This document shows positions 1 to 64,000 of a DNA stretch of 64,000 bases, one piece after another (within the stretch, counting starts at the first letter, position 1; every line of letters begins with the position of its first letter). The notes under the pieces were generated by a model. It ran no database searches, was not told the origin of the DNA, and worked only from the letters and a program-made list of their open reading frames with translations. The DNA is from Actinophytocola gossypii (GTDB taxonomy: Bacteria; Actinomycetota; Actinomycetes; Mycobacteriales; Pseudonocardiaceae): NCBI RefSeq assembly GCF_025165815.1, contig NZ_JAFFZE010000004.1:248001-312000 (forward strand), in the 5' to 3' direction. The translations under genes were made by a program, and so were the position numbers.

Positions 1-927
1 CACGAGGAGCTCGAGGCCGAGGTGGCCCGGTTCACCGGCCGGGAGAACGCCCTGGTGTTCAGCTCGGGCTACGCCGCGAACGTCGGCACGGTCGGCGCTC
101 TGGCCGGTGCGGGCGACACGGTTCTGCTGGACAAACTGGACCACGCGAGCATCGTGGACGGCGCCCAGCTCAGCGGCGCCACCGTCACCCGTTTCCGGCA
201 CAACGATCCGCGCCACCTGGACCTCCGGCTGGCCGCGACCAACCCGTCCGGCACCCGGCTGGTCGTGGTCGACAGCGTGTACTCGATGGACGGCGACATC
301 GCACCGCTGCCGGAGCTGCGTGAGGTGTGCGACAAGCACGGCGCGCTGCTCATGGTGGACGAGGCGCACGCGCTCGGTGTCATCGGCGCCACCGGACGCG
401 GCATCGAGGAGCACTTCGGCGGCGAGGTCAAGGCCGACATCAAGGTCGGCACGCTGTCCAAGGCGGTGCCCTCCAACGGCGGCTGGATCGTCGGCTCCGC
501 GGACTTCCTCCAGTACCTCAAGCGGCACGCCCGGCCGTTCCTGTTCTCCGCCGCGCTCGCCCCGGCCCAGGCCGGCGCCGCGCTGGAATCGTTGCGGATC
601 CTGGACCGGGAGCCGGAGCGGGTGACCTACGCGCAGCGGGAGTCGGCCAGGTTCCGCCAGGTGATGTCCGACGCCGGGATGAACACCGGTGCCAGCCAGA
701 GCGCGGTAGTGCCGCTGATCGTCGGCTCCGACGAGAACGCCTGGGAGTTCGCGACCGCCTGCCGCAAGGCCGGCGTGGTCGGGCTGCCGGTGATCACCCC
801 GGCCGTGCCGCCCGGTCTCGCCCGGCTGCGGATCGCGATCACCGCCAAGCACAGCCGGGCCGACATCGACTTCGCGATCGACGCCTTCCTCACCGCGGCG
901 CGCCAGTGCCACCTGATCGGGGAGTGA
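1..927 (+). CDS. Alpha-oxoamine synthase (AONS/KAPA-synthase-like), 5' end outside the window
   Basis: PLP-dependent enzyme of the family that condenses an acyl thioester with an amino acid, with loss of CO2, to give an alpha-aminoketone. The reading frame is open from base 1, so the N-terminus lies upstream; 308 residues are visible. Seen: the VDEAHALG stretch carrying the PLP-pyridine Asp and a stacking His region, and GTLSKAV with the Schiff-base Lys encoded at 460-462. The stop is 5 bases before the ketosynthase ATG, so it is the first visible gene of a long operon. Biotin synthesis is unlikely because no bio genes are near. Prodiginine pathways use such an enzyme on a carrier-bound pyrrolyl ketide, which suits the carrier protein and ketosynthase here. 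The amino acid and acyl partners are unknown. Confidence 0.88.
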   Translation, partial: HEELEAEVARFTGRENALVFSSGYAANVGTVGALAGAGDTVLLDKLDHASIVDGAQLSGATVTRFRHNDPRHLDLRLAATNPSGTRLVVVDSVYSMDGDIAPLPELREVCDKHGALLMVDEAHALGVIGATGRGIEEHFGGEVKADIKVGTLSKAVPSNGGWIVGSADFLQYLKRHARPFLFSAALAPAQAGAALESLRILDREPERVTYAQRESARFRQVMSDAGMNTGASQSAVVPLIVGSDENAWEFATACRKAGVVGLPVITPAVPPGLARLRIAITAKHSRADIDFAIDAFLTAARQCHLIGE

Positions 928-932
928 CGGCG

Positions 933-2171
933 ATGGCGCGCACATCGACGAGGACGCCGATCGCGATCACCGGACTCGGCGTCGTCACTCCCGCCGGTTC
1001 CACGGTGGACGACTTCTGGGCGACGCTGCTCGCCGGGCGCTCCACGGCGGCGCCGCTGGAGACCGACGTGGACAGTGGCGAACTCGGCGTCCGCTTCGGC
1101 TGCGCGGTCCGCGGGCTCGCGGACGTCGGGCTCATCCCGCCGAAGGAGTCCCGGCGGATGGACCCGTTCGCGCGCTTCGGCGTCACCGCGGCGCTGAGCG
1201 CCTACCGCGACGCCGGGTCGCCGAGCCCCGACCCCCGGCGCACGGCGATCGTGGTCGGCAACGCCGTCGGCGGCCGGCAGACCACCGACGCGGAAAGCGG
1301 CAACTACTTCCGGCACGGTCCGCAACGGGTGAACCCGCTGCTGCCGCTGGTGAGCATGCCCAACGCGGCGGCCGCGCTGCTGGCGATGCGGCTGGGCTGG
1401 CACGGACCGGCGCTCACCATCGCCACCACCTGCGCCAGCGGCGTGGACGCCATCGGGCACGCGATGCTGATGCTGCGCGACCACCGCGCGGACGTGGTGA
1501 TCGCGGGCGGAGCCGAGTCGACGCTCAGCCCCGTGACCCTGGCCGCGTTCGCCAACCTCAACGCGGTCTCCGCCCGCTTCGAGGAACCGGAGCTGGCCAG
1601 CCGGCCGTTCGACGTGGACCGGGACGGGTTCGTCATGGGCGAGGGTGCCGGCTTCGTCGTCCTGGAACGCGCCGACGACGCGCGGGCCAGGGGCGCGCGA
1701 ACCTACGGCCTGGTCGCCGGCTACGGCAGTACCGCCGACGCGCACCACCTCGCGATGCCGCTGCCGGACGGCTCCGCGGCGGTCACCGCGATGCAGGAGG
1801 CGATCGCCGACGCCGGCCTCGACCCGAGCGATATCGCGCACGTCAACGCGCACGGCACCTCCACCCAGCAGAACGACCGCGCGGAGGCGAACGCGCTGAC
1901 CAAGGTGTTCGGTCCGGGCGGACCACCGGTCACCTCGACCAAGAGCGTGATCGGCCACCTGATCGGCGCGGCCGGTGCGGTGGAGGCGATCGCCGCGGTG
2001 TTGACCAACCAGCACGCGGTCGTGCCGCCGACCGCCAACCACGAACGGCTGGAGCCGGGAATGGAGATCGACGTGGTGCACCGCGAACCACGATCCATCA
2101 CGCCGGGGCCGGCGCTGTCGAACTCGTTCGGCTTCGGCGGGCACAACGCCTGTCTGGTGGTGACCCCCTGA
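933..2171 (+). CDS. Beta-ketoacyl-ACP synthase II (FabF-type)
   Basis: Claisen-condensing enzyme of 412 aa, the usual length for FabF. The catalytic triad is intact: Cys167 in TTCASG, His307 in NAHGTST and His342 in IGHLIG. The ATG at 933 begins the classical ITGLGVVTPAG N-terminus, and the longer upstream frame is a shadow of the previous gene. The stop overlaps the next ATG by one base (TGATG). It does not look like a KS-alpha/CLF pair, so it more likely extends a short carrier-bound acyl chain than builds an aromatic polyketide. The likely partner is the carrier protein at 4572 or one outside the window. Confidence 0.92.
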   Translation: MARTSTRTPIAITGLGVVTPAGSTVDDFWATLLAGRSTAAPLETDVDSGELGVRFGCAVRGLADVGLIPPKESRRMDPFARFGVTAALSAYRDAGSPSPDPRRTAIVVGNAVGGRQTTDAESGNYFRHGPQRVNPLLPLVSMPNAAAALLAMRLGWHGPALTIATTCASGVDAIGHAMLMLRDHRADVVIAGGAESTLSPVTLAAFANLNAVSARFEEPELASRPFDVDRDGFVMGEGAGFVVLERADDARARGARTYGLVAGYGSTADAHHLAMPLPDGSAAVTAMQEAIADAGLDPSDIAHVNAHGTSTQQNDRAEANALTKVFGPGGPPVTSTKSVIGHLIGAAGAVEAIAAVLTNQHAVVPPTANHERLEPGMEIDVVHREPRSITPGPALSNSFGFGGHNACLVVTP

Positions 2172-3061
2172 TGACGACCAGCGCTCCTCCCCCACCGTCG
2201 GGCGGCCAGGCGGTCGCCACGCTCGTCCGCGCCGTCACCGCCGGCGAGCTGGCCGGCTACCGCGACGCGGTCCGCACGGTGCTCGACTCGCCGGCGCCGG
2301 GTGGCGGCACTCCCACGCCGTCGCCGGTGCACCCGTTCGTCCTCGCGCACCAGGCGTTCGAGCTGGCGTTCGGCAAGATCGGCGCGACCAGGGCGGACGG
2401 CACCGAGCCGACGCGGGTCCACCTGAGCCAGGAGATCCGCGTCGACCGGCCACTTCGGCCAGACGAGCGGGTCACCGTCGAGGTCGACCTGCTCGGCGCC
2501 CGCCGCGAGGCCGGCGGGGTACGGGTGGCCCTGCGCGCCATGCTTGTCGGGGCGGACGGGACGCAGTTCGCCGAGCTGGTCACAGGGGCTCTGCTCGGCG
2601 GCGCGGTCACGCCGGCACCGTTCGGCGAGCTTCCGCCGTTTCCGGCGCACCGCGGCAAGGCCACCGGCACCGTCCTGAGCCGACAGTTGACCCGGGACAG
2701 CGTACGGCGGTACGCGGAGGTGTCCGGCGACGACAACCCGATCCACCTCGACGACGCGGCCGCCGAGGCCGCCGGCTTCGACGGGGTCATCGCGCACGGC
2801 ATGAGCGTGCTCGCCATGGTCTGCGAGGAGGTCGTCGACCGGCACGCCGGCGGAGACGCCACGCTGGTACGGGAGATCGGTGTCCGGTTCTCCACCCCGG
2901 TCCGGCCGGGCGAGCCCGTCGACATCACGCTCCAGCCGGCCGGCGACACCGTCTGCTTCAGCTGCCGGACCCCACACGGGCTGGCGTTGAAGGGCGGCTG
3001 GGTGACCCTGGGCGAGCCGCCCCTGTTATCCGCGACCGAAGGCACGATTGCGAGCACCTGA
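2171..3061 (+). CDS. MaoC-like (R)-specific dehydratase, double hot-dog
   Basis: A 296-aa protein with two hot-dog halves. The C-terminal half (about 165-280) carries the hydratase-2 signature: an Asp in SGDDNPIH, the His, and the HGM turn. The N-terminal half (about 30-150) has no such motif and looks structural, as in two-domain MaoC enzymes. Expected reaction: reversible dehydration of a 3-hydroxyacyl thioester. No ketoreductase is visible in the window, so the hydroxyacyl substrate must come from a gene to the left or from fatty-acid synthesis. It overlaps both neighbours by one base, which suggests translational coupling with the ketosynthase. Confidence 0.82.
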   Translation: MTTSAPPPPSGGQAVATLVRAVTAGELAGYRDAVRTVLDSPAPGGGTPTPSPVHPFVLAHQAFELAFGKIGATRADGTEPTRVHLSQEIRVDRPLRPDERVTVEVDLLGARREAGGVRVALRAMLVGADGTQFAELVTGALLGGAVTPAPFGELPPFPAHRGKATGTVLSRQLTRDSVRRYAEVSGDDNPIHLDDAAAEAAGFDGVIAHGMSVLAMVCEEVVDRHAGGDATLVREIGVRFSTPVRPGEPVDITLQPAGDTVCFSCRTPHGLALKGGWVTLGEPPLLSATEGTIAST

Positions 3062-4575
3062 TGGCAGACCTGTTACCGGCCCCCGGTTTCCACGAAGCGT
3101 TCCTCGCCCAGGTCGACACCCGGCCGAACGACGTCGCGCTGGTGTGGCACAGACAGGAGACGACCTACCGCGAGCTGTACGAGATGGCGAGCAAGGCCGG
3201 CGCGCAGCTGGTCGGGCTCGACCTCGGCCCGGACGAGCCGGTCGGCGTGCTGGCCAAGAAGTCCCCCGCCGCGGTCGCGCTGGTGCTGGCCTGCCTGCTG
3301 GCCGGCAGACGGTTCCTACTGCCCTCACCCGCGCTCGCCGAACGCACCCTGACCACCCTGTTCGCCCGCGCGGACTGCCGGTACGCGCTGGTGCCGGACA
3401 GCGACCCGATCCCGATTCCGCCCGCGTCGGGTCCACCCGCGCTGCGGGTGGTCGACCAGACCGACGTCTCGTTCATGCTGACCACGTCCGGGTCGACCGG
3501 GCTGCCCAAGATCGTCCCGCTCAGCCAGTCCGGTGTGGACAGGTTCGTGGCGTGGGCGGCGGACGCCTTCGACATCGGGCCGGGCCGGTCGGTGCTCAAC
3601 TACGCCCCGCTCAACTTCGACCTGTGCCTGCTGGACGTGTGGACCACGCTGGCGCACGGCGGGCGGGTGGTCATGATCGACCCGGCGTACGCGGCCAACG
3701 GGTACCACCTGCTCGATCAGCTGACCCGACACGAGGTGCACGTCGTGCAGGCGGTGCCGATGTTCTACAGCCTGCTGATCTACGGCGTGGTGACCCGCGA
3801 CCCCGAGCGGGTGTTCCCGTCGGTGGAGCACGTGATGTCCACCGGCGACGCCATCCCCGACTGCACGCTCGAACAGCTGCCTGCGCTGTTCCCGTCGGCG
3901 CGGCTGCACAGCATCTACGGCTGTACCGAGACCAACGACAGCTTCGTGCACGAGGTGGACCGGGACACGGCCGGCAAGTCGGGCCCCATCCCGCTCGGCG
4001 TCCCGGTGTCCGGGTCGAAGGCCGAGATCGTCGGCGCGGACGGCGCGGTGCTGGACGGCTCCGGGATGGGCGAGCTGTACGTGTCCACCCCGTTCCAGAC
4101 CACCGGCTACCTCAGCCGACCCGACCAGGACCACCGCTTCGTCCCCCATCCGCACGGCTGGGATGACCGGCGCTACTTCCGCACCGGCGACCTGGTCCGC
4201 CGGGACGACAACGGCCGGATGTTCCTGGTGGGGCGCAGCGACTTCCAGGTCAAGGTTCGCGGGGTCGCGGTCAACACCGCTGAGGTGGAGCGGGTGCTGC
4301 TCGACCACCCCGAGGTCGACGAGGCCGCGGTGGTCGCCACGCCGGACGACCTCGCCGGGAGCGTCCTGCGGTGCGTGGTGCGGCGCACGCCGGGCAGCCG
4401 CCTGAACAGCCTCACCCTGCGCGGCCACTGCGCGAAGAACCTCCCGCAGGCCGCGATCCCCACGGTGCTGCGCATCGGCGACGAGCCGCTGCCCAAGACC
4501 CCCACCGGCAAGGTCGACCGCAACGCCGTCAGTTTTCCCGATGTATCGCCGACCGCACGAGGAAGGGTGTCATGA
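3061..4575 (+). CDS. Stand-alone adenylation enzyme (acyl/aminoacyl-AMP ligase)
   Basis: ANL-superfamily enzyme, 504 aa, expected to activate a carboxylate as an AMP ester and load the carrier protein encoded next. Seen: P-loop TSGSTGLPK near residue 140, A5-like YGCTETN near 285, YFRTGDLV near 373, GRSDFQVKVRG near 395, and the A10 Lys in PTGKVDR near 483. At core A4 the sequence is FDLCLLD, so the position that normally contacts an alpha-amino group is Asp, followed by Leu and Leu. From memory this start of the code resembles prolyl-AMP ligases of pyrrole pathways. The kosinostatin counterpart was proposed to use nicotinate. The substrate is therefore open. It overlaps the carrier gene by four bases (ATGA). 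Confidence 0.87.
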   Translation: MADLLPAPGFHEAFLAQVDTRPNDVALVWHRQETTYRELYEMASKAGAQLVGLDLGPDEPVGVLAKKSPAAVALVLACLLAGRRFLLPSPALAERTLTTLFARADCRYALVPDSDPIPIPPASGPPALRVVDQTDVSFMLTTSGSTGLPKIVPLSQSGVDRFVAWAADAFDIGPGRSVLNYAPLNFDLCLLDVWTTLAHGGRVVMIDPAYAANGYHLLDQLTRHEVHVVQAVPMFYSLLIYGVVTRDPERVFPSVEHVMSTGDAIPDCTLEQLPALFPSARLHSIYGCTETNDSFVHEVDRDTAGKSGPIPLGVPVSGSKAEIVGADGAVLDGSGMGELYVSTPFQTTGYLSRPDQDHRFVPHPHGWDDRRYFRTGDLVRRDDNGRMFLVGRSDFQVKVRGVAVNTAEVERVLLDHPEVDEAAVVATPDDLAGSVLRCVVRRTPGSRLNSLTLRGHCAKNLPQAAIPTVLRIGDEPLPKTPTGKVDRNAVSFPDVSPTARGRVS

Positions 4576-4835
4576 GCAACATCGACGCAATCAAGAAGTT
4601 CCTGATCGACGAGTTCCTCCCGGACGTCAGCGCCAGCGAGCTCGACGTCGACCACGACCTGCTGGCCGACGGGCTCATCGACAGCCTCGGGGTGCTGAAG
4701 CTGATCGCGTGGATCGAGGAGCGGTTCGCCCTCACGGTGACCGACACCGAGCTGGACCCGGACAACTTCCGCAGCATCTCGGCGATCGACGCGTTCGTCG
4801 AGGACTCGCGCAAGCCGACCGCGGCCGGGGCCTGA
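4572..4835 (+). CDS. Acyl/peptidyl carrier protein, stand-alone
   Basis: An 87-aa carrier protein. The phosphopantetheine Ser lies in the DSLG motif near residue 38, in a helical acidic domain ending FRSISAIDAFV. It starts inside the stop of the adenylation gene (ATGA overlap), the usual arrangement for a dedicated ligase/carrier pair. Length and position match the type II carriers that hold prolyl or aryl groups while an acyl-CoA dehydrogenase-like enzyme oxidises them; such an oxidase lies downstream at 7085. No phosphopantetheinyl transferase is visible in the window. Confidence 0.92.
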   Translation: MSNIDAIKKFLIDEFLPDVSASELDVDHDLLADGLIDSLGVLKLIAWIEERFALTVTDTELDPDNFRSISAIDAFVEDSRKPTAAGA

Positions 4836-4840
4836 GACCG

Positions 4841-5875
4841 ATGGGCGGGGTACTGGAAGGGCTGATGGCCGGGCAGGCCGACGTCCCGCTCGAGGACTGG
4901 CGGTCCTTCTGGGACCGGCTGGAGGCCGGTGGGGTCGACCGGGGCGAGGCCGTCGCCCTGCTGTCCTCACTGGCCACCCGGCTCCCGGACCACGGCACGC
5001 TGTGCGGCCTGCTCGCCTCGTTCGACGAGCGGCGGCCGGCGGCGCCCCGGCACTGGGCGAACGCGGTCAACATCGTCGGCACCGGCGGCGGGCCGCGTAC
5101 GTTCAACATCTCCACCGCGTCGGCGTTCGTGGCCGCCGCGGCGGGGGTGCCGGTGGTGAAGACCGGGTCCCGCGCCTACACCAGCAAGGTCGGCTCGATC
5201 GACCTGCTGGAGCGGCTCGGGATCGGGCTGACCAAGTCGCACGCGGACACCGAGGAGTCGCTGGACCGCTTCGGGCTCGCGTTCGCCGGCCAGTTCGTCT
5301 ACCCCACGGTGCTCACCCGGCTGGCCAGGACCATCCTGCCGACCAGCATGCGGTGGTTCGGCCGCTTCCTGAACACCGTCGGGCCGTTCCTCGCCGGACT
5401 GCCGGTGGCCGCGCAGGTCACCGGCGTCTCGGCCGCCGCCCCGCTGGCCCGGCTGCGGCAGCTGACCGGCGAGGTCGAGAACCGCGCGATCTGGTTGTGC
5501 ACCAACGACGTCGGAGCGGACGAGCTGCTGGGGTTCGCGAACAACGTGATCCACACCGGCGGCGGCGAGATCTGGCTGCCGCGCGGAAAGCACACCTCCG
5601 GCACCGGCACGCTGGCCGCGGTGGCCTCGGGCGAGGGCGACCCGGTGGCCGGGTTCCTCGACGTCCTGGCCGGCACGGCGGGCGAGGTCGCGACGGAGAC
5701 GGTCTGCCTGAACGCCGCCGCGATGGCCGTGGCGTCCGGGCTGGTCGACAGCTGGGAGCAGGCCATCGCGGACGCCCTGCGGGCCGTGCGCGACGGCGCC
5801 GCGCTCGACCTGGTGGAGCGCATGCGGTCGCCGCGCCGGCGGGCGGCACCGGTACGGGCGGTGGCGAATGGCTGA
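4841..5875 (+). CDS. Anthranilate phosphoribosyltransferase homologue (TrpD-like)
   Basis: A 344-aa TrpD-fold enzyme, expected to transfer phosphoribose from PRPP to an amine. The fold is clear from NIVGTGGG, TFNISTA, SKVGS-DLLERLG and a DEL metal-site region. Three usually strict features differ: GTGGD is GTGGG, so the Asp is lost, and the KHGNR segment that contacts anthranilate reads KTGSR, so His and Asn become Thr and Ser. This points to an amine other than anthranilate. No trpE or trpG is present. The start is the ATG five bases after the carrier stop, and the 3' end overlaps the TrpA-like gene by eight bases. Confidence 0.87.
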   Translation: MGGVLEGLMAGQADVPLEDWRSFWDRLEAGGVDRGEAVALLSSLATRLPDHGTLCGLLASFDERRPAAPRHWANAVNIVGTGGGPRTFNISTASAFVAAAAGVPVVKTGSRAYTSKVGSIDLLERLGIGLTKSHADTEESLDRFGLAFAGQFVYPTVLTRLARTILPTSMRWFGRFLNTVGPFLAGLPVAAQVTGVSAAAPLARLRQLTGEVENRAIWLCTNDVGADELLGFANNVIHTGGGEIWLPRGKHTSGTGTLAAVASGEGDPVAGFLDVLAGTAGEVATETVCLNAAAMAVASGLVDSWEQAIADALRAVRDGAALDLVERMRSPRRRAAPVRAVANG

Positions 5876-6695
5876 GTTCTTCCCGCGCCGCGGCGACGGC
5901 GGGTACGGCCTGGCGTTGTTCCTCAACGCGGGCGACCCGCCGTTGCCGGTGCTCGAGGACCTCGTGCACATGCTCGACGAACGCGGCGTGGAGTGCCTGG
6001 AGCTGGCGGTGCCGTTCCCCGACTCGGTCACCGACGGGCCGACGATCCGCCGGTCGGCCCGGCGGGCGCTGGACGCGGGCGTGGAGCTGGCGGACGTGCT
6101 CGCGTTCGTCGAGCGGGTGCGGCCCGGTCTGCACCGGCTGCGGATCGCGCTGCTCGCCGACTGGAGCCACTCGGTGAAGCCCCGGCCGCTGGCCGACGTC
6201 GTCGGCGAGGTCGCCGGGTCCGGGGTGGACGGGCTGCTGCTGCACGCGCTGCCGCCGCGGCTGCGTACCGACTACCACGCGGCCGCCGCCGACGCCGGGC
6301 TGCCGATCGTGACCACCTGCTACCACGGCGTCTCGTCGCCGCGGGTGCTGGACGAGGCGGCCGCCAACGCCTCGGCCTACCTGTACCTCGTGGCGCACTA
6401 CGGCCGGAGCGGCACGTCGGCGGCGCCCGACCTGGCCGGGCTCGCCGGCACCGTCGCCACGCTGCGCGAGCGCACCGCGGTGCCCATCGCCGTCGGGTTC
6501 GGCGTGCGCACCAGGCAGGACGCCGAGTCGGTCGCCGGGTGCGGCGCCGACGCGGTGATCGTCGGTTCGGCCGGCGTCGCGCGGGTGGAGAACGCGCTCT
6601 CCGCCGGCCGGGACGTGGTCGCCGACTTCGAGGACTTCGTCTCGTCCATCGCGGCACGGGACGGGGAGTACACCCAGATCAGGACCGGAGGTTGA
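5868..6695 (+). CDS. Tryptophan synthase alpha-chain homologue (TrpA-like)
   Basis: A 275-aa TIM barrel. In TrpA the retro-aldol release of glyceraldehyde 3-phosphate from indole-3-glycerol phosphate needs Glu49 and Asp60. Both are kept here in ELAVPFPD and TDGPTI. The YLVAHYGRSG segment matches the phosphate-side loop YLVSRAGVTG. No TrpB is encoded, so the product would be the free fused heterocycle, as in BX1/Igl-type lyases, rather than a tryptophan. This is an inference from gene content. It lies inside the operon with TrpD-, TrpF- and TrpC-like genes and starts within the end of the TrpD gene. Confidence 0.85.
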   Translation: MAEFFPRRGDGGYGLALFLNAGDPPLPVLEDLVHMLDERGVECLELAVPFPDSVTDGPTIRRSARRALDAGVELADVLAFVERVRPGLHRLRIALLADWSHSVKPRPLADVVGEVAGSGVDGLLLHALPPRLRTDYHAAAADAGLPIVTTCYHGVSSPRVLDEAAANASAYLYLVAHYGRSGTSAAPDLAGLAGTVATLRERTAVPIAVGFGVRTRQDAESVAGCGADAVIVGSAGVARVENALSAGRDVVADFEDFVSSIAARDGEYTQIRTGG

Positions 6696-6697
6696 TC

Positions 6698-7072
6698 ATG
6701 ATCGTCCGCAACATCGACAACGTGCCCACGGTGGAGTGGGGCAACGGCCTGAGCCGCCGCTTCCTGGTCGCCGACGACGGCGTCGGCTACACCGTGACCG
6801 ACACCCTCGTCCGCGCGGGCACCAAGTCCCGCCTGGAGTACCGCAACCACCTGGAGGCCTGCTACTGCATCGAGGGTTCCGGCGAGGTGGTGGAGCTGGA
6901 CGGGACCTCGCACCCGCTGACGCCCGGCACGCTCTACGCCCTCGACGAGCACGACGCGCACTTCCTGGTGGCCAGCCCGCACGAGGACCTGCGCCTGGTG
7001 TGCGTGTTCACCCCGGCGCTGCGCGGCGACGAGGTGCACAGCCTCGACGAGCACGTTTCCTCGGCGTACTAG
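6698..7072 (+). CDS. Ectoine-synthase-like cupin (EctC family)
   Basis: A 124-aa single-domain cupin close to EctC in length and layout: an MIVRNI start, YRNHLEACYCIEG, PGTLYALDEHD-H and LRLVCVFTP. EctC closes N-gamma-acetyl-diaminobutyrate to a cyclic amidine using an iron-bound active site. The Glu, Tyr and His positions of the characterised enzymes appear to be present. No ectA, ectB or ectD is nearby, so osmolyte synthesis is unlikely. Inside a trp-like biosynthetic operon the likely role is forming or opening an amidine or related ring. The start two bases after the previous stop follows a GGAG-type ribosome site. Confidence 0.83.
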   Translation: MIVRNIDNVPTVEWGNGLSRRFLVADDGVGYTVTDTLVRAGTKSRLEYRNHLEACYCIEGSGEVVELDGTSHPLTPGTLYALDEHDAHFLVASPHEDLRLVCVFTPALRGDEVHSLDEHVSSAY

Positions 7073-7084
7073 AAGGCGGTTGTC

Positions 7085-8230
7085 GTGAACAGGTGGAACG
7101 CGGACCAGCGCGCGCTGCGCGAGGGGCTGGCCCGCTGGCAGGACGACCTCAGCGACGGGCACGTCGAGCGGGACGAGGAGGGCGGCTTTCCCTGGGACAA
7201 GTGGAAGCTGATCAAGGAGACCGGGATCCTCAGCCTGCCGTTCGACGAGCGCTGGGGCGGGCTCGGCCAGGACGTCATCACCACGATGTACGTCCTGGAG
7301 GGTCTCGGCGAGGGGTGCCGCGACGGCGGGCTGAGCTTCTCGGTGACCACGAGCATCTGCAGCACCGGCGTTCCACTCGAACAGTTCGGCACCGACGAGC
7401 AGAAGAGCCGGTACCTCCCGCGGATCTGCTCCGGCGAGTCGATCGGGGCGCACGCCATCACCGAGGCCGGGGGCGGGTCCGACGCGATGCGGATGCTGAC
7501 CAGGGCCGAACGTGACGGCGACGAGTACGTGCTGAACGGGAGCAAGACGTTCGTCAGCAACGGGCCCGTCGCGGACGTGTTCGTCGTCTACGCGCGTACC
7601 CGCCCGGACGCCGGAGCGCTGGGCATCACGGCGTTCCTGGTCGACCGGGACACCCCCGGCCTGTCGACCGGCGGCCCGCTGAAGAAGATGGGGCTGCGGA
7701 CCTCGCCGCTGTCGGAGCTGTTCTTCGACGACTGCCGGGTGCCGGCGGCCAACGTGCTCGGCCGGGTCGGCGGCGGGTTCATGGTGATGGACTACGTGAT
7801 GAAGCGGGAGATCCTGTTCTCGTTCATCGTCAACGTCGGCGAGATGCAGCACCGGCTCGACCGCTGCGTCGAGTACGCGAAGACCCGGGTCCAGTTCGGC
7901 AAGCCGATCGGGTCCCACCAGTCGATCGCGAACAAGATCGTCGACATGAAGATCCGGTTGGAGACGTCCAGGAAATGGCTCTACGACACGGCTGAGCGGC
8001 TGATGGCCGGCGAGAACGTCACCGTCGACCTCGCCATCGCGAAGCTGCTCACCAGCGAGAGCAACGTGGAGTCGAGCCTGTCCGCCGTGCAGATCTTCGG
8101 CGGGCACGGCTACATGGCCGAGCACGGGCTGGAGAAGGACGTGCGCAACTCGGTCGCCGGGACGATCTACTCGGGGTCGACGGAGATCCAGTACAACCGG
8201 GTGGCGGCGATGATGGGACTCGGGAAGTGA
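7085..8230 (+). CDS. Acyl-CoA dehydrogenase-family flavoprotein
   Basis: A 381-aa ACAD-fold enzyme with ITEAGGGSDA and a GGHGYMAE-type C-terminus; YSGSTEIQ near residue 367 is the usual terminal signature. In pyrrole pathways (PltE/RedW type) an enzyme of this length oxidises a carrier-bound prolyl group to pyrrolyl. Here it may act on the acyl group loaded by the adenylation enzyme at 3061. It starts with GTG 13 bases after the cupin gene and overlaps the TrpF-like gene by four bases (GTGA). Degradation of fatty acids is unlikely in this context but not excluded. Confidence 0.87.
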   Translation: MNRWNADQRALREGLARWQDDLSDGHVERDEEGGFPWDKWKLIKETGILSLPFDERWGGLGQDVITTMYVLEGLGEGCRDGGLSFSVTTSICSTGVPLEQFGTDEQKSRYLPRICSGESIGAHAITEAGGGSDAMRMLTRAERDGDEYVLNGSKTFVSNGPVADVFVVYARTRPDAGALGITAFLVDRDTPGLSTGGPLKKMGLRTSPLSELFFDDCRVPAANVLGRVGGGFMVMDYVMKREILFSFIVNVGEMQHRLDRCVEYAKTRVQFGKPIGSHQSIANKIVDMKIRLETSRKWLYDTAERLMAGENVTVDLAIAKLLTSESNVESSLSAVQIFGGHGYMAEHGLEKDVRNSVAGTIYSGSTEIQYNRVAAMMGLGK

Positions 8231-8934
8231 CCGGCACCGGCGCGCCGCTGCTCAAGGTGTGCGGGGCGACGTCCACGGCGGATGTCGCCCTGCTCGCCGA
8301 GTCCGGCGCGGACCTCGTCGGGTTGTGGCACGGGATCCCCGGCGGGCACGCGGAGCTGTCCCCGCCCGACGCCGCGGCGCTGGCCGACGCGACCAGGGCG
8401 GCCGGCGCCGAGCCGGTGCTGGTGACCTTCTCCGGTGACGTCCCCGCGCTGGCCGCGGTGCTGCGGCTGACCGGGATCCGGTGGGTGCAGCTGCACGCCT
8501 ACCAGCTCCCGGCGACCGTGGCGGCCCTGCGCGCGGCCGTGCCGGACGGGCTCACCGTGGTGAAGGTCCTGCACATCCGGTCCGGCACCTGCCTGGAACG
8601 CCCCCTGCTCGGCGCGTACGAGCGGGCCGGCACCGACCTGTTCCTGCTCGACGCGCTCACCGACGACGGCCGGGTCGGCAGCACCGGCCAAGTGCTCGAC
8701 GCCGCCGACGTGCTCGCCGCCGTCGAGCACACCGACCGCCCGTTCCTGCTGGCCGGCGGCCTGTCCGAGGCCAACCGGGTGGACTTCGACGCGGTCGTCG
8801 CCCACCCGCGCTACGCGGGCATCGACGTGGACACCGCCGCCAGGGACGCAGGCGGGCGCTTCACCGGCCGCGCGATCCGCGGCATCGCGCGGGCCTGGCA
8901 CACCGCGCGCCACCCCCGAGACGAGGTCGCATGA
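8227..8934 (+). CDS. Phosphoribosyl-anthranilate isomerase homologue (TrpF-like)
   Basis: A 235-aa barrel with the two catalytic residues of TrpF: Cys in KVCG near the N-terminus and Asp in FLLDAL. The phosphate loop region GSTGQV corresponds to GGTG in the family, and FLLAGGLS is the usual C-terminal phosphate site. Expected reaction: Amadori rearrangement of an N-phosphoribosyl amine to the 1-deoxyribulose form made ready for the TrpC-like enzyme. It starts with GTG inside the stop of the dehydrogenase gene and overlaps the TrpC-like ATG by four bases. Confidence 0.86.
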   Translation: MTGTGAPLLKVCGATSTADVALLAESGADLVGLWHGIPGGHAELSPPDAAALADATRAAGAEPVLVTFSGDVPALAAVLRLTGIRWVQLHAYQLPATVAALRAAVPDGLTVVKVLHIRSGTCLERPLLGAYERAGTDLFLLDALTDDGRVGSTGQVLDAADVLAAVEHTDRPFLLAGGLSEANRVDFDAVVAHPRYAGIDVDTAARDAGGRFTGRAIRGIARAWHTARHPRDEVA

Positions 8935-9644
8935 GTCGGTTCATCGAGTCCCTGCGCGCCGCCCGTCGCCCGCTGGTCATGGAGATCAAGCGGCACGACG
9001 GCGACGGCGCCGACCTGCTCGGCGGCCGGTCGGTCGCCGAGGTGCTGGCCGCCTACGAGGCGGTGGACGCACCCTGCGTCTCGGTCGTCACCGGGCGGTG
9101 GTTCGGCGGCACCGAGGACATGCTGCGCGAGGTCGCCGAGCGCACCGACCGCCCGGTGCTGCAGAAGGACTTCATCACCCGGCGCGACCAGGTCGCCAGG
9201 GCCGCGGACCTCGGCGCGTCGGCCGTACTGCTCACCGCGGGGCTGCTGCCCAGGACGAGCATGCCGGTCCTGGTGGAGGCCTGCCTGTCCGCCGGGCTCA
9301 CCCCGTTCGTCGAGGTCACCGGCGAGGCCGAGATCGACGCCGTGCCGCACGCCGACGAGTGCGTGATCGCGGTGAACAACAAGGACATCCGGACCAGGGA
9401 ACGCGACGCGGGTGACATCGGCCGCAGCCTGCGGCTCCTGCCCGCGCTGGTCCGCGGCGGCACCCGGTGCCCGGTCAGCGCGAGCGGGATCGGCGGCCCG
9501 GCGGTCGCGGCCCGGCTGCTCGACGCCGGCTACGCGGGCCTGCTGGTCGGGACCTCGTTGCTGCGCACCGGGAACCTCGACGACTACCTGTCCGAACTGG
9601 ACGGCCGGCTGGCCGACGCGACCGCCGTGGAGGGCACCCCATGA
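8931..9644 (+). CDS. Indole-3-glycerol-phosphate synthase homologue (TrpC-like)
   Basis: A 237-aa barrel. Expected reaction: ring closure of a carboxy-aryl-amino-deoxyribulose phosphate with loss of CO2 and water to form a fused pyrrole. Kept residues are Glu and Lys in MEIKR, Lys in LQKDFI, Glu in PFVEV and Asn in VNNKD. The Glu of the conserved AESGI motif is replaced: the protein reads SASGI. That Glu belongs to the active site of characterised enzymes, so a changed substrate is likely. The usual K(R)ASPS segment is also altered to KRHDG. It overlaps the thioesterase gene by four bases. Confidence 0.86.
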   Translation: MSRFIESLRAARRPLVMEIKRHDGDGADLLGGRSVAEVLAAYEAVDAPCVSVVTGRWFGGTEDMLREVAERTDRPVLQKDFITRRDQVARAADLGASAVLLTAGLLPRTSMPVLVEACLSAGLTPFVEVTGEAEIDAVPHADECVIAVNNKDIRTRERDAGDIGRSLRLLPALVRGGTRCPVSASGIGGPAVAARLLDAGYAGLLVGTSLLRTGNLDDYLSELDGRLADATAVEGTP

Positions 9645-10369
9645 GTTGGATCCGGCAGTTCCGGGACGCGCCCGGTACGTCGCACCGGCTGGTGTGCTTC
9701 CCGTACGCGGGCGGCACGGCCAAGTACTTCCTGCCCTACGCGAGGGCGCTGCACGCGCGCGCCGAGGTGCTGGCCGTGCAGTACCCCGGCCGGCAGGAGC
9801 GCCGGCACGAGCCACCCGTCGACGACCTGGACGAGTTGGCCCGGCTGGTCGTCGACGAGGTGCTGCCGCTGACCGACCGGCCGCTGACGTTCTTCGGGCA
9901 CAGCATGGGCGCCGCGCTCGCGTTCGAGGTGGCCCGGCTGCTGGAGGGCAAGGGGATCGTGCTCACCGGCCTGTTCGCCTCCGGCCGGCGCGCGCCGTCG
10001 CGGCACCGGGTGGAGCGCACCCACCTGCTCGACGACGGACGGCTGCTCGGCTCGGTCCGCGACCTCGCCGGGGCCAGCGCCCGGCTGCCGGGGTTCGACA
10101 CGTTCGCCCGCGGCGCCCTGCCGCTGATCCGGGCCGACTACCGGGCCGCCGAGACCTACGAATACGTCCCGGGGCCCGCCCTGTCCTGCCCGGTCTTCGC
10201 GCTCACCGGCGACGACGACCCGCTGGCGTCGGTCGAGGAGGTCGCGTCCTGGCGCGACCACACCACCGACCGGTTCGAGCTGCGGGTGTTCGGCGGCGGC
10301 CACTTCTACCTCGACGAGCACCGGGCCGGCGTGATCGAGCTGCTCGCCGGCCACCTCTCCCGAGCCTAG
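9641..10369 (+). CDS. Type II thioesterase (alpha/beta hydrolase)
   Basis: A 242-aa GrsT/RifR-like thioesterase. The nucleophile is Ser88 in GHSMG, the Asp lies in GDDDPLA and the His in GGHFYL near the C-terminus. Such enzymes remove stalled or wrong acyl groups from carrier proteins, and some release products. Its place at the end of the operon supports action on the carrier at 4572 or on assembly-line carriers left of the window. The stop codon shares the palindrome CTAG with the stop of the convergent SARP gene, so the two coding regions overlap by four bases with no terminator between them. Confidence 0.9.
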   Translation: MSWIRQFRDAPGTSHRLVCFPYAGGTAKYFLPYARALHARAEVLAVQYPGRQERRHEPPVDDLDELARLVVDEVLPLTDRPLTFFGHSMGAALAFEVARLLEGKGIVLTGLFASGRRAPSRHRVERTHLLDDGRLLGSVRDLAGASARLPGFDTFARGALPLIRADYRAAETYEYVPGPALSCPVFALTGDDDPLASVEEVASWRDHTTDRFELRVFGGGHFYLDEHRAGVIELLAGHLSRA

Positions 10370-11175
10370 GACGCGGTCAGCAGCTGGCCGCTGGTGTGCT
10401 GGCGGTGCAGCACCGGGTCGGCGTTGAGGATCGCGCGCTGCAGCCGCTGGATCCACACCGACGGCTCCAGCCCGAGCTCGTCGACCATCGTGGTGCGCAG
10501 GTCACGGAAGATCTCCAGCGACCGCCACTGCCGGCCGGACCGGTACTGCGCGATCATGAACTGCGCGCACAGCCGCTCGTTCATCGGGAACCGCGCGGTC
10601 AGCTCGGCCAGCTCGCTGAGCAGGACGTGGTGGCGCCCCAGGCACAGGTCGGCGTCGACGCAGTCCTCCAGTACACCGAGCCGGCTCTCCTCGAGCCGGT
10701 TCACGTGCACGCTGAGCGGGTGCCCGGTCGGCACGTCCACCAGCGCCGGCCCGCGCCACATCTCCAGCGCCCGGCGCAGGGTGTCCGACGCCGCCCGGTA
10801 GTCCTCGCGCGCCATGTCCCGCCTGCCCTGGTGGGCGAGCTGCTCGTACCGGCAGGCGTCCAGGTCCTGCGGACCGATCCGCAGCGTGTACCCGGTGTGC
10901 TGGGTGACCAGCACCGTCTTGCTCACCTCGGTCTTCGACATCCCGAGCGCGGTGCCGATGCGCTGTCGTAAGTGGAAGATGTAGGTCTGCAGGGTCTGTT
11001 GCGAGGTCTCCGGGGGCCGGGTGCCCCAGAGTTCCTCCAGCAGGACCCGGACCGACACCACCTCGTTGGCGTGCAACGCGAGCAGCGCGAGCACCTGCCG
11101 GTGCTTGGCCGCACTCGGGGTCATCGCGCGGCCGTCGACGTACGCCTCCAACGGTCCCAGGACGTTGATCTGCAT
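10366..11175 (-). CDS. SARP-family transcriptional activator
   Basis: A 269-aa Streptomyces antibiotic regulatory protein: an OmpR-like winged helix (about 1-95, starting MQINVLGPLEAY) followed by a bacterial transcriptional activation domain (about 98-245). There is no ATPase or TPR region, so it is the short, pathway-specific type. The start at 11175 follows a GGGAGG ribosome site; the longer upstream frame has no support. It is convergent with the biosynthetic operon and divergent from the YcaO operon. It is the best candidate activator for either set; the direct target is not known. Confidence 0.92.
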   Translation of the reverse strand: MQINVLGPLEAYVDGRAMTPSAAKHRQVLALLALHANEVVSVRVLLEELWGTRPPETSQQTLQTYIFHLRQRIGTALGMSKTEVSKTVLVTQHTGYTLRIGPQDLDACRYEQLAHQGRRDMAREDYRAASDTLRRALEMWRGPALVDVPTGHPLSVHVNRLEESRLGVLEDCVDADLCLGRHHVLLSELAELTARFPMNERLCAQFMIAQYRSGRQWRSLEIFRDLRTTMVDELGLEPSVWIQRLQRAILNADPVLHRQHTSGQLLTAS

Positions 11176-11410
11176 GGCCCTTACCTCCCAAGCTCGGACT
11201 GGCCGGAGCACCTGGGAGAACGCTCGCAGAACGATCAGCCGGCCGGCAGTGAGCAGGGCACGATCGGAGATGTGAAATGTCGCGCGGCGCGGTATGACGA
11301 AAACACACCCGAGCGGTGAGGCGAGCACTGGCCGGCGCGGGCGCTGGTCTCGACACTTCTCATTACAAGGCCACGAGGTCGAAAGCCACTCGAGTCCAGA
11401 GGGAGTCAGC
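11176..11410. promoter_or_regulatory. Divergent promoter region between SARP gene and RiPP-like operon
   Basis: The only non-coding stretch between the two divergent units. Two TCGA-containing heptamers lie at 11379 and 11390, 11 bases apart, the spacing typical of SARP binding repeats. A third TCGA is at 11350. They sit within 35 bases of the peptide ATG, which is close for a classical SARP site. I could not define a convincing -10/-35 pair. Confidence 0.4.
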
Positions 11411-11602
11411 ATGCCCGCCGCCGCAACCTCCAACGTCATCACCCGGCTGGCCGCGTTCAGCGCCGACGCCGGGCAGCCCGACCTCCGCCCCGTCGTGGAG
11501 ATCGAGCGATTCGATCACTGGCACAACCAGCCGGACTCCTTACTGGCCCCCACGTCCATCACCTGGGTGGACCAGCCCGTGCCCACCGGGCGCGCGGCAT
11601 GA
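11411..11602 (+). CDS. Putative RiPP (TOMM-like) precursor peptide, 63 aa
   Basis: A small protein encoded directly before a cyclodehydratase fusion gene, with its stop overlapping that ATG (ATGA). The ATG at 11411 follows a good GAGGGAG ribosome site; an upstream ATG in the same frame (11294) is less likely. It has no Cys. The N-terminal part (about 1-37) could be a leader: VITRLAAFSADAG, then a hydrophobic/acidic VVEIERFD. The C-terminal part contains HWHNQ, DSLLAPTSITW and a Pro-rich tail, giving Ser and Thr as the only azoline candidates. No sequence family is recognised. Precursor status rests on position and coupling; it could instead be an accessory protein. Confidence 0.55.
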   Translation: MPAAATSNVITRLAAFSADAGQPDLRPVVEIERFDHWHNQPDSLLAPTSITWVDQPVPTGRAA

Positions 11603-13896
11603 CCGGCACCGAGATCGGCTCCGGACTCGGTCCTGAGCTTGTCGGGTTCAAACGACATCTGCGGGCCGAGGTCGGCAACGGGGTGACCTACCTGTTCTCC
11701 GAGCGGGGTATGACGACCCTGCGCGGCGCCGAGGTCTCCGCGCTCACCCCGCTGCTCGACGGCACCCGCAGCATGGACGAGTTGCTCGATGTCGCGGAGG
11801 ACCTGCCGAGGGAGAAGGTCGAGGCCGTGGTGGCCCAGCTGAACGAGGCCGGGCTGCTCTCCCTGCGCAAGCCGGACGTCGAGCTGACCGCGGACGAGCC
11901 GACCCTCGCCTACTGGGACACCGTCGGGCTCGACGCCGTGGAGGCGGTGTCCGGCACGGTCACCAAGTCGATCGCGGTGTTCACCGTCGGCGAGGTCGAC
12001 ACGGTCTCCGCCTGGTCGGCGTTCCGGGCGGCCGGGCTCGCGGTGACCGCCGGGCTCCCGCTCGACCCGGCGCACCTGGACGTCGACCTCCCGGTCGTGC
12101 TCTGCGACGACTACCTCAACCCGTGCCTCGGCGAGATGTCCGAGGCGCTGCGGGTGGCCGGGATCCCGTGGCTGCTGGCCAAGCCGGCCGGCGCCCAGGT
12201 GTGGATCGGACCGTTCTTCGAGCCGGCCACGACCGGCTGCTGGTACTGCCTGGCGAACCGGCTCCAGCAGCACCGGCTCGCCGAGTCCTGCGCGGTCGAC
12301 GAGCTGGGCCGCCCCGGCCCGATCCAGGCCCCGATCGCCTCGGTGTCGCCGCTTGCCGGGGCCGCGATGGACCTGGTGGTCCTGGAGGCCACCAAGTGGC
12401 TGGCCGGCCAGCGTTACGTGGGCCAGCGCAGTGTCTGGGTGATGGACAGCGTCGACCTGTCGTCGCGGCACCACGAGCTGCGCGGCCGCCCGCAGTGCGA
12501 GCACTGCGGCGACCCCGACCTGGTGCGCCACCAGGCACGCCGCCCGGTGGTGCTCGGCTCCCGGCCGAAGGCGCCCGGCGGGTCGCACCGGGCGATGACG
12601 CCGGAGGAGACCCTGGCCCGCTACCGGCACCTGGTCAGCCCGGTCGCCGGGGTGGTCAAGGAGATCCACCGCGACCGGCGCGGGCCCGCGCTGTTCAACT
12701 CGTACCGCTCCGGGCAGAACGCCGCGCAGGGCACCCGTTCGCTGGACACGCTGCGCGCCACGCTGCGGATGGAGAACGGCGGCAAGGGCGTCACCGCGCT
12801 CGAAGCCGAGGTCGGTGCGCTGTGCGAGGCGGTCGAGCGCTACAGCGGCACCTACCAGGGCGACGAGCAGCGGATCAGGGGCAGCCTGCGCTCGCTCGGG
12901 GACAGCGCGATCGACCCGAGCACCTGCCAGCTGTTCCACGACCGCCAGTACCGCGACCGCACCGGCTGGAACACCACGCACTCGGCGTTCCAGCACGTGT
13001 GCGACCCGTTCGACGACGAGGCGGAGCTGGACTGGACGCCGGTGTGGTCGATGACCGGGCAGACGCACCGCCTGCTGCCCACCGGGATGCTCTACTTCGG
13101 CACGCCGGTGGAGTCGGGCCCGCGCTTCGTGCAGGCCGACTCGAACGGCAACGCGGCGGGCAGCAGCCTGGAGGACGCGACGCTGCAGGCGATGCTGGAG
13201 CTGGTCGAGCGGGACGCGGTGGCGCTGTGGTGGTACAACCGCACGCCGATGCCGGGGATCGACCTCGGCGCGTTCCGCGACCCGTGGGTGGACGAGGTGC
13301 TGGCCGCGTACGCCGGGGTCGGCCGCGCGGTGTGGGTCCTGGACGTCACCTCGGACCTCGGCATCCCCGCGATGGCGGCGGTGTCCGGCCGGACGGACGG
13401 CGAGCGCGAGGACATCATGTTCGGGTTCGGCGCGCACCTCGACCCGAGGGTCGCGCTGCGCCGCGCGCTCACCGAGCTCAACCAGCTGATGCCGGCGATG
13501 GTCGCCAAGGGCGACGGCGACCGCTACGAGTGCGACGACCCGGACGCGGTGCGGTGGTGGCGGGAGGCCACGGTGGCCAACCAGCCGTACCTGCTGCCCG
13601 ACCCGGCGGTGCCGGCGCGGACGCCGGCCGACTGGAGCCGGCCGCCGTCCGCGGACCTGTACGACGACGTGCGGCGGGTCCACGACGCCATCGCCGGACA
13701 GGGCATGGAGGTGCTGGTCCTCGACCAGACCCGGCCCGACGTCGGGCTGCCGGTGGTCAAGGTGGTCGTGCCGGGGATGCGGCACTTCTGGGCGCGGTTC
13801 GGTCCAGGCCGCCTCTACGACGTCCCGGTCCGGCTCGGCCGCCTGACCGAGCCGACGCCCTACACCGAGCTGAACCCGTACCCCATGTTCATGTGA
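11599..13896 (+). CDS. TOMM cyclodehydratase: RRE/E1-like domain fused to YcaO
   Basis: A 765-aa fusion. Residues 1-95 form a PqqD-like peptide-binding winged helix, and about 100-310 an E1/ThiF-like domain with two CxxC pairs (Cys214/217 and Cys300/303) fitting structural zinc. From about 330 to the end is a YcaO domain with CEAVERY, the NGNAAG and LELVERDAVALWWYN blocks, and GFGAHLDP with RRALTELNQ. YcaO enzymes use ATP to activate backbone amides, giving azolines, thioamides or amidines. The C-terminus ends in a Pro-containing NPYPMFM tail, similar to the azoline-forming branch. It should act on the peptide encoded just upstream. A dehydrogenase gene follows after a strong hairpin. Confidence 0.9.
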   Translation: MTGTEIGSGLGPELVGFKRHLRAEVGNGVTYLFSERGMTTLRGAEVSALTPLLDGTRSMDELLDVAEDLPREKVEAVVAQLNEAGLLSLRKPDVELTADEPTLAYWDTVGLDAVEAVSGTVTKSIAVFTVGEVDTVSAWSAFRAAGLAVTAGLPLDPAHLDVDLPVVLCDDYLNPCLGEMSEALRVAGIPWLLAKPAGAQVWIGPFFEPATTGCWYCLANRLQQHRLAESCAVDELGRPGPIQAPIASVSPLAGAAMDLVVLEATKWLAGQRYVGQRSVWVMDSVDLSSRHHELRGRPQCEHCGDPDLVRHQARRPVVLGSRPKAPGGSHRAMTPEETLARYRHLVSPVAGVVKEIHRDRRGPALFNSYRSGQNAAQGTRSLDTLRATLRMENGGKGVTALEAEVGALCEAVERYSGTYQGDEQRIRGSLRSLGDSAIDPSTCQLFHDRQYRDRTGWNTTHSAFQHVCDPFDDEAELDWTPVWSMTGQTHRLLPTGMLYFGTPVESGPRFVQADSNGNAAGSSLEDATLQAMLELVERDAVALWWYNRTPMPGIDLGAFRDPWVDEVLAAYAGVGRAVWVLDVTSDLGIPAMAAVSGRTDGEREDIMFGFGAHLDPRVALRRALTELNQLMPAMVAKGDGDRYECDDPDAVRWWREATVANQPYLLPDPAVPARTPADWSRPPSADLYDDVRRVHDAIAGQGMEVLVLDQTRPDVGLPVVKVVVPGMRHFWARFGPGRLYDVPVRLGRLTEPTPYTELNPYPMFM

Positions 13897-13914
13897 CCAG
13901 CTGACGCACCGCAC

Positions 13915-13948
13915 GTGGCACCCGGCGGCAGCGGCCGCCGGGTGCCAC
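13915..13948 (+). terminator. Perfect 15-bp hairpin between YcaO and dehydrogenase genes
   Basis: The arms 13915-13929 and 13934-13948 are exact reverse complements around a four-base loop. There is no T-run after it. It lies 18 bases after the YcaO stop and four bases before the GGAGG ribosome site of the dehydrogenase gene. It could be a partial terminator, an mRNA stabiliser that uncouples expression of the two genes, or a translation-control element. Confidence 0.7.
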
Positions 13949-13965
13949 TTCGTGGAGGAGTTCCC

Positions 13966-15396
13966 ATGCCCTTCGAGCACGACGAGCCGCTCCACGCCAG
14001 GAGCCACCTGCGCTCGCTGAGCGAGGATGTCCTGGTCGAGCGGCCGGACGAGCAGGACACCCGGCTGCGGGTGGTGACCCGCTGGGGGGAGTTCGTCTTC
14101 GACGACGTGACCCCGGGCGTCCGCGTGGCCATGGAACGGATGAGCATGGGCCCGAACTCCGTCGCGAACATCGAGCCGGCGAGCCGGGAGGAACGGGCGG
14201 AGCTGCGCCGGATGCTGGACCTGCTGAGCGGATCCGTGGTGCACACGCTGCGCCTCGACGACGACGGCGGCGCGCTGCTGTCGGTGGTCCCGGTGGCCGA
14301 GCACGCCCGCTTCGCGGTGGCCGACATCAAGCCGGACCAACCGGTGCGGCTGTCCCGCTTCGCCGCGATCCGCGCCGGACGCGAGGAGCTGGTGCTGGAC
14401 TCCGCGGTGGCCCCGTTCCAGGTGGTGCTGCACCGCGCGCTCACCTACCGGGCGGTGTTCTCGCTCGGCCGGACGACGACCGTCGCCGAGCTCGCGGGCG
14501 TGCTGCGCGCCGCCCCGCCGGTCGTCGCGGACCTCGTGGGGTACCTGGTCGCCGCGGGCGTGGTGCTGCGCGAACCCGACGGCGCTGACGACCACTCGAC
14601 GCTCGCCGGCTGGTCGCACCACGACCTGATGTTCCACGCCCGCACCAGGATCGGGCGTGACCTGCTCACCCCGGCGGTGTCCCGCGACGGGCCGGCACCG
14701 CCGGTGACCAGGCCGCTGCCACCCGGTCCCCGGTTTCCGCTGTACCGCCCGGAAAGCGACGACCTGGTGGACTCCGGTCCGTCGCTGACCCGGGTCATCG
14801 AGACCGACCGGCTACGCCGGATCGTCTCCGACCGGCCGCTGGACGCCAAGCAGCTCGGCGAGCTGCTCTACCGCGCCGCCCGCGTCCGCTCGGTGTCGGC
14901 GGTGTCCCCCGCGGACCACTCGGGGGTCAGCTACGAGACGTCGGACCGGCCGTACCTGAGCATCGCCGGCCTGTACGAGCTGGAGCTGTACGTCACGATC
15001 AACCGCTGCGCCGAGCTGCCGCGCGGGATCTACCACTACGACCCGGCCGGGCACGCCCTCACGCTGGTCAACGACTCCCCCGCCGACCTGTCCGCGCTGC
15101 TGGACAACGCGCGCATCGCGGCGGGCCGCCGCGAGCACCCGCCCGCGCTGATCACCGTCACCGCACGGGCGGACCGGCTGCTGTGGCTGATGAGCGGCAC
15201 CGGGTACGCGACGACGCTGATGCACCTCGGTGCGCTGCAACAGACCCTGCACCTGGTGGCCGCCGCGGCGGGCCTCGCGACGTACCCGCTGGCGCTGGAC
15301 ACCACCGACACCACCGAGCGGGCGCTCCGACTGGACTGGCCGGCGGAGGTGGGCATCGGCGAATGCGTCGTCGGATACCGCCATCCGTTGCCCTGA
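13966..15396 (+). CDS. SagB-type dehydrogenase (azoline oxidase)
   Basis: A 476-aa protein. The C-terminal half (about 290-470) is the nitroreductase-like FMN domain of SagB proteins: ELLYRAARVRS, RPYLSIAGLYELELYV, GIYHYDP and GECVVGYRH at the end. The N-terminal half (about 1-250) is the less conserved region seen in long actinobacterial members. SagB enzymes oxidise azolines to azoles with FMN. It follows the YcaO fusion and has a clear GGAGG ribosome site, so A, C/D and B components are present. No protease or dedicated exporter gene is adjacent. Confidence 0.87.
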   Translation: MPFEHDEPLHARSHLRSLSEDVLVERPDEQDTRLRVVTRWGEFVFDDVTPGVRVAMERMSMGPNSVANIEPASREERAELRRMLDLLSGSVVHTLRLDDDGGALLSVVPVAEHARFAVADIKPDQPVRLSRFAAIRAGREELVLDSAVAPFQVVLHRALTYRAVFSLGRTTTVAELAGVLRAAPPVVADLVGYLVAAGVVLREPDGADDHSTLAGWSHHDLMFHARTRIGRDLLTPAVSRDGPAPPVTRPLPPGPRFPLYRPESDDLVDSGPSLTRVIETDRLRRIVSDRPLDAKQLGELLYRAARVRSVSAVSPADHSGVSYETSDRPYLSIAGLYELELYVTINRCAELPRGIYHYDPAGHALTLVNDSPADLSALLDNARIAAGRREHPPALITVTARADRLLWLMSGTGYATTLMHLGALQQTLHLVAAAAGLATYPLALDTTDTTERALRLDWPAEVGIGECVVGYRHPLP

Positions 15397-15488
15397 CGAA
15401 CGGACCGGCGGTGCGCATTTCAGATGCGAAAATTTTTGCTAGACTCCACACACAGTGTCGTCCCTGCTTTACGACTTGAGGAACCTCC
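15397..15488 (+). promoter_or_regulatory. AT-rich promoter-like region before histidine kinase gene
   Basis: A local AT-rich block (AAAATTTTT) sits before TAGACT at 15440-15445, a plausible -10 box. A weak TTTCAG lies 16 bases upstream of it. The run also follows the end of the dehydrogenase gene, so it could help end that transcript. The assignment is tentative. Confidence 0.35.
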
Positions 15489-16733
15489 ATGATGGACGGG
15501 TCTGCGCCGAGAGCCGGTGACGGATCTCCCGTACGTCATTCGCCGAGCATTGCCCCGTTACTCGCGAATACTGTTCTGATAACCGTTTCCGTCGGATTCT
15601 GCGTCGTTTCCTCGATCGGCATCGTGAGCCAGCAGACCGACACGCTGTCGATCGTGCTGTCCTTCGTCTACACCGTGGCGCTGCTGGTGCTGCAGCTGGC
15701 GTACTTCAGCCGGCCGCACCGCCGCCCCCGGCCCCCGCTCAGCTACGTGGCGCTGGTGGTCCAGGCGGGCCTGGTGTACCTGCCGCTGCTCCAGTACGGG
15801 GAGGCATGGGTGAGCCGGCCGGGGTTCCTGGCCGGGAGCCTCCTGCTCACCCTGCACGCCGCGGCGGGGGTGCCGCTGTTCCTGCTGGTCGTGGCCAGTA
15901 TGGCGTGGGTGCAGGCCGGGCTGGGCGGGTCGGCCGCGGACATCGCGTACACGTCGGTGTCCACGGTGATCACCGGCCTGGTCGTGTTCGGCCTGACCCG
16001 GCTGACGAACCTGGTCACCGAGCTGCACGCGGCACGCAACGAGCTGGCCCAGCTGGCGGTGGCCAAGGAACGGCTGCGGTTCGCCAGGGACCTGCACGAC
16101 CTGCTCGGGATGAGCCTGTCGGCGATCACGCTGAAGAGCGAGCTGACCAGCAGGCTGATCGCCGACCATCCGACCAGGGCCAGCGAGGAGCTCACCGCGA
16201 TCCTGACCGTGTCCAGGCAGGCGCTCGCCGACGTCCGGTCGGTGGCCAGCGGCTACCGGGAGCTGTCCCTGGACGACGAGTGCGACTCGGCCGAGTCGGT
16301 GTTGGCCACCGCCGACGTGGAGGTCGTGCTGCGACGCGACTACGGCGAGGTGTCCCCGATGACCGGCACGCTGCTCGCCACCGTCCTGCGCGAGGGCGTC
16401 ACCAACGTGCTGCGGCACAGCAAGGCGGAGCGCTGCGACATCGACATCAGGCGGACCGGCGACGCGGTGGTCATCGAGATGGTCAACGACGGCGCGTCCG
16501 GCGAGCCGGGGCCGTGCCCGGACGGCGGGGTGAGCGGCAGCGGGCTGCGCAACCTGTGCGAGCGGCTGCGCGCGGTGCACGGGGTGCTCGTCATCGAGAA
16601 CCTGCCGGACCAGCGGTTTCGGCTGTGCGCGACGATCCCGCTGCCGGCGTCGGCCGAGTCCTCGGCGGACACCGTCACAACCATCCGGCATCCTTGGCGA
16701 TTCGGATCGCGTCGACACGATTCCGTGCGTTGA
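15489..16733 (+). CDS. NarL/DesK-type sensor histidine kinase
   Basis: A 414-aa membrane kinase. Several hydrophobic segments fill about residues 25-175, followed by a HisKA_3 dimerisation domain with His203 in RFARDLHDLLG and an HATPase_c domain with TNVLRHS and GSGLRNL. There is no large extracellular loop, as in DesK-like kinases that sense membrane state or small ligands. The partner is very likely the response regulator encoded tail to tail; their coding ends overlap by 59 bases. Two adjacent ATG codons (15489 and 15492) are possible starts. Confidence 0.9.
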   Translation: MMDGSAPRAGDGSPVRHSPSIAPLLANTVLITVSVGFCVVSSIGIVSQQTDTLSIVLSFVYTVALLVLQLAYFSRPHRRPRPPLSYVALVVQAGLVYLPLLQYGEAWVSRPGFLAGSLLLTLHAAAGVPLFLLVVASMAWVQAGLGGSAADIAYTSVSTVITGLVVFGLTRLTNLVTELHAARNELAQLAVAKERLRFARDLHDLLGMSLSAITLKSELTSRLIADHPTRASEELTAILTVSRQALADVRSVASGYRELSLDDECDSAESVLATADVEVVLRRDYGEVSPMTGTLLATVLREGVTNVLRHSKAERCDIDIRRTGDAVVIEMVNDGASGEPGPCPDGGVSGSGLRNLCERLRAVHGVLVIENLPDQRFRLCATIPLPASAESSADTVTTIRHPWRFGSRRHDSVR

Positions 16734-17280
16734 GCTTGGTGACGATCGTGGTCAGGTAGTTGCGGACGGTCCCGGCGGACAGGAACAGCCGGGAGGCGAT
16801 GTCCACGGCGTTGGCCCCGCTCTCGGTCATCCGGAGGACCTCGAGCTCGCGGCTGGTCAGCGGGCAGTCCTCGGTGTCCCAGGCCGCGAGCGCGAGCTCG
16901 CCGTCGATGACCCGTCTGCCGACGGAGATCTCGCGGATGGCGTTGGCCAGCTTCTCGGCGGGTGCGTCCTTGAGGATGAAGCCGTTGACCCGGGCGGCGA
17001 GCGCCCGGCGGAGCGTGCCGGGACGGCCGAGGCTGGTCAGGATCAGCGTGCGGCAGTCGGGCAGGTGCTCGTGCAGCTCGGCGGCGGCGGAGAGCCCGTC
17101 CTTGCCGGGCAGGTCGATGTCGATGACGGCGACGTCGGGCCGGTGTTCGAGTGCCGTGGGCAGGATCGCGGTGCCGTGGGCGACATCGGCCACGACATCG
17201 ATATCCGGCTCGAGGACCAGCAACGCGACCAACGCGCCACGGACCATGTGCATGTCCTCGGCCAGTAAAACCCTGATCAC
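16675..17280 (-). CDS. NarL/DesR-type response regulator
   Basis: A 201-aa protein with a receiver domain (Asp54 in VIDIDLPG, acidic AED near the start, Lys in ILKDAP) and a LuxR-type HTH (LTSRELEVLRM to the C-terminus). The start is one of two adjacent GTG codons (17280 or 17283) after AGGGG; longer upstream frames add an Arg-rich stretch with no family match. It is convergent with the kinase gene rather than in the same operon, which is unusual for this type of pair. Targets could be the YcaO operon or the polysaccharide operon on its other side. Confidence 0.9.
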   Translation of the reverse strand: MIRVLLAEDMHMVRGALVALLVLEPDIDVVADVAHGTAILPTALEHRPDVAVIDIDLPGKDGLSAAAELHEHLPDCRTLILTSLGRPGTLRRALAARVNGFILKDAPAEKLANAIREISVGRRVIDGELALAAWDTEDCPLTSRELEVLRMTESGANAVDIASRLFLSAGTVRNYLTTIVTKLNARNRVDAIRIAKDAGWL

Positions 17281-17677
17281 CACAGCCCCTTGCACACGAA
17301 ACCACATTCCCGGCCGAACAGTCCCGACAGTACAACCAGGCCGCGCGAGGCGAATGCCGCGTTTGCCGCGTCGCGGTGCGGCATTCAGACCAGTCCGGAT
17401 CACCCGCGGGCGGGGATCCGCACCGTCGACCCGCCACGTGGCCGGTACCCGGGGCGGTCGACGGTGTCCATCACCGTCCTGTGGCGAACAAGTTAGCAGT
17501 CTCGATCGAGTGAATGTCGAACTCGTTCCGGTCGTGTTTTACCAACTATCGACACACAGAGCAAGAGAAAGCGCTGCAACCTATCCTTCGGTCGTGTAAT
17601 CGGTATTCAGGTCGTAGCCTTCTGCACCGCAGCCGCGAAAAGCGCTGCCATTTCGAGTGTTCAGGGGGTGTCGACGC
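17281..17677. promoter_or_regulatory. Intergenic region with duplicated motifs before the polysaccharide operon
   Basis: 397 bases between the divergent response-regulator gene and the first exopolysaccharide gene. It is clearly more AT-rich than its surroundings from about 17480. CGGTCGTGT occurs at 17529 and again at 17589, and AAGCGCTGC occurs at about 17569 and 17639. This looks like paired regulator sites. No coding region is supported. Confidence 0.5.
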
Positions 17678-18526
17678 GTGCCGGGTCAGGTCGAGCTCGC
17701 GGTGTCCACGGTCGCGTACGCCACCGGAATCGTGGTGCAGACCGTCGCCGCTCGACGCGCGTACCGGGACCGGGGCGGCGCGGGGCTGGGGCTGCTCGCC
17801 CGGCTCGCCGCGGATCCGCTGTACCTGCTGGGGTTCGCCGGGCAGGCCACCGGGTTCGCGTTCGCGTTCCTCGCCAGGGCCGAGCTGCCGCTGTACCTGG
17901 TGCAGGCGGCCACCTGCGGCGCGGTCGGGCTGGCCACCGCGTTCGGCGCGCTGGCCCTGGGGTGGCGGGTGCGGACCAGCGAGCTGCTGATGCTGGTGGT
18001 GCTCGCGGCCGGCATCGTGCTGCTCGCGTCGGCCTCGGCGCCCGCCATCGCGCACGACATCCCGGTCGGACCGGGCCTGGCGCTGCTCGGGTTGCCGCTG
18101 CTGGTCGGCGTCGCGGTGGTGCGGGCCGGCCGGACCGGGTCGCCGGTCTCCCTCGCGGTGCTGGCCGGCGCGGCGTTCGCGGTGGTGGCGATCAGCAGCC
18201 GGTCGATCGCCGACGAGCCGCTGACCACCCTGCCGCTGAACCCCTTGGCGTGGTTGACGATCCTGGCCGCGCTGCTCGGCCAGGCCTGCCTGGCCACCGC
18301 CCTCGCGCGGGGTTCGGCGACCTCGACGGTCGCCACCATGGACGCGGTCACCATGGTCGTGACGTCCGTGGTCGGCATCCTCGCGCTCGGCGACCGGATC
18401 GTGCCCGGCCGCGAGTGGGAGGTCGGCCTCGGCCTCGGGCTCGTGGTGGCCGGTGTGCTCGTACTCGGCTTCGCCCCGCGGTTCGCCGTGGCCGGCGAAG
18501 CCCGGTCGGCCCGCGAGGCGGCATGA
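17678..18526 (+). CDS. DMT/EamA-like multi-spanning membrane protein
   Basis: A 282-aa protein with nine to ten hydrophobic segments and a shape typical of drug/metabolite-type transporters, including a C-terminal half with LLGQACLATALARG and a GDRIVPG turn. The GTG at 17678 is chosen because AGGGGG lies about nine bases upstream. It is the first gene of the polysaccharide operon and overlaps the deacetylase gene by four bases. Members of this family in cell-surface loci may move lipid-linked or nucleotide-linked sugars. The substrate is unknown. Confidence 0.7.
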   Translation: MPGQVELAVSTVAYATGIVVQTVAARRAYRDRGGAGLGLLARLAADPLYLLGFAGQATGFAFAFLARAELPLYLVQAATCGAVGLATAFGALALGWRVRTSELLMLVVLAAGIVLLASASAPAIAHDIPVGPGLALLGLPLLVGVAVVRAGRTGSPVSLAVLAGAAFAVVAISSRSIADEPLTTLPLNPLAWLTILAALLGQACLATALARGSATSTVATMDAVTMVVTSVVGILALGDRIVPGREWEVGLGLGLVVAGVLVLGFAPRFAVAGEARSAREAA

Positions 18527-19464
18527 ACGGCCCGCTCACCGCGAGTGTGTCGGTGGACCTGGACAACCTCTGGGCCTACCTCAAGACCCACGGCGACGCC
18601 GACTGGGAGCGGATGCCGAGCTTCCTGCCCACCGCCGTGCCCCGGCTGCTCGACGTGCTCGGCGAGCACGGCGTCACCGCGACGGCGTTCGCGGTGGGCG
18701 CGGACGCCGTCCGGGACGACGGGGCCGCCGCCGTGGCCGCGTTCGCCGCGCGCGGGCACGAGATCGGCAACCACTCCTACCACCACGAGCCCTGGCTGCA
18801 CCGGTACTCCCGCGCCGAGCTGGTCGACGAGCTGACCAGGACCGAGGAGGCGGTGGTCGCCGCGGGCGCGCCCGTTCCGGTCGGCTTCCGCGGGCCCGGG
18901 TACAGCGTCTCCCCCACGCTGCTGGAGGTGCTAGCCGAGCGCGGCTACCGCTACGACGCGTCCACGCTGCCGACCTGGATCGGGCCGATCGCGCGGGCCG
19001 TGCACAACCGGACCGCGCCGGCGTCCGACGAGCGCGCCGAGCTGTTCGGCGGGTTCTCCCGGGTGTTCGCGCCGAACACCGCGCACCGCCCTCGGGTCGG
19101 CGACGGTCTGGTCGAGCTGCCGGTGACGACGATGCCGCTGCTCCGGGTGCCGATCCACGGCGCGTACGCGCTGATGCTGTACCGGATCTCCCCCCGGCTC
19201 GCCCGCGGCTACGTCGGCACGGCGCTGCGGCTGTGCCGGGCGTTCGGGGTCGGCCCGTCGCTGCTGGTGCACCCGACCGACGTGCTCGGCCCCGGCGAGG
19301 CGCCCGGCATGGAGTTCTTCCCCGGCATGGACGTTCCGGCGGCGGACAAGGTCGCCCTGCTCGCCTGGACGCTGGCGGCGGCGCGGGCCCGGTTCGACGT
19401 CGTGGGCACCGGCGCGCACGCGGCGCGCGTGACCGTACCGCCCCGCCTCCGGGAGAACCGGTGA
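18523..19464 (+). CDS. NodB-type polysaccharide deacetylase
   Basis: A 313-aa carbohydrate esterase 4 family protein. Motif 1 is SVDLDN (the TFDD region), motif 2 is HEIGNHSYHH with the two metal-binding His, and motif 3 is FRGPGY. The domain covers about 5-200. No signal peptide is visible, so it may act on a lipid-linked or nucleotide sugar intermediate in the cytoplasm, or its start may be mis-set. Within this locus the likely role is N-deacetylation of a sugar in the exopolysaccharide. It is coupled to both neighbours by four-base overlaps. Confidence 0.86.
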   Translation: MNGPLTASVSVDLDNLWAYLKTHGDADWERMPSFLPTAVPRLLDVLGEHGVTATAFAVGADAVRDDGAAAVAAFAARGHEIGNHSYHHEPWLHRYSRAELVDELTRTEEAVVAAGAPVPVGFRGPGYSVSPTLLEVLAERGYRYDASTLPTWIGPIARAVHNRTAPASDERAELFGGFSRVFAPNTAHRPRVGDGLVELPVTTMPLLRVPIHGAYALMLYRISPRLARGYVGTALRLCRAFGVGPSLLVHPTDVLGPGEAPGMEFFPGMDVPAADKVALLAWTLAAARARFDVVGTGAHAARVTVPPRLRENR

Positions 19465-20753
19465 ACCACGCGGACCCGGCCACCTCCACAACCGTCACCT
19501 CAGGGGAACGTGACCAGGCCGAACCATCCCTGCCCGACGTGACCAACACGGAAAAGCTCTGGGCGGCGGCACTGCGGGTGCTCGCCTGCGCGACGGTCGG
19601 GCTGGCGCCGCTGGAGGGGTACCTGGCGTCGGTGCACCCCCAGCTGGGCAAGGTGCCGGCCGGGCTGCTGGTGCTCGGGTGGGTGGCGGTGCGGGTGCGG
19701 CACCGGCGGTTGCCGGCGTTCCACCCGGTGCATCCGCTGCTCGGCGGGTTGGCGGCGCTGCTGCTGGCCTCGGCCGCGGTGCACGCGGGTGGGCCGTTCA
19801 CCGCCGAGTACACCGTGCGGTGGCTGCCGTTCCTCGCGCTGACCGTGGTCCTGGCGGACCTGGCCGCGCGGGAGGTCGGGGTCCGGCCGCTGCTGGTGGC
19901 GTCGGTCGCCGGGTCGGTGGTGGCGGGAGCCGGCGCGCTGTACAGCGTCCAGGCGGGCGCGGCGCGGGCGACCGGGCCGATGTCCGACCCGAACGACCTG
20001 GCCTTCGTGCTCGTCGTCGCGGTACCGCTGCTGGTCGCGGTGACGCCGTCCCGACCGCCCACTCGGCACAAGGTACTGGTGGCGGTGGCGGCGGCGTTGT
20101 TGCTGGCCGGGGCCGCGGCGACGTTCTCCCGGGGCGGGGCGATCGCGCTGGCGTGCGCGGTGGGCTGGCTGCTGGCCCGGCGCGCGCTGTCGCCCAGGGT
20201 GCTCGCGGCGGCGGTGGGCGCGGCGGTGGTCGCCGCCGCCGGGACCGTGCTGGTCGCGGGGTCACGGCTGGCGCGGTCGTTGCGGGAGAAGAGCTTCATC
20301 GCCGAGACCAATGTGGACACCCGGGAGCTGCGGTGGCGGGCGGCGGCGCGGATGCTCGGCGAGAACCCGGTGCTCGGTGTCGGGCCGGGCGGGTTCCGCA
20401 GCGAGTACGTCGCCGCGTCGCACAACGCGGAGCTGGCCGAACAGACCCCGGTGGCGCACAACATGTTCCTCGAGGTCGCCGCCGAGCTGGGGCTGCCGGC
20501 GCTGCTGCTGTTCCTCGGGCTGGTCGCCGTGGCGTTGTTCGCCACCGAGGACGCGGTGCGGCGCGGGCGGGACCGGAACACCGTGGTCGCCGTGCAGGCG
20601 AGCCTGGTCGCGGTGCTGGTCGGCGCCACGTTCCTGTCCGAGCAGTACTACCTGCCGCTGTGGCTGCTGGTCGCGGTGGCCGTTGGCCTGGGTTCGCGAG
20701 AACGCGTCGAGAAGGAGGGAGCGGTCCGTGCGGGTGCTCCACATGATCAGTGA
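19461..20753 (+). CDS. O-antigen ligase/Wzy-like polymerase
   Basis: A 430-aa membrane protein with about ten to twelve hydrophobic segments and the Wzy_C signature: DPNDLA, TFSRGG, GVGPGGF and VAHNMFLEVAAELG. Proteins of this family join lipid-linked repeat units or ligate glycans at the outer face of the membrane. The start is GTG overlapping the previous stop. The large loop between about 265 and 340 carries the usual Arg and His motifs. It fits the polymerase of a Wzx/Wzy-type pathway with the flippase at 24070. Confidence 0.85.
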   Translation: MNHADPATSTTVTSGERDQAEPSLPDVTNTEKLWAAALRVLACATVGLAPLEGYLASVHPQLGKVPAGLLVLGWVAVRVRHRRLPAFHPVHPLLGGLAALLLASAAVHAGGPFTAEYTVRWLPFLALTVVLADLAAREVGVRPLLVASVAGSVVAGAGALYSVQAGAARATGPMSDPNDLAFVLVVAVPLLVAVTPSRPPTRHKVLVAVAAALLLAGAAATFSRGGAIALACAVGWLLARRALSPRVLAAAVGAAVVAAAGTVLVAGSRLARSLREKSFIAETNVDTRELRWRAAARMLGENPVLGVGPGGFRSEYVAASHNAELAEQTPVAHNMFLEVAAELGLPALLLFLGLVAVALFATEDAVRRGRDRNTVVAVQASLVAVLVGATFLSEQYYLPLWLLVAVAVGLGSRERVEKEGAVRAGAPHDQ

Positions 20754-21801
20754 GTTGGGCAGCGGCGGCGCGGAGACGCTCGTCGCGGGGATGGCCCTCG
20801 CCGGGGACTCGGTCGGCTGGCGGACGGCGGTGGCCGGTGGCGGCGGGCACCGGGCCGACGCGCTGCGGGCCGCCGGGGTACCGGTGTACGACGTGCCGGT
20901 CCCCCGCCGCCGGGCCACCGGGGTGCTGCGGGCGGCGCGGGCTGCCCGGGCGGCGGTGCGGCGGTTCCGGCCGGACGTGGTGCTGGCGCACAACGTGTCG
21001 GCGAGTGTGGTGGCGCGGCTGGCGGTTGCCGGGCGGCGGGTTCCGGTGGTGACCGTGTTCCACGGCGTCGCCGAGGCCGACCACGCCGGTGCGGCGCGGA
21101 TCCTGCGCCGCACGTCGCGCGCGGTGGTGGCGGTCGCGGACGCGGCGGCGGACCGGTTGCGGGCGGCGGGGCTGCCCGATCCGGTGGTGGTGCCGAACGC
21201 GGTGTTCTCGTGGACTCCCCGGGCGGGGCGGGCGGCGGTGCGCGCGGCGCTCGGGCTCGACGAGGACGTGCCGGTGGCGCTGTGCGTCGCGCGGCTGGAA
21301 CCGCAGAAGCGGCACGACGTGCTGCTGGCCGCGTGGGCGCTGCTCGACGACGCCGTGCTGCTGCTGGCGGGCGACGGCAGCCGGCGCGCGGCGCTGAAGG
21401 CCAGGTGCGCCGAGCTCGGGCTCGGTGAGCGGGTGCGGTTCCTCGGCAACCGCGAGGACGTGCCCGACCTGCTGGCCGCCGCGGACCTGACCGTGCTCAC
21501 CAGTGACTGGGAGGGCATGCCGATCGCGGTCCTGGAGTCGATGGCCGCCGGCCGCCCGGTGGTGGCGTCCGATGTGGACGGTGTGCGGGAGGCGCTGGCC
21601 GGTGGGGGCGGGCTGCTGGTGCCGCCCGGCGAGCCGGTGGCGACCGCGGACGCGTTGCGCGCGCTGCTGTTCGACCCGGCGGCCCGCGAGGCGGCCGCCT
21701 CGGCCGGGCTGGCGTCGGTCCACACCGGACACGACCCGGCGCGGCTGATGAAGACCTACGACGAGCTTCTGCGCACCGTGACACGAGGAGGACGGCGATG
21801 A
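20728..21801 (+). CDS. Family 4 glycosyltransferase
   Basis: A 357-aa GT-B enzyme: an N-terminal acceptor domain starting VLHMISELGSGGAE, and a C-terminal domain with VARLEPQKRHD, FLGNREDVPDLL and the donor-site EGMPIAVLESMAAG. The GTG at 20728 follows an AAGGAGGGA ribosome site and lies within the end of the polymerase gene. It would transfer a sugar from a nucleotide donor with retention of configuration. Donor and acceptor are not predictable from sequence. Confidence 0.9.
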   Translation: MRVLHMISELGSGGAETLVAGMALAGDSVGWRTAVAGGGGHRADALRAAGVPVYDVPVPRRRATGVLRAARAARAAVRRFRPDVVLAHNVSASVVARLAVAGRRVPVVTVFHGVAEADHAGAARILRRTSRAVVAVADAAADRLRAAGLPDPVVVPNAVFSWTPRAGRAAVRAALGLDEDVPVALCVARLEPQKRHDVLLAAWALLDDAVLLLAGDGSRRAALKARCAELGLGERVRFLGNREDVPDLLAAADLTVLTSDWEGMPIAVLESMAAGRPVVASDVDGVREALAGGGGLLVPPGEPVATADALRALLFDPAAREAAASAGLASVHTGHDPARLMKTYDELLRTVTRGGRR

Positions 21802-22805
21802 ACGCGGCCACCAGAACGCCGGCGAAACCGGCGAAGAAGACCACCCGCAAGGCGGCACCGAAGGCCGCCCGGAACGCGGTACGGAAGCCGGCGCAGAAGG
21901 TGACAACCGAGGAGACCCTGCGGAGCCGGCTGGTCGCGGCCTGGCCGCGGGTGACCAGGCGGCTCGGCCGGCCGGTGACCGCGGGTGTCGTCGCGGCCGT
22001 GCTCGCGGGCGGGGGCGTGCTGCTCGCGACCGCACTGGCCGGCGAGGAGTACGAGGGCAGGGTCAGCCTGGTCGCCACGCCGGTCGGGGGCGCGAGCGGA
22101 GCGCAGTACGGCGAGGTCGTCGCGCTCACCCTCCCGGCGCTGGTGGAGCTGGCCCGCGGCCCGTCGGTGCTGGCGGCCGCGGCCGGTGCGACCGGCACGG
22201 ACGCCGAGACCATCGGTGAGGGTGTGTCGGTGGAGTTGGTGCCCGCGTCCGGGGTCGCACGGCTGGCGGTACTCGCCCCGTCCGCCGACCAGGCGGGGGC
22301 CGTCGCCACCGCGATCGCGAGGGCCGTGGTCGACGCCGATCTGCTCGCCCCGGCCGCGGCGCTGCGGCTGCTCGACGAGCGCCCGGACGTCATCCAGGTG
22401 TCGCCCGACCGGCCGCTCGGCGTCGGGCTCGCCCTTGGCGGCGCCGCGCTGGCCGGCGTGACCGTCGGCGGGCTGCGTCACCTGCGCCGCACGTCCGACG
22501 TGGCGGCGGTGCGCGCCGCGGTGGGGTCCTGGCACCCGGTGCTGACGCTGCGCGCGGACGAGCCGGACCTGCCGGAGCGGCTGACCCGGCTGTGCGACGC
22601 GGCCGGCCGCACGCCCCGGGTCGTCCCGGTGGCCGAGGAGCTGGCCCCGGCCGCGCGGTCCATCGAGGACCGGCTGCCCGAGCGGGCCGGCGACGGCGAC
22701 GCGGTGATCCTGGTGACCTCCGGCGGCCGGCGGCAGGAGCAGCTGGCGGCGGTGGCCCGTGTGCTGCCGGTCTCGTCGACGGTGGTGGCGGTGGTGCTGG
22801 CGTGA
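21798..22805 (+). CDS. Wzz/CpsC-like chain-length or capsule-assembly membrane protein
   Basis: A 335-aa protein. Residues 1-40 are a Lys/Ala/Pro-rich cytoplasmic tail. A hydrophobic segment lies at about 56-76, an outer region with ALTLPALVELAR at about 80-195, a second hydrophobic segment at about 200-220, and a cytoplasmic tail ends the protein. This two-helix layout matches Wzz/CpsC proteins that set polysaccharide length and partner a tyrosine kinase; no kinase gene is seen here. The C-terminal domain ends in a VILVTSGGRRQEQ-like fold fragment. The basic tail is unusual. Confidence 0.7.
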   Translation: MNAATRTPAKPAKKTTRKAAPKAARNAVRKPAQKVTTEETLRSRLVAAWPRVTRRLGRPVTAGVVAAVLAGGGVLLATALAGEEYEGRVSLVATPVGGASGAQYGEVVALTLPALVELARGPSVLAAAAGATGTDAETIGEGVSVELVPASGVARLAVLAPSADQAGAVATAIARAVVDADLLAPAAALRLLDERPDVIQVSPDRPLGVGLALGGAALAGVTVGGLRHLRRTSDVAAVRAAVGSWHPVLTLRADEPDLPERLTRLCDAAGRTPRVVPVAEELAPAARSIEDRLPERAGDGDAVILVTSGGRRQEQLAAVARVLPVSSTVVAVVLA

Positions 22806-24073
22806 GGGGCATCCGGCTGGCGGTGGTGGCCGGGGTGGCGTGGGTGGTCGCGGGTTTCGGGGCGTGGTGGGCGCTGCGGCCGTCGTGGCAGGTGCCGCTG
22901 CCGACCGGGGCGAACAGGGCCGAGGTGCGGATGCAGGACTTCCGCGACGCGCTCTACTACCCGGTCCAGGAGTTCCTCGCCGGCGGAAACCCGTACGACC
23001 CGGCCGCGATGTTCGCGCACTGGCCGGTCCGGCAGAGCTTCAACCTCTACCAGCCCTACCACCTGGCGCTGCACCTGCCGTTCGGGCTGCCGGACTACCG
23101 CACCGGGGCCGTCCTGTTCGGACTGACCGCGCTGGTGCTGCTCGTGGTGCTCGCCGGCATGGCGGCGAGCCGGATCCGCACCCGCGTTCCGGTGCCGCTC
23201 GCGGCCGGGACCGCGGTGATCGCCGCGCTGCTGGTGCTCAGCCAGGTCGGCAAGGCGCAGCTCTACCTGGGACAGGTGAACCCACTCGTCGCGGTCGGCG
23301 CGGCGGGGGCGCTGCTGCTGCGTTCCAGTCATCCCAGGATCGCCGTGCTGGCGCTCGCGGTCGCCTGGCTCAAGCCCCAGTTCGGGTTGCCGCTGGCGGT
23401 GCTGCTGTTCGCCAGGGGCTCCCGGGGGGTCGCGCTCGGCGGGACGGCGGTGGCCGCGGTCGCCAGCCTGCCGGTGGTGGCGCTGCTGGTCGTGCGCGGC
23501 GGCGGGGTCGGGCCGTTCCTCGACGTGCTGGCCGCGAACCTCGCGCACGCCACGAACACCGGCTACGGCGCGGTCGACTCGCTCACCGCGCAGCGCGTCG
23601 ACCTGCCCGCCGTGCTGTTCCGGCTCACCGAGTGGCTGCCGCCTGCGGCGGAGCCGGTCGCGTTGCTCGCGGTGCTCGGGGTGACCGTGCCGCTGGTGCG
23701 GCGCCTGGACCGCTCGACCGACCCGGACGGGCCGGTGGTCGCCGACCTGCTGACCTGCCTTGCCGTGACGGTGGCGGTGGTGCACCAGCCGGGTGACGTG
23801 CTGTTCGCGGTGCCGGCGGCGGCGCTGGCCGCGGTGGCGTGGTGGCGGCGCCGGCGGGAAAGCGGGTGGCTCCCGCTGGGGCTCGCGGTCGCGGCGCTCG
23901 CGGTTCCGTTCGCGCACCTGCACGCGGTGGACTCGGTGGTCCGGGCGGTGCTCGGCGAGCGCGCGTCGGTCACCGTGGACGGGGTGGCGGTGGTCGCGGC
24001 GTGGGCGCTGCTCGTGGCGTTCGCCGTCCGCACCCCCGTGCCGAGGCCGGAACCCGTGGCGGCGCCGTCGTGA
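22802..24073 (+). CDS. GT87-like (DUF2029) polyprenyl-linked glycosyltransferase
   Basis: A 423-aa membrane protein with about ten hydrophobic segments, a GT-C-like fold, an acidic FRDALYY motif near residue 45 in the first outer loop, and the NPYDP and YLGQVN motifs typical of GT87 proteins. Known relatives use polyprenyl-phosphate-mannose as donor outside the membrane. The GTG start overlaps the previous gene by four bases. The family call is fairly firm; the sugar is unknown. Confidence 0.75.
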   Translation: MRGIRLAVVAGVAWVVAGFGAWWALRPSWQVPLPTGANRAEVRMQDFRDALYYPVQEFLAGGNPYDPAAMFAHWPVRQSFNLYQPYHLALHLPFGLPDYRTGAVLFGLTALVLLVVLAGMAASRIRTRVPVPLAAGTAVIAALLVLSQVGKAQLYLGQVNPLVAVGAAGALLLRSSHPRIAVLALAVAWLKPQFGLPLAVLLFARGSRGVALGGTAVAAVASLPVVALLVVRGGGVGPFLDVLAANLAHATNTGYGAVDSLTAQRVDLPAVLFRLTEWLPPAAEPVALLAVLGVTVPLVRRLDRSTDPDGPVVADLLTCLAVTVAVVHQPGDVLFAVPAAALAAVAWWRRRRESGWLPLGLAVAALAVPFAHLHAVDSVVRAVLGERASVTVDGVAVVAAWALLVAFAVRTPVPRPEPVAAPS

Positions 24074-25506
24074 CGGACGTGCTCGGGGCGGGCGCGGTCC
24101 GCGGGACGCTGTGGCTCGGGCTGGTGAACCTGGTCAGCAAGGGCAGCCAGGTGGTGGTCACCCTGACGCTGGCGGCGTTCCTGACCGAGGACGGGCTCGG
24201 CGCGGTGGCGCTCGCGGTGGCGGTGGTGAACATCGGCCAGGTCGTGCAGGCGATGGGCGTGTACGACGTGATCGGGCGGACCGCCGGGGATCCGGACCGG
24301 GTGGCGGCCACGGTGCTGACGCTGAGCGTGGCCGCCGGGGTCGCGCTCGCCGCGGTGCTCGCGCTCGCCGCCGGGCCGCTGGCCGCGCTGCTCGGCAGCC
24401 CGGACGCCGCGCCGCTGTTGCGGTTGGCCGCGCTGAGCCTGCCGTTCACCGCGGCGGGCGGCGTGCAGATGGCGCTGATGCACCGCCGCCTGGACTTCCG
24501 CCGCCGGATGCTGCCGGACGCGGGCAGCGCGGTGCTCGGCGCGGCGTTGACGGTGGTACTCGCCGCGGGCGGCACCGGCCCGGTGTCGCTGGTCGCCGGA
24601 CTGCTGTGCACCGCGGTCGCGCAGCCGCTGCTCGGCGCGGTCGTCGGGGTGCGGCCCCTGGCCGGCTGGGACGCGGCGGCGGCCGGGGAGGCGCTGCGCT
24701 GGATCGCGGTGGTCGGCCCGGCGGCGGTGGTGGCGATCCTGTTGGTGAACGTGGACTACCTGGCCATCGGGCACGTGCTCGGACCGGCCGAGGTCGGGGT
24801 GTACTCGCTGGCGTTCCGGATCGCCTGGGTGCCGTACGTGGTGGTGGCGGTGGTGCTGGCCGCGGTCGCGTTCCCGGTGTACGCGCGGCTGGTCCGGGCG
24901 GACGAGGAACTTCCGGCCGCGGTGGCCCGGTTCACCCGGGCCGCGCTGGTCGTGTGCGGCGGGCTGTACCTGGTGGCCGGGCTGCTCGCCGACCACGTGG
25001 TGCTGCTCGGGTCGCGGTGGGCGCCGGCGGCCCCGGCGCTGGTGCTGCTGTGCGCCTACGGGCTGGGGCTCGGCCTGCTGCACACCTGGTACCAGGCGCT
25101 CAAGGCGGCCGGGTACGCGCGCCGGTACCTGCTGCTGGAGGTCACCCACCTGGTCACGCTGGCCGGCGCGCTCGTCGTGGTCACCCGGCACGGCGTGGTC
25201 GCGGTCGCCGCCGCGCAGGCCGTGGTCGCCTGGGTGCTGGTCGCGGTGGCCTGGCGCGCGCTGGCCCGCCGGGGGCTCGCCTTCCCGGGGGCCGAGCTGG
25301 CCGGGATGGCCGGCGGTGTGCTCGGCGCGGCGGTGCCGTGTGTGGCGGTCGCGTTGCTCGCCGACCGGCTGCTCGGCCCGCCCGCCTCGGTGCCCGCGAC
25401 GGTCGCCGAGGCACTGCTGCTGGCGGCGACCTACGCCGGCGCGTCCCTGCTCACCCAGCGCGCCGCCGTCCGCGAGCTGCGCGCACTGTCGGGAGGTACG
25501 CGGTGA
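24070..25506 (+). CDS. Wzx-like polysaccharide flippase (MOP superfamily)
   Basis: A 478-aa protein with about twelve to fourteen hydrophobic segments. The N-terminus has NLVSKGSQVVVTLTLAAFL, as in lipopolysaccharide flippases, followed by a RIAWVPYVVV region in the second half. It should move the lipid-linked repeat unit to the outer face for the polymerase at 19461. The GTG start overlaps the previous stop by four bases, as throughout this operon. Confidence 0.83.
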   Translation: MTDVLGAGAVRGTLWLGLVNLVSKGSQVVVTLTLAAFLTEDGLGAVALAVAVVNIGQVVQAMGVYDVIGRTAGDPDRVAATVLTLSVAAGVALAAVLALAAGPLAALLGSPDAAPLLRLAALSLPFTAAGGVQMALMHRRLDFRRRMLPDAGSAVLGAALTVVLAAGGTGPVSLVAGLLCTAVAQPLLGAVVGVRPLAGWDAAAAGEALRWIAVVGPAAVVAILLVNVDYLAIGHVLGPAEVGVYSLAFRIAWVPYVVVAVVLAAVAFPVYARLVRADEELPAAVARFTRAALVVCGGLYLVAGLLADHVVLLGSRWAPAAPALVLLCAYGLGLGLLHTWYQALKAAGYARRYLLLEVTHLVTLAGALVVVTRHGVVAVAAAQAVVAWVLVAVAWRALARRGLAFPGAELAGMAGGVLGAAVPCVAVALLADRLLGPPASVPATVAEALLLAATYAGASLLTQRAAVRELRALSGGTR

Positions 25507-26585
25507 GGGTTGTGCACGTGACCCAGCCGGTGACGGCCGGCGTGGCCGAGGTGGTGCGCCAGTTCGCCGTCGCGCAGCGGGACCGCGGCTGGTCGGTCAC
25601 CGTGGTGTGCCCGCCGACCGGCTGGCTCCCCGAGCGGTGCCGCGCGGCTGGCGTCGACGTGTGCGCGTGGCCCGCCACCCGGAACCCCGGCCCGCGCGTG
25701 GCCGGCGAGGTGCTGCGGCTGCGCCGGATCCTGCGCCGGCTCGACCCGGACGCGGTGCACCTGCACAGCTCGAAGGCCGGGCTCGCCGGCCGGCTCGCGG
25801 TGCGCGGCCGGCGGCCCACGGTGTTCCAGCCCCACATGTGGTCCTTCCAGGTCTCCCCCGCCGCCGTGGCGTGGGAGCGGTTCGCGGCCCGCTGGACGCA
25901 CCAGCTGGTGTGCGTCAGCGACGACGAGCTGGAGGTGGGCCGCGCGGCGCGGATCGGCACGCCCGCGGAGGTGGTGTGCAACGGCGTGGACACCGAGCGG
26001 CTGCGCCCGGCGGACCGGGTCGCCGCCCGGCGCCGGCTGGGGCTGCCGCTGGACTCGCCGGTCGCGGTGTGCGTCGGCCGCCTGGCGCCGCTCAAGGGCC
26101 AGGACCAGCTGCTGTCCGCGTGGCCGGCGGTGCTGGCCGAGGTGCCGGACGCCCGGCTGGTCCTCGTCGGCGACGGCCCGATGACCGAGCCGTGGCGGGC
26201 AGGGCACCCGGTCGCCCGGCACGGTTCGGTCGTGTGGTGGGGCCACAGCGACGACGTCGCCACGCACTACGCCGCCGCGGACGTGGTGGTGCTCCCGTCC
26301 CGCGCGGAGGGCATGGCGCTGGTGCCGCTGGAGGCGATGGCGTGCGGCCGCTCGGTGGTGGCGTTCGACGTGGGCGGGGTCCGGCAGAGCCTGGCCGGCG
26401 GCGGTGCCGTGCTGCCGGCGGGCGACGTGCCCGCCCTGGCCGAGGCCCTCGCCGGCCGCCTGGCCTACCCGGTACTCGCCGACCACGAGGGCCGCCTGGG
26501 CCGCCGCCGCGCCGTCGACCTGTTCGGCGCCGACCGGGCCGGCGACCGGGTGGCCACCCTGCTCGAGAAGCTGGTGACCGGGTGA
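25503..26585 (+). CDS. Family 4 glycosyltransferase
   Basis: A 360-aa GT-B enzyme starting VVHVTQPVTAGVAEVV. The acceptor domain carries HLHSSKAGLAGR, seen in many capsular galactosyl- or glucosyltransferases. The donor domain has VGRLAPLKGQD, VGDGPM and EGMALVPLEAMACG. It is coupled to the flippase gene and to the following glycosyltransferase by four-base overlaps. Donor and linkage are unknown. Confidence 0.9.
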   Translation: MRVVHVTQPVTAGVAEVVRQFAVAQRDRGWSVTVVCPPTGWLPERCRAAGVDVCAWPATRNPGPRVAGEVLRLRRILRRLDPDAVHLHSSKAGLAGRLAVRGRRPTVFQPHMWSFQVSPAAVAWERFAARWTHQLVCVSDDELEVGRAARIGTPAEVVCNGVDTERLRPADRVAARRRLGLPLDSPVAVCVGRLAPLKGQDQLLSAWPAVLAEVPDARLVLVGDGPMTEPWRAGHPVARHGSVVWWGHSDDVATHYAAADVVVLPSRAEGMALVPLEAMACGRSVVAFDVGGVRQSLAGGGAVLPAGDVPALAEALAGRLAYPVLADHEGRLGRRRAVDLFGADRAGDRVATLLEKLVTG

Positions 26586-27739
26586 CCCGAACCCATGCGA
26601 TGAGTCCGCGGGTGGCGTTCGTGCTCACGCAGGACAGTGGGGGCCCGGTGGACGTGACGGTGGCGCTGGCGGCGGCGTTGGTCGAGGCGGGTGTCGAGGT
26701 GCGGGTGTTCGGGCCGGAGCCGAGGCGCGGCGCCGAACGGATCGCGGGCCGGCACGAGGACGTCGTGGTGGCGCGGAAGGGTGACGTGCGCGGCGCGCGG
26801 CGGGTGCGGGCGGCGGTACGGGCCTGGCGGCCGGACGTCGTGCACGCCCAGGACCGCCGGGCCGGGCTGGTGGCGGCGGGGCTGCGCCGGGAGCTGCCCG
26901 TCGTGCACACCTACCACGGCGTGCCGGACGACGTCACCGAGCCGTGGTTCCGCGGCCGCACCGGCGCTCCACCACCCTCGGCCTACACCAGGACCGTGCT
27001 GGCGGCGGACGCCGTCGTCGCCCGGCTCGTGGCTCGTACCGTCGTGCCGGCCGACGCCATGGGCGCGTTCCTCCGGCGCCGCCTCCGGGTTCCGGCCGAC
27101 CGCGTCGTCCACCTCGACAACGCCGTCGAGCTGCCCGACCCGGCACCGCCGTCGGGGGCCGTGCGGCGCCTGGTGTTCGTCGGCCTGCTCGTGGAGCGGA
27201 AGGGGCTGCGCACGCTGCTGGACGCGCTCGCCATCCCGGGCACCATGCCGCCGGACGCCACGCTGACCGTCGTCGGCGACGGCCCGGAGCGGGCCGCCGC
27301 GGAACGCTCCGCCACGCGCCGGGAGCTCGCCGGGCGGGTGCGGTTCCTCGGGTTCCGCACCGACGTCCCCCGACTGCTGCGCGAGCACGACGCCCTGGTC
27401 CTTCCCTCCACGATGGAGCAGCAACCGCTGGTCGTCGCCGAGGCCATGGCCGCCGGGAAGCCCGTGCTGGCCACCGAGACCGGCGGCGTGGCCGACATGC
27501 TCGGCGCGCACGCGCGGCTCGCCGCCCCTGGCGACGTCGCCGGGCTCGCGGCGGGGCTGCGGGAGCTGTTCGCCGAGCCCGATCCGGGCCGCGCGGGGCG
27601 GCTGCTCGCCGCCGCCGCGCGGGAGCGGTTCGCGCCGGAGGTCAGCGCCCGCCGTCACCTCGCGTTGTACCGGCGGCTGATCCCCGCTCCGGCTTCACCA
27701 GCACCACCCCGTCGGCGGCGGCCAGCTCGACCTGGGTGA
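26582..27739 (+). CDS. Family 4 glycosyltransferase, convergently overlapped
   Basis: A 385-aa GT-B enzyme with VAFVLTQDSGGPVDV at the N-terminus, DVVHAQDRRAG and HTYHGV in the acceptor domain, and VGLLVERKGLRT, VGDGPER and MEQQPLVVAEAMAAG in the donor domain. It is the last gene of the rightward operon. Its last 98 bases overlap the convergent lipoprotein gene, and its Pro/Arg-rich C-terminal tail is encoded entirely in that overlap, so the tail is probably not essential. GTG at 26582 is chosen for its overlap; a downstream ATG at 26600 is possible. Confidence 0.88.
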   Translation: MTRTHAMSPRVAFVLTQDSGGPVDVTVALAAALVEAGVEVRVFGPEPRRGAERIAGRHEDVVVARKGDVRGARRVRAAVRAWRPDVVHAQDRRAGLVAAGLRRELPVVHTYHGVPDDVTEPWFRGRTGAPPPSAYTRTVLAADAVVARLVARTVVPADAMGAFLRRRLRVPADRVVHLDNAVELPDPAPPSGAVRRLVFVGLLVERKGLRTLLDALAIPGTMPPDATLTVVGDGPERAAAERSATRRELAGRVRFLGFRTDVPRLLREHDALVLPSTMEQQPLVVAEAMAAGKPVLATETGGVADMLGAHARLAAPGDVAGLAAGLRELFAEPDPGRAGRLLAAAARERFAPEVSARRHLALYRRLIPAPASPAPPRRRRPARPG

Positions 27740-28883
27740 CGGGCGCGCCCTTCAGGTCGACCAGGCCGCCGGGCGGCTTCACCGTGGCCGCCGTGGCGGT
27801 GGGGTTCACCGCGACCCAGCCGCCGGTGTACGTGCGGGTCCACACGCCGTTGGTGTGCCGCGTGGCCCGGTCGACGGCCTCGCCGAGCCCGGTGTCCTGC
27901 AGGTGCGACCACTCCGGGTCCAGGTAGGTCTCGGTGGTGGCCCTGGTCCAGCACGTGTGCGGGCCGGCGAGCAGCGCGGCGCTCGCGTACCCGGCGCGTT
28001 CCTGGCGGTCGTCGGTGGTCTTGGTGATCAGCAGCAGCCAGGACTCGCCGAGCGCGGCCTGCGCGCGCAGTTCCTCCCACTCGTTGCCGCGGAACGTGAT
28101 CAGCCCGCCGGTGCCGCCGTCGTCGCGGAAGCCGAAGTTCTCCTCCATCGCCCCGCTGAACCGGCCGTGCGCGGTCCACCGGCCCGGGATCAGGTGCGTC
28201 TCGGACACGTTGGGCACGAACATCTTCCCGGCCTTCTCCAGTGCCGTACCGGCCACGGCGAGGAACGCGTCGAGCCCGTCGCGGAGCTTGCGGTCGGTCT
28301 GCTGGGCGTTCGCGGTGCCCTCGAGGATCGCGGACGAGTAGTGGGAGAGGGTGTTGAAGTCGTTGTCGGCGAGCACCCCGTCCCAGCCCTCGCGGGTGAC
28401 CTCCTCGGTGACGGCCTTCGCCCACGCCTTCTGGTAGGCGGGGTCCCACACGGTCATCTGCCAGTGCTTCGGGTAGCCGTTCCACTCGATGCGCTTGCCC
28501 GCGGTGTCCAGGGCGAACCACTGCGGGTTGTTGCGCTGCGCGTCGAAGTAGCCGATGCCGCTGGGCAGCCAGGTGGCGTCGGTGTCGCCGTGCACGGCTC
28601 CCGGGTAGTTGCGGGTGCTGGACAGATCCTTGTAGACCAGCACCTTCACCTTCGGGTTGAGCTCGTGCAGCGTGCGCATCGCCTCGGTCTCGGTGGCGTT
28701 GAGCACGACGACGTCGTAGCGCTTCGCCGCGAGCTCGAGGTCCTCGTCGGTCGGTGGTTCGCCGATGCCGTACCACCAGGCGCAGGGCGCGAGCGGTCGC
28801 GGCGGCGGGGCGGTCGCCCAGCCTGGCGCGCAGGACGCGGCGAGCAGCGTGGCCGCACACGCCGTGGCGAGCATCCGGATCAT
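27642..28883 (-). CDS. Lipoprotein putative glycoside hydrolase (GHL15-like)
   Basis: A 413-aa secreted lipoprotein: a short basic start, a hydrophobic stretch and the lipobox LAASC with the lipidated Cys at about 21. The rest looks like a TIM-barrel glycosidase of the putative GHL15 group: WWYGIG, KVLVYKDLSS, GWDGVLADNDFN (likely catalytic acids) and ENFGF. It probably trims or releases the polysaccharide made by this locus. The AGGAGGGG ribosome site lies inside the end of the upstream transferase gene, and the ATG overlaps that stop by four bases. Confidence 0.75.
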   Translation of the reverse strand: MIRMLATACAATLLAASCAPGWATAPPPRPLAPCAWWYGIGEPPTDEDLELAAKRYDVVVLNATETEAMRTLHELNPKVKVLVYKDLSSTRNYPGAVHGDTDATWLPSGIGYFDAQRNNPQWFALDTAGKRIEWNGYPKHWQMTVWDPAYQKAWAKAVTEEVTREGWDGVLADNDFNTLSHYSSAILEGTANAQQTDRKLRDGLDAFLAVAGTALEKAGKMFVPNVSETHLIPGRWTAHGRFSGAMEENFGFRDDGGTGGLITFRGNEWEELRAQAALGESWLLLITKTTDDRQERAGYASAALLAGPHTCWTRATTETYLDPEWSHLQDTGLGEAVDRATRHTNGVWTRTYTGGWVAVNPTATAATVKPPGGLVDLKGAPVTQVELAAADGVVLVKPERGSAAGTTRGDGGR

Positions 28884-30409
28884 CGGCCCCTCCTGAACAG
28901 CAGTTCGCCCACGGTCAACACGATGATCTTCAGGTCGAGCCAGAGCGACCAGTTCGCGATGTAGTAGTTGTCGTACCTGGCCCGTTCGGCGATCGAGGTG
29001 TCCCCGCGCAGCCCGTGCACCTGGGCCAGGCCGGTCAGCCCGGTCGGCACGCGGTGCCTGGCCCAGTACAGCTCGTGGATGCTGGAGAACCGGCGGACGA
29101 ACCCGGGCCGCTCCGGCCGGGGCCCGACGACGGACATGTCGCCGCGCAGGATGTTCCACAGCTGCGGCAGCTCGTCGAGTGAGGTGCGGCGCAGGAACCG
29201 GCCGACCGGGCCGACCCGCGCGTCCCCGGCGACCGACCACCGGCTCTGCGAGTCGTCCACGGCGCCCTGGCGCACGCTGCGGAGCTTGTAGAGCAGGAAG
29301 GTGCGGTCGTCCATGCCGACCCGCACCTGGCGGAAGATCACCGGCCGCCCGCTCTCCACCAGCACCGCGAGCGCGCACAGGCCGATCACGGGCGCCAGTG
29401 CGACCAGCGCGGCCCCGGCCAGCACCACGTCCAGGGCGCGCTTGACCCACCAGCTCGGGCGGCTGGTCGGCGCGGTGCTCAGCCGGATCAGCGGGTAGCT
29501 GCACACCCGCTCGATGTCGGGGCCGTCCTGGTACAGCTCGTACATCCGGGGCACCACGAGGACCGTGCAGCCGAGCCGGTGCGCGGCGATGGCGGCGTCC
29601 ACCACCGGCGACTCGCGGGCGTGGGAGAACGCGAGGACCACGGTGCCGACCCGCAGCCGGACGATCGCGCCGGACAGGTCGCCGGTGAGCAGTTCCATCG
29701 GCAGGTCGGCCGGGTCGAGGCTGGGCTCGGCGTCGACGAAGCCCACCGGCCGCAGCCCGAACTCGGGGTGCCTCGCCATGGTGCCGGCGAGGTCGACCCC
29801 CACCTTGCCGGCGCCGACGACGATCGTCCGGTCGCACCGGCCGAGCCGCCGCCGGCACCACCGGCCGAGCGCGAAGACCGCGAGGCGCACCGGCTCACCG
29901 ATCGCCGCGGCGAGCACCACCGTCCACTGCACGGCCCTGGTGGTCGCCTCGTCCTGGCCGCTGACCAGCGCGGCACAGGTGAGGAGCGCGAACGCGATCG
30001 CCGTCGCGCCGGCCGACCGGGGCAGGTCGTGCAGCCAGGAGAGCATCAGGCGGCGCCGGTAGAGCCGGCTCGTGGCCCGCACCGCGAGGAACACGGCCGC
30101 GGTCGCGGCGGCCCACAGCACCGGCGAGGGCACTCCCGCCCACACCTGGACCGGCGCGGCCGGCTCCATCCAGGCGCCCGGCGCCACAGGCACAGGCGGC
30201 GCCGTCGGCACGGCCGGCACCGCCGGCGTGGCCGCCATCGTCGGGGCGATGGTCAGGCCGGCGGCGAGGGCGCCGAGGTCGACCGCGAGGAGCAGCACGG
30301 CGACGGCGTTGACCCGGCTGAGCAGTTCCCGGCGCGGGACGTGCTCGTTGCGCGCGCCGGGCAGCCAGGTGGGCCGGCGGCGGACCGCCGGCGGTGTCTC
30401 GGTCAGCAT
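28880..30409 (-). CDS. Initiating polyprenyl-phosphate sugar-1-phosphate transferase
   Basis: A 509-aa exopolysaccharide initiating enzyme (WbaP/PssY-like). N-terminal membrane segments are at about 35-160, with a Pro/Ala-rich outer loop at about 55-90. A CoA-binding-like middle domain has VVGAGKVGVDLAG. The C-terminal transferase domain has WWVKRALDVVLAG, FRQVRVGMDD, LRRTSLDELPQLWNIL and VGPRPERPGFV. It moves a sugar-1-phosphate to undecaprenyl phosphate as the first step of repeat-unit assembly. It faces left and forms a short operon with the lipoprotein glycosidase. Confidence 0.9.
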   Translation of the reverse strand: MLTETPPAVRRRPTWLPGARNEHVPRRELLSRVNAVAVLLLAVDLGALAAGLTIAPTMAATPAVPAVPTAPPVPVAPGAWMEPAAPVQVWAGVPSPVLWAAATAAVFLAVRATSRLYRRRLMLSWLHDLPRSAGATAIAFALLTCAALVSGQDEATTRAVQWTVVLAAAIGEPVRLAVFALGRWCRRRLGRCDRTIVVGAGKVGVDLAGTMARHPEFGLRPVGFVDAEPSLDPADLPMELLTGDLSGAIVRLRVGTVVLAFSHARESPVVDAAIAAHRLGCTVLVVPRMYELYQDGPDIERVCSYPLIRLSTAPTSRPSWWVKRALDVVLAGAALVALAPVIGLCALAVLVESGRPVIFRQVRVGMDDRTFLLYKLRSVRQGAVDDSQSRWSVAGDARVGPVGRFLRRTSLDELPQLWNILRGDMSVVGPRPERPGFVRRFSSIHELYWARHRVPTGLTGLAQVHGLRGDTSIAERARYDNYYIANWSLWLDLKIIVLTVGELLFRRGR

Positions 30410-30735
30410 CGTTCACCTTTTCGGGGGACGGCCGGCCACACCGCGCCACCCCCACTACGTTCACCCATTCAAATCCACCCGAAAGAGGTCGCCAAAGCGT
30501 TCACGAATATCTCTGCGTTAGAAGGAGCACGTTCAACCGTCGCTATTCACCCCATCGAGGACCTGCATCTTCACTCCTTCAGGCAACTGACTGCCGTTCG
30601 TGTCACCGCATTGTCCGACCATTGCTCGATTTTCACGGAACCGGCCGAAAAATGCCGAGGGACGCGCCAGCAAAGAGACCGAACAGGGCGATAATTCTGC
30701 TGCTTCCCGAAGTCGATCATTGGTGAGGGGTACGA
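30410..30735. promoter_or_regulatory. Divergent intergenic region, AT-richer than its flanks
   Basis: 326 bases between the leftward initiating-transferase gene and the rightward GT2 gene, so it must hold promoters for both. It is locally AT-rich (for example near 30480-30560 and 30640-30720). No convincing -35/-10 pair, riboswitch or coding region was found. Confidence 0.45.
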
Positions 30736-31569
30736 GTGGCAGTCGAAGAGGTCCAGGTGCTCGACGCGCCGGCACCGGAGGTCCAACCCGCGGCGCGCGC
30801 CACCCGCATCCGGTCCAGGGGCCGCGCGCACGTCGTGCTGCCCGCCTACAACGAGGCGGCCGCGCTCCCCTCCCTGCTGGACCGGCTCGCCGCGCAGGCC
30901 AGCACCGAGCAGCTCACCGTCTGGGTGGTCGACGACGGCTCCGTCGACGACACCGCCGCCGTCGCCGAGGCGGGCGTGCCGGGCCTCGACGTGCGCCTGG
31001 TGCGCCACGACGCCAACGCCGGGCTCGGCCAGGCGCTGCGCACCGGTCTGCACGCCGTGCTCGACGTGGCGGGCGACGACGACGTCGCGGTCGTCATGGA
31101 CGCCGACGACACCCACGACCCCGCGCTGCTGCGTCCGCTGCTCGACCAGATCCAGGCCGGCGCGGACATCGCGATCTGCTCCCGGTTCGTCCCCGGCGGC
31201 GACGACAGCACCGCCCCGCCGCTGCGCAGGCTGCTGTCCCGGGCCGCCGCGCTGCTGTTCCGCCGCGTGCTGCGGGTCGACGGCGTGCGCGACTTCACCA
31301 GCGGCTACCGCGCCTACCGGGTCGACCTGCTGGAACGGGCGACGCTGCACTGGGGCGAACGGCTGGTCGAGGAACGCGGCTTCGCCTGCATGGTGGAGCT
31401 GCTGCTCAAGCTCAGGCACTGCGACCCGGTGGTCGCCGAGGTCCCGCTGCCGCTGCGCTACGACCGCAAACCCGGCGCCAGCAAGCTCGCCCTGCGCCGC
31501 ACCGTCGGCCAGTACCTCCTGCTGCTGCTGCGTACGCGGCTCACGCCGCCGCCGCACCGGGAGCTGTGA
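30736..31569 (+). CDS. Family 2 glycosyltransferase (dolichol-phosphate-mannose-synthase-like)
   Basis: A 277-aa GT-A enzyme: VVLPAYNEAAALPSLL, VVDDGSVDDT, MDADDTHDP (the DxD metal site) and FTSGYRAYR. No C-terminal membrane helices of the long type are present, so it is like the soluble polyprenyl-phosphate sugar synthases. These could supply the lipid-phosphate sugar used by the GT87-like enzyme at 22802. The GTG at 30736 follows GAGGGG. It overlaps the next gene by one base. Confidence 0.87.
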   Translation: MAVEEVQVLDAPAPEVQPAARATRIRSRGRAHVVLPAYNEAAALPSLLDRLAAQASTEQLTVWVVDDGSVDDTAAVAEAGVPGLDVRLVRHDANAGLGQALRTGLHAVLDVAGDDDVAVVMDADDTHDPALLRPLLDQIQAGADIAICSRFVPGGDDSTAPPLRRLLSRAAALLFRRVLRVDGVRDFTSGYRAYRVDLLERATLHWGERLVEERGFACMVELLLKLRHCDPVVAEVPLPLRYDRKPGASKLALRRTVGQYLLLLLRTRLTPPPHREL

Positions 31570-32960
31570 TGGGCACCGGCTCCGTCACGGTCGTCGGCGG
31601 CGGCATCTGCGGCCTCGCGGTCGCGCACCGGCTCGCCCGCAGCGGGCACCGGGTGACCCTGCTCGAGGGCAGCGACCAACTCGGCGGGCTCGGCACGTTC
31701 TTCCCGTGGCGGGACGGCTGGGTCGAGCGCTTCTACCACTGCGTGATGCCCTCCGACGACGACCTGCTCGGCCTGCTCGACGAGCTGGGCCTGCGCGACA
31801 CGGTCGGCTGGCGGCGCACGAGCATGGGCATGGTCGTCGGTGGGCGGCACCACCCGTTCAACACCGCGGCCGACCTGCTCCGGTTCTCCCCGCTGCGCCC
31901 GTTGGACCGCGTCCGCTTCGGCGTGGTGTCGCTGCTGCTGCGGCAGCTGGGTCGCGGCCGGGACCTCGACCGCACCCGCACCGAGGACTGGCTGCGTGGC
32001 CTGTACGGCGACGCCGTCTGGGAGACCCTGCTGGCGCCGATGTTCGGCGCGAAGTTCGGCCGGTCCTTCCCGGACGTGCCCGCGCTGTACCTGTGGCAGC
32101 GGCTCGGCCGCGAGCGCAACGTCGCCACCCGGGGCTACCCGGCGGGCGGCTACAAGTCGATCATCGACGCGCTGCGTGCCGCGCTCGAGGCACGCGGCGC
32201 CACGGTCCGCGTCTCGACCCCGGTCGAGCGGATGTCCGTCCTGGACGCCGGCATGCGGGTCACGCTGCCCGGCGGCGAGACGCTCGACGCCGACCGGGTG
32301 GTGTCCACGCTGCCGCTGCCGCAGCTGCGCAGGGTCGCCGACGACGACCTCGCCGCGCGGCTGCCCGCCGTCGAGGTGCCCTACCAGGGTGTGGTGAACG
32401 CGTTGTTCTTCCTGCGCCGCCCGCTCGCCGGGCACTACTGGACGCCGGTGGTGCGCTCGGGCACCGACTTCGACGGTCTGGTGGAGATGTCCGCGCTGGC
32501 CGGCGTCGCGCCCTACGACGGCCGGCACCTGGCGTACGCGATGCGTTACGTCGACCGCGACGACCCGCTGTTCCACGAGGACGACGCCGGCATCGCCGCG
32601 CGGTGGACCGAGCAGCTGTGCACCCTCTACTCAGGACTCCCGCTGCGCGCGGCGGACGTCGACGAGGTGCGGGTGTTCAAGGCGCCGTTCGTGGAACCGG
32701 TGTACCCGCTGGGATATCTGGCGCGGCGGCCGCCGGTGGAGGTGGCCGGGACCTCGCTCCTGCTGGCGACCACCGCGCACGTGTACCCGGCGGTCACCAG
32801 CTGGAACTCGAGCGTGCGCCTGGCGAATCAGGTCGCCGCGGCCATCGGCACCGCCACGGCCGCCCGCGACTCCGCCGGGGACTCCGCCGGCGATCCCGAC
32901 CCGGCCAGCAGCCGCCGCACCGCCGCCGCGATCCGCGCCGACGGCGACCCGGTGCCGTAG
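31569..32960 (+). CDS. FAD-dependent oxidoreductase, UDP-galactopyranose-mutase/desaturase-like
   Basis: A 463-aa flavoprotein. Its Rossmann start is VVGGGICGLAVAHRLARSG, followed by LEGSDQLGGL, and a later GTSLLLATTAHVYPAVTSWN segment closes the FAD site. Overall similarity is to the NAD(P)-binding amine-oxidase/protoporphyrinogen-oxidase/UDP-galactopyranose-mutase group often found with DPM-like GT2 genes in polysaccharide loci. The reaction is not predictable. Its last 133 bases overlap the convergent epimerase gene. Confidence 0.75.
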   Translation: MGTGSVTVVGGGICGLAVAHRLARSGHRVTLLEGSDQLGGLGTFFPWRDGWVERFYHCVMPSDDDLLGLLDELGLRDTVGWRRTSMGMVVGGRHHPFNTAADLLRFSPLRPLDRVRFGVVSLLLRQLGRGRDLDRTRTEDWLRGLYGDAVWETLLAPMFGAKFGRSFPDVPALYLWQRLGRERNVATRGYPAGGYKSIIDALRAALEARGATVRVSTPVERMSVLDAGMRVTLPGGETLDADRVVSTLPLPQLRRVADDDLAARLPAVEVPYQGVVNALFFLRRPLAGHYWTPVVRSGTDFDGLVEMSALAGVAPYDGRHLAYAMRYVDRDDPLFHEDDAGIAARWTEQLCTLYSGLPLRAADVDEVRVFKAPFVEPVYPLGYLARRPPVEVAGTSLLLATTAHVYPAVTSWNSSVRLANQVAAAIGTATAARDSAGDSAGDPDPASSRRTAAAIRADGDPVP

Positions 32961-34336
32961 GGCGACGGGATCGCGGCCAGCCGCGCGCGGTGGCCCGGCA
33001 CGTCGTCCAGCCAGCGCAGGACCTCGTGCCGGACCCGCGGCCCCGGCGGGACGAGGGTGCCGAAAGTGCCCTCGATCTCCGGACGTTCGGTGCTGCGGCG
33101 CACCACGACGACCGGGCGCTTGAGCACGCTCACCTCCTCCTGGATGCCGCCGGAGTCGGACACCACGACCGCGGCGCCGGACACCAGTGCCAGGAACGCC
33201 GGGTAGGCCTGCGGCTCGATCACGCGCAGCTCGGCGAGCAGCGCGTCCAGGCCGAACTCCTCGACCCGCCTGGCCATCCTGGGGTGCAGCGGAACGACGA
33301 CCGGCAGCGGCAGCCGGTTCAGCACGCGCAGGATCAGTTCCAGGTTGTGCCGGTCGTCCACGTTCTCCGGGCGGTGGATGGTGGCCACCAGGTAGCCGTC
33401 CGGCGCGAGCCCGAGTCCGGCCAGCACCCGGTCCCGGGCGGCGGTGTCGGGTGCCGCCGCGCGCAGCGCCTCGACGACCGTGTTGCCGGTGACCGCGACC
33501 CGGTGCGGCGGGATCTGCTCGGCGAGGAGGTTCTCCCGGTTCAGCGCGGTCGGCGCGCAGCACAGGTCGGCGAGGTGGTCGATCAGCACCCGGTTGTGTT
33601 CCTCTGGCATCGCGCGGTCGAAGCTACGCAGCCCGGCCTCGACGTGCACGAGTGGCACGGAGTTGGCGTTCGCGGCGAGCGCGCCGGCCAGCGCGGACGT
33701 GGTGTCGCCCTGCACGAGCACGGCGGAGGTGGGATGCGCGGCGAGGACCTGGTCGACGGCGGCGACCGCGGCGCCGAGCTGCCGGCCGCGGCTGGTGCGG
33801 TCGACGGCGAGTTCGTGGAACGATCCCGGCATGGCGATGTCGCGCCGGATCTGGTCGTACATGGCGGAGTCGTAGTGCTGTCCGGTGTAGACGACCGAAG
33901 CGCGTTCGCCGAAGTAGCGGATCAGCGGCCCGCACTTGATGAGTTCCGGCCGGGTGCCGCAGACGACCGTGATGGTGTCCGATGTGGACTCCGCGTCGAG
34001 GCGCAGCTCGACCGGCCTGCGGCGGCCGGAGGCGAGGAAACCCTCGTAGGGCTCCTTGAACGCGGTGAACGGCACCCAGGTGCGGGTTCCTGGGCAGGAC
34101 GTGAGATCGGCCGAGCCCTGGAAGTCGGCGGGAACGACGTGCCGCGACACGGTGGCGTTGCTCTGTCCCGCGCCGAGATCGTTGACCAGCGTCAGCCGGG
34201 AGCCGTGCGCGTAGACGAGCCCGACCTGGCGACCGCACCGCCCGCTGTCGCACCCGCACCGCAGCACGATCGCGATCTCGACGACTCTGTCCTCATCACC
34301 GTTGTCCGCCAACGGAACCCCCACTGTGCGACTCAT
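32828..34336 (-). CDS. UDP-GlcNAc 2-epimerase with unusual N-terminal domain
   Basis: A WecB-type enzyme interconverting UDP-GlcNAc and UDP-ManNAc. The canonical domain starts near residue 117 with TITVVCGTRPELIK and continues through YTGQHYDS, VQGDTTSALAGA, VEAGLRS, PEEHNR and SDSGGIQEE. Before it lie about 115 extra residues with a CGCDSGRCG cluster and a beta-rich look, absent from ordinary WecB. The start is uncertain: ATG at 34336 (used) or ATG at 34399. It could be a true fusion or two genes joined by a sequencing error. It is convergent with the flavoprotein gene, and ManNAc supply fits the polysaccharide locus. Confidence 0.8.
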   Translation of the reverse strand: MSRTVGVPLADNGDEDRVVEIAIVLRCGCDSGRCGRQVGLVYAHGSRLTLVNDLGAGQSNATVSRHVVPADFQGSADLTSCPGTRTWVPFTAFKEPYEGFLASGRRRPVELRLDAESTSDTITVVCGTRPELIKCGPLIRYFGERASVVYTGQHYDSAMYDQIRRDIAMPGSFHELAVDRTSRGRQLGAAVAAVDQVLAAHPTSAVLVQGDTTSALAGALAANANSVPLVHVEAGLRSFDRAMPEEHNRVLIDHLADLCCAPTALNRENLLAEQIPPHRVAVTGNTVVEALRAAAPDTAARDRVLAGLGLAPDGYLVATIHRPENVDDRHNLELILRVLNRLPLPVVVPLHPRMARRVEEFGLDALLAELRVIEPQAYPAFLALVSGAAVVVSDSGGIQEEVSVLKRPVVVVRRSTERPEIEGTFGTLVPPGPRVRHEVLRWLDDVPGHRARLAAIPSPYGTGSPSARIAAAVRRLLAGSGSPAESPAESRAAVAVPMAAAT

Positions 34337-34426
34337 CTCCGGGTTCGACGGTGCGAACGTACTTCCCGACGGGGTCGGCGACCGGTCATGTACGTCCATC
34401 GGGTGACAACCGGCGTGGCGCGCGGA

Positions 34427-35389
34427 TCATCCGTCCCCGGAGGCGCAACTGGCCCGGCCGGGGCAACTGCGCAGCAGCCGCACCTCCGGCGGCGCGGTGA
34501 TCACCTCCGGCGTGGTACGCGCGCCGCCCGGCCACCGCAGCGAGATCGCGACCGACGAGGAGTTGTTGGCGTAGTCGGTTTCCAGCAGCGTGCGGTCGGC
34601 GTTCACGGTGTTCACCAGGTCGTAGACGCCGGAGGGCACGGCGGTGATGTCGAGCCACTGGAAGTCGACGTCGTGGCGGTAGTCGTCGCCCTTGCCGACC
34701 GAGATGCCCAGTACGACGTCGCGGGCGAGCGGGTTGTGGTGCCCGCACATGTTGCCGCGCAGGTACCGCGCGAGCGCCACGGCGTCGCCGCGGTGCGGCA
34801 GCCCGGGCAGGGTGACGGCGTCGTGGGAGTCGTACCGGTCGCCGAGGCAGAACCCGTTCTTGCGGTCGGCCACGAGTTCCTGGCCACCCGGGGTGCGCAG
34901 CCGGTACCGCTCGAAACCCATCAGGTGCCAGTGCTGGTGGCTACGGGCGGGCTCGTAGTAGGCGTAGGTCGTGGTGTCGCGCTGGGCGGCGCCGAACGTG
35001 CGGGGAACGGACCCGTCCGCGCTGTTCTGGAACGCCTGCCGCACGGTCATCGTCGGCACGTCGGTGCCGTCGCGGTGGGCGTAGAGCAGCAGCGGCCCGT
35101 CCCCGACGTTGTCCTCCGACGAGGTGAACCGCAGCCGCACCGCCCCGATCCGCCCGGTCGTCACACACGGCCCGTTCGGCGCGGTGGCGTCCTCGACCAT
35201 GCACACGTCCCAGTCGACGCACACCGCCGGGTCGCCGCCGTACCCGCCGGGACAGCCGACCGGCGCCTGTCGCAGGTCGGGCAACAGCCACCCATTGCCC
35301 GGCGTCTCGCCCGGCGTCGCGCTCGCCCCGGACACGAGCGTCGTCGCGGCCAGCACCGCGACCGCGGCCGCGACGTACCTCTTGATCAT
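34427..35389 (-). CDS. Secreted lysyl-oxidase-like protein
   Basis: A 320-aa protein with a Sec signal (IKRYVAAAVAVLAATTLVSGASA, cleavage after the AxA, described here by parts) and a lysyl oxidase domain: the copper-site HQHWHLMGFERY near residue 160, several Cys likely in disulfides, and a C-terminal beta region DLVNTVNADRTLLETDY. Lysyl oxidases oxidise Lys side chains to aldehydes, and bacterial members are secreted copper enzymes. ATG at 35389 is preferred over GTG at 35398 because GGGGTGGG lies close upstream. It lies in the same direction as the epimerase gene, 90 bases away. The substrate is unknown. Confidence 0.8.
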   Translation of the reverse strand: MIKRYVAAAVAVLAATTLVSGASATPGETPGNGWLLPDLRQAPVGCPGGYGGDPAVCVDWDVCMVEDATAPNGPCVTTGRIGAVRLRFTSSEDNVGDGPLLLYAHRDGTDVPTMTVRQAFQNSADGSVPRTFGAAQRDTTTYAYYEPARSHQHWHLMGFERYRLRTPGGQELVADRKNGFCLGDRYDSHDAVTLPGLPHRGDAVALARYLRGNMCGHHNPLARDVVLGISVGKGDDYRHDVDFQWLDITAVPSGVYDLVNTVNADRTLLETDYANNSSSVAISLRWPGGARTTPEVITAPPEVRLLRSCPGRASCASGDG

Positions 35390-35554
35390 CACACCCACCC
35401 CCAGGGTCCACAGTGAACAGCGCCAACCTAGCGATCAGGTGGCGCCGGACCCGAATCCCACGACAAAGATCCAACCGATCGAGTGATGACATCCGCTGAC
35501 CGGAAGCTGTCAGCGCGGTCCACGGGGAGCCGGCCGCGTGCGACCCTCGGGCGC

Positions 35555-36022
35555 ATGGTGGGAACGCGACCGCCGGCGGAGATCGAGTTCCGCCTGCCGG
35601 GCGGGTGGGAGCCGGCCGGTGAACCGGCTCCGGACGGCACGTTCGCCGCGCTGCACGTGGCGAGCGCGGCGTCCGGGTTCACCGCCAACCTGACCGTGCA
35701 CGCCACCAACCGGACCGACGGCGACACGCTGCCGGAGATCGCCGACGAGACGGTGTCCCGGCTGCGGGCCGAGTCGCCGGACCTGCGGATCATCGACCGC
35801 GGCGACTTCCCGGACGGGTTCGCCCAGCAGTTGCTGCTGACCGCCGAGGTCAACGGTCGGACCTGGGAGGTCACGCGGGCCGAGATCTACGCCGCGCGTG
35901 GCCGGGGCCGCACCCAGACCGTCCTGCGGGCCGTACTGACCTGCACGGTGGACCAGTTCGCCGAGGTCATCCCCGACTTCGACGCGTTCCTGGACACCCT
36001 GAGCTTCGTGGACGGCGAGTAG
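35555..36022 (+). CDS. Small LpqN/DcrB-like protein next to a toxin gene
   Basis: A 155-aa protein with a beta-rich PsbP/DcrB-like pattern: EIEFRLPGGWEP, a middle SRLRAE helix, and a C-terminal FAEVIPDFDAFLDTLSF. It resembles DUF1795/LpqN-like proteins, which include secretion adaptors. No signal peptide is seen. ATG at 35555 or GTG at 35558 fits the conserved start; the frame is open from 35483. It ends three bases before the toxin-like gene, so it could be its chaperone or immunity partner. The role is inferred from position. Confidence 0.55.
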   Translation: MVGTRPPAEIEFRLPGGWEPAGEPAPDGTFAALHVASAASGFTANLTVHATNRTDGDTLPEIADETVSRLRAESPDLRIIDRGDFPDGFAQQLLLTAEVNGRTWEVTRAEIYAARGRGRTQTVLRAVLTCTVDQFAEVIPDFDAFLDTLSFVDGE

Positions 36023-36025
36023 TCG

Positions 36026-37258
36026 ATGCCCGTGTCCGAACCGTCCGGCCCGCTGTGGAGCGCGGTCAAGGCGATCTACGACCCGTGGCCGCTGGACCAG
36101 GAGGCGGCGGCGACCGCGCTCGCGGACGCCTGGCGCCAAGGCGGGGCGGCGATGGTCATGGGAGCGTCCCGCTCGATCAGCGCCGGCAACGCGGCACACG
36201 CCGCCTGGCAGGACCCGGCCGGTGGGGGCTTCGACACGACCGTCGCCGACCGGTCCAGGCCGATGGCCGACCTCCAGCCGCAGATGGAGCTGGCCGCCAG
36301 CCGCGGCGACGGCTACGCGGCCGAACTGGTCGCGGTGAAGAACGACATCGTCTCGACCATCGCGGCCAACAACGGTCTGTACACGCTGCTCGGCAACCCC
36401 CTGTTCGGCGCGCTCGGGGCGGCGCTGCAACAGCGGCTGGCCACGTCGATCGCCGGGAGCCTGCGGAGCATGGTCGAGGCGCGGGCCGCGGCCCTGAGCA
36501 CCGGGGCGGCCGGGGCGGTGCCGCAACCCCCGCCTCCCCCACCCGCCCCACCGCCGCCGGCGCCCAGGAAGGACGACGGGAACTTCTGGTCCGACCTCGG
36601 CCACACCGCGCTGGACGTCATCGGGCTGGTGCCGGTGGTCGGCGAGGCGGCGGACGCGATCAACGCCGGCTGGTACGCCGCCGAGGGCGACTGGGTCAAC
36701 GCCGGCCTCTCCCTCGCCGCCATGGTCCCGATCGCGGGCTGGGCCGCGACCGGAGGAAAGCTCGGCTACAAGGCGATCAACGAGGCGGTGCGGCTCCAGC
36801 CGGTCACCAGCCCCACCGCAGCACTGGCGTTCGTCAAGAACCGACCGCCGGGGGTACCACTGCGCGCGGAGACGCTGCCGTTCACGCCGACCAAGCGCTT
36901 CCCGGTCGGGACCAAGCACACGTGGACCGACCCGAAGCTCGGGCAGGTCACCCGGCACGCCCACGGGCTCGACACCAAACGCTTCGAGAAGGCCGCACAG
37001 AAGGGAGAGGACGTGGGGAACGCGGCCCGGGGCCCGGTCTACCGGATGCGGGTGGAGGACGGCTACTTCAAGGGTTACGCCGACGAAGCGGGCAACAGCC
37101 ACCACATCAGCACGGTCCGGAAGGACGACGACATCGCGAACGCGACACACATTCCGGCCAGCAGGCACTACCCAGCGCCGGACGAGACCCACACCCGCGT
37201 CGCGGTGCCGAACGTCGCCGCGCTCGGGCCCAACGACTCCGACGGGGAGAGGAACTGA
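36026..37258 (+). CDS. WXG100-type polymorphic toxin-like protein
   Basis: A 410-aa protein in three parts. Residues 1-155 are helical and WXG100/LXG-like (PLDQEAAATALADAWRQGG and further Ala-rich helices). About 165-185 is a Pro-rich linker. About 185-265 matches pre-toxin regions of polymorphic toxins (LDVIGLVPVVGEAADAINA, LSLAAMVPIAGW). The last 140 residues, with HTWTDPKLGQVTRHAHG and HHISTVRKDDDI, form an unrecognised C-terminal domain that would be the effector. This layout suits type VII secretion. The helper gene upstream and the small helical protein downstream complete the module. Confidence 0.72.
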   Translation: MPVSEPSGPLWSAVKAIYDPWPLDQEAAATALADAWRQGGAAMVMGASRSISAGNAAHAAWQDPAGGGFDTTVADRSRPMADLQPQMELAASRGDGYAAELVAVKNDIVSTIAANNGLYTLLGNPLFGALGAALQQRLATSIAGSLRSMVEARAAALSTGAAGAVPQPPPPPPAPPPPAPRKDDGNFWSDLGHTALDVIGLVPVVGEAADAINAGWYAAEGDWVNAGLSLAAMVPIAGWAATGGKLGYKAINEAVRLQPVTSPTAALAFVKNRPPGVPLRAETLPFTPTKRFPVGTKHTWTDPKLGQVTRHAHGLDTKRFEKAAQKGEDVGNAARGPVYRMRVEDGYFKGYADEAGNSHHISTVRKDDDIANATHIPASRHYPAPDETHTRVAVPNVAALGPNDSDGERN

Positions 37259-37262
37259 CCCG

Positions 37263-37565
37263 ATGACCCAGTTCCACATGGCGCCCGCCGAGGCCGGGCA
37301 CGCGATGAACCAGCTCGACGCCGCCGGCGCGGACCTCACGACTGCCTGGTCCAGCGCGTCCTCGGCGATCAGGGCGGCCGCCGGGCAGCTGGGCCAGGGC
37401 GTGCTCGGGCAGGCGTTCCTCCAGGGCTACCAGCGCCACGCCGACGAGGTGTGCGCCGCGGCCGACACCTGCACGCGGGTGCCGGGTCAGCTCGCGGCGA
37501 GCGGCGACGCGTCCGTGGCGGCCTACGTCACCACGGACGCCGACAACGCCGCGCTGCTCACGTAG
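37263..37565 (+). CDS. WXG100-like small helical protein
   Basis: A 100-aa helical hairpin protein (MAPAEAGHAMNQLDAAG, TTAWSSASSAI, GQAFLQGY), the size and pattern of ESX/WXG100 proteins, although the central WxG is not exact. It starts four bases after the toxin-like stop. Such small proteins often pair with larger LXG/WXG effectors for type VII export. The stop lies six bases from the end of the convergent SDR gene. Confidence 0.65.
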   Translation: MTQFHMAPAEAGHAMNQLDAAGADLTTAWSSASSAIRAAAGQLGQGVLGQAFLQGYQRHADEVCAAADTCTRVPGQLAASGDASVAAYVTTDADNAALLT

Positions 37566-37570
37566 CCGAG

Positions 37571-38308
37571 TCAGCGCAGGTGGAGGCCGCCGTTGGCGTC
37601 CCAGCAGGCGCCGGTGACCGACGCGGCGCCGGGGGACGCGAGCAGGGCGACCATCTCGGCGATGAAGGCCGGGTCGCCGAGCCGGCCGACGGGGATGGTG
37701 CCGGCGAACGCGTCGAGGTTCTCCTCGCCGACGATCTCACGGACCATCGGGGTGTCCAGCGGGCCCGGCGAGACCGCGTTGACCGTGACGCCCCGGGACG
37801 CGAGCTCGCGGGCGAACACCTTGGTCGCCGACAGGACCGCGCCCTTGGACGACGCGTAGTGGCCGCCGGTCGCCGTGCCGCCGTTCTGGCCGGCCAGCGA
37901 CGCGAGGTTCACGATCCGGCCGTAGCCGCGCTCCGCGAGGTGGGCGCCGAACACCTGGCAGGCGTGGAACGTCCCGCCGAGGTTCACCGCGAGCACCGCG
38001 GCCAGCTCGTCGGGGGTGATCTCCAGCAGCGGCTTGGCCTGGGTGCGGGCGGCGTTGTTCACCAGGACGTGCACGTCGCCGAAGTCGGCCAGTACGTCGG
38101 CCAGCAGCCGTTCGAGCGCCGCCCGGTCGCTCACGTCCACCGGGTAGCCGCGGGCGTCGCCGCCGAGCGTGGTCGCGAGCGCCGTCGCGGCAGCGCCGTC
38201 CAGGTCGGCGACGGCGACGCGGTAACCGCCGGTGCGCAGTCTGCGCGCGATGTGCTCCCCCAGCCCACGCGCACCGCCGGTGACGACCGCGACCTGACCG
38301 GCGGTCAT
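37571..38308 (-). CDS. Short-chain dehydrogenase/reductase (IacE-like position)
   Basis: A 245-aa classical SDR: TGGARGLGEHIA near residue 10, NNAA, catalytic Ser in NLASLAG, and Tyr/Lys in HYASSKG; the end is WDANGGLHLR. It is the third gene after an IacA-like monooxygenase and an IacB-like protein, the place of iacE in indole-3-acetate clusters. The IacE assignment depends on this context. It overlaps the preceding small gene by four bases. Confidence 0.85.
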   Translation of the reverse strand: MTAGQVAVVTGGARGLGEHIARRLRTGGYRVAVADLDGAAATALATTLGGDARGYPVDVSDRAALERLLADVLADFGDVHVLVNNAARTQAKPLLEITPDELAAVLAVNLGGTFHACQVFGAHLAERGYGRIVNLASLAGQNGGTATGGHYASSKGAVLSATKVFARELASRGVTVNAVSPGPLDTPMVREIVGEENLDAFAGTIPVGRLGDPAFIAEMVALLASPGAASVTGACWDANGGLHLR

Positions 38309-38694
38309 TCCGCCGCGCCGGGGAGGGTGACGTCGTCGCGGACGGTGAGCGCGCGGCCGATGCGGGCCTCGATCTTGGCGAACCGCCAGAGCTTCACGTC
38401 ACCGTCGACATCGCCACCGCCGACCTGCGTGGTGCGGAACAGGTTGCACGCGGCCTTGACGGTCTCCTGGGTGTCCACGTCGGCGAGGATGTAGCAGGTC
38501 CACGGCCAGCCGTCGGACGGGCCGACCATGTGCGAGTCGTCGTCCATGTCGCCGATGAAGTGCACTCCGGGCAGGGCCTTGAGCTGGTCCATCATCGACA
38601 CGAACGCCTGCCAGACGTGCCCGCCCGTGATTCCGTCGGTTGGCAGGTCGAAGAAGTTCTGGTTGATGCCGATGCAGAACAGCACCCGGAGCAT
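38305..38694 (-). CDS. IacB-like small conserved protein
   Basis: A 129-aa protein, probably a dimeric alpha/beta-barrel fold, with VHFIGDMDDDSHMVGPSDGWPW (described in parts: a DMDDD acidic run and a GWPWTCYI segment). Its size and its place between the IacA-like and SDR genes match iacB of indole-3-acetate clusters, whose exact role is not well defined. The ribosome site AGGAGACG precedes the ATG. It overlaps the SDR start. The identification is by context plus general resemblance. Confidence 0.6.
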   Translation of the reverse strand: MLRVLFCIGINQNFFDLPTDGITGGHVWQAFVSMMDQLKALPGVHFIGDMDDDSHMVGPSDGWPWTCYILADVDTQETVKAACNLFRTTQVGGGDVDGDVKLWRFAKIEARIGRALTVRDDVTLPGAAE

Positions 38695-38713
38695 GTCGTC
38701 TCCTAGCGGTGGG

Positions 38714-39829
38714 TCAGCGGAAGCCGGGGGTGGTGGGCGGCAGTCCCATCAGGACGGCGCCGGCCGCGTCGTACATCGCCGGGCCGAGGAAGGCGTGCTG
38801 CTTGGGCACGAGCGCGTCGCCGAGCAGCAGCTGCAGCGGGTGCGTGCTGCCGATCGGCGCGGTGCCGGAGATCTCGACGAGGCTGCCGACCACGTCCGAG
38901 GACGTCCTGGCCAGGTGCGCGGAGGACAGCCGCAGGTGGGCGTTCTGCTCGTCGGTGGCCGGGTCGCCGGCGACGACGGTCTCCCACACCTCGTGGCTGA
39001 CCTCGTAGAACCAGGCCCTGGCCGAGCGCAGCGCGGCCTCGGCGCGGGCGATCTCGGCGCGGTAGTACGGGCGGTCGGCGAGCTTGGGCGCGCCGGTCAC
39101 CCCGGCGTACCCGGCGCCGACCTCCTCGGCGTAGTCCAGCGCGGCCCGCGCGACACCGGCGCCGACGACGGCGAGCACCTGCGCGGCGTAGGCGATCGTC
39201 GGGTAGCGGTAGAGCGGCTCGTCCACGGTCGGCGACCCGCCGCGGATGAACGTCCACTCCCTCGGCACCTCGACCCCGCGCACGACGAGGTCGAAGGACC
39301 CGGTGCCGCGCATGCCGACGACGTCCCAGTCCCGCACGATCTCGACGTCCTCCGGACGCAGCACCGCGACCCTCGGCTTGCCGTCCGCGGCCTCGGCGTC
39401 GCGGATGCCCACGCCGATGACGTCGGCGGCGACACAGCCGCTGGCGAACTTCCAGTGCCCGTCGACGGTGTAGCCGCGCTCGGTCGGCGCGGCGGCCTGG
39501 ACCGGGAACAGGCCGCCGGCGAACACGACGTCCGGGCCGTCCCGGTACAGCTCGGCCTGGGTCTCCACCGGCAGGGCGGCGAGGTAGATGAGCGCGGAGC
39601 CGAAGCTGGCGACCCAGCCGGTGGAGCCGTCGACGACCGAGATCCGCTCGATCCGGTCGAGGAAGTCGGCGGGTGGCAGCGGCTCGCCGCCGAACTTGGC
39701 GGGGGTGGCGGCCCGGTAGAGCCCGAGCTCCTTGAGCCGGTCGACGAAGTCCCTCGGCACGTAACGCTGCTCGCGGAACTCCACGCGCCGCTCGGCGAGC
39801 TCCGCCAGCACGCCGTCGAATGTGGTCAT
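38714..39829 (-). CDS. IacA-like flavin-dependent monooxygenase (ACAD fold)
   Basis: A 371-aa acyl-CoA dehydrogenase-fold enzyme of the flavin monooxygenase type (HsaA/IacA-like), lacking the usual catalytic Glu context of beta-oxidation enzymes. Seen: VDGSTGWVASFGSALIYLAALP, WKFASGCVAADV, GMRGTGSFDL and a C-terminal helical bundle. It would use reduced flavin from the reductase encoded at 41494. In iac clusters IacA hydroxylates indole-3-acetate. The start at 39829 has GAGGAGCG upstream; the longer frame is unlikely. It heads a three-gene leftward operon. Confidence 0.75.
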   Translation of the reverse strand: MTTFDGVLAELAERRVEFREQRYVPRDFVDRLKELGLYRAATPAKFGGEPLPPADFLDRIERISVVDGSTGWVASFGSALIYLAALPVETQAELYRDGPDVVFAGGLFPVQAAAPTERGYTVDGHWKFASGCVAADVIGVGIRDAEAADGKPRVAVLRPEDVEIVRDWDVVGMRGTGSFDLVVRGVEVPREWTFIRGGSPTVDEPLYRYPTIAYAAQVLAVVGAGVARAALDYAEEVGAGYAGVTGAPKLADRPYYRAEIARAEAALRSARAWFYEVSHEVWETVVAGDPATDEQNAHLRLSSAHLARTSSDVVGSLVEISGTAPIGSTHPLQLLLGDALVPKQHAFLGPAMYDAAGAVLMGLPPTTPGFR

Positions 39830-39908
39830 CTGCGCTCCTCGGTCCTGGCTGCCCGCGACGGTACGAGGTCGTGGCGGGCGGCCGGAATCGGTATTGCCCC
39901 TGCCGGCG

Positions 39909-39924
39909 TAGGGGATTCCTTCAG
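39909..39924. promoter_or_regulatory. TAGGGG-type repeat, copy 1 (candidate response-regulator site)
   Basis: The sequence TAGGGGATTCCTTCAG sits between the divergent IacA-like gene and the kinase gene. It matches a second copy at 41422-41437 in 14 of 16 bases. Its placement before both directions suggests a shared operator for the FixJ-type regulator at 41979. Confidence 0.6.
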
Positions 39925-39960
39925 TGCGTGCGCCGGGGCGGCCCGACCTACCCTGACGGG

Positions 39961-41424
39961 ATGCAGGTCGACCCCCGTGCACCCGAGCTCGTCACGGACG
40001 ACTTCGTCGCCATGATGAACGCCACCCGGCTGTGTGTGCTCGTGCACGACGCTCCCACCAAGGACATCCTCTGGGCCAACCCGGCGGCGTGCGAGATGCT
40101 CGAGTGGAGCGTCACCGAGCTGCGGCCGCTCAAGGCCAACGACATGAGCAGCTCCGCGCAACAGTACAGCCGGGTGATCGGCCGGGCGTGGCTGCAGGAG
40201 GCCGTCGAGAAGGGCGCCAGCAGCATCGAGTGGCACTACCGGGCGAAGTCGGGCCGGGTGATCCCGACCGACGCGCTCGCGGTGCGGGTGGAGCTGGCGC
40301 AGGGGCCGGCGGTGATGGTGCAGTTCCGCGACATCGAGCGGGAGCAGGAGATCGAGCGGGAGCTGCGGCTGACCACGTCCTACGTCGACGCGCTCGCCCG
40401 GCACACCTCGACGGTCGCCCTGATGCTCGACGCCACCGGTGCGCTGCGCTTCGCCACCGACACGGCCGTTGAACTGCTCGGCGCCCGGGTGAACGAGCCG
40501 CTCGGCGAGCTGACGAGCTACGGGCGGCTGCGGGTCGCCGGCCGGCAGGCGACCTGGGCGGAGGCGCTGGAGCGGGCCGACCCGGTGGTCGCGGTCCAGC
40601 TGGAGGTCCCCCGCCCGGACGGTGATCCGGTGTGGCTGGAGGGTGGCCTGGAGCGGCTGCGGGAGGACGACGGCGGGCTGCTGATGATCCTGCACGACGT
40701 GTCCGACCGGGTGCAGGACGCGGTGCGCCGGGAGCGGGAGCTGCACCGGGAGAACTACCTGGCCCGCTACAACGCGATGGGCGACATGGCGATGGCGATC
40801 GCGCACGAGCTGGGTCAGCCGCTCGCCGCGGCGGGGAACTTCCTCGCCGGGGTGCGGGCCCGCGCGCCGGAGGACGAGCGGCTGGCGTACGGGGTGGACA
40901 GCGCGGTGCGGCAGATCGAGCGGGCGAGCACGATCGTGGGGTCGGTGCGCGCGTTCGTGGGTCACCTCGAGCACGTGCGGCAGGTGGTGGACCTCAACGA
41001 CGTGGTCGAGGAGTGTCTGTGGTTCGTCCGGCTGCGGGCGGACCCGGCCGGCGTCGAGGTGGTCGTGCACCGGCACCCGGACCCGGTCCCGGTCCGGTGC
41101 GAACGGGTGCTCACCGGGCAGGTGGTGCTCAACCTGTGCTTCAACGCCATCGACGAGATGGCCGCCTGCGCCCCGGACCGGCGGCGGCTCACCATCACCA
41201 CCGGGATCGGCGACGGCGTCGGCGTGCTCACCGTCGACGACCAGGGCCGGGGCCTGCCGCGCGACCCGTTCGAGGAGTCGTTCACCGCCAAGGAGCACGG
41301 CAGCGGCATCGGCCTGGCGCTGAGCTACCGCATCATCACCCGCCAGCACGGCACCATCTGGGCCGACCGCCTGGAGGAGGGCGGTTCCCGGTTCGGCTTC
41401 GCGCTGCCGCTGGCCGAGACGTAG
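39961..41424 (+). CDS. FixL-like PAS histidine kinase
   Basis: A 487-aa soluble-looking kinase: a PAS domain at about 10-125 (WANPAACEMLEW, FRDIEREQEI), a second PAS-like region at about 140-255, a HisKA domain with His282 in AMAIAHELGQPLA, and an HATPase_c domain with LNLCFNAIDEM, DQGRGLP and GSGIGLAL. No membrane segments are seen. It is like kinases that sense intracellular or aromatic signals and pair with FixJ-type regulators, such as the one at 41979. It is divergent from the IacA-like operon. Confidence 0.88.
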   Translation: MQVDPRAPELVTDDFVAMMNATRLCVLVHDAPTKDILWANPAACEMLEWSVTELRPLKANDMSSSAQQYSRVIGRAWLQEAVEKGASSIEWHYRAKSGRVIPTDALAVRVELAQGPAVMVQFRDIEREQEIERELRLTTSYVDALARHTSTVALMLDATGALRFATDTAVELLGARVNEPLGELTSYGRLRVAGRQATWAEALERADPVVAVQLEVPRPDGDPVWLEGGLERLREDDGGLLMILHDVSDRVQDAVRRERELHRENYLARYNAMGDMAMAIAHELGQPLAAAGNFLAGVRARAPEDERLAYGVDSAVRQIERASTIVGSVRAFVGHLEHVRQVVDLNDVVEECLWFVRLRADPAGVEVVVHRHPDPVPVRCERVLTGQVVLNLCFNAIDEMAACAPDRRRLTITTGIGDGVGVLTVDDQGRGLPRDPFEESFTAKEHGSGIGLALSYRIITRQHGTIWADRLEEGGSRFGFALPLAET

Positions 41425-41437
41425 GGGAAACCTTCAG
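41422..41437. promoter_or_regulatory. TAGGGG-type repeat, copy 2 (candidate response-regulator site)
   Basis: The sequence TAGGGGAAACCTTCAG begins inside the kinase stop codon and ends 56 bases before the flavin reductase gene. It is almost identical to copy 1 at 39909. This supports co-regulation of the reductase with the IacA-like operon. Confidence 0.6.
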
Positions 41438-41493
41438 CGGAGCCGGTGGAAGTCTCGATTCCCGCACCGTGACCACGCGCGTACGGTCGGGAC

Positions 41494-41982
41494 ATGACCC
41501 GGGCCCAACGCGAGTTCCGTGCCGCGATGGCGAACCTGTCCGCCGCGGTGAACGTCGTCACCACCGACGGACCGGGCGGCCGGGCCGGGATGACGGTGAG
41601 CGCGGCCTGCTCGGTGACCGACTCGCCGCCGACCGTGCTGGTCTGCGTGAACCGGTCCTCCCGCTCGCACGACATCCTGCTCGCCAACGGCCGGATCTGC
41701 CTGAACGTGCTCGGCGCGGACCAGGAGGAGCTGGCCGCCCGGTTCGCCGGCGCCACCGCGGTGCCGCACGCGGAGCGGTTCGCCGAGGGGGCCTGGGACG
41801 ACACCGAGGGCGTCCCGGTGCTGCGCGACGCGCTGTGCTCGGTGGTCGGCCGGATCGTCGCCGACCGGGCACACGGGTCGCACTCGGTGCTGTTCGTCGA
41901 GGTCGACCGGGTGACGACCGAGCGGGACAGCGGCGCGCTGGTGTACTTCCGGCGGCGCTACCACAATCTGGCGGCCTGCTAG
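41494..41982 (+). CDS. Flavin reductase (HpaC/RutF family; IacG-like position)
   Basis: A 162-aa split-barrel FMN-binding reductase: SAAVNVVTTDGPGG, GMTVSAACSVTDSPPTVLVCVN, NGRICLNVL and a C-terminal HSVLFVEV. It reduces FMN or FAD with NAD(P)H for a two-component monooxygenase, here most likely the IacA-like enzyme. Its stop overlaps the end of the convergent response-regulator gene by four bases. Confidence 0.86.
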   Translation: MTRAQREFRAAMANLSAAVNVVTTDGPGGRAGMTVSAACSVTDSPPTVLVCVNRSSRSHDILLANGRICLNVLGADQEELAARFAGATAVPHAERFAEGAWDDTEGVPVLRDALCSVVGRIVADRAHGSHSVLFVEVDRVTTERDSGALVYFRRRYHNLAAC

Positions 41983-42611
41983 ACCGTCACCTGGTGCACC
42001 AGGACGTCGCGGACGAGCGCGCCGAGGCTGTCGGCGCCGGTCTTGGCCTTGATCCTGGCGCGGTGCACGTCGATGGTCTTCACGCTGGCGCCCAGCTCGC
42101 GGGCGATGTGCTGGCTGGGCAGCCCGTCGACGACGAGCCGCAGCACCTCGCGTTCCCGCTGGGTCAGGGTGTCGAGGCGGCGTAGCACGGCCCGGCGCTC
42201 GGCCTGGTCGGCGAACCGCCGGTGCGCCTCGCGCAGCTGCGCCTGGACGACCTCGAGCATCCGCTGCGGCTCGTAGGGCTTCTCCAGGAAGTCGACCGCG
42301 CCCTGTCGCAGCGCCCGGACGGACATCGGGATGTCGCCGTGGGCCGAGCAGAAGACGATCGGCGCCGGGTAGTCGCGCCAGCCGAGCTGTTCCTGCAGCT
42401 GGAAGCCGCTGACCCCGGGCATCCGCACGTCGACGATCACCACGGCCGGCTCGTCCGGGTCGAGCTCGGCGAGGAACGTGGCCGCGTCCGGGTAGGTGAA
42501 CGCCTCGATGCCGACGCTCTCCAGGAGGAACACGAGCGACTGCCGGAGGTCCTCGTCGTCGTCGACGATGTGGACCACCGCCGTCCTCGCGCCGTCTCCG
42601 CCGCTGGTCAT
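41979..42611 (-). CDS. FixJ/StyR-type response regulator
   Basis: A 210-aa protein with receiver domain (acidic VDDDED, Asp61 in VIVDVRMPG, Thr/Ser region FCSAHGD, Lys in FLEKPYEP) and a LuxR-type HTH (LTQREREVLRLVVDGLPSQHIA). It pairs with the PAS kinase at 39961. The start ATG at 42611 precedes MTSGGDGARTAVVHIVDDD; longer upstream frames are shadows. The likely targets are the two TAGGGG repeats. Confidence 0.9.
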   Translation of the reverse strand: MTSGGDGARTAVVHIVDDDEDLRQSLVFLLESVGIEAFTYPDAATFLAELDPDEPAVVIVDVRMPGVSGFQLQEQLGWRDYPAPIVFCSAHGDIPMSVRALRQGAVDFLEKPYEPQRMLEVVQAQLREAHRRFADQAERRAVLRRLDTLTQREREVLRLVVDGLPSQHIARELGASVKTIDVHRARIKAKTGADSLGALVRDVLVHQVTV

Positions 42612-42637
42612 GGCGCGAGGATAGTCAGCCGGGCTGG

Positions 42638-43633
42638 TCAGCCGAGCACGGCCAGCGCGACGAACGAGGTCGCGCCGATCAGGATCGTGGACAGCAGGCC
42701 CAGCAGCAGCGCACGGCCGCCGGTGCGCACCAGCCTGCCGACCCGCACACCGCAGCCGAGCCCGAACAGCGCGCCGGCGAGCAGCAGCGTGCAGGCCACC
42801 TTCGCCACGTCGAGCACGGACGCCGGCAGCACCTCGACACTGCGCAGCCCGGTCATCGCCAGGAAACCCAGTACGAACAGCGGCACCAGCGGCGGCCGGG
42901 CGCCGTCGACCCGCCTGCTCGAGCGGCGGCGCTCCAGCACGCTCACCGACATCACCATCGGCGCCAGCAGCACGACCCGGCTCAGCTTGACCACCACCGC
43001 GACGGTGACCGCCGCCGCGCCCGCCGGGGTGGCGGCCGCGACGACCTGGGCCACCTCGTGCACGGCGAGGCCGGACCAGGCGCCGACGTCGGTGCCGGTG
43101 ATCCCGAACCACTCCGCGAGCAGCGGAACGGCGGCGATGGCGAGCGCGCCGTAGCAGGTGACCAGCGCGATCGCGGTCGCCACGTCGGAGTCGTCGCGCT
43201 CGACGACGTCCTCCATGGCCGCCACCGCCGACGCGCCGCAGATCGAGAACCCCGTGCCGACCAGGACGGACAAGCCGTGGGACAGGCCGAGCAGCCGGCC
43301 GAGCAGGATCGTGCCGAAGAAGGTGACCACGACGGTCAGGACCACCGCGGCGATGACGCCGGGGCCGAGGTCGAGCACCGCTGGCAGGGCCAGCTGCAGG
43401 CCGAGCAGCACGACGCCGACCCGCAGCATCCGTTTGGTCAGCCGGGCCACCACCGCGCGGACGTCCTCGGACAGCACCGGCGTCGAGCCGGCGGCCACGC
43501 CGAGGATCACCGCGGCGGTCAGCGCGCTCACCACCGGCACGACGAGGTTGACCAGGTACGACACCGCGACCGCGGCGAGCGTCACGCCGAGCCCGGGGAC
43601 CAGCGGGAGAACCTTGCGCACAAGAGTCGTCAT
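42638..43633 (-). CDS. YeiH/UPF0324-type exporter
   Basis: A 331-aa membrane protein with about ten hydrophobic segments and family marks VGVVLLGLQLALPAV, GTGFSICGASAVAAM and a final LLLAGALFGLGCGV region. The family is described as putative sulfate or organosulfonate exporters. It is the last gene of the lyase-sdh operon, seven bases after sdhD, and shares the operator-like site upstream of that operon. In a sulfonate region it may export sulfite, sulfate or a related anion. Confidence 0.87.
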   Translation of the reverse strand: MTTLVRKVLPLVPGLGVTLAAVAVSYLVNLVVPVVSALTAAVILGVAAGSTPVLSEDVRAVVARLTKRMLRVGVVLLGLQLALPAVLDLGPGVIAAVVLTVVVTFFGTILLGRLLGLSHGLSVLVGTGFSICGASAVAAMEDVVERDDSDVATAIALVTCYGALAIAAVPLLAEWFGITGTDVGAWSGLAVHEVAQVVAAATPAGAAAVTVAVVVKLSRVVLLAPMVMSVSVLERRRSSRRVDGARPPLVPLFVLGFLAMTGLRSVEVLPASVLDVAKVACTLLLAGALFGLGCGVRVGRLVRTGGRALLLGLLSTILIGATSFVALAVLG

Positions 43634-43640
43634 CGGCGGC

Positions 43641-44018
43641 TCAACGGCCCCCGGTCGCCGCGACCACGAGCAGTGCCATTCCGCAGGCGAACACCAGGCC
43701 CGCCGCGGTGAGCAGCACGCCCCGCCAGGCCCGCCGCCGGCCGGGGCTGTAGTCGGCGATGACCGCCCACAGGCCGAGTACCGCGTGCAGCAGGGTCGCG
43801 GCCAGCATCAGGCCGTCCCAGCCGATCCACAGCGCCGAGGCCCACCGCTCGTCGATGAACCGCGAGTCGGTGTCGGCGACGTCCGTGGTGACGTGGGTGA
43901 TCGCGAAGTGCCCGAGCACCAGCACGGTGAGCAGCAGGCCGGAGACCCGCAGCGTGACGTAGGCGGCGCGGCGGCGCCGGGCGGCTCCGGAGTCGGTGTC
44001 GGGGAGGACGGCGGTCAT
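43641..44018 (-). CDS. sdhD: Succinate dehydrogenase membrane anchor, SdhD-like
   Basis: A 125-aa protein with three hydrophobic segments (about 22-42, 63-85 and 100-122). GHFAITHVTT in the first and LLHAVLGLW in the second supply the His usual for haem and quinone sites. It overlaps sdhC by four bases and completes a four-subunit complex II encoded as B-A-C-D. Confidence 0.8.
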   Translation of the reverse strand: MTAVLPDTDSGAARRRRAAYVTLRVSGLLLTVLVLGHFAITHVTTDVADTDSRFIDERWASALWIGWDGLMLAATLLHAVLGLWAVIADYSPGRRRAWRGVLLTAAGLVFACGMALLVVAATGGR

Positions 44019-44518
44019 GCGAACACCGGTCCCAGGATGAACACCGAGCCGGCGAGTCCGCACGCCACGGTCGCGGCGAGCACTCCGTACAGCGCGCGGG
44101 TGGAGGCCGCCAGCCCGAGGTCGGCGACGTCCACCGCGACCAGCCGCAGCCCGTTGAAGGTGTGGAACAGCAGACCGAACAGCAGCCCCACCTCGGCGAT
44201 CCGCATCGGCACGCTGCCGTACACGTGGTGCACCTCGTCGTAGAGGTCCTTGGAGATCACGTACAGGCTGACGTCGCCGACGTGCAGGCACAGGAACACG
44301 AACAGCCCGACGCCGCTGACCCGGTGCAGGTAGAACGCCCAGCGCTGCAGCTCTGCGCGGTCCCGGCCCGGCCTGGCGAGCCGCGCGACCAGCGCCCTGG
44401 ACACGAACGGCCCGCCGTCGTCGAGCCGGGCGGTGCGCACCACGACCACCCCGAACGCGATGATCACCAGCGCGACCACGGCGAAGGCGCAGAAGAACAG
44501 GAACTGCGGAAGCGTCAT
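44015..44518 (-). CDS. sdhC: Succinate dehydrogenase cytochrome b subunit, SdhC-like
   Basis: A 167-aa protein with about four to five hydrophobic stretches. FYLHRVSGVGLFVFLCLH carries the classic HRxSG motif and haem-ligand His, and FHTFNGLRL is the second family mark. It has an extra N-terminal hydrophobic segment (about 5-27). It overlaps sdhA and sdhD by four bases each. Confidence 0.87.
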   Translation of the reverse strand: MTLPQFLFFCAFAVVALVIIAFGVVVVRTARLDDGGPFVSRALVARLARPGRDRAELQRWAFYLHRVSGVGLFVFLCLHVGDVSLYVISKDLYDEVHHVYGSVPMRIAEVGLLFGLLFHTFNGLRLVAVDVADLGLAASTRALYGVLAATVACGLAGSVFILGPVFA

Positions 44519-46245
44519 GGCTGGTCCTCCGGGGCGAGACGGCTGAACTCGACTGCTCTGACCTCGGACGTGATGCCGCCGTAGGGTCCGTCCGCCCCGC
44601 GGCGTTGCACGAGGTAGCGCGGAGCGGCCTCGGTGTCGGGGCAGTCCGCCCGGGCGTGTGCCCCTCGGGTCTCGGTGCGCCAGGCCGCGGCGTGCGCGAT
44701 CGTGCGTGCCACGATCACCTGGTTCGCCAGGTCCAGGGCCTCCTGCCAGGCGTAGTTCACCTCCGGCGGCCCGGGCACGGCGACCCGCTGCACGTCCTCG
44801 GCGAGCGCGTCCAGTTCCTTGTCGGCCTCGGCGAGCCCGGCCGCGTCCCGCACCACGCCGACGGACCGCCACATCAGCTCCTTGAGCCGGGTGGTCAGGT
44901 CGAACGGCCACGGGCCTTCCGTGCGCGCCAGTGGCCCGTACGCGCGTCCCAGCGACGCGGCCACCTCGTCGGCGGCGGGATCACGCAGCTCGCGTTCCGG
45001 TGCGAGCAGGGCGGCGGTGTCGCCGGCGCGCGCACCGAACACGGTCGACTCGGCGACCCCGTTGCCACCGAGCCGGTTGGCCCCGTGGGTTCCGCCGGAG
45101 TCCTCGCCGGCGACCAGCAGGCCGTCCAGCTCGGTGCGGCAGTCGACGTCGATGAGCACGCCGCCCATGTGGAAGTGCGCGGTCGGGGACACCCGCACCG
45201 GGCCACGGGCGAGGTCCTGGCCGATCTGCCTGGTGCGCGCGACCATCCCGGGGAACCGGCGCTCCACCTCCGCGACGCCGAGGTGCGAGATGTCGATCAA
45301 CACCCCGCCCTCCTCGGTGCCTCGGCCGGCGGCGATCTCCAGGTAGCCTGCCCTGGCCACGACGTCCCGGGTGGACCGTTCCATGCGTTCCGGGTCGTAG
45401 CGGGCCATGTACCGCTCACCCGCCGCGTTGTAGAGGTGCGCCCCGGCGCCGCGCAGGCCCTCCTCGAGGACCGCGCCGGTCATCCTGGCGTTCCCGGCGA
45501 GCAGCCCGGTCGGGTGGAACTGCAGCATCTCCATGTCGCGCAGCGGCAGCCCGGCGCGCCAGCACATGGCGACGCCGTCGCCGGTCTTCTCCCGCGCCGG
45601 CGCGGCGACCCGGTACATGGTGGCGGAGCCGCCGGTGGCGACGACGACCACGCGGGCCCGCAGCACGAGCGGGCGTCCGGTGCGGACGTTCAGCGCGGTC
45701 AGGCCGGCGAGTTGCCCGTGCTCGTCGTGCAGCAGGTCGAGCGCCCGCACGTCCTCCAGCTCGCGGGGGCCGAGCCGGAACATCTGGTCCCGCAGCCTGC
45801 CCATGATCTCGATGCCGGTCAGGTCGCCCCGGTGCACGGTGCGGTCGAAGGACTGGCCGGCGAACGCCTTCTGGTGGATCCGGCCGTCCGGGCCACGGTC
45901 GAAGAAGCAGCCGACGCGTGTCTCCAGCTCGTTGATCACCCGGGGCGCGTCGTGCACCAGCGTCCAGGCCAGTGCCTGGTCGTTGAGGAACTTGCCGCCG
46001 TCCAGGGTGTCCCGGAAGTGCCGTTCGACGGAGTCGGCCGGGTCGAGCACGGCGTTGAACCCGCCCTGGACCATCCGGGTGCACCCGGAGCGGCCGACCG
46101 CGCCCTTGCTGACGACCGTCACGTCCAGGTCGGGGCGCGCGGTCAGTGCGTGCAGCACGCACATGAGCCCGGCACCGCCGCTGCCGACGACGGCGACGTC
46201 GGTGTCGAGTACGTCCGGCTCCGGCCAGAACTCAGTCCTTCCCAC
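44515..46245 (-). CDS. sdhA: Succinate dehydrogenase/fumarate reductase flavoprotein, SdhA-like
   Basis: A 576-aa flavoprotein: VAVVGSGGAGLMCVL at the FAD site, HFHMGGVLIDVDC, GTHGANRLGGNG and the C-terminal RTETRGAHARADCP. In Frd/Sdh enzymes FAD is attached to a His in RSHT; here the segment reads GRSGCTRM, so that His appears to be missing and FAD may be non-covalent. GTG at 46245 is chosen with GGGAGG upstream; it overlaps the end of sdhB. It sits in an operon with a fumarate-forming lyase homologue rather than in a standard TCA operon. Confidence 0.86.
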   Translation of the reverse strand: MGRTEFWPEPDVLDTDVAVVGSGGAGLMCVLHALTARPDLDVTVVSKGAVGRSGCTRMVQGGFNAVLDPADSVERHFRDTLDGGKFLNDQALAWTLVHDAPRVINELETRVGCFFDRGPDGRIHQKAFAGQSFDRTVHRGDLTGIEIMGRLRDQMFRLGPRELEDVRALDLLHDEHGQLAGLTALNVRTGRPLVLRARVVVVATGGSATMYRVAAPAREKTGDGVAMCWRAGLPLRDMEMLQFHPTGLLAGNARMTGAVLEEGLRGAGAHLYNAAGERYMARYDPERMERSTRDVVARAGYLEIAAGRGTEEGGVLIDISHLGVAEVERRFPGMVARTRQIGQDLARGPVRVSPTAHFHMGGVLIDVDCRTELDGLLVAGEDSGGTHGANRLGGNGVAESTVFGARAGDTAALLAPERELRDPAADEVAASLGRAYGPLARTEGPWPFDLTTRLKELMWRSVGVVRDAAGLAEADKELDALAEDVQRVAVPGPPEVNYAWQEALDLANQVIVARTIAHAAAWRTETRGAHARADCPDTEAAPRYLVQRRGADGPYGGITSEVRAVEFSRLAPEDQP

Positions 46246-46942
46246 CGAACCTCCCCCTGCGCAGCCGGCGGATCGCGCGCGCCGGGTCGAGTCCCTTCGG
46301 GCACGCCGCCGTGCAGCCGTAGATGTAGTGGCAGCGGTCGACACCGGACCCGGCGCCGACCACGTCCATCCGGTGCGCGCCCGCGGCGTCCCGGCTGTCG
46401 GCGACCAGCACCATCGCGCGGTTGAGCGCGGCCGGTCCGAGGAAGTCGCGGCGCGCGCTGGCGATGCCGCAGCTGGAGAAGCAGGCGGCGCAGCCGATGC
46501 AGTCCAGCGAGGGGTCGATCGTCTCGCGTTCCGCGGAGTCCGGCGGGATCACCGCCGGCTCCGCGTCCATCCCGACCTCCTGGTCCTCGCCGGGCACCAG
46601 GTACGGGGTGACCGCGGCCCAGGCCCGCCAGAACGGCGCGGTGTCGACGACGAGGTCCCGCAGCACGGGGAGCCCGGCGAGCGGGTCGACCCGGATGTGC
46701 TCGGTGTCCTCGTCGATCTCGGTCTGGCAGGCCAGCACCGACCGGCCGTCCACCCGGACCGTGCAGGTCCCGCACATGCCTACGCGGCAGGAGAAGCGGA
46801 ACCCGATGGCCGGGTCGTGGGTGCGCTGGATCGCGAGCAGGGCGTCCAGCACCATCATCGGCCGGATGCGCGGGACGGTGAACTCCGCCGGCGCGTCCGG
46901 GTCGCTGCGGGTGACGCTCACCCGCACGTCCTCACCGGGCAC
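46232..46942 (-). CDS. sdhB: Succinate dehydrogenase iron-sulfur subunit, SdhB-like
   Basis: A 236-aa protein with the three cluster motifs: CRVGMCGTC for [2Fe-2S] near residue 52, CIGCAACFSSC near 148, and CHYIYGCTAACPKG near 205 for the [4Fe-4S] and [3Fe-4S] centres. It starts with GTG inside the end of the lyase gene (11-base overlap), which ties the complex to that enzyme. Confidence 0.9.
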   Translation of the reverse strand: MPGEDVRVSVTRSDPDAPAEFTVPRIRPMMVLDALLAIQRTHDPAIGFRFSCRVGMCGTCTVRVDGRSVLACQTEIDEDTEHIRVDPLAGLPVLRDLVVDTAPFWRAWAAVTPYLVPGEDQEVGMDAEPAVIPPDSAERETIDPSLDCIGCAACFSSCGIASARRDFLGPAALNRAMVLVADSRDAAGAHRMDVVGAGSGVDRCHYIYGCTAACPKGLDPARAIRRLRRGRFGGKD

Positions 46943-48452
46943 CGGCGGACTCCTTCAGGTACTCCGCGACCCGCTCGCCGAGCCGGTCGTGGGCCCGGTC
47001 GAGCCCGGACCGCGCGCGGTCCAGCCAGGCCCGGTGCTCGGCGACGGCGGCGCGGGCGCCGGCGAGCGCGTTCCGCACGGGTTCCGGTGCCGGACCGCCG
47101 GGAACGCGGTGCGCGGCGACGAAGCCGCGGGGATCCAGCGCGCCGCGCACCTGCTCGTCGGTGAGCGTGCCGTCGTGACCGAGCACGTCGCGCATGGCCT
47201 CGTTCAGCAGGGTGGCACCCACATCGGACGGCTGGATGTTCCGGGTGGTGGCGAGCAGGACGAGGTGGCCGACGACGCGATGCGCCGAGCGGTAGTCGAG
47301 GTCGGAGTTGCGGTGCAGTACCGCCGCCAGTTCGGTGGCGGTGGAGAACCCGGCGGCGGCGCGGTCGGCGCAGCGTTCCCGGTGGACGGTCAGGGTGCCG
47401 AGCGTGCCGCGCAGCAGCCGCAGGGAGGTCGCCATCTCGTCGCAGGCGCGGAAGATCGGCGGGACCATCTCCTCCTCGACGTCCTTGATGTCGCCGAAGT
47501 TCGTGTTGTGCAGGGCGCCGAACGCGGAGGTCATCTCGCCGACCGCCCGCGCGCAGCGTGCCCGCACGTACTCGAAGGGGTAGGCGTTCTTCTTCTGCGG
47601 CATCATGCTGCTCGAGCCGGAGAACGAGTCGCCGATCTCCACCAGCGCGAACTCGTCGGTGTGCCAGAGGTACAGGTCCTCGCACAGCCTGCTCAGCGTG
47701 ACGGCGAGGTTGGCCACCGCCGCGCTGGTCTCCAGCCCGTAGTCGCCGGAGGCAACGCAGTCGATGGTGTTCTCGCGCACCTCGTCGAAGCCGAGCAGGT
47801 CGGCGACCAGCTGCCGGTCCACCGGGTAGGAGGTGCCGGCCAACGCACCGCAGCCGAGCGTGCACGCGTTGGTGGTGGTGTAGGCGGCGGCGAGCCGGCG
47901 GGCGTCCCGCCGCACGGCGTCGACCACGCCGAGCAGGTAGTGGCCGAAGGTGGACGGCTGGGCGGGCTGCATGTGCGTCCACTGTGGCATCACGGTGTCG
48001 GCCTCGCGGTCGGCGAGGTCGGCCAGCACGTCGACGAGCCCGAGGAGTTCCTCGGTCAGCCGGAGGATCCTGGTCCGCAGCGCCATCCGGGTGAGCGGTT
48101 CGGGCCGGGTGCGGCCGAGGTTGATCTCGCCGGCCGCCTGCGTGCCGGCGTACTCCGCGAGCCGCTGCTCGAGGTGGGAGTAGAAGTACTCGTAGGCGGG
48201 GTTGAACTCGGCGAACTCGCCGACGCCCTCGGCGGTCATCCGCTCCAGCGCGTCCACCAGGGACCGGACGTGGTCGGCGGGCACGATCCCGGTGTCGCCG
48301 AGCATCACCGCCCACGCCTTGTTGGTCTCGAGCAGCGAGTCGAAGTACTCGTCGAGCATGAACCGGAAACTCGGCTCCAGCACCGTCGACGTGTAGACCT
48401 CGCCAGGTGCTTCGGTCAACCGCTCCCGGGAGATCCGTTGCTCGGCCGGCAT
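46932..48452 (-). CDS. Argininosuccinate-lyase-family enzyme (fumarate-forming C-X lyase)
   Basis: A 506-aa ASL/fumarase-superfamily enzyme. The signature loop is GSSSMMPQKKNAYPF, with THMQPAQPS as the second motif. The family cleaves C-N or C-O bonds to give fumarate, or adds to fumarate. ATG at 48452 follows GGAGG. No arginine genes are present and it is translationally linked to sdhB, with an operator shared with sulfolactate genes, so an ordinary argH role is unlikely. Relatives such as ethylenediamine-disuccinate lyase act on N-succinyl compounds. The true substrate is unknown. Confidence 0.8.
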   Translation of the reverse strand: MPAEQRISRERLTEAPGEVYTSTVLEPSFRFMLDEYFDSLLETNKAWAVMLGDTGIVPADHVRSLVDALERMTAEGVGEFAEFNPAYEYFYSHLEQRLAEYAGTQAAGEINLGRTRPEPLTRMALRTRILRLTEELLGLVDVLADLADREADTVMPQWTHMQPAQPSTFGHYLLGVVDAVRRDARRLAAAYTTTNACTLGCGALAGTSYPVDRQLVADLLGFDEVRENTIDCVASGDYGLETSAAVANLAVTLSRLCEDLYLWHTDEFALVEIGDSFSGSSSMMPQKKNAYPFEYVRARCARAVGEMTSAFGALHNTNFGDIKDVEEEMVPPIFRACDEMATSLRLLRGTLGTLTVHRERCADRAAAGFSTATELAAVLHRNSDLDYRSAHRVVGHLVLLATTRNIQPSDVGATLLNEAMRDVLGHDGTLTDEQVRGALDPRGFVAAHRVPGGPAPEPVRNALAGARAAVAEHRAWLDRARSGLDRAHDRLGERVAEYLKESAGAR

Positions 48453-48502
48453 TCCTACCTCCAACTCCCCGCACGACCGGACGTTACCAGGTCAGTGCGC
48501 TG

Positions 48503-48516
48503 TGGTTTGACCTCTG
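48503..48516. promoter_or_regulatory. GntR operator-like site 1, before lyase-sdh operon
   Basis: TGGTTTGACCTCTG lies 51 bases upstream of the lyase start codon. It matches sites 2 to 5 around the core GGTNNNACC, the type of short inverted repeat bound by FadR-subfamily GntR regulators. Confidence 0.7.
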
Positions 48517-48583
48517 CCCTTTACCCATCGGTACCGGAGACCTCCGAAGGGTGTCAACGCGCCTGTGAGAGCACCCACACGGA

Positions 48584-49309
48584 TCACGCCGAGACGAGGG
48601 TGGCCACCCCGGCCGCCATCACCAGCACGCACGTCGCCACCCGGAACACGTCCGGCCGGATGCGCTGCCCCAGTCGCGTGCCGAGCCAGTTGGCCACCAG
48701 CGCGCCGGGCAGCCACCAGGCCAGCAGCACCAGGTCGGCGGACGCCACCCCGTCCCGCAACCCGAGGACCACGAGCCCGAAGATGTTGCTCAGCACGAAG
48801 TACACGGCCAGGTCGGCGATGAAGCTGCGCTGGTCCCGCGCGTCGGCGGCCAGGGTCAGCGCGACCGGGACGCCGTTCAGCGACGTCGTCGTACCCAGCG
48901 CACCACCGGCGAACCCGGCCATGGCGTACCGCGCCGGCGACTTGTCCCCCGGCTTCGGCTTGCGCACCATCAGCACCGGGGCGACCACGAGCACCAGCAC
49001 GCCGGCCACGATCCGGATGCCCTGCGGATCGATCGCGCCGCCGACGAACGCGCCGAGCACGAGCCCAGGCACACTGCCGGCGGTCATCGGCAGCGCGCGG
49101 CGCCACCGGACGTACCGGCCGAGCCGGAGCACCACCGCGACGCGGGTGACCATGGCGATGGCCAGGTTGATGGCCACGGCCGAGGCCGGTTCCACCCCCA
49201 GCAACAACAGCAGTGGCGTGGACACCAGGTTGTAGCCGAAACCGGTCATCCCACCGAGGAACGCGGCCAGGAACACCGTTCCCACTCCGATGGCTATCAC
49301 TGTGGACAT
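48584..49309 (-). CDS. TauE/SafE-type sulfite/sulfonate exporter
   Basis: A 241-aa protein with about eight hydrophobic segments and the family pattern of two similar halves (FLGGMTGFGYNLVSTPLLLLLG, GGALGTTTSLNGVPVALTL). ATG at 49309 follows GAGGAGC. Sulfolactate breakdown releases sulfite, and TauE/SafE proteins are its usual exporters in such clusters. A GntR operator-like site lies 16 bases upstream of the ATG. Confidence 0.87.
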   Translation of the reverse strand: MSTVIAIGVGTVFLAAFLGGMTGFGYNLVSTPLLLLLGVEPASAVAINLAIAMVTRVAVVLRLGRYVRWRRALPMTAGSVPGLVLGAFVGGAIDPQGIRIVAGVLVLVVAPVLMVRKPKPGDKSPARYAMAGFAGGALGTTTSLNGVPVALTLAADARDQRSFIADLAVYFVLSNIFGLVVLGLRDGVASADLVLLAWWLPGALVANWLGTRLGQRIRPDVFRVATCVLVMAAGVATLVSA

Positions 49310-49324
49310 CGTGCTCCTCGCAAG

Positions 49325-49338
49325 TGGTAAGACCTCTG
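49325..49338. promoter_or_regulatory. GntR operator-like site 2, between exporter and importer genes
   Basis: TGGTAAGACCTCTG lies between the divergent TauE-type gene (16 bases away) and the SLC13-type gene (55 bases away). Nearby, 49358-49382 forms a further imperfect inverted repeat (TAGTGG and CCACTA arms) just before the importer gene. Confidence 0.7.
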
Positions 49339-49392
49339 TTGACTGAGTTCTAGGGGCTAGTGGTCTCTGTCACCAGCCACTATGGTGCGCCC

Positions 49393-51018
49393 ATGGCTAC
49401 AGAGGTCAACCAGGGCGCCGGACCCAAAGAAGCGACCGGCGGGACGGGCGGCGACGTCATGTCCGCGCTGTTGTCCGGCAGTACGTACCGCAGCCTCGGT
49501 GAGCAGGTGCTCTCCCCCGCCGAGGAGCGCATCGAAAGAATCCGCCGGACGGCCGGGTTCGTCATCGCACCGCTGGTCACCATCGTGTTCCTGCTGCTAC
49601 CCACCGGACTGGAGAGTGACCAGCACAAGCTGGCCGCCGTCCTGCTCGGCGTCGTGGTGCTGTGGGTGTGCGAGCCCATCCCGATCCCGATGGGTGGGCT
49701 CCTCGGGGTCGCGGCGATCGTCATGCTCGGCGTGGTGCCGGCCGACGAGGCGCTCGCGCCGTTCGGTTCGTCCACAGTGTTCGTCTTCATCGGAGCGTTC
49801 ATCCTCGCGCAGGCGATGCTGCGGCACGGGCTCGCCCGCCGGTTCGCGTTCCTGGTGCTGTCCCTGCCGGGCGTCGGCAAGACCACCAACCGCGTGGTGT
49901 GCGCGTTCGGACTCATCACCGCCGTCCTGTCCGCGTTCGTGTCCAACACCGCGACCGTGGCCATGCTGCTGCCAACGGCCGTCGGCATCCTGGCGGTCAT
50001 CGCGGAGCTGGTGCGCGACCGGCTGCCGGACAAGGCCGGGTTCGACCCGCTGCGCCTGCGGATCGGTGTCGCGCTGATGCTGATGCTCGCGTACGGGTCC
50101 GGCGCGGGCGGCCTGCTCACCCCGATCGGCTCTGCGCCCAACCTCATCGGCCGCGAGTTCATCGAGGAGGCCACCGGCACGAACATCTCCTTCCTGGACT
50201 GGTTCCTCACCGCGCTGCCGATCTGCGCGGTGATGTTCGTGCTGCTCGCGGTGGTGCTCCTGCTGCTGAACCGACCCGAGATCAAGCACCTGAACGGGGT
50301 CGAGGAGTACGTCGCCGCCGAGCGGGCGAAGCTGGGCCGCATGTCCTGGGCGGAGCGCAACACGCTGATCGCCTTCGGCGTGACCGTGGTGCTGTGGATC
50401 GTGCCGGGCATCGTGGCGCTGGTGGCCGGCGACGGCTCGTCGGCCTACGAGACGGTCAGCGCCCATCTCGACGAGGGCGTGGTCGCGGTGCTCGGCGCCG
50501 CGCTGCTGTTCATCCTGCCGACCCGGTGGTCCAGGCGCGAGTTCACGATGACCTGGACGGACGCGTCGAAGATCGACTGGGGCACCATCCTGCTGTTCGG
50601 CTGCGGGATCATCTTCGGCACGCTGCTGGCCAGCACCGACCTGGCGGTGGCGATCGGCGAGGGAGCGGCGAACGCGCTCGGCCTGGGCAGCGAGGTCGCG
50701 ATCCTGGTGTTCTCCGTGGTGCTCGCCGTGGTCGTGTCCGAGACGACGTCGAACACCGCCGCGGCGTCGGTCGTGGTGCCGATCCTGATCCCGGTGGCGA
50801 CCGCGGCCCAGGTGGACCCGTTCATCCCGGCGCTGGCGGCCACGTTCGCCGCGTCTTTCGGCTTCATGCTGCCGGTGTCCACCCCGCAGAACGCGATCGT
50901 GTACGGCTCCGGCGCGGTGCCGATCACCAAGATGATCCGCTCCGGCTTCACCTTCGACATCGCCGGCATCCTGCTGGTGGTGCTGCTGATGCCGCTGGTC
51001 GTGGGAGCCGTGTTCTAG
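49393..51018 (+). CDS. SLC13/DASS-family anion importer
   Basis: A 541-aa membrane protein with about twelve hydrophobic segments and the two SNT motifs that form the sodium/anion site: SNTATVAMLLP near residue 187 and SETTSNTAAAS near 455. The family takes up dicarboxylates, sulfate and similar anions with sodium. Here it probably imports sulfolactate or a related sulfo-carboxylate. The ATG at 49393 is taken as start. It is divergent from the exporter gene. Confidence 0.87.
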   Translation: MATEVNQGAGPKEATGGTGGDVMSALLSGSTYRSLGEQVLSPAEERIERIRRTAGFVIAPLVTIVFLLLPTGLESDQHKLAAVLLGVVVLWVCEPIPIPMGGLLGVAAIVMLGVVPADEALAPFGSSTVFVFIGAFILAQAMLRHGLARRFAFLVLSLPGVGKTTNRVVCAFGLITAVLSAFVSNTATVAMLLPTAVGILAVIAELVRDRLPDKAGFDPLRLRIGVALMLMLAYGSGAGGLLTPIGSAPNLIGREFIEEATGTNISFLDWFLTALPICAVMFVLLAVVLLLLNRPEIKHLNGVEEYVAAERAKLGRMSWAERNTLIAFGVTVVLWIVPGIVALVAGDGSSAYETVSAHLDEGVVAVLGAALLFILPTRWSRREFTMTWTDASKIDWGTILLFGCGIIFGTLLASTDLAVAIGEGAANALGLGSEVAILVFSVVLAVVVSETTSNTAAASVVVPILIPVATAAQVDPFIPALAATFAASFGFMLPVSTPQNAIVYGSGAVPITKMIRSGFTFDIAGILLVVLLMPLVVGAVF

Positions 51019-51021
51019 GTT

Positions 51022-51732
51022 CTAGCTCTCGACGTACCGCAGCGCGGCCGCGTGCGCACTCCGGATGTGAGCGCGCGCGGCCGCGCGGGCGGCCCGGGAG
51101 TCGCCGTCCTGGATCGCGTTCAGGATGGCGGCGTGCTCGCGCGCGGACTGCGCCAGGCGGCCGGGGTGGCGCAGCGTGGTCTCCATGCCGGCGACCATGA
51201 TCTCGTTCAGCACGCCGAGGGTGCGCAGCAGGAACCGGTTGCCGGCGACCCGCACGACCGCCTCGTGGAAGCTGGCGTCCAGCCGTTGCAGCTCGTCCCA
51301 GTCCGCGTTCCGCGCGCCCGCCTCGGTGAGCAGGTCGTAGGCCTGCTTGAGCCGCTCGATCCCGGCCTCGTCGATGTTCTTGGCCGCCCAGCCGGCCGCC
51401 GGGACCTCGAGCACCTCGCGCATCGCGTACAGTTCGTCGACGGAGTGCTCGTCGGAGACCATGCTGCTGGTGAGCCGCTTGGTCAACGCGGGTTCCTCGA
51501 CGAACACGCCCTGGCCGTGCCGGACCACCAGCCGGCCGCGGGCGGCGAGCGAGCGGATGGCCTCGCGCAGCGACGGTCGGCTCACGCCGAGCATGGCCGC
51601 CAGCTCCCGCTCCGGCGGCAGCTGGTCGCCCGGCTTGAGCTGCTCCTGGGTGAGCATGTCCTCGACTCGGGCGGCGATCCGGGCGGCCAGGGAGCCGGGC
51701 GGACGGATCGGCTCCCACAGGTTGGTGGCCAC
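51022..51732 (-). CDS. GntR-family (FadR subfamily) regulator
   Basis: A 236-aa regulator: a GntR winged helix at about 10-80 (QLPPERELAAMLGVSRPSLREAIRSLAARG) and an FCD ligand-binding domain at about 90-230 with the metal-site Asp/His pattern. GTG at 51732 follows GAGGAG. Operator-like site 3 lies 22 bases upstream of its own start, pointing to autoregulation. Four more sites stand in front of the sulfolactate, transport and lyase-sdh units, so it is the likely local repressor that responds to a pathway metabolite. Confidence 0.9.
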   Translation of the reverse strand: MATNLWEPIRPPGSLAARIAARVEDMLTQEQLKPGDQLPPERELAAMLGVSRPSLREAIRSLAARGRLVVRHGQGVFVEEPALTKRLTSSMVSDEHSVDELYAMREVLEVPAAGWAAKNIDEAGIERLKQAYDLLTEAGARNADWDELQRLDASFHEAVVRVAGNRFLLRTLGVLNEIMVAGMETTLRHPGRLAQSAREHAAILNAIQDGDSRAARAAARAHIRSAHAAALRYVES

Positions 51733-51753
51733 GTGTGCACTCCTCAGGTCAAC

Positions 51754-51767
51754 TGGTCTAACCACTA
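51754..51767. promoter_or_regulatory. GntR operator-like site 3, before the gntR gene
   Basis: TGGTCTAACCA on the plus strand is a perfect inverted repeat of four-base arms. Read on the minus strand, the region is AGTGGTTAGACCAGT, which fits the consensus of the other four sites. Confidence 0.7.
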
Positions 51768-51797
51768 TACCTGGTGGCGCACACACCTCGGGGGACG

Positions 51798-52802
51798 TCA
51801 CCGCACGCCGAGTCGCTCCGTCCAGGCGCGCAGGCCGTCCCAGGTCGCCGGTGCGAGGTCCACGGCCGTGTCGTCGTGGATCTCGGCCGGCCTGGCCCGG
51901 GCGGCACCGGGAATCCGGCCGCCCGCGTCGTCGACGTGGCCGGTGAGCGCGGCCAGTCGGTCCCCGGCGCCGTCGCCGAAGGCGTCCGGCCGCAGCGTGA
52001 TCACCAGGTGGCTGATCCCCTGGGGTTTCGCGTCGTCGGCCCGGTCGAACATGTCCGGCACGTCGGCCGACAACAGCGGGCCGACCAGTCCGCCGGTGAG
52101 CCCCTCGACGAGCATGGCCAGCGCGTAGCCCTTGCCGCCGCCGAGCGGTGCGAGCATGCCGCGCAGCGCGGCGTGCGGGTCGGTGGTCGGCGCGCCGGCC
52201 GAGTCGAACGCCCAGCCCTCGGGCAGCGGCCGGTCCTGCTGGGCGTGCCAGGCGATCTTGCCGCGGGCCACCGCGCTGGTGGCCAGGTCGATCACGACCG
52301 GGCGCGGGGTGCTGGGCAGGCCGGCGGCGAGCGGGCTGGTGGACAGCACCGCCCGGTCGCCGCCCCACGGCGGCATCGCCGCTGGCCCGTTGCTGAACAC
52401 GACGGTCGCCAGACCCGCGTCGAGCGCCGGGTAGACGTAGCTGCCGAGCGCGCCGCAGTGCGAGGAGTTCCGCACGGCCACCGCCGCGATCCCGGTCGAC
52501 GCGCAGCGGTCCCGAGCGAGTTCCGCGGCGTCCCACAGCTGCCAGTGCCCGAGCCCGGCGTTGCCGTCGTGGACGAGGACGGCGCCGGCGTCGGACACGG
52601 GCGTCAGGTCGGCGTCCGCGCGGCAGCCGCCGGCCGCGAGCCGTTCCAGGTAGTGCGGCAGCCGCATCAGCCCGTGCGAGGCGATCCCCCAGGCGTCGGC
52701 CAGCACGAGGATGCCGGCCGTGCGCGCGGCACGCCCCTCGGGCACACCGGCGGCTTCGAGCAGCCGCCCGGCGAGTCCGCGCAGGTCCCCAGCCGTACTC
52801 AT
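51798..52802 (-). CDS. comC: Malate/L-lactate dehydrogenase-family enzyme, ComC-like sulfolactate dehydrogenase
   Basis: A 334-aa LDH2/MDH2-type oxidoreductase: GIASHGLMRLPHYLERL, RNSSHCGALGSYV, GGKGYALAMLVEGLTG. Members include ComC, (R)-sulfolactate dehydrogenase, which reduces sulfopyruvate to (R)-sulfolactate with NADPH. Adjacent SlcC-like and SuyAB genes favour this role over malate or ureidoglycolate oxidation. It overlaps the SlcC-like gene by four bases. Confidence 0.8.
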   Translation of the reverse strand: MSTAGDLRGLAGRLLEAAGVPEGRAARTAGILVLADAWGIASHGLMRLPHYLERLAAGGCRADADLTPVSDAGAVLVHDGNAGLGHWQLWDAAELARDRCASTGIAAVAVRNSSHCGALGSYVYPALDAGLATVVFSNGPAAMPPWGGDRAVLSTSPLAAGLPSTPRPVVIDLATSAVARGKIAWHAQQDRPLPEGWAFDSAGAPTTDPHAALRGMLAPLGGGKGYALAMLVEGLTGGLVGPLLSADVPDMFDRADDAKPQGISHLVITLRPDAFGDGAGDRLAALTGHVDDAGGRIPGAARARPAEIHDDTAVDLAPATWDGLRAWTERLGVR

Positions 52803-53758
52803 CGCGCCGCCCGGTGCGCGCCGACCGCGTGGCCGGCCTCGCCGCCGTCGAGCACCGCGGCGATGTCCTCGGCGAGCACGGACACGATGCGTTCCTGGCT
52901 CTCCACGGTGATGCCGGCGACGTGTGGGCTGAAGATGACCGACGGGAGGTCGTCGAGCGGACCGGGTTCCGGCGGTTCGACGGCGCGCACGTCCAGTGCC
53001 GCGCCGGCCAGCCGGCCGGAGGTCAGGGCACCGGCCAGGGCGTCCTCGTCGATCACCTCGCCGCGGCCGACGCTCACCAGGACCGCGCCGTCCTTGACGT
53101 TGTCGAGCAGGCGCGTGTCGAGCAGGTTCCTGGTCTCGTCGGTCGCCGGCAGGTGCACGCTGAGCACGTCGGACTCGGCGAGCACGGTGTCGATACCGCA
53201 CACGGTGACGCCGGCCGCGCGCACCCGTTCGGCCGCCGGGTCGACGTAGGGGTCATGGGCGAGTACGCGCGTGCCGAAGCCGCGGAGCAGCTCGGCGACC
53301 GCGAGCCCGGTGGCGCCGAGGCCGAGCAGGCCCCAGGTCCGTCCGGACAGCTCCCGGCCGGGGCGGCGCTGCCAGGTGCCCGCCCGCACCGCGCGGTCGT
53401 GCTTCGGCAGGTCCCGCAGCAGCGCGAGGGCGAGCAGCAGCGTGTGCTCGGCGACGCTGACCGCGTTCGCCCCGAGGGCGGCGGAGACCACGACGCCCGC
53501 GCGGTCCGCGGCCGGCACGTCGATGTTGTCCAGCCCGGTGCCGGCGCGGGCGACGATCCGCAGGTCGGGGGCGGCGGCCAGCAGCTCGGCCGTGACCAGC
53601 GCGCGGTTGCGCACCACCACGGCGTCGGCTCCGGCGACCGCGTGGCGCAGCAGATCGGGGTCGATCCACGCGTCCGGCTCCCGGCGCACCTCGTGCGTCT
53701 CGGCGAGCTTCTCCAGGGCGTCACCCCAGACGTCCTCGACCACGACGATCGAACCCAC
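52799..53758 (-). CDS. slcC: D-2-hydroxyacid dehydrogenase-family enzyme, SlcC-like (S)-sulfolactate dehydrogenase
   Basis: A 319-aa NAD-dependent 2-hydroxyacid dehydrogenase: GTGLDNIDV, the nucleotide-binding GLLGLGATGLAVAEL, DVLSVHLPATDETRNL, the catalytic Arg and Glu region, and FSPHVAG with the His. In Chromohalobacter-type pathways SlcC oxidises (S)-sulfolactate to sulfopyruvate. The GTG start at 53758 is preferred because the operator-like site 4 then lies outside the coding region, 39 bases upstream. It forms an operon with the ComC-like gene. Confidence 0.8.
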   Translation of the reverse strand: MGSIVVVEDVWGDALEKLAETHEVRREPDAWIDPDLLRHAVAGADAVVVRNRALVTAELLAAAPDLRIVARAGTGLDNIDVPAADRAGVVVSAALGANAVSVAEHTLLLALALLRDLPKHDRAVRAGTWQRRPGRELSGRTWGLLGLGATGLAVAELLRGFGTRVLAHDPYVDPAAERVRAAGVTVCGIDTVLAESDVLSVHLPATDETRNLLDTRLLDNVKDGAVLVSVGRGEVIDEDALAGALTSGRLAGAALDVRAVEPPEPGPLDDLPSVIFSPHVAGITVESQERIVSVLAEDIAAVLDGGEAGHAVGAHRAAR

Positions 53759-53796
53759 CGCGTCCAGCCTTTCCTCGTCGACCCGGTCCTGGACCA

Positions 53797-53810
53797 AGGT
53801 TTGACCTCTG
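53797..53810. promoter_or_regulatory. GntR operator-like site 4, before slcC-comC
   Basis: AGGTTTGACCTCTG differs from site 1 in the first base only. It lies 39 bases upstream of the proposed SlcC-like start. A TAACTT on the minus strand about 20 bases further upstream could serve as -10 box. Confidence 0.7.
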
Positions 53811-53884
53811 TCCTGATTCGCAAGTTAGTGCACGATCGAGCCGGATCGCGTGTGAGTCTCCGCACGCTCCCCCACCTGCCCCCG

Positions 53885-53913
53885 TTGACAGCCCTGGGTT
53901 CACCTCCTAACGT
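53885..53913 (+). promoter_or_regulatory. Promoter of suyAB
   Basis: TTGACA at 53885-53890 and TAACGT at 53908-53913 are separated by exactly 17 bases, a good housekeeping-type promoter. The expected start of transcription, about 53920, falls just before operator-like site 5, so a bound repressor would block initiation or early elongation. Confidence 0.68.
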
Positions 53914-53923
53914 GCCGAACGAG

Positions 53924-53937
53924 AGGTAAGACCACTG
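53924..53937. promoter_or_regulatory. GntR operator-like site 5, before suyAB
   Basis: AGGTAAGACCACTG lies 19 bases before the SuyA start and just downstream of the -10 box of the promoter at 53885. It shares the GGTNNNACC core and flanks with sites 1 to 4. Confidence 0.7.
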
Positions 53938-53955
53938 ACCTAACCGGAGCAGGTA

Positions 53956-54258
53956 ATGGCATCATCAAGGCCGGACTTTCTGGCCCACCGCAGCGGCGAC
54001 GCGGTCGCCGTCGCCGTCCGGGATCTCGAACCGGGGCTCGTACGGGGTGGGTATCTCGACGGCGACGCGACCGAGGAGGTGGACCTGAAGAACGACGTGC
54101 CGCTCGGCCACAAGGTCGCGCTGCGCGACATCCGCGCCGGCGAGGACGTCATCGAGTACGGCGTCCGGGTCGCCATCGCGTCCCAGGACATCAGCCGGGG
54201 GGACTACGTCCACACCCACAACGTGAGGAGCGCACGGTGGCAGAACAGCGTCGCCTGA
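53956..54258 (+). CDS. suyA: (R)-sulfolactate sulfo-lyase small subunit, SuyA-like
   Basis: A 100-aa SAF-domain protein: KNDVPLGHKVALRDI and EYGVRVAIASQDISRGDYVHTHN, the standard small-subunit pattern of UxaA/SuyA proteins. With SuyB it splits (R)-sulfolactate into pyruvate and sulfite. The ATG follows GGAG. Its 3' end overlaps suyB by 22 bases. Altronate dehydratase N-terminal domains look alike; the SlcC/ComC context decides for SuyA. Confidence 0.85.
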   Translation: MASSRPDFLAHRSGDAVAVAVRDLEPGLVRGGYLDGDATEEVDLKNDVPLGHKVALRDIRAGEDVIEYGVRVAIASQDISRGDYVHTHNVRSARWQNSVA

Positions 54259-55397
54259 CCGGTTACCGCCGACCCGACGGCTCGGTGGGCGTGCGGAACC
54301 ACGTCGCCATCCTGCCCGTCGACGACCTGTCGAACGCGGCCGCGGAGGGCATCGCGGCCCTGGTGCCCGGCACGCTCGCGCTGCCGCACGCGTTCGGCAG
54401 GCTGCAGTTCGGCGACGACCTCGACCTGACGTTCCGCACCCTGATCGGGGTGGGCGCGAACCCGAACGTCGCGGCGGTCATCGTCATCGGCATCGAGCCG
54501 AACTGGACCGACGTGGTCGCCGACGGCATCGCCAGCACCGGGAAGCCGGTCGAGCGCATCGCCATCGAGGGCCGGGGCGACCTGCGGGTGATCGAGCACG
54601 CCGCCCGGTACGCGAAGCAGTTCCTCCAGGACGCGAGCGAGATCGCCCGCGAGCCGGTGGAGCGCGGGGACATCGTGCTGTCCATGAAGGACGGTGAGTC
54701 CGACACCACGACCGGGCTGGGTTCCTGCCGCGTCACCGCGCACCTGGTCGACGAGTGGGTGGCCTCCGGCGGCACGATGATCTTCGGCGAGACCAGCGAA
54801 CTGACCGGCGGCGAACACCTGATCGCCGAACGGTGCGTGGACGACGAGGTGCGCAAGCGGTTCCAGGGCTTCTACGACGACTACGTCGAGATGATCGAGC
54901 AGACCGGCGCGAACCTCCTCGGCTCCCAGCCGACGCAGGGCAACATCGCCGGCGGCCTGTCCACGATCGAGGAGAAGGCGATGGGGAACATCGTCAAGAC
55001 GGGATCGGCGCCGATCGTCGGCGCGCTGGCGCCCGCGGAGGCGCCGACGAAGCCGGGCCTGTACTTCATGGACACGTCGTCGGCGGCGGCCGAGTGCGTC
55101 ACCCTGATGACCGCCGGTCGCGGGGTGGTGAACCTGTTCCCCACCGGCCAGGGCAACGTGATCGGCAACCCGGTGCAGCCGGTGGTGAAGATCAGCGCCA
55201 ACCCGAAGACCACGTCCGCGATGGCCGACCACATCGACGTGGACTGCTCGGACGTGCTGAGCCAGGAGTCGACTGTGGAGCAGGCGGGCCAGGCACTCAT
55301 CGAGATCGTCGAGCGCACCATCAACGGCCGCATCACGGCCGCGGAGGCGCTCAACCACCGCGAGTTCACCCTCACCAAGCTGTACCGCAGCGCCTGA
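54237..55397 (+). CDS. suyB: (R)-sulfolactate sulfo-lyase large subunit, SuyB-like
   Basis: A 386-aa UxaA-family large subunit: YRRPDGSVGVRNHVAILPVDD, GSQPTQGNIAGGLSTIEEKAMGN (given in parts: PTQGNIAGG and TIEEKAMG), with Cys in SCRVTAHLV, ERCVDD and DVDCSD for a metal centre. GTG at 54237 follows GAGGAG. It catalyses the carbon-sulfur bond cleavage of the pathway. It is followed by a strong terminator and so ends the suyAB operon. Confidence 0.86.
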   Translation: MAEQRRLTGYRRPDGSVGVRNHVAILPVDDLSNAAAEGIAALVPGTLALPHAFGRLQFGDDLDLTFRTLIGVGANPNVAAVIVIGIEPNWTDVVADGIASTGKPVERIAIEGRGDLRVIEHAARYAKQFLQDASEIAREPVERGDIVLSMKDGESDTTTGLGSCRVTAHLVDEWVASGGTMIFGETSELTGGEHLIAERCVDDEVRKRFQGFYDDYVEMIEQTGANLLGSQPTQGNIAGGLSTIEEKAMGNIVKTGSAPIVGALAPAEAPTKPGLYFMDTSSAAAECVTLMTAGRGVVNLFPTGQGNVIGNPVQPVVKISANPKTTSAMADHIDVDCSDVLSQESTVEQAGQALIEIVERTINGRITAAEALNHREFTLTKLYRSA

Positions 55398-55401
55398 GAC
55401 G

Positions 55402-55447
55402 GCGGGTGCCCGCACCACACGCCCGTGGTGCGGGCACCCGCTTTCAC
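55402..55447 (+). terminator. Intrinsic terminator after suyAB
   Basis: A perfect 17-bp stem (55402-55418 with 55425-55441), a six-base loop and a short TTT tail, five bases after the suyB stop. The stem is very GC-rich, as usual for actinomycete terminators. Confidence 0.85.
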
Positions 55448-55460
55448 CGAACTCGGTGGC

Positions 55461-55616
55461 TCAGCGTGCGGGCTCCGGGATGTGGTCGATGGCGTAGACC
55501 ACATGCACCGCGAGCTCGCGTGCGGCCTTGTCGTTGAGCGTCGCGTTCTTCTGGAGCACGTCCTGGACGAACGTGACCCGTTGCTCGTAACGGGACACGA
55601 AAGTGGTGTCGGTCAT
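55461..55616 (-). CDS. Small conserved-looking protein, 51 aa
   Basis: Hypothetical protein starting MTDTTFVSRYEQRVTFVQ and ending HVVYAIDHIPEPAR, helical by pattern, without membrane segments. GGAGGAG lies seven bases before the ATG, which overlaps the stop of the acetyltransferase gene by four bases, so translation is well supported. It resembles small DUF6307-type proteins of Pseudonocardiaceae by memory only. Function unknown. Confidence 0.7.
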   Translation of the reverse strand: MTDTTFVSRYEQRVTFVQDVLQKNATLNDKAARELAVHVVYAIDHIPEPAR

Positions 55617-56236
55617 GTGGTTCTCCTCCGGGGTCGATAGTGGGTGTCGGGCGGGTGATGTCCTTCGGGCGCCGTTCGGTTGAGGTCGGCCACGCGTAGG
55701 CGGAACACCTGCAGGTCGGTGTCGAAGTACTTGGTGGTCTCGCCGACCCAGTGCATGCCGTTGTTCCGGACCGTGGCCGCGGCGCGGGCGTTGCCGGGCC
55801 GGACGACGGCGAAGATCTCGTAGACGTCCCGGCTGAAGGCCCAGGTGGCCAGGGCGTGGGTGGTTTCGGTGGCATAGCCGTTGCCCCAGGTGTCGGGACG
55901 CAGTTGCCAGCCGATCTCGAGGTCCTCGTTGCCTGGCGGCAGCGGAAGCAGGTTGGCGCCGCCGATCACGCGGTCGTCGGCATTGCGTTGGATCGCCCAG
56001 CGGCCGGAAGGTTCGGGCAGCCGAGCGTCTTCGGCGATCCACTGCTGCAGCAGCAGCCGCATGGCCGCCAGGCTCGGCACCCCGTCCATGTCGGGGCTGA
56101 GCCAGCGGGTCACCTCGGCATGCCCGTAGATGTCCAGCGCGGCCTGGGCGTCCTCGACGCGCCATAGTCGCAGGGTCAGCCGCTCGGTGGCGAGTTCGCG
56201 GGTGGTGGAGATCGGCGGGTATGCGCGCTTCGTCAT
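55613..56236 (-). CDS. GNAT-family acetyltransferase (RimJ/RimL-like)
   Basis: A 207-aa GNAT protein: TERLTLRLWRVEDAQAAL, GRWAIQR, EIGWQLRPDTWGNGYATE (acetyl-CoA loop) and AVVRPGNARAAATVRNNG. It acetylates an amino group of a protein, small molecule or drug; the substrate is unknown. The ATG at 56236 follows GGTGAGA; the frame is open to 56266. It forms a pair with the 51-aa protein gene. Confidence 0.85.
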   Translation of the reverse strand: MTKRAYPPISTTRELATERLTLRLWRVEDAQAALDIYGHAEVTRWLSPDMDGVPSLAAMRLLLQQWIAEDARLPEPSGRWAIQRNADDRVIGGANLLPLPPGNEDLEIGWQLRPDTWGNGYATETTHALATWAFSRDVYEIFAVVRPGNARAAATVRNNGMHWVGETTKYFDTDLQVFRLRVADLNRTAPEGHHPPDTHYRPRRRTT

Positions 56237-56409
56237 TTCAGTCTCACCCTCTGGGACACAATCCATGCCCTCTACCGGTTACAACACCGTTTCGGGCCTG
56301 ATGGTGCCGCATACCGAATACTCACAGCCGACTCTCAGCCACCGGTCAGCCGCGGTGTGCGTGATCGCCGAATGTGCACCCGGCCATGGGAAGCGCCGAC
56401 CGGGCCGGT

Positions 56410-56583
56410 TCAGAGTGTGGAGGACGACCGCTTGAGGGCTTTGCGTCGGATGACGCCGATCACGGCGGTCCCGACGAACAGGACGACGCCGACGATGCCC
56501 AGCCAGATCAGTCCCTCCATGGCGAACCCCACTATCGAGACGATCAGCCACGCCACGAGTAGCACGACTACGAGAATGAGCAT
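56410..56583 (-). CDS. Small two-helix membrane protein, 57 aa
   Basis: A short gene read directly from the sequence: MLILVVVLLVAWLIVSIV begins the first hydrophobic helix, GLIWLGIVGVVLFVGTAVIG the second, and the protein ends with a basic tail RRKALKRSSSTL. GGAGG lies six bases before the ATG. Such small hydrophobic proteins are common in actinomycetes; the function is unknown. Inside-out topology with a cytoplasmic basic C-terminus is likely. Confidence 0.72.
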   Translation of the reverse strand: MLILVVVLLVAWLIVSIVGFAMEGLIWLGIVGVVLFVGTAVIGVIRRKALKRSSSTL

Positions 56584-56631
56584 GTCTACCTCCAGGGTTC
56601 GCCGGGATTCCAGGTAGTGCGAATTCGATTC

Positions 56632-57177
56632 TTATCGGGCGGAGCCTGGGCGCGCGGCTGGGTTTCGGGCGGTGTTGCGGGCATAGCCGCCCTCGGCTTC
56701 CCGGCCCTGCTCAGGGATCGACTCCGTCGCTCCCGGCCGAACGGTCTCGGCAGGAACGCACGTCTCGAGTGGAACACCGTTGCTGGCCAGGATGTCCGCG
56801 ACGGCGGCGGTGCTGTCCGCGTCGGCGGCGGATCGCAGCACAGCCCGGGCGACGCCGCCCGGGGTGTGGGGAGGCACGACCAGCAAACTCACCCGACGGC
56901 CGCTCGTCCCGATCACGGTCACCGTGTGAGGGTCGATGGCGTCGAGGCCCGCGTACCGGATCACCAGGCCATCCAGGGTCTGCTTGCGTGGAGCCGGCTC
57001 CCAGCGGCCGCGGTTGTAGGCGATTCGGCCGATCCGGCCGACCCAGGGGTGCAGTGCCGTGGCCAGCTCGGGAAAAGCCGTTGTCGGATCGAGCGACCGA
57101 GGCCACCAACCGCCGTCGACGCTGCCGGGGGCGGCGCCGGCGGGTTTCATCTCCAGGCGCGGTTCACGGCGTGTCAT
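56632..57177 (-). CDS. DUF5994 family protein, copy 1
   Basis: A 181-aa protein: RLEMKPAGAAPGSVDGGWWPRS, VGRIGRIAYNRGRWEPAPRK, VTVIGTSGRRVSLLVVPP and AVLRSAADAD. The same motifs occur in the protein at 63322, so the two are paralogues. The family has no established function. It overlaps the end of the desaturase gene by four bases and is probably transcribed with it. The C-terminal 40 residues are less conserved and Arg/Glu-rich. Confidence 0.8.
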   Translation of the reverse strand: MTRREPRLEMKPAGAAPGSVDGGWWPRSLDPTTAFPELATALHPWVGRIGRIAYNRGRWEPAPRKQTLDGLVIRYAGLDAIDPHTVTVIGTSGRRVSLLVVPPHTPGGVARAVLRSAADADSTAAVADILASNGVPLETCVPAETVRPGATESIPEQGREAEGGYARNTARNPAARPGSAR

Positions 57178-58214
57178 GTCGTCCTTGCCTCCGTGTCGTG
57201 TCGGAGTGGGGCGCTGACGGTACGCAGGTGGCGCAGGACGTAACCGTAGGAGCGCAGGAGGCCGCATTGGGCGTAGTCGATGCCGTGGCGGTCGCAGAAG
57301 CCCTGGACGATCGTCTGGGCGCGGCGCAGGTTGGGGCGCGGCATGGTGGGAAACAGGTGGTGTTCGATCTGGTAGTTGAGTCCACCGAGGACGAAGTCCA
57401 CCCAACGGCCTCCGGACACGTTACGGGAGGTCAGGACCTGTTTGCGGAGGTAGTCCAGTCGGTGCCCCGGTGGCAGGGTCGGCATTCCCTTGTGGTTGGG
57501 CGCGAAGCAACATCCCATGTAGACCCCCCACAGGCACTGGTGCACGACGATGAACGCCGACCCGGTCAGGGGCGACAGCACGGTGAACACGACGGTCAGG
57601 TAGGCGACCAGATGTGCGATCAGCAAGCCCGCTTCGAGCCGGTGCGCCCTGCCGTCACCGCGCCACACGTGCTTGATGCTCGACCAGTGCAGGTTCAGCC
57701 CTTCCAACAGCAACAGCGGGAAGAACAGACCGGCTTGGTGCTTGGCCATCCAGCGCGGGAACCCTCGTTTGCTCCGCCCTTGGTCACGCGTGAAGGCCAG
57801 GACAGGGATGTGGAGGTCCGGATCGTCGTCCTCGTGGTTGGGATTGGCGTGATGCCGGGTGTGCTTACCCACCCACCAGTCGTAGCTGATCCCGACCAGG
57901 CCACCGTGCAGGTAGCCCACGGCGTCGTTGCCGCGGCGGCCGCGGAAGATCTGCTTGTGACCGGCGTCGTGGCCGATGAACGCGAGTTGGGTGAACATCA
58001 CCGCGAAGAACGCCGCCGTGAACAGTTGCCACCACGAGTCGCCGATCACCACGAAAGCCGCCCAGCCGGCGGCGAACACAGCTAGGTTCAGGATGATTCT
58101 GACCAGGTAGTTAACGCGCCGCCGATCGAGCAGACCGGCATGCCGCACCTCTCTTGACAACGCTGCGAAATCATCGCCCCGGCTCCGCCGAGGCGATAGG
58201 GTCACCGAAGCCAT
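57174..58214 (-). CDS. Membrane fatty-acid desaturase
   Basis: A 346-aa di-iron desaturase with the three His boxes HDAGH, HTRHHAN and QIEHH (the last with the Gln typical of front-end and acyl-lipid desaturases). Hydrophobic segments lie at about 38-80 and 195-245. It introduces a double bond into an acyl-lipid or acyl-CoA chain and needs a ferredoxin-type donor, not encoded here. The ATG at 58214 is chosen; the longer upstream frame has no family match. Confidence 0.88.
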   Translation of the reverse strand: MASVTLSPRRSRGDDFAALSREVRHAGLLDRRRVNYLVRIILNLAVFAAGWAAFVVIGDSWWQLFTAAFFAVMFTQLAFIGHDAGHKQIFRGRRGNDAVGYLHGGLVGISYDWWVGKHTRHHANPNHEDDDPDLHIPVLAFTRDQGRSKRGFPRWMAKHQAGLFFPLLLLEGLNLHWSSIKHVWRGDGRAHRLEAGLLIAHLVAYLTVVFTVLSPLTGSAFIVVHQCLWGVYMGCCFAPNHKGMPTLPPGHRLDYLRKQVLTSRNVSGGRWVDFVLGGLNYQIEHHLFPTMPRPNLRRAQTIVQGFCDRHGIDYAQCGLLRSYGYVLRHLRTVSAPLRHDTEARTT

Positions 58215-58823
58215 CGTCGCTCCACTCCCAGTGATCCGTCTTGAGTTCGCTCGCTCCGCTGGAGTCCGCTCGGCGGGCGGATGCCCGTGAACCATCGCTC
58301 CCAAACGTGTGGTGTGCGCGAGAGCCACTGCTGTCCGTGATGTGTCCCGGCCTGACGTGGGTGCGGGACGGGATGGTGTCCTGTCGGTCAGGTGTGGGGT
58401 GGCACGCCCTGGCGAACATCATTGTCGTCGAACGTTCCGTCGCCGCACACCCGTCTGTCCCGTGGCTCACGCGTGCGCACGCGGCCGCAGCAGTGCGGAG
58501 CTGTTCGCCCCCGATCAACGCCAAGGACGAGGAGGCGCGGCTCGCGATCCACGAACGGGACGGCCTGGCGATCGGCCTGACCGGCACCACGTGCTACGGC
58601 GCTGCGGGGCGATGGCCGGCGGTCTGCTCAGCGCGATCAGGCACATCGACGGCACGACCGCCGAGCTCAGCCGGCGCCGGCCGGACGGCACCTGGCGGTT
58701 CGTCATCGACGATCCGATTTTCTGAAACCCGGTCGTGGGCCCCTCGAAGGGGGGTCCACGTCGACCTTCCATCCGGCGGATCGCTGTTATACATGGCGTG
58801 ATCCGGCGACCATGGAGAAGACG
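58215..58823. pseudogene. Gene-poor stretch with a possible SnoaL/DUF4440 remnant at its 3' end
   Basis: 609 bases between the desaturase and P450 genes. No frame has a convincing start and codon pattern throughout. The plus-strand frame ending at 58725 finishes with IDGTTAELSRRRPDGTWRFV and then IDDP, which looks like the C-terminus of SnoaL/DUF4440-type proteins. Sequence before about 58600 makes sense only in another frame. A decayed or frameshifted gene is the simplest reading; I am not sure. Confidence 0.35.
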
Positions 58824-60170
58824 ATGACACTGCCTCCAGGCTCCGCTCTTCCCGCGATCGTGCAGACCGTGCGGTTCCTTCGCGATCCGACCCGCGTGTT
58901 GGAGGGCAACCGGCGGCGGTACGGGCCGGTGTTCCGGATGCGGCTCGTCGGGTTCCCGCCGGAGGTGTTCGTGGCCACGGCCGCGCACGCCGAGCGGATC
59001 TACCGGATGGACGCGAACGGCGGGCGTGCCGGGGAGGTGCGCCGCATGTTCCTGGAGCCGATCGTGGGCCAGCAGTCACTGCTCAGCCTCGACGGCGACC
59101 AGTGGATGCGGCACCGCAAGCTGGTCAACCGGCCACTGCACGGCCGCGCCATCGCCGGTTACCGGGACGAGATCGCCGACATCGCCGTCGCCGACATCGA
59201 GCGCTGGCCGCGCGGCGAGCCCATCGACCTGCGGAGCCGGATGCAGGACATCACCCTCGTGGTGATCCTGCGGTTGGTGTTCGGGATCCGGGACGCCGCG
59301 CGACTGGCCCGGCTCCGGAAGCTGCTTCCCGAACTCGCCGACGTCGCCGGGTCGGTCGCGCTCACGGTCCTGCCGCCGGGGCTGCGGTCACGGATGCAGG
59401 ACTCGGCTCTGCTGCGCCGGGTCCGGTTCCTGCCGACGACCCGGTTCGTCCGGCTGCGGGCCGCCGTCGACGAGATCGTGTACGACGAGATCGCGCGCAG
59501 GCGGGCCACGCCGGACCCGGAGGCCACCGACGTGCTGTCCCGGCTGCTCGAGGCCCGCGACGAGGACGGCGAGCCGCTCAGCGATCTCGAACTGCGCGAC
59601 GAGCTCATCGCCCTGCTCGAGGCCGGACACGAGACCACCGCGACGTCGCTCGCCTGGACGTTCGAGCGGTTGGTGCGCACCCCGGCGGTGTTCGACCGGC
59701 TGCGCGAGGAACTGGCGCGCGACGACGAGCAGTACCTGGACGCCGTGATCAAGGAGGCGCTGCGGGTGCGTCCGGTGGTCTTCGCCGCGACGCGGCTGCT
59801 GGACTCCCCGATCGAGCTCGGCGGGCACCAGGTCCCGGCGGGCTGGCTCGCCGCGCCGGTGATCTCCCTGGTTCACCGCGACCCGGACGTCTTCCCCGCG
59901 CCGGACGAGTTCCGGCCGGAACGGTTTCTCGGCGAGGACGCCGCGCGGACGCAGAAGTCGTGGATGCCGTTCGGCGGCGGCCGGCGTTACTGCGCGGGCG
60001 CCCAACTCGCGCTGCTGGAGATGCGGGTGATCATCCGCGAGGTGCTCGACCGGGTCACGCTCACCACGCACGACCCGGCACCCGAGGCGGAGCGGATCCG
60101 CCACGTCACGCTGGTGCCGGCTCGTGGCGGCCGCGTCGTCGCCCACGACCTCGCGCGGGCGACCTGCTGA
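58824..60170 (+). CDS. Cytochrome P450
   Basis: A 448-aa P450 with ALLEAGHETTATS in the I helix, the ExxR motif EALRVRP, and FGGGRRYCAGAQLAL with the haem-ligand Cys. Its length and the long helical N-terminal region are closer to the CYP110/CYP138-like bacterial group than to small macrolide-type P450s. ATG at 58824 is preferred because GGAGAAG lies just before it; ATG at 58812 is the alternative. No redox partner is adjacent. Fatty-acid or terpenoid substrates are possible; not predictable. Confidence 0.9.
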   Translation: MTLPPGSALPAIVQTVRFLRDPTRVLEGNRRRYGPVFRMRLVGFPPEVFVATAAHAERIYRMDANGGRAGEVRRMFLEPIVGQQSLLSLDGDQWMRHRKLVNRPLHGRAIAGYRDEIADIAVADIERWPRGEPIDLRSRMQDITLVVILRLVFGIRDAARLARLRKLLPELADVAGSVALTVLPPGLRSRMQDSALLRRVRFLPTTRFVRLRAAVDEIVYDEIARRRATPDPEATDVLSRLLEARDEDGEPLSDLELRDELIALLEAGHETTATSLAWTFERLVRTPAVFDRLREELARDDEQYLDAVIKEALRVRPVVFAATRLLDSPIELGGHQVPAGWLAAPVISLVHRDPDVFPAPDEFRPERFLGEDAARTQKSWMPFGGGRRYCAGAQLALLEMRVIIREVLDRVTLTTHDPAPEAERIRHVTLVPARGGRVVAHDLARATC

Positions 60171-60177
60171 ACCGGCG

Positions 60178-60447
60178 TCAGGGCCGGTAGGGCTCGATCC
60201 CCTCGGTGACGGTGTCGGTGACGCCATCCACGGCGCCGGTCGCGGAGTCGGTGAGCGAACCGGTCACCGAGTCGACCGCGCCGGTGGCGGAGTCGACGGC
60301 CATGTCCCCCATTCCCTGCGCCGACTCGGTGACGGTGTCGGCGGACTGGGACAGTTGGTCGGCGGCGCCCTCCACGTTCGGCACCTCAGCACCGAGCCCG
60401 GACAGCAACTCGGCGGCTTTTTCCCTGGCAGCGTCGAACAAACCCAT
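60178..60447 (-). CDS. Low-complexity antitoxin-like small protein
   Basis: An 89-aa protein starting MGLFDAAREKAAELLSG, like the MT0933/Rv0909-type antitoxin family start. The rest is built from near-repeats of DSATGAVDSVTGSLT type (two clear copies at about 53-82) and is acidic and probably disordered or a weak coiled coil. No toxin gene is beside it. The repeats may reflect slippage or a real surface function. Family call is tentative. Confidence 0.55.
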   Translation of the reverse strand: MGLFDAAREKAAELLSGLGAEVPNVEGAADQLSQSADTVTESAQGMGDMAVDSATGAVDSVTGSLTDSATGAVDGVTDTVTEGIEPYRP

Positions 60448-60544
60448 GAAGGCAGACCTTTCGGGCATAAGCACAAATGGTTACCGAACGGACACTACCC
60501 GCCATCGCTCCCGACCCGCAACGCGCGTCGCTTACCGTGGTCCC

Positions 60545-61612
60545 GTGGGCGAACGGCGTGCGCGTGGCGGTGGGCGGTCCTCGCTCGGCCGCGTGCAGGC
60601 CTACCTGGGGCGCTGCGGTGCCGACGAGGCGCTGGCGACACGGGAGCGGTTCGGCGGGGTGACCCTGCAGGGGCTCGGCGGGTTGAAGGTCGCGCGGGTG
60701 CTCGCGCGGGCGGGCGAACTCACCGGCGTGGACCTCGACCCGGCCACCTACCTGGCCCGTGGGAGGCCGAGGACACCCGTGGTCGAGGGTCAGCTGGGAC
60801 TCGACCTGAACCTGCCGGTCTTCGACTGGGTGACGGCCCAGGCCGAGCTGGGGCTGCCGGTCGTGCGCACCCCCGGCCCGCGGCTGCGCGCCGGCCGGCT
60901 CGACGAGCTGAAGGCCGAACTGCACCGCGACCACGGGGACCACGGCGTCCCGGTCTCGGTGACGCTCGCGCTGGACGGGGGCTGGCTGTCCTCGAAGAAC
61001 AGCGGCATCCTCGCCGAGCAGCTGCGCGCCGCCGACCGGGACGTGTCGCTGGTGCTCGCCGCGCCGTTCGACCCGGTGGACTCCGCCTACAAGGTCGCCG
61101 GGCTGCAACGGCTGCTGCGCTGGAGCACCAGGACCGGACGACGGCTGGAGCTGCTGCGCACCGGACCCGTCGGCATCCCATCGGTCGCCGCGGGCGCCCG
61201 GCTCGCGGCGATCGGGCTGTCCTCCTCCACCCGGCACCTCGGCGGACCCGTCGCGCGTCGCGCCGACGGCGTCCGGCCCCGGCGCAGCCCACAGGTGTTC
61301 GTGCCCCGCCTGCTGGGCTGGCAACGCGGCACCGACCTGCGCGGCAGCGCGGTCACCGACTGTGCCTGCGCCGCCTGTGCGCGGGCCGGGTCCGGGCTGC
61401 GGCGCTTCGACGTCGCCTTCGACGCCGCGGTGCCCGCCCCGGTGCGCGCGGCCGCCCGCGAACACGACTCACACGCCCTCGCCTCGGTCGTGCACGGGGT
61501 GCTCGGCGCGACCGACCCGCGCGAGGAGCTGACCCGGCTGCGCCAGGACGCCCAGGAGCTGGCCGCCGAGTTCGGGCTCGCCGTGCCCCGCTGGCTCAGC
61601 ACCTGGGTCTGA
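60545..61612 (+). CDS. Hypothetical protein with CxCxxC motif
   Basis: A 355-aa protein not recognised. GTG at 60545 gives a start with VGERRARGGG; a GTG at 60593 is also possible. Seen: VQAYLGRCGADEALATRERFGG near the N-terminus, a VSVTLALDGGWLSSKNSGILAEQL middle region, SSSTRHLGGP, and CACAAC near residue 275, which may bind metal. Codon use and third-position GC support coding. The end lies seven bases from the stop of the convergent class V aminotransferase gene. Confidence 0.65.
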   Translation: MGERRARGGGRSSLGRVQAYLGRCGADEALATRERFGGVTLQGLGGLKVARVLARAGELTGVDLDPATYLARGRPRTPVVEGQLGLDLNLPVFDWVTAQAELGLPVVRTPGPRLRAGRLDELKAELHRDHGDHGVPVSVTLALDGGWLSSKNSGILAEQLRAADRDVSLVLAAPFDPVDSAYKVAGLQRLLRWSTRTGRRLELLRTGPVGIPSVAAGARLAAIGLSSSTRHLGGPVARRADGVRPRRSPQVFVPRLLGWQRGTDLRGSAVTDCACAACARAGSGLRRFDVAFDAAVPAPVRAAAREHDSHALASVVHGVLGATDPREELTRLRQDAQELAAEFGLAVPRWLSTWV

Positions 61613-61619
61613 GGGTGCC

Positions 61620-63029
61620 TCAGCACCGGTCCCGGGGCGGCAGGTCGGTACCCTCGGCGACCCGGTCGCGGTAGGTGCGCTCGACGAAGGCGACGAACCG
61701 GTCGAGGTCGTCGACGGTCGAGGCCAGGCCGAACGAGACGCGGAGCGCGCCGGCCGACGGCAGGCCGACCAGCGCCAGGTACTCGTCGAGGGTGTCCGGC
61801 CGGGCGTCGCGCAGGACCAGCAGCGCGTCCCGGCCGAGGCCGAACGCGTTCTCCCCTACCCCGGGGTTGCAGAAACACCCGGTGCGCAACGAGATCCCGG
61901 CCGCGGCGGTCTCGGCGGCGACCAGCCGCTCGTCCACGATCCGCCCGTGCCGGTCGCGCAGGTTGAACGCGACGGTGCCGCCGCGGGCCCGGGTGTCGAC
62001 CGGCCCGTAGACCTCGACCATCGGGCTGCCGTCGCCGTGCCGCAGCGCCGTGAGCCGTTCCAGCAGCCAGCCGGTGAGGCACCGCACCCGGGTGCCGACC
62101 AGTTCGACGCCGATGCCGTCGAGCCAGTCGATCCCGACGTGCACGTCCGGGATGCACAGGAAGTTCAGCGTGCCGTCCTCGAACGCGGACTCGTCGGCGG
62201 TCATGGTGTGCCAGGGCAGGCCGACGCTCACGGCCTGGATCGTGCCGCCGGAGAACCACGGCCTGGCCAGCCTGGCCAGCGCCTCCCGCCGGGCCACCAG
62301 GCAACCGACGCCGGTCGGGTAGCCGAAGAGCTTGTACCAGCTGACCAGGACGAAGTCCGGCCGAACGGCCGTCAGGTCGAGCCGGGCGGTCGGCAGGTAG
62401 GCGGCGGCGTCGAGCAGCACGTCGTAGCCGAACCCGTGCGCGAGCTCGATCCAGTCGAGCGGATGGCGGACGCCGCTGAAGTTGCTCTGCGCGGGGAAGG
62501 CGAACAGCCCGCCGCCGTGCCGGGCCAGTTCGGCGGCCAGCACCTCGGTGTCCACCCGCAGCTCCGGCGGCTCGGTCGGCACGTAGCTGGTGGCCGCGTG
62601 GCCGCGGCGGGCGAACTCCCGCAACCCGTTGACCGAGTTGTGGTTGTCGAACGTCAGCACCAGGCGCGTCCGCCGCGAGAACGGGTACGCCTCGCCGACG
62701 AGCCGGGCCGCGCCGGTCGCGTTCGCGGTGAACACCGCGGCGTACTCGGCCGGGTCGGCGTTGAGATGGCGCAGCACCCTGGCCCTGGTCCGCTCCACCA
62801 GTTCGGTGGCGGCCTCGCTGGTCGGGTTGACCGAGTGCGGGTTGCCGAACAGCGTGCCGCCCAGGCGGTCGGCGTGCGCGCGGAGCTGCGCCCTGGCCGC
62901 GAGCCCCGCGCCGGTGTAGTCGAGGTACAGGTGACCCTGCTCGTCCAGGTACCCGTACTCGGTACGGCGCAACTCGTCCAGCCTGCCGGTCCGCCCGTAC
63001 TCGGCCCGGACGTCGACGCCCGCGATCAT
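61620..63029 (-). CDS. Class V aminotransferase (cysteine-desulfurase/MOCOS-like)
   Basis: A 469-aa PLP enzyme. The Schiff-base Lys lies in SWYKLFGYPTG, the PLP-Asp region in VLLDAAAYLPT, and a Cys in SLRTGCFCNPG corresponds to the persulfide loop of cysteine desulfurases and molybdenum-cofactor sulfurases. N-terminal FGNPHSVNPTS matches MOCOS N-terminal domains; no MOSC domain follows. It may mobilise sulfur from Cys or act on another amino acid. No partner scaffold or molybdenum genes are adjacent. Confidence 0.82.
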   Translation of the reverse strand: MIAGVDVRAEYGRTGRLDELRRTEYGYLDEQGHLYLDYTGAGLAARAQLRAHADRLGGTLFGNPHSVNPTSEAATELVERTRARVLRHLNADPAEYAAVFTANATGAARLVGEAYPFSRRTRLVLTFDNHNSVNGLREFARRGHAATSYVPTEPPELRVDTEVLAAELARHGGGLFAFPAQSNFSGVRHPLDWIELAHGFGYDVLLDAAAYLPTARLDLTAVRPDFVLVSWYKLFGYPTGVGCLVARREALARLARPWFSGGTIQAVSVGLPWHTMTADESAFEDGTLNFLCIPDVHVGIDWLDGIGVELVGTRVRCLTGWLLERLTALRHGDGSPMVEVYGPVDTRARGGTVAFNLRDRHGRIVDERLVAAETAAAGISLRTGCFCNPGVGENAFGLGRDALLVLRDARPDTLDEYLALVGLPSAGALRVSFGLASTVDDLDRFVAFVERTYRDRVAEGTDLPPRDRC

Positions 63030-63139
63030 CGCGGCGCCCGGTTTCCGTCAGCTGTTCCGAACCCGGCCATACCCGCCTCCCCAGCCGATGCGTCCCGTCC
63101 CGATCCTCCTCCCCGGGGCCGTGGATGCAAAGCCCGTCC

Positions 63140-63319
63140 TCAGCCGGCGCTGTCGGCGTCAGCCGTGCAGACACACCCCCGGCCGAGCTTCCCGACAGTG
63201 GTGGCGGTGCAGAAGCGGGCCGCGATCCGGTCGTGGTCGGGCCAGGGATGAGGGCAGGCGGCGCACGCGGTGGTGTCGGGGGTTTCGGAGCCATTCGGTG
63301 TCACGGCGACTTCCGGCAT
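63140..63319 (-). CDS. RGCVC-type small Cys-rich protein, 59 aa
   Basis: A short protein with CAACPHPWPDHDRIAARFC followed by LGRGCVC, giving five Cys and three His, probably a small zinc-binding domain. This pattern matches the RGCVC family seen in Pseudonocardiaceae. It starts three bases after the DUF5994 stop, so it forms a two-gene unit with that gene. The function of the family is not known. Confidence 0.75.
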   Translation of the reverse strand: MPEVAVTPNGSETPDTTACAACPHPWPDHDRIAARFCTATTVGKLGRGCVCTADADSAG

Positions 63320-63321
63320 CT

Positions 63322-63828
63322 CTACTCGTTTCCCGTCCTCGCGCACGGCACGATCGCTCGGCTCGGTTCGACCGTGACGGTCGAGAGCAGTCGGTCGACC
63401 TCGTCGGTGTTGTCCCGGTCGGCCGCGGCGCGCAGGATCCGGTGCGCGGTCGCCTCGTCGGTTGCCGGTGGCAGGACCAGCAGGGTGAGGCGGGAGCCGT
63501 TCAGCCCGATCACGTCCAGAGTGCTCGGGTGCTGCGCGTGGAATCCGCCGAGGCGGACCCCCTGGCCGTTGACGACCAGCCGACCCGGGGCGAGGTCCCA
63601 GGCGCCGAGGTTGTAGCTCACCCGCTCGACGCGCCCCAGCCGAACCGCCAACGCCGCGAGCAGCGCCGGCAGTTCGGTGGACAGGTCTCGTGACCGCGCC
63701 CACCACGCTCCGTCGACATACCCCGTGGTGAGCGCCTTCGGCTTCAACGTCAACCGTCGTGTCCCCCGGGACGGCTCGGCGACCATGGTGGCCAGGGGGG
63801 TGGAAGTGCGGAGGTGTGGGCCCGACAT
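63322..63828 (-). CDS. DUF5994 family protein, copy 2
   Basis: A 168-aa paralogue of the protein at 56632: TTGYVDGAWWARSRDL, LGRVERVSYNLGAWDLAPGR, DVIGLNGSRLTLLVLPP and HRILRAAADRDN. The ATG at 63828 is used, but an internal Met (MVAEPSRGTR) is possible. It is followed by the RGCVC gene. Function unknown. Confidence 0.8.
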   Translation of the reverse strand: MSGPHLRTSTPLATMVAEPSRGTRRLTLKPKALTTGYVDGAWWARSRDLSTELPALLAALAVRLGRVERVSYNLGAWDLAPGRLVVNGQGVRLGGFHAQHPSTLDVIGLNGSRLTLLVLPPATDEATAHRILRAAADRDNTDEVDRLLSTVTVEPSRAIVPCARTGNE

Positions 63829-64000
63829 CGTGCCGGTGCTCCCGTCCCCGGCCGCGAACGCGGCCGGCCTGGGTGACGCGTCGGGGACGACGCGGGCTTG
63901 GCCGCCCACGTGCGAAATGTCCTCGACAACCGCACCCTACACCTGTGCGGAAACGATCGGCCGGTTCCGATTCCAGGTCGTGCTAGCCTTCGCCTGGCTG

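Follow-up and report, generated by a model that had tools for sequence, protein, structure and literature searches.

In the soil actinobacterium Actinophytocola gossypii, four enzymes of the tryptophan pathway occur a second time in re-purposed form, and the question raised by their locus is what these enzymes act on and what they build. Their genes lie at the left end of the window, the whole stretch of 64,000 nucleotides analyzed here.

The gene block and its relatives

Twelve plus-strand genes, the first for an alpha-oxoamine synthase (AONS) and the last for a type II thioesterase whose gene ends at 10369, are separated by −8 to +12 bases when start codons are chosen by hand. This bears out the overlaps and short gaps of the preliminary description, and also its set of TrpD, A, F, and C homologs, which are divergent; none of the twelve genes is TrpB, TrpE, or TrpG. 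The AONS (1–927; BioF/serine palmitoyltransferase-like, PLP aminotransferase fold in Pfam) has the motif GTLSKA, scores 385 bits with TIGR00858, below the cut-off of 426, and has its start some 300 bases beyond the left edge of the window, in the left-flank locus L003 (about 17707). It is followed by a FabF-like ketosynthase (KS) with its Cys and two His motifs (933–2171; ketosynthase in Pfam; TIGR03150 443 bits, cut-off 494; NF005589 438 bits, cut-off 387), a MaoC-type dehydratase (2171–3061; PF01575, 84 bits), a stand-alone adenylation enzyme (3061–4575; AMP-binding) with the pocket code D-L-L-M-M-T-I-D-S-K, and a stand-alone carrier protein (4572–4835; PP-binding) with the motif LIDSLG. The TrpD-like phosphoribosyltransferase (4841–5875; Glycos_transf_3) keeps GTGG and has KTGS for KHGN, and the TrpA-like retro-aldolase (5868–6695; Trp_syntA) keeps the equivalents of E49 and D60 and passes its NCBIfam cut-off (TIGR00262 133 bits, cut-off 102). 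Next come an EctC-like cupin with the metal ligands E57, Y84, and H92 (6698–7072; Ectoine_synth; NF009806 141 bits, cut-off 128) and a flavoenzyme of the acyl-CoA dehydrogenase fold and Pfam match (7085–8230), which is nearest to prolyl-carrier dehydrogenases (4irn 312 bits; RedW 368 and PigA 361 bits, under the model cut-offs of 650 and 500). The TrpF-like isomerase (8227–8934; PRAI, weak, 37.5 bits) keeps the equivalents of C7 and D126, and the TrpC-like cyclase (8931–9644; IGPS) lacks about 30 residues at its N-terminus relative to solved IGPS and carries R182 to K and E210 to A. The model scores of TrpD, TrpF, and TrpC are also below curated cut-offs. The thioesterase (9641–10369; thioesterase in Pfam) has a close match in the sister Actinophytocola only, besides matches of about 30% in three other loci, and a SARP-type regulator follows on the minus strand (10366–11442; BTAD, 136.5 bits).

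Eight of these genes, from the adenylation enzyme through the carrier, TrpD, TrpA, the EctC-like cupin, the dehydrogenase, and TrpF to TrpC (3061–9644), form a cassette that recurs, whole or in part, at 92 distinct loci. Relatives were scanned with two peptide patterns, 80 of 100 confirmed relatives being kept; 110 loci (30, L025–L054; 80, L057–L136) were reduced to the 92 by TrpC sequence, and two loci with a weak TrpC class of about 35% identity (L055, L056) were excluded before counting. A gene was scored as present at a tblastn identity of at least 36%, or in one count at a stricter 50–60% for KS, AONS, KS-alpha, CLF, TG, TrpB2, and the dehydrogenase-like gene; these different thresholds make the counts vary slightly (AONS 36, 36, and 38), and a missing gene is not proof of absence because contig ends truncate some of the loci. 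Order and strand are kept in 71 of the 74 distinct relatives that hold all eight genes, so the block is more than a chance arrangement. The eight proteins also co-vary (Mantel r 0.67–0.94), with none of 200 permutations reaching the observed value for each of the 28 pairs. EctC accompanies the cassette in 81/92 distinct loci, AONS plus KS are present in 38/92 and a TrpB2 enzyme in 14/92, and in 16/92 no partner gene of those sought was seen. Where KS was scored without AONS (Kibdelosporangium-type loci), the two genomes whose flanks were covered, G162 and G093, have an AONS at a greater distance within that region. The pathway type had been called rare; its occurrence at 92 distinct loci is wider than this suggested, yet none of the 395 other genomes in a phylum-wide draw has the cassette at a strict cut-off (E up to 1e-60), which makes this no more than an approximate indication of rarity. 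Of the 80 loci in the set L057–L136, two (L092 and L085) gave a YcaO match, and the YcaO/ThcOx genes nearby were left out of the cluster.

The resemblance to kosinostatin proposed from the window is upheld. A locus (L104) of the kosinostatin producer Micromonospora okii TP-A0468 has all eight genes, arranged in the window's order and on one strand as there, with products 52–69% identical to those of the window, and its cassette adjoins KS-alpha and CLF. Sequence and gene order show the genes at 3061–9644 to be homologous to the producer's cassette, which lies at a type II PKS locus; this locus is taken as the kosinostatin (kst) cluster, judging from the organism and its gene content. Leftward extension was expected to decide whether a type II PKS is present in A. 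gossypii as well, and none was detected in 97 kb (C16:215001–312000), where KS-alpha/CLF from L052 found only the FabF-like KS by tblastn. An excerpt of PMC13099267 reports that kosinostatin is no longer made when ksnC3 is knocked out; the annotation of this gene is putative phosphoribosylanthranilate isomerase.

Residues, substrate, and a predicted route

Across the relatives, the residues for ribose chemistry are kept: K110 and E159 of TrpC in 92/93 and 93/93 rows, E49 and D60 of TrpA in 80/80, and the Cys and Asp of TrpF in 88/88. The changes lie at what we take to be the residues holding anthranilate, namely R182 and E210 of TrpC (to K in 91/93 and to A in 92/93) and the TrpD histidine (to T or S in 83/83), for whose role no literature source was found. 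In EctC, the metal ligands together with T40 and Y52 are kept in 82/82 rows. The N38 position is T in 79/82, the window included; this change was initially read as pointing to a substrate bound to the carrier, a reading that was dropped because the genome's own ectoine synthase has H there.

Asp235, Asp330, and Ser331, in pocket positions that we assigned by GrsA numbering, are present in 79/79 adenylation rows (78 loci including L104, and the window), and the codes of the window and L104 are similar (DLLMMTIDSK and DLLMVTLDSK). The pocket Asp aligns with the Asp of LgrA domains. Where the literature gives nicotinate as the origin, this pocket points to an amino acid. From the chemistry of EctC, glutamine is a more likely substrate than proline. 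Counting against glutamine, we know of no glutamine code that matches DLLMxTxDSK. Domains reported in PMC8400222 to accept nicotinate by promiscuity carry PLPAQGVVNK, and EctC of H. elongata, according to an excerpt of PMC6344544, can convert glutamine to ADPC in a side reaction.

The cassette therefore probably leads from glutamine through an aminopyrrole to a pyrrolo[2,3-b]pyrrole held on the carrier, which KS and AONS may then extend. The adenylation enzyme would load L-glutamine onto the carrier, where the EctC-like enzyme is predicted to direct the alpha-amine against the side-chain amide to give a cyclic amidine (for free glutamine known as ADPC), and the RedW/PigA-like flavoenzyme would aromatize this to a 5-aminopyrrole-2-carbonyl-carrier. 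TrpD would then add phosphoribose to the exocyclic amine, TrpF would form the Amadori ketone, TrpC would close the second ring on the neighboring ring carbon with loss of H instead of CO2, and TrpA would remove glyceraldehyde phosphate. The expected outcome is an indole-like double ring, a carrier-bound pyrrolo[2,3-b]pyrrole-2-carbonyl unit, which the FabF-like KS and AONS may extend and join to an amino acid in the prodiginine manner, the least certain step. In the literature searched, no report of an EctC-based pyrrole route was found, the word anthelvencin occurs in none of the 8 papers listed (of 406) in one such search, and a product of the alpha-oxoamine-synthase type was sought without success. 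For kosinostatin, the formula is presumably C33H32N2O10; the value calculated from it is 617.213, and the reported value is also 617.213. Both of its nitrogens could come from one glutamine.

Three other readings have to be weighed. The published route, which we consider unlikely, has the adenylation enzyme load nicotinic acid, followed by ring contraction to a pyrrole and tryptophan-like steps. Nicotinic acid and ribose were reportedly assigned as precursors by Ma et al. in 2013, and their mention in a review passage favors this route and counts against glutamine. Table 5 of PMC7918784 gives kstB as loading nicotinic acid and converting it to pyrrole and kstC as turning pyrrole and PRPP into pyrrolopyrrole, and deletion of kstB7 by Ma et al. 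is said to have lowered production; however, this source also points out that the cluster of M. robiginosa lacks the proposed deformylase KstB7 and considers a part for this enzyme improbable. Moreover, nicotinate has no amine for the Asp235 that is found in every row, the producer included, and none of the cassette genes stands out as encoding the amination enzyme that would supply the second nitrogen. A route as in prodigiosin, from prolyl- to pyrrolyl-carrier with the tryptophan-like and EctC-like enzymes working on another substrate, appears still less probable: it agrees with the kinship of the dehydrogenase to RedW/PigA and with the partners AONS, KS, KAS III, ACP, and PPTase, a set that resembles the red cluster, but a pyrrole-2-carboxyl offers no exocyclic amine to TrpD, and the frequent company of EctC is left unexplained.

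The weakest reading, ordinary tryptophan or auxin metabolism by a duplicated trp set acting on anthranilate, is very improbable, for although TrpA passes its cut-off and a TrpE/G-like fusion is encoded some 22 kb to the left of the window, the genome has separate canonical trp genes, the cassette TrpC is far from the remaining TrpC matches, the enzymes carry changed residues, and in two relatives (G031, G200) a tblastn search across roughly 20 kb of left flank did not find the fusion. The fusion was dropped as an anthranilate source and left out of the cluster because these flanks lack a match; with the genome's own TrpE as query it is one weak match (31.6%, 74 bits) in L162, the window and L003 giving none, and own TrpB has no match in the window, L003, or L162. 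Canonical trpC and trpA lie on contig C50, with trpB (by manual reading) and a Chorismate_bind match, and trpD on contig C46; PF00697 matched nothing in the genome, the window's TrpF included, and this search therefore misses divergent members. In a TrpC search of 297 family genomes, the cassette group scored 217.6–359.8 bits; a single partial match reached 112, and the rest of the matches listed stayed at or below 85.5, so that the best matches are not those of ordinary trp operons.

Significance and comparison with known systems

More broadly, and tentatively, the cassette may represent a second, carrier-bound tryptophan-like pathway, in which glutamine would give a 2-aminopyrrole through EctC, TrpD/F/C/A would build the second ring, and the unit would pass to a type II PKS (kosinostatin), to AONS lines (the window), or to TrpB2 and serine. 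Relatives with TrpB2 may make a tryptophan look-alike; if so, they would yield pyrrolopyrrolyl-alanine, a natural tryptophan isostere perhaps used by NRPSs, and part of the orphan EctC proteins would gain a role. The genes of the kosinostatin producer appear as a portable eight-gene module in several partner contexts, and kosinostatin is the only nameable product for any of the 92 loci. The analysis suggests that a rare double-ring unit starts from glutamine, and glutamine with EctC chemistry is a testable revision of a precursor assignment that fits the adenylation pocket poorly. The cassette genes can serve as markers in the search for new heterocyclic products and, perhaps, for a new amino acid, and the union of the cassette with an assembly line unlike that of kosinostatin points to an undescribed natural product.

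The kst cluster shares the eight cassette genes and a nearby SARP with the window, and it has the type II PKS pair KS-alpha and CLF and, by literature, octose genes; the window's cluster instead has, beyond the cassette, AONS, the FabF-like KS, MaoC, KAS III, FabG, an ACP-like protein, an FMO-like monooxygenase, an FAD oxidase, and a PLP decarboxylase. The red gene set includes a KS and an alpha-oxoamine synthase, and the prodiginine (red/pig) pathway also shares the stand-alone adenylation enzyme, the carrier, and the prolyl-carrier-dehydrogenase-like enzyme, to which the window's cluster adds EctC and four Trp-like enzymes. With primary tryptophan biosynthesis it has the families TrpD, F, C, and A and a predicted ribose chemistry in common, whereas its twelve genes lack TrpE, G, and B and the anthranilate-end residues are altered. 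The cupin keeps the metal ligands and most substrate residues of ectoine synthase and passes its NCBIfam cut-off; in contrast to an ectoine cluster, no ectA- or ectB-like gene is among the genes scanned at this locus, and the genome's own ectC lies on contig C28, where ectB- and ectD-like genes adjoin it by manual reading.

Gene cluster in the window and separation from primary metabolism

The eight-gene cassette at 3061-9644 encodes an adenylation enzyme, PCP, TrpD, TrpA, an EctC-like protein, a dehydrogenase, TrpF and TrpC. It lies in a + strand run of 12 genes ending at 10369, and the unidirectional run with overlaps or very short gaps claimed in the preliminary description was borne out by intergenic distances of -8 to +12 bases. 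The stretch left of the window (L003) encodes, in this order, a phosphopantetheinyl transferase, a cyclase/hydrolase fusion, a cytokinin-dehydrogenase-like FAD oxidase, an FMO-like monooxygenase, an ACP-like protein (without Pfam match, labelled by manual reading), KAS III, FabG, a PLP decarboxylase and an AfsR-like regulator (manual label). Because most of these genes also adjoin the cassette in relatives (7/7 genomes with fetched flanks, plus loci L079 and L107), they are regarded as part of the cluster. A YcaO cyclodehydratase and a ThcOx-like oxidase are encoded at 11599-15396, directly adjoining the cluster, as in the sister Actinophytocola xinjiangensis; Nocardiopsis alkaliphila (L085) likewise has a YcaO match close to its cassette. 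At 20000-28000, GC is raised (0.77-0.78) and AT skew is strong, with a glycosyltransferase gene at the left end.

Judged from sequence, the cassette is distinct from the primary tryptophan pathway. The window corresponds to positions 248001-312000 of contig C16 in a genome of 7.38 Mb and 53 contigs, in which trpC and trpA reside on contig C50 with a Chorismate_bind match and, by manual reading, trpB; trpD is on C46 and ectoine synthase on C28. Among the matches listed for the window TrpC against 297 family genomes, two separate groups were seen: a set of 30 matches scoring 217.6-501.8 bits, spread over 25 genomes with the window's own among them, and, outside this set, one partial match of 112 bits and others of at most 85.5 bits. 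A divergent fused TrpE/G-like chorismate enzyme is encoded some 22 kb to the left (L162:9597-11705); a search of the corresponding left flanks in two relatives did not turn up this fusion gene.

Conservation and partner genes among relatives

All eight genes are present in 74 of 92 distinct relatives' loci, with order and strand kept in 71 of the 74; L101, L106 and L131, which deviate, are all MAG loci. The eight proteins co-vary: over 75 rows including the window, their pairwise distances are correlated with r of 0.67-0.94, and for none of the 28 pairs did any of 200 permutations reach the observed value. Within the fetched stretches, 38/92 loci carry α-oxoamine synthase (AONS) with a ketosynthase (KS), six KS without AONS, six a Glu/Leu-dehydrogenase-like gene and three type II KS-alpha/CLF. 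A transglutaminase-fold gene accompanies the TrpB-like PLP enzyme TrpB2 in ten and stands alone in nine, TrpB2 stands alone in four, and 16 have none of the partner genes looked for. AONS loci are spread over more than one clade (FastTree, joined alignment, midpoint root). Locus L089 (G093), titled Rhodococcus rhodnii NRRL B-16535 (12.4 Mb), shares genus label and clade with Kibdelosporangium loci, and this record is probably mislabelled.

TrpB2 lies just upstream of TrpF or TrpC in 14/92 loci (L039, L044, L046, L049, L051, L090, L108, L116, L118, L119, L125, L130 at 7312-9326, L135, L136), with the transglutaminase-fold gene beside it in 10 of the 14. Two of these enzymes, those of L130 and L051, were scanned, and both score above NCBIfam cut-offs for TrpB-like proteins (700 bits against 366 and 605 against 519 in the case of L130); the other 12 are at least 71% identical to that of L130 (tblastn). 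Such cassettes suggest formation of a tryptophan-like amino acid. L125, L135 and L136 adjoin further NRPS-type adenylation domains, the L135 protein having three together with two condensation domains; a bold reading is that pyrrolopyrrolyl-alanine may be used by an NRPS, of which no report was found in open-licence papers by searches not directed at the compound by name. L116, L119 and L046 are reduced cassettes with PCP, TrpD, TrpB2, TrpF and TrpC; the adenylation enzyme, TrpA, EctC and dehydrogenase had no match within the fetched stretch.

Enzyme residues and a proposed glutamine route

The adenylation pocket carries D235, D330 and S331 (GrsA numbering) in 79/79 rows, as in amino-acid adenylation domains, and the Asp lines up with that of LgrA domains in an alignment. 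The code in L104, the locus of the kosinostatin producer, is DLLMVTLDSK. The pocket code is not known to match that of a glutamine domain. In the Trp-like enzymes, residues presumed to handle the ribose are kept and those presumed to lie at the aromatic end are changed. The dehydrogenase is closest to RedW and PigA, and to structure 4irn. Several family-model scores fall under curated NCBIfam cut-offs, as expected for divergent members, but also for a different function. The EctC-like proteins keep W21, R25, T40, Y52, E57, Y84, H92 and F106 in 82/82 rows, with a three-residue insertion after W21; these residues are named in PMC6344544, according to which Halomonas elongata EctC converts glutamine to the cyclic amidine ADPC. 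Taken together, the adenylation pocket, EctC residues, dehydrogenase kinship and Trp-like residue pattern suggest a carrier-bound route, in which glutamine would be cyclized to an amidine, this converted to an aminopyrrole, and the aminopyrrole to a pyrrolopyrrole. What the sequences show is homology, gene order and conserved residues; from these we infer the substrate and the intermediates, and likewise that KS and AONS would then use the pyrrolopyrrole unit, whose fate in the window's cluster is guessed from the analogous prodiginine pathways.

Published work reports nicotinate as the precursor, which counts against the glutamine route, as do the lack of a match to a glutamine code and the family scores under the cut-offs. 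PMC7918784 reports lowered kosinostatin production on deletion of kstB7, an effect that the glutamine route leaves unexplained, but also that kstB7 is absent from the related M. robiginosa cluster.

Comparison with the kosinostatin cluster

The L104 contig comes from Micromonospora okii TP-A0468 and belongs to record series BBZF, the series given for this strain in PMC8698034, which ascribes kosinostatin to its cluster t2pks-2. From organism and gene content, L104 is taken as the kosinostatin cluster. The kstB and kstC gene groups are described in PMC7918784; the antiSMASH class of the M. robiginosa kosinostatin region includes 'ectoine', which fits the EctC-like cassette gene. Loss of ksnC3 stops kosinostatin production, according to PMC13099267. 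L104 has a KS-alpha/CLF pair. The likeness to this cluster anticipated in the preliminary description holds: L104 and the window share the same eight genes in the same order, with identities of 52% (adenylation enzyme), 52% (PCP), 57% (TrpD), 61% (TrpA), 69% (EctC), 64% (dehydrogenase), 55% (TrpF) and 61% (TrpC).
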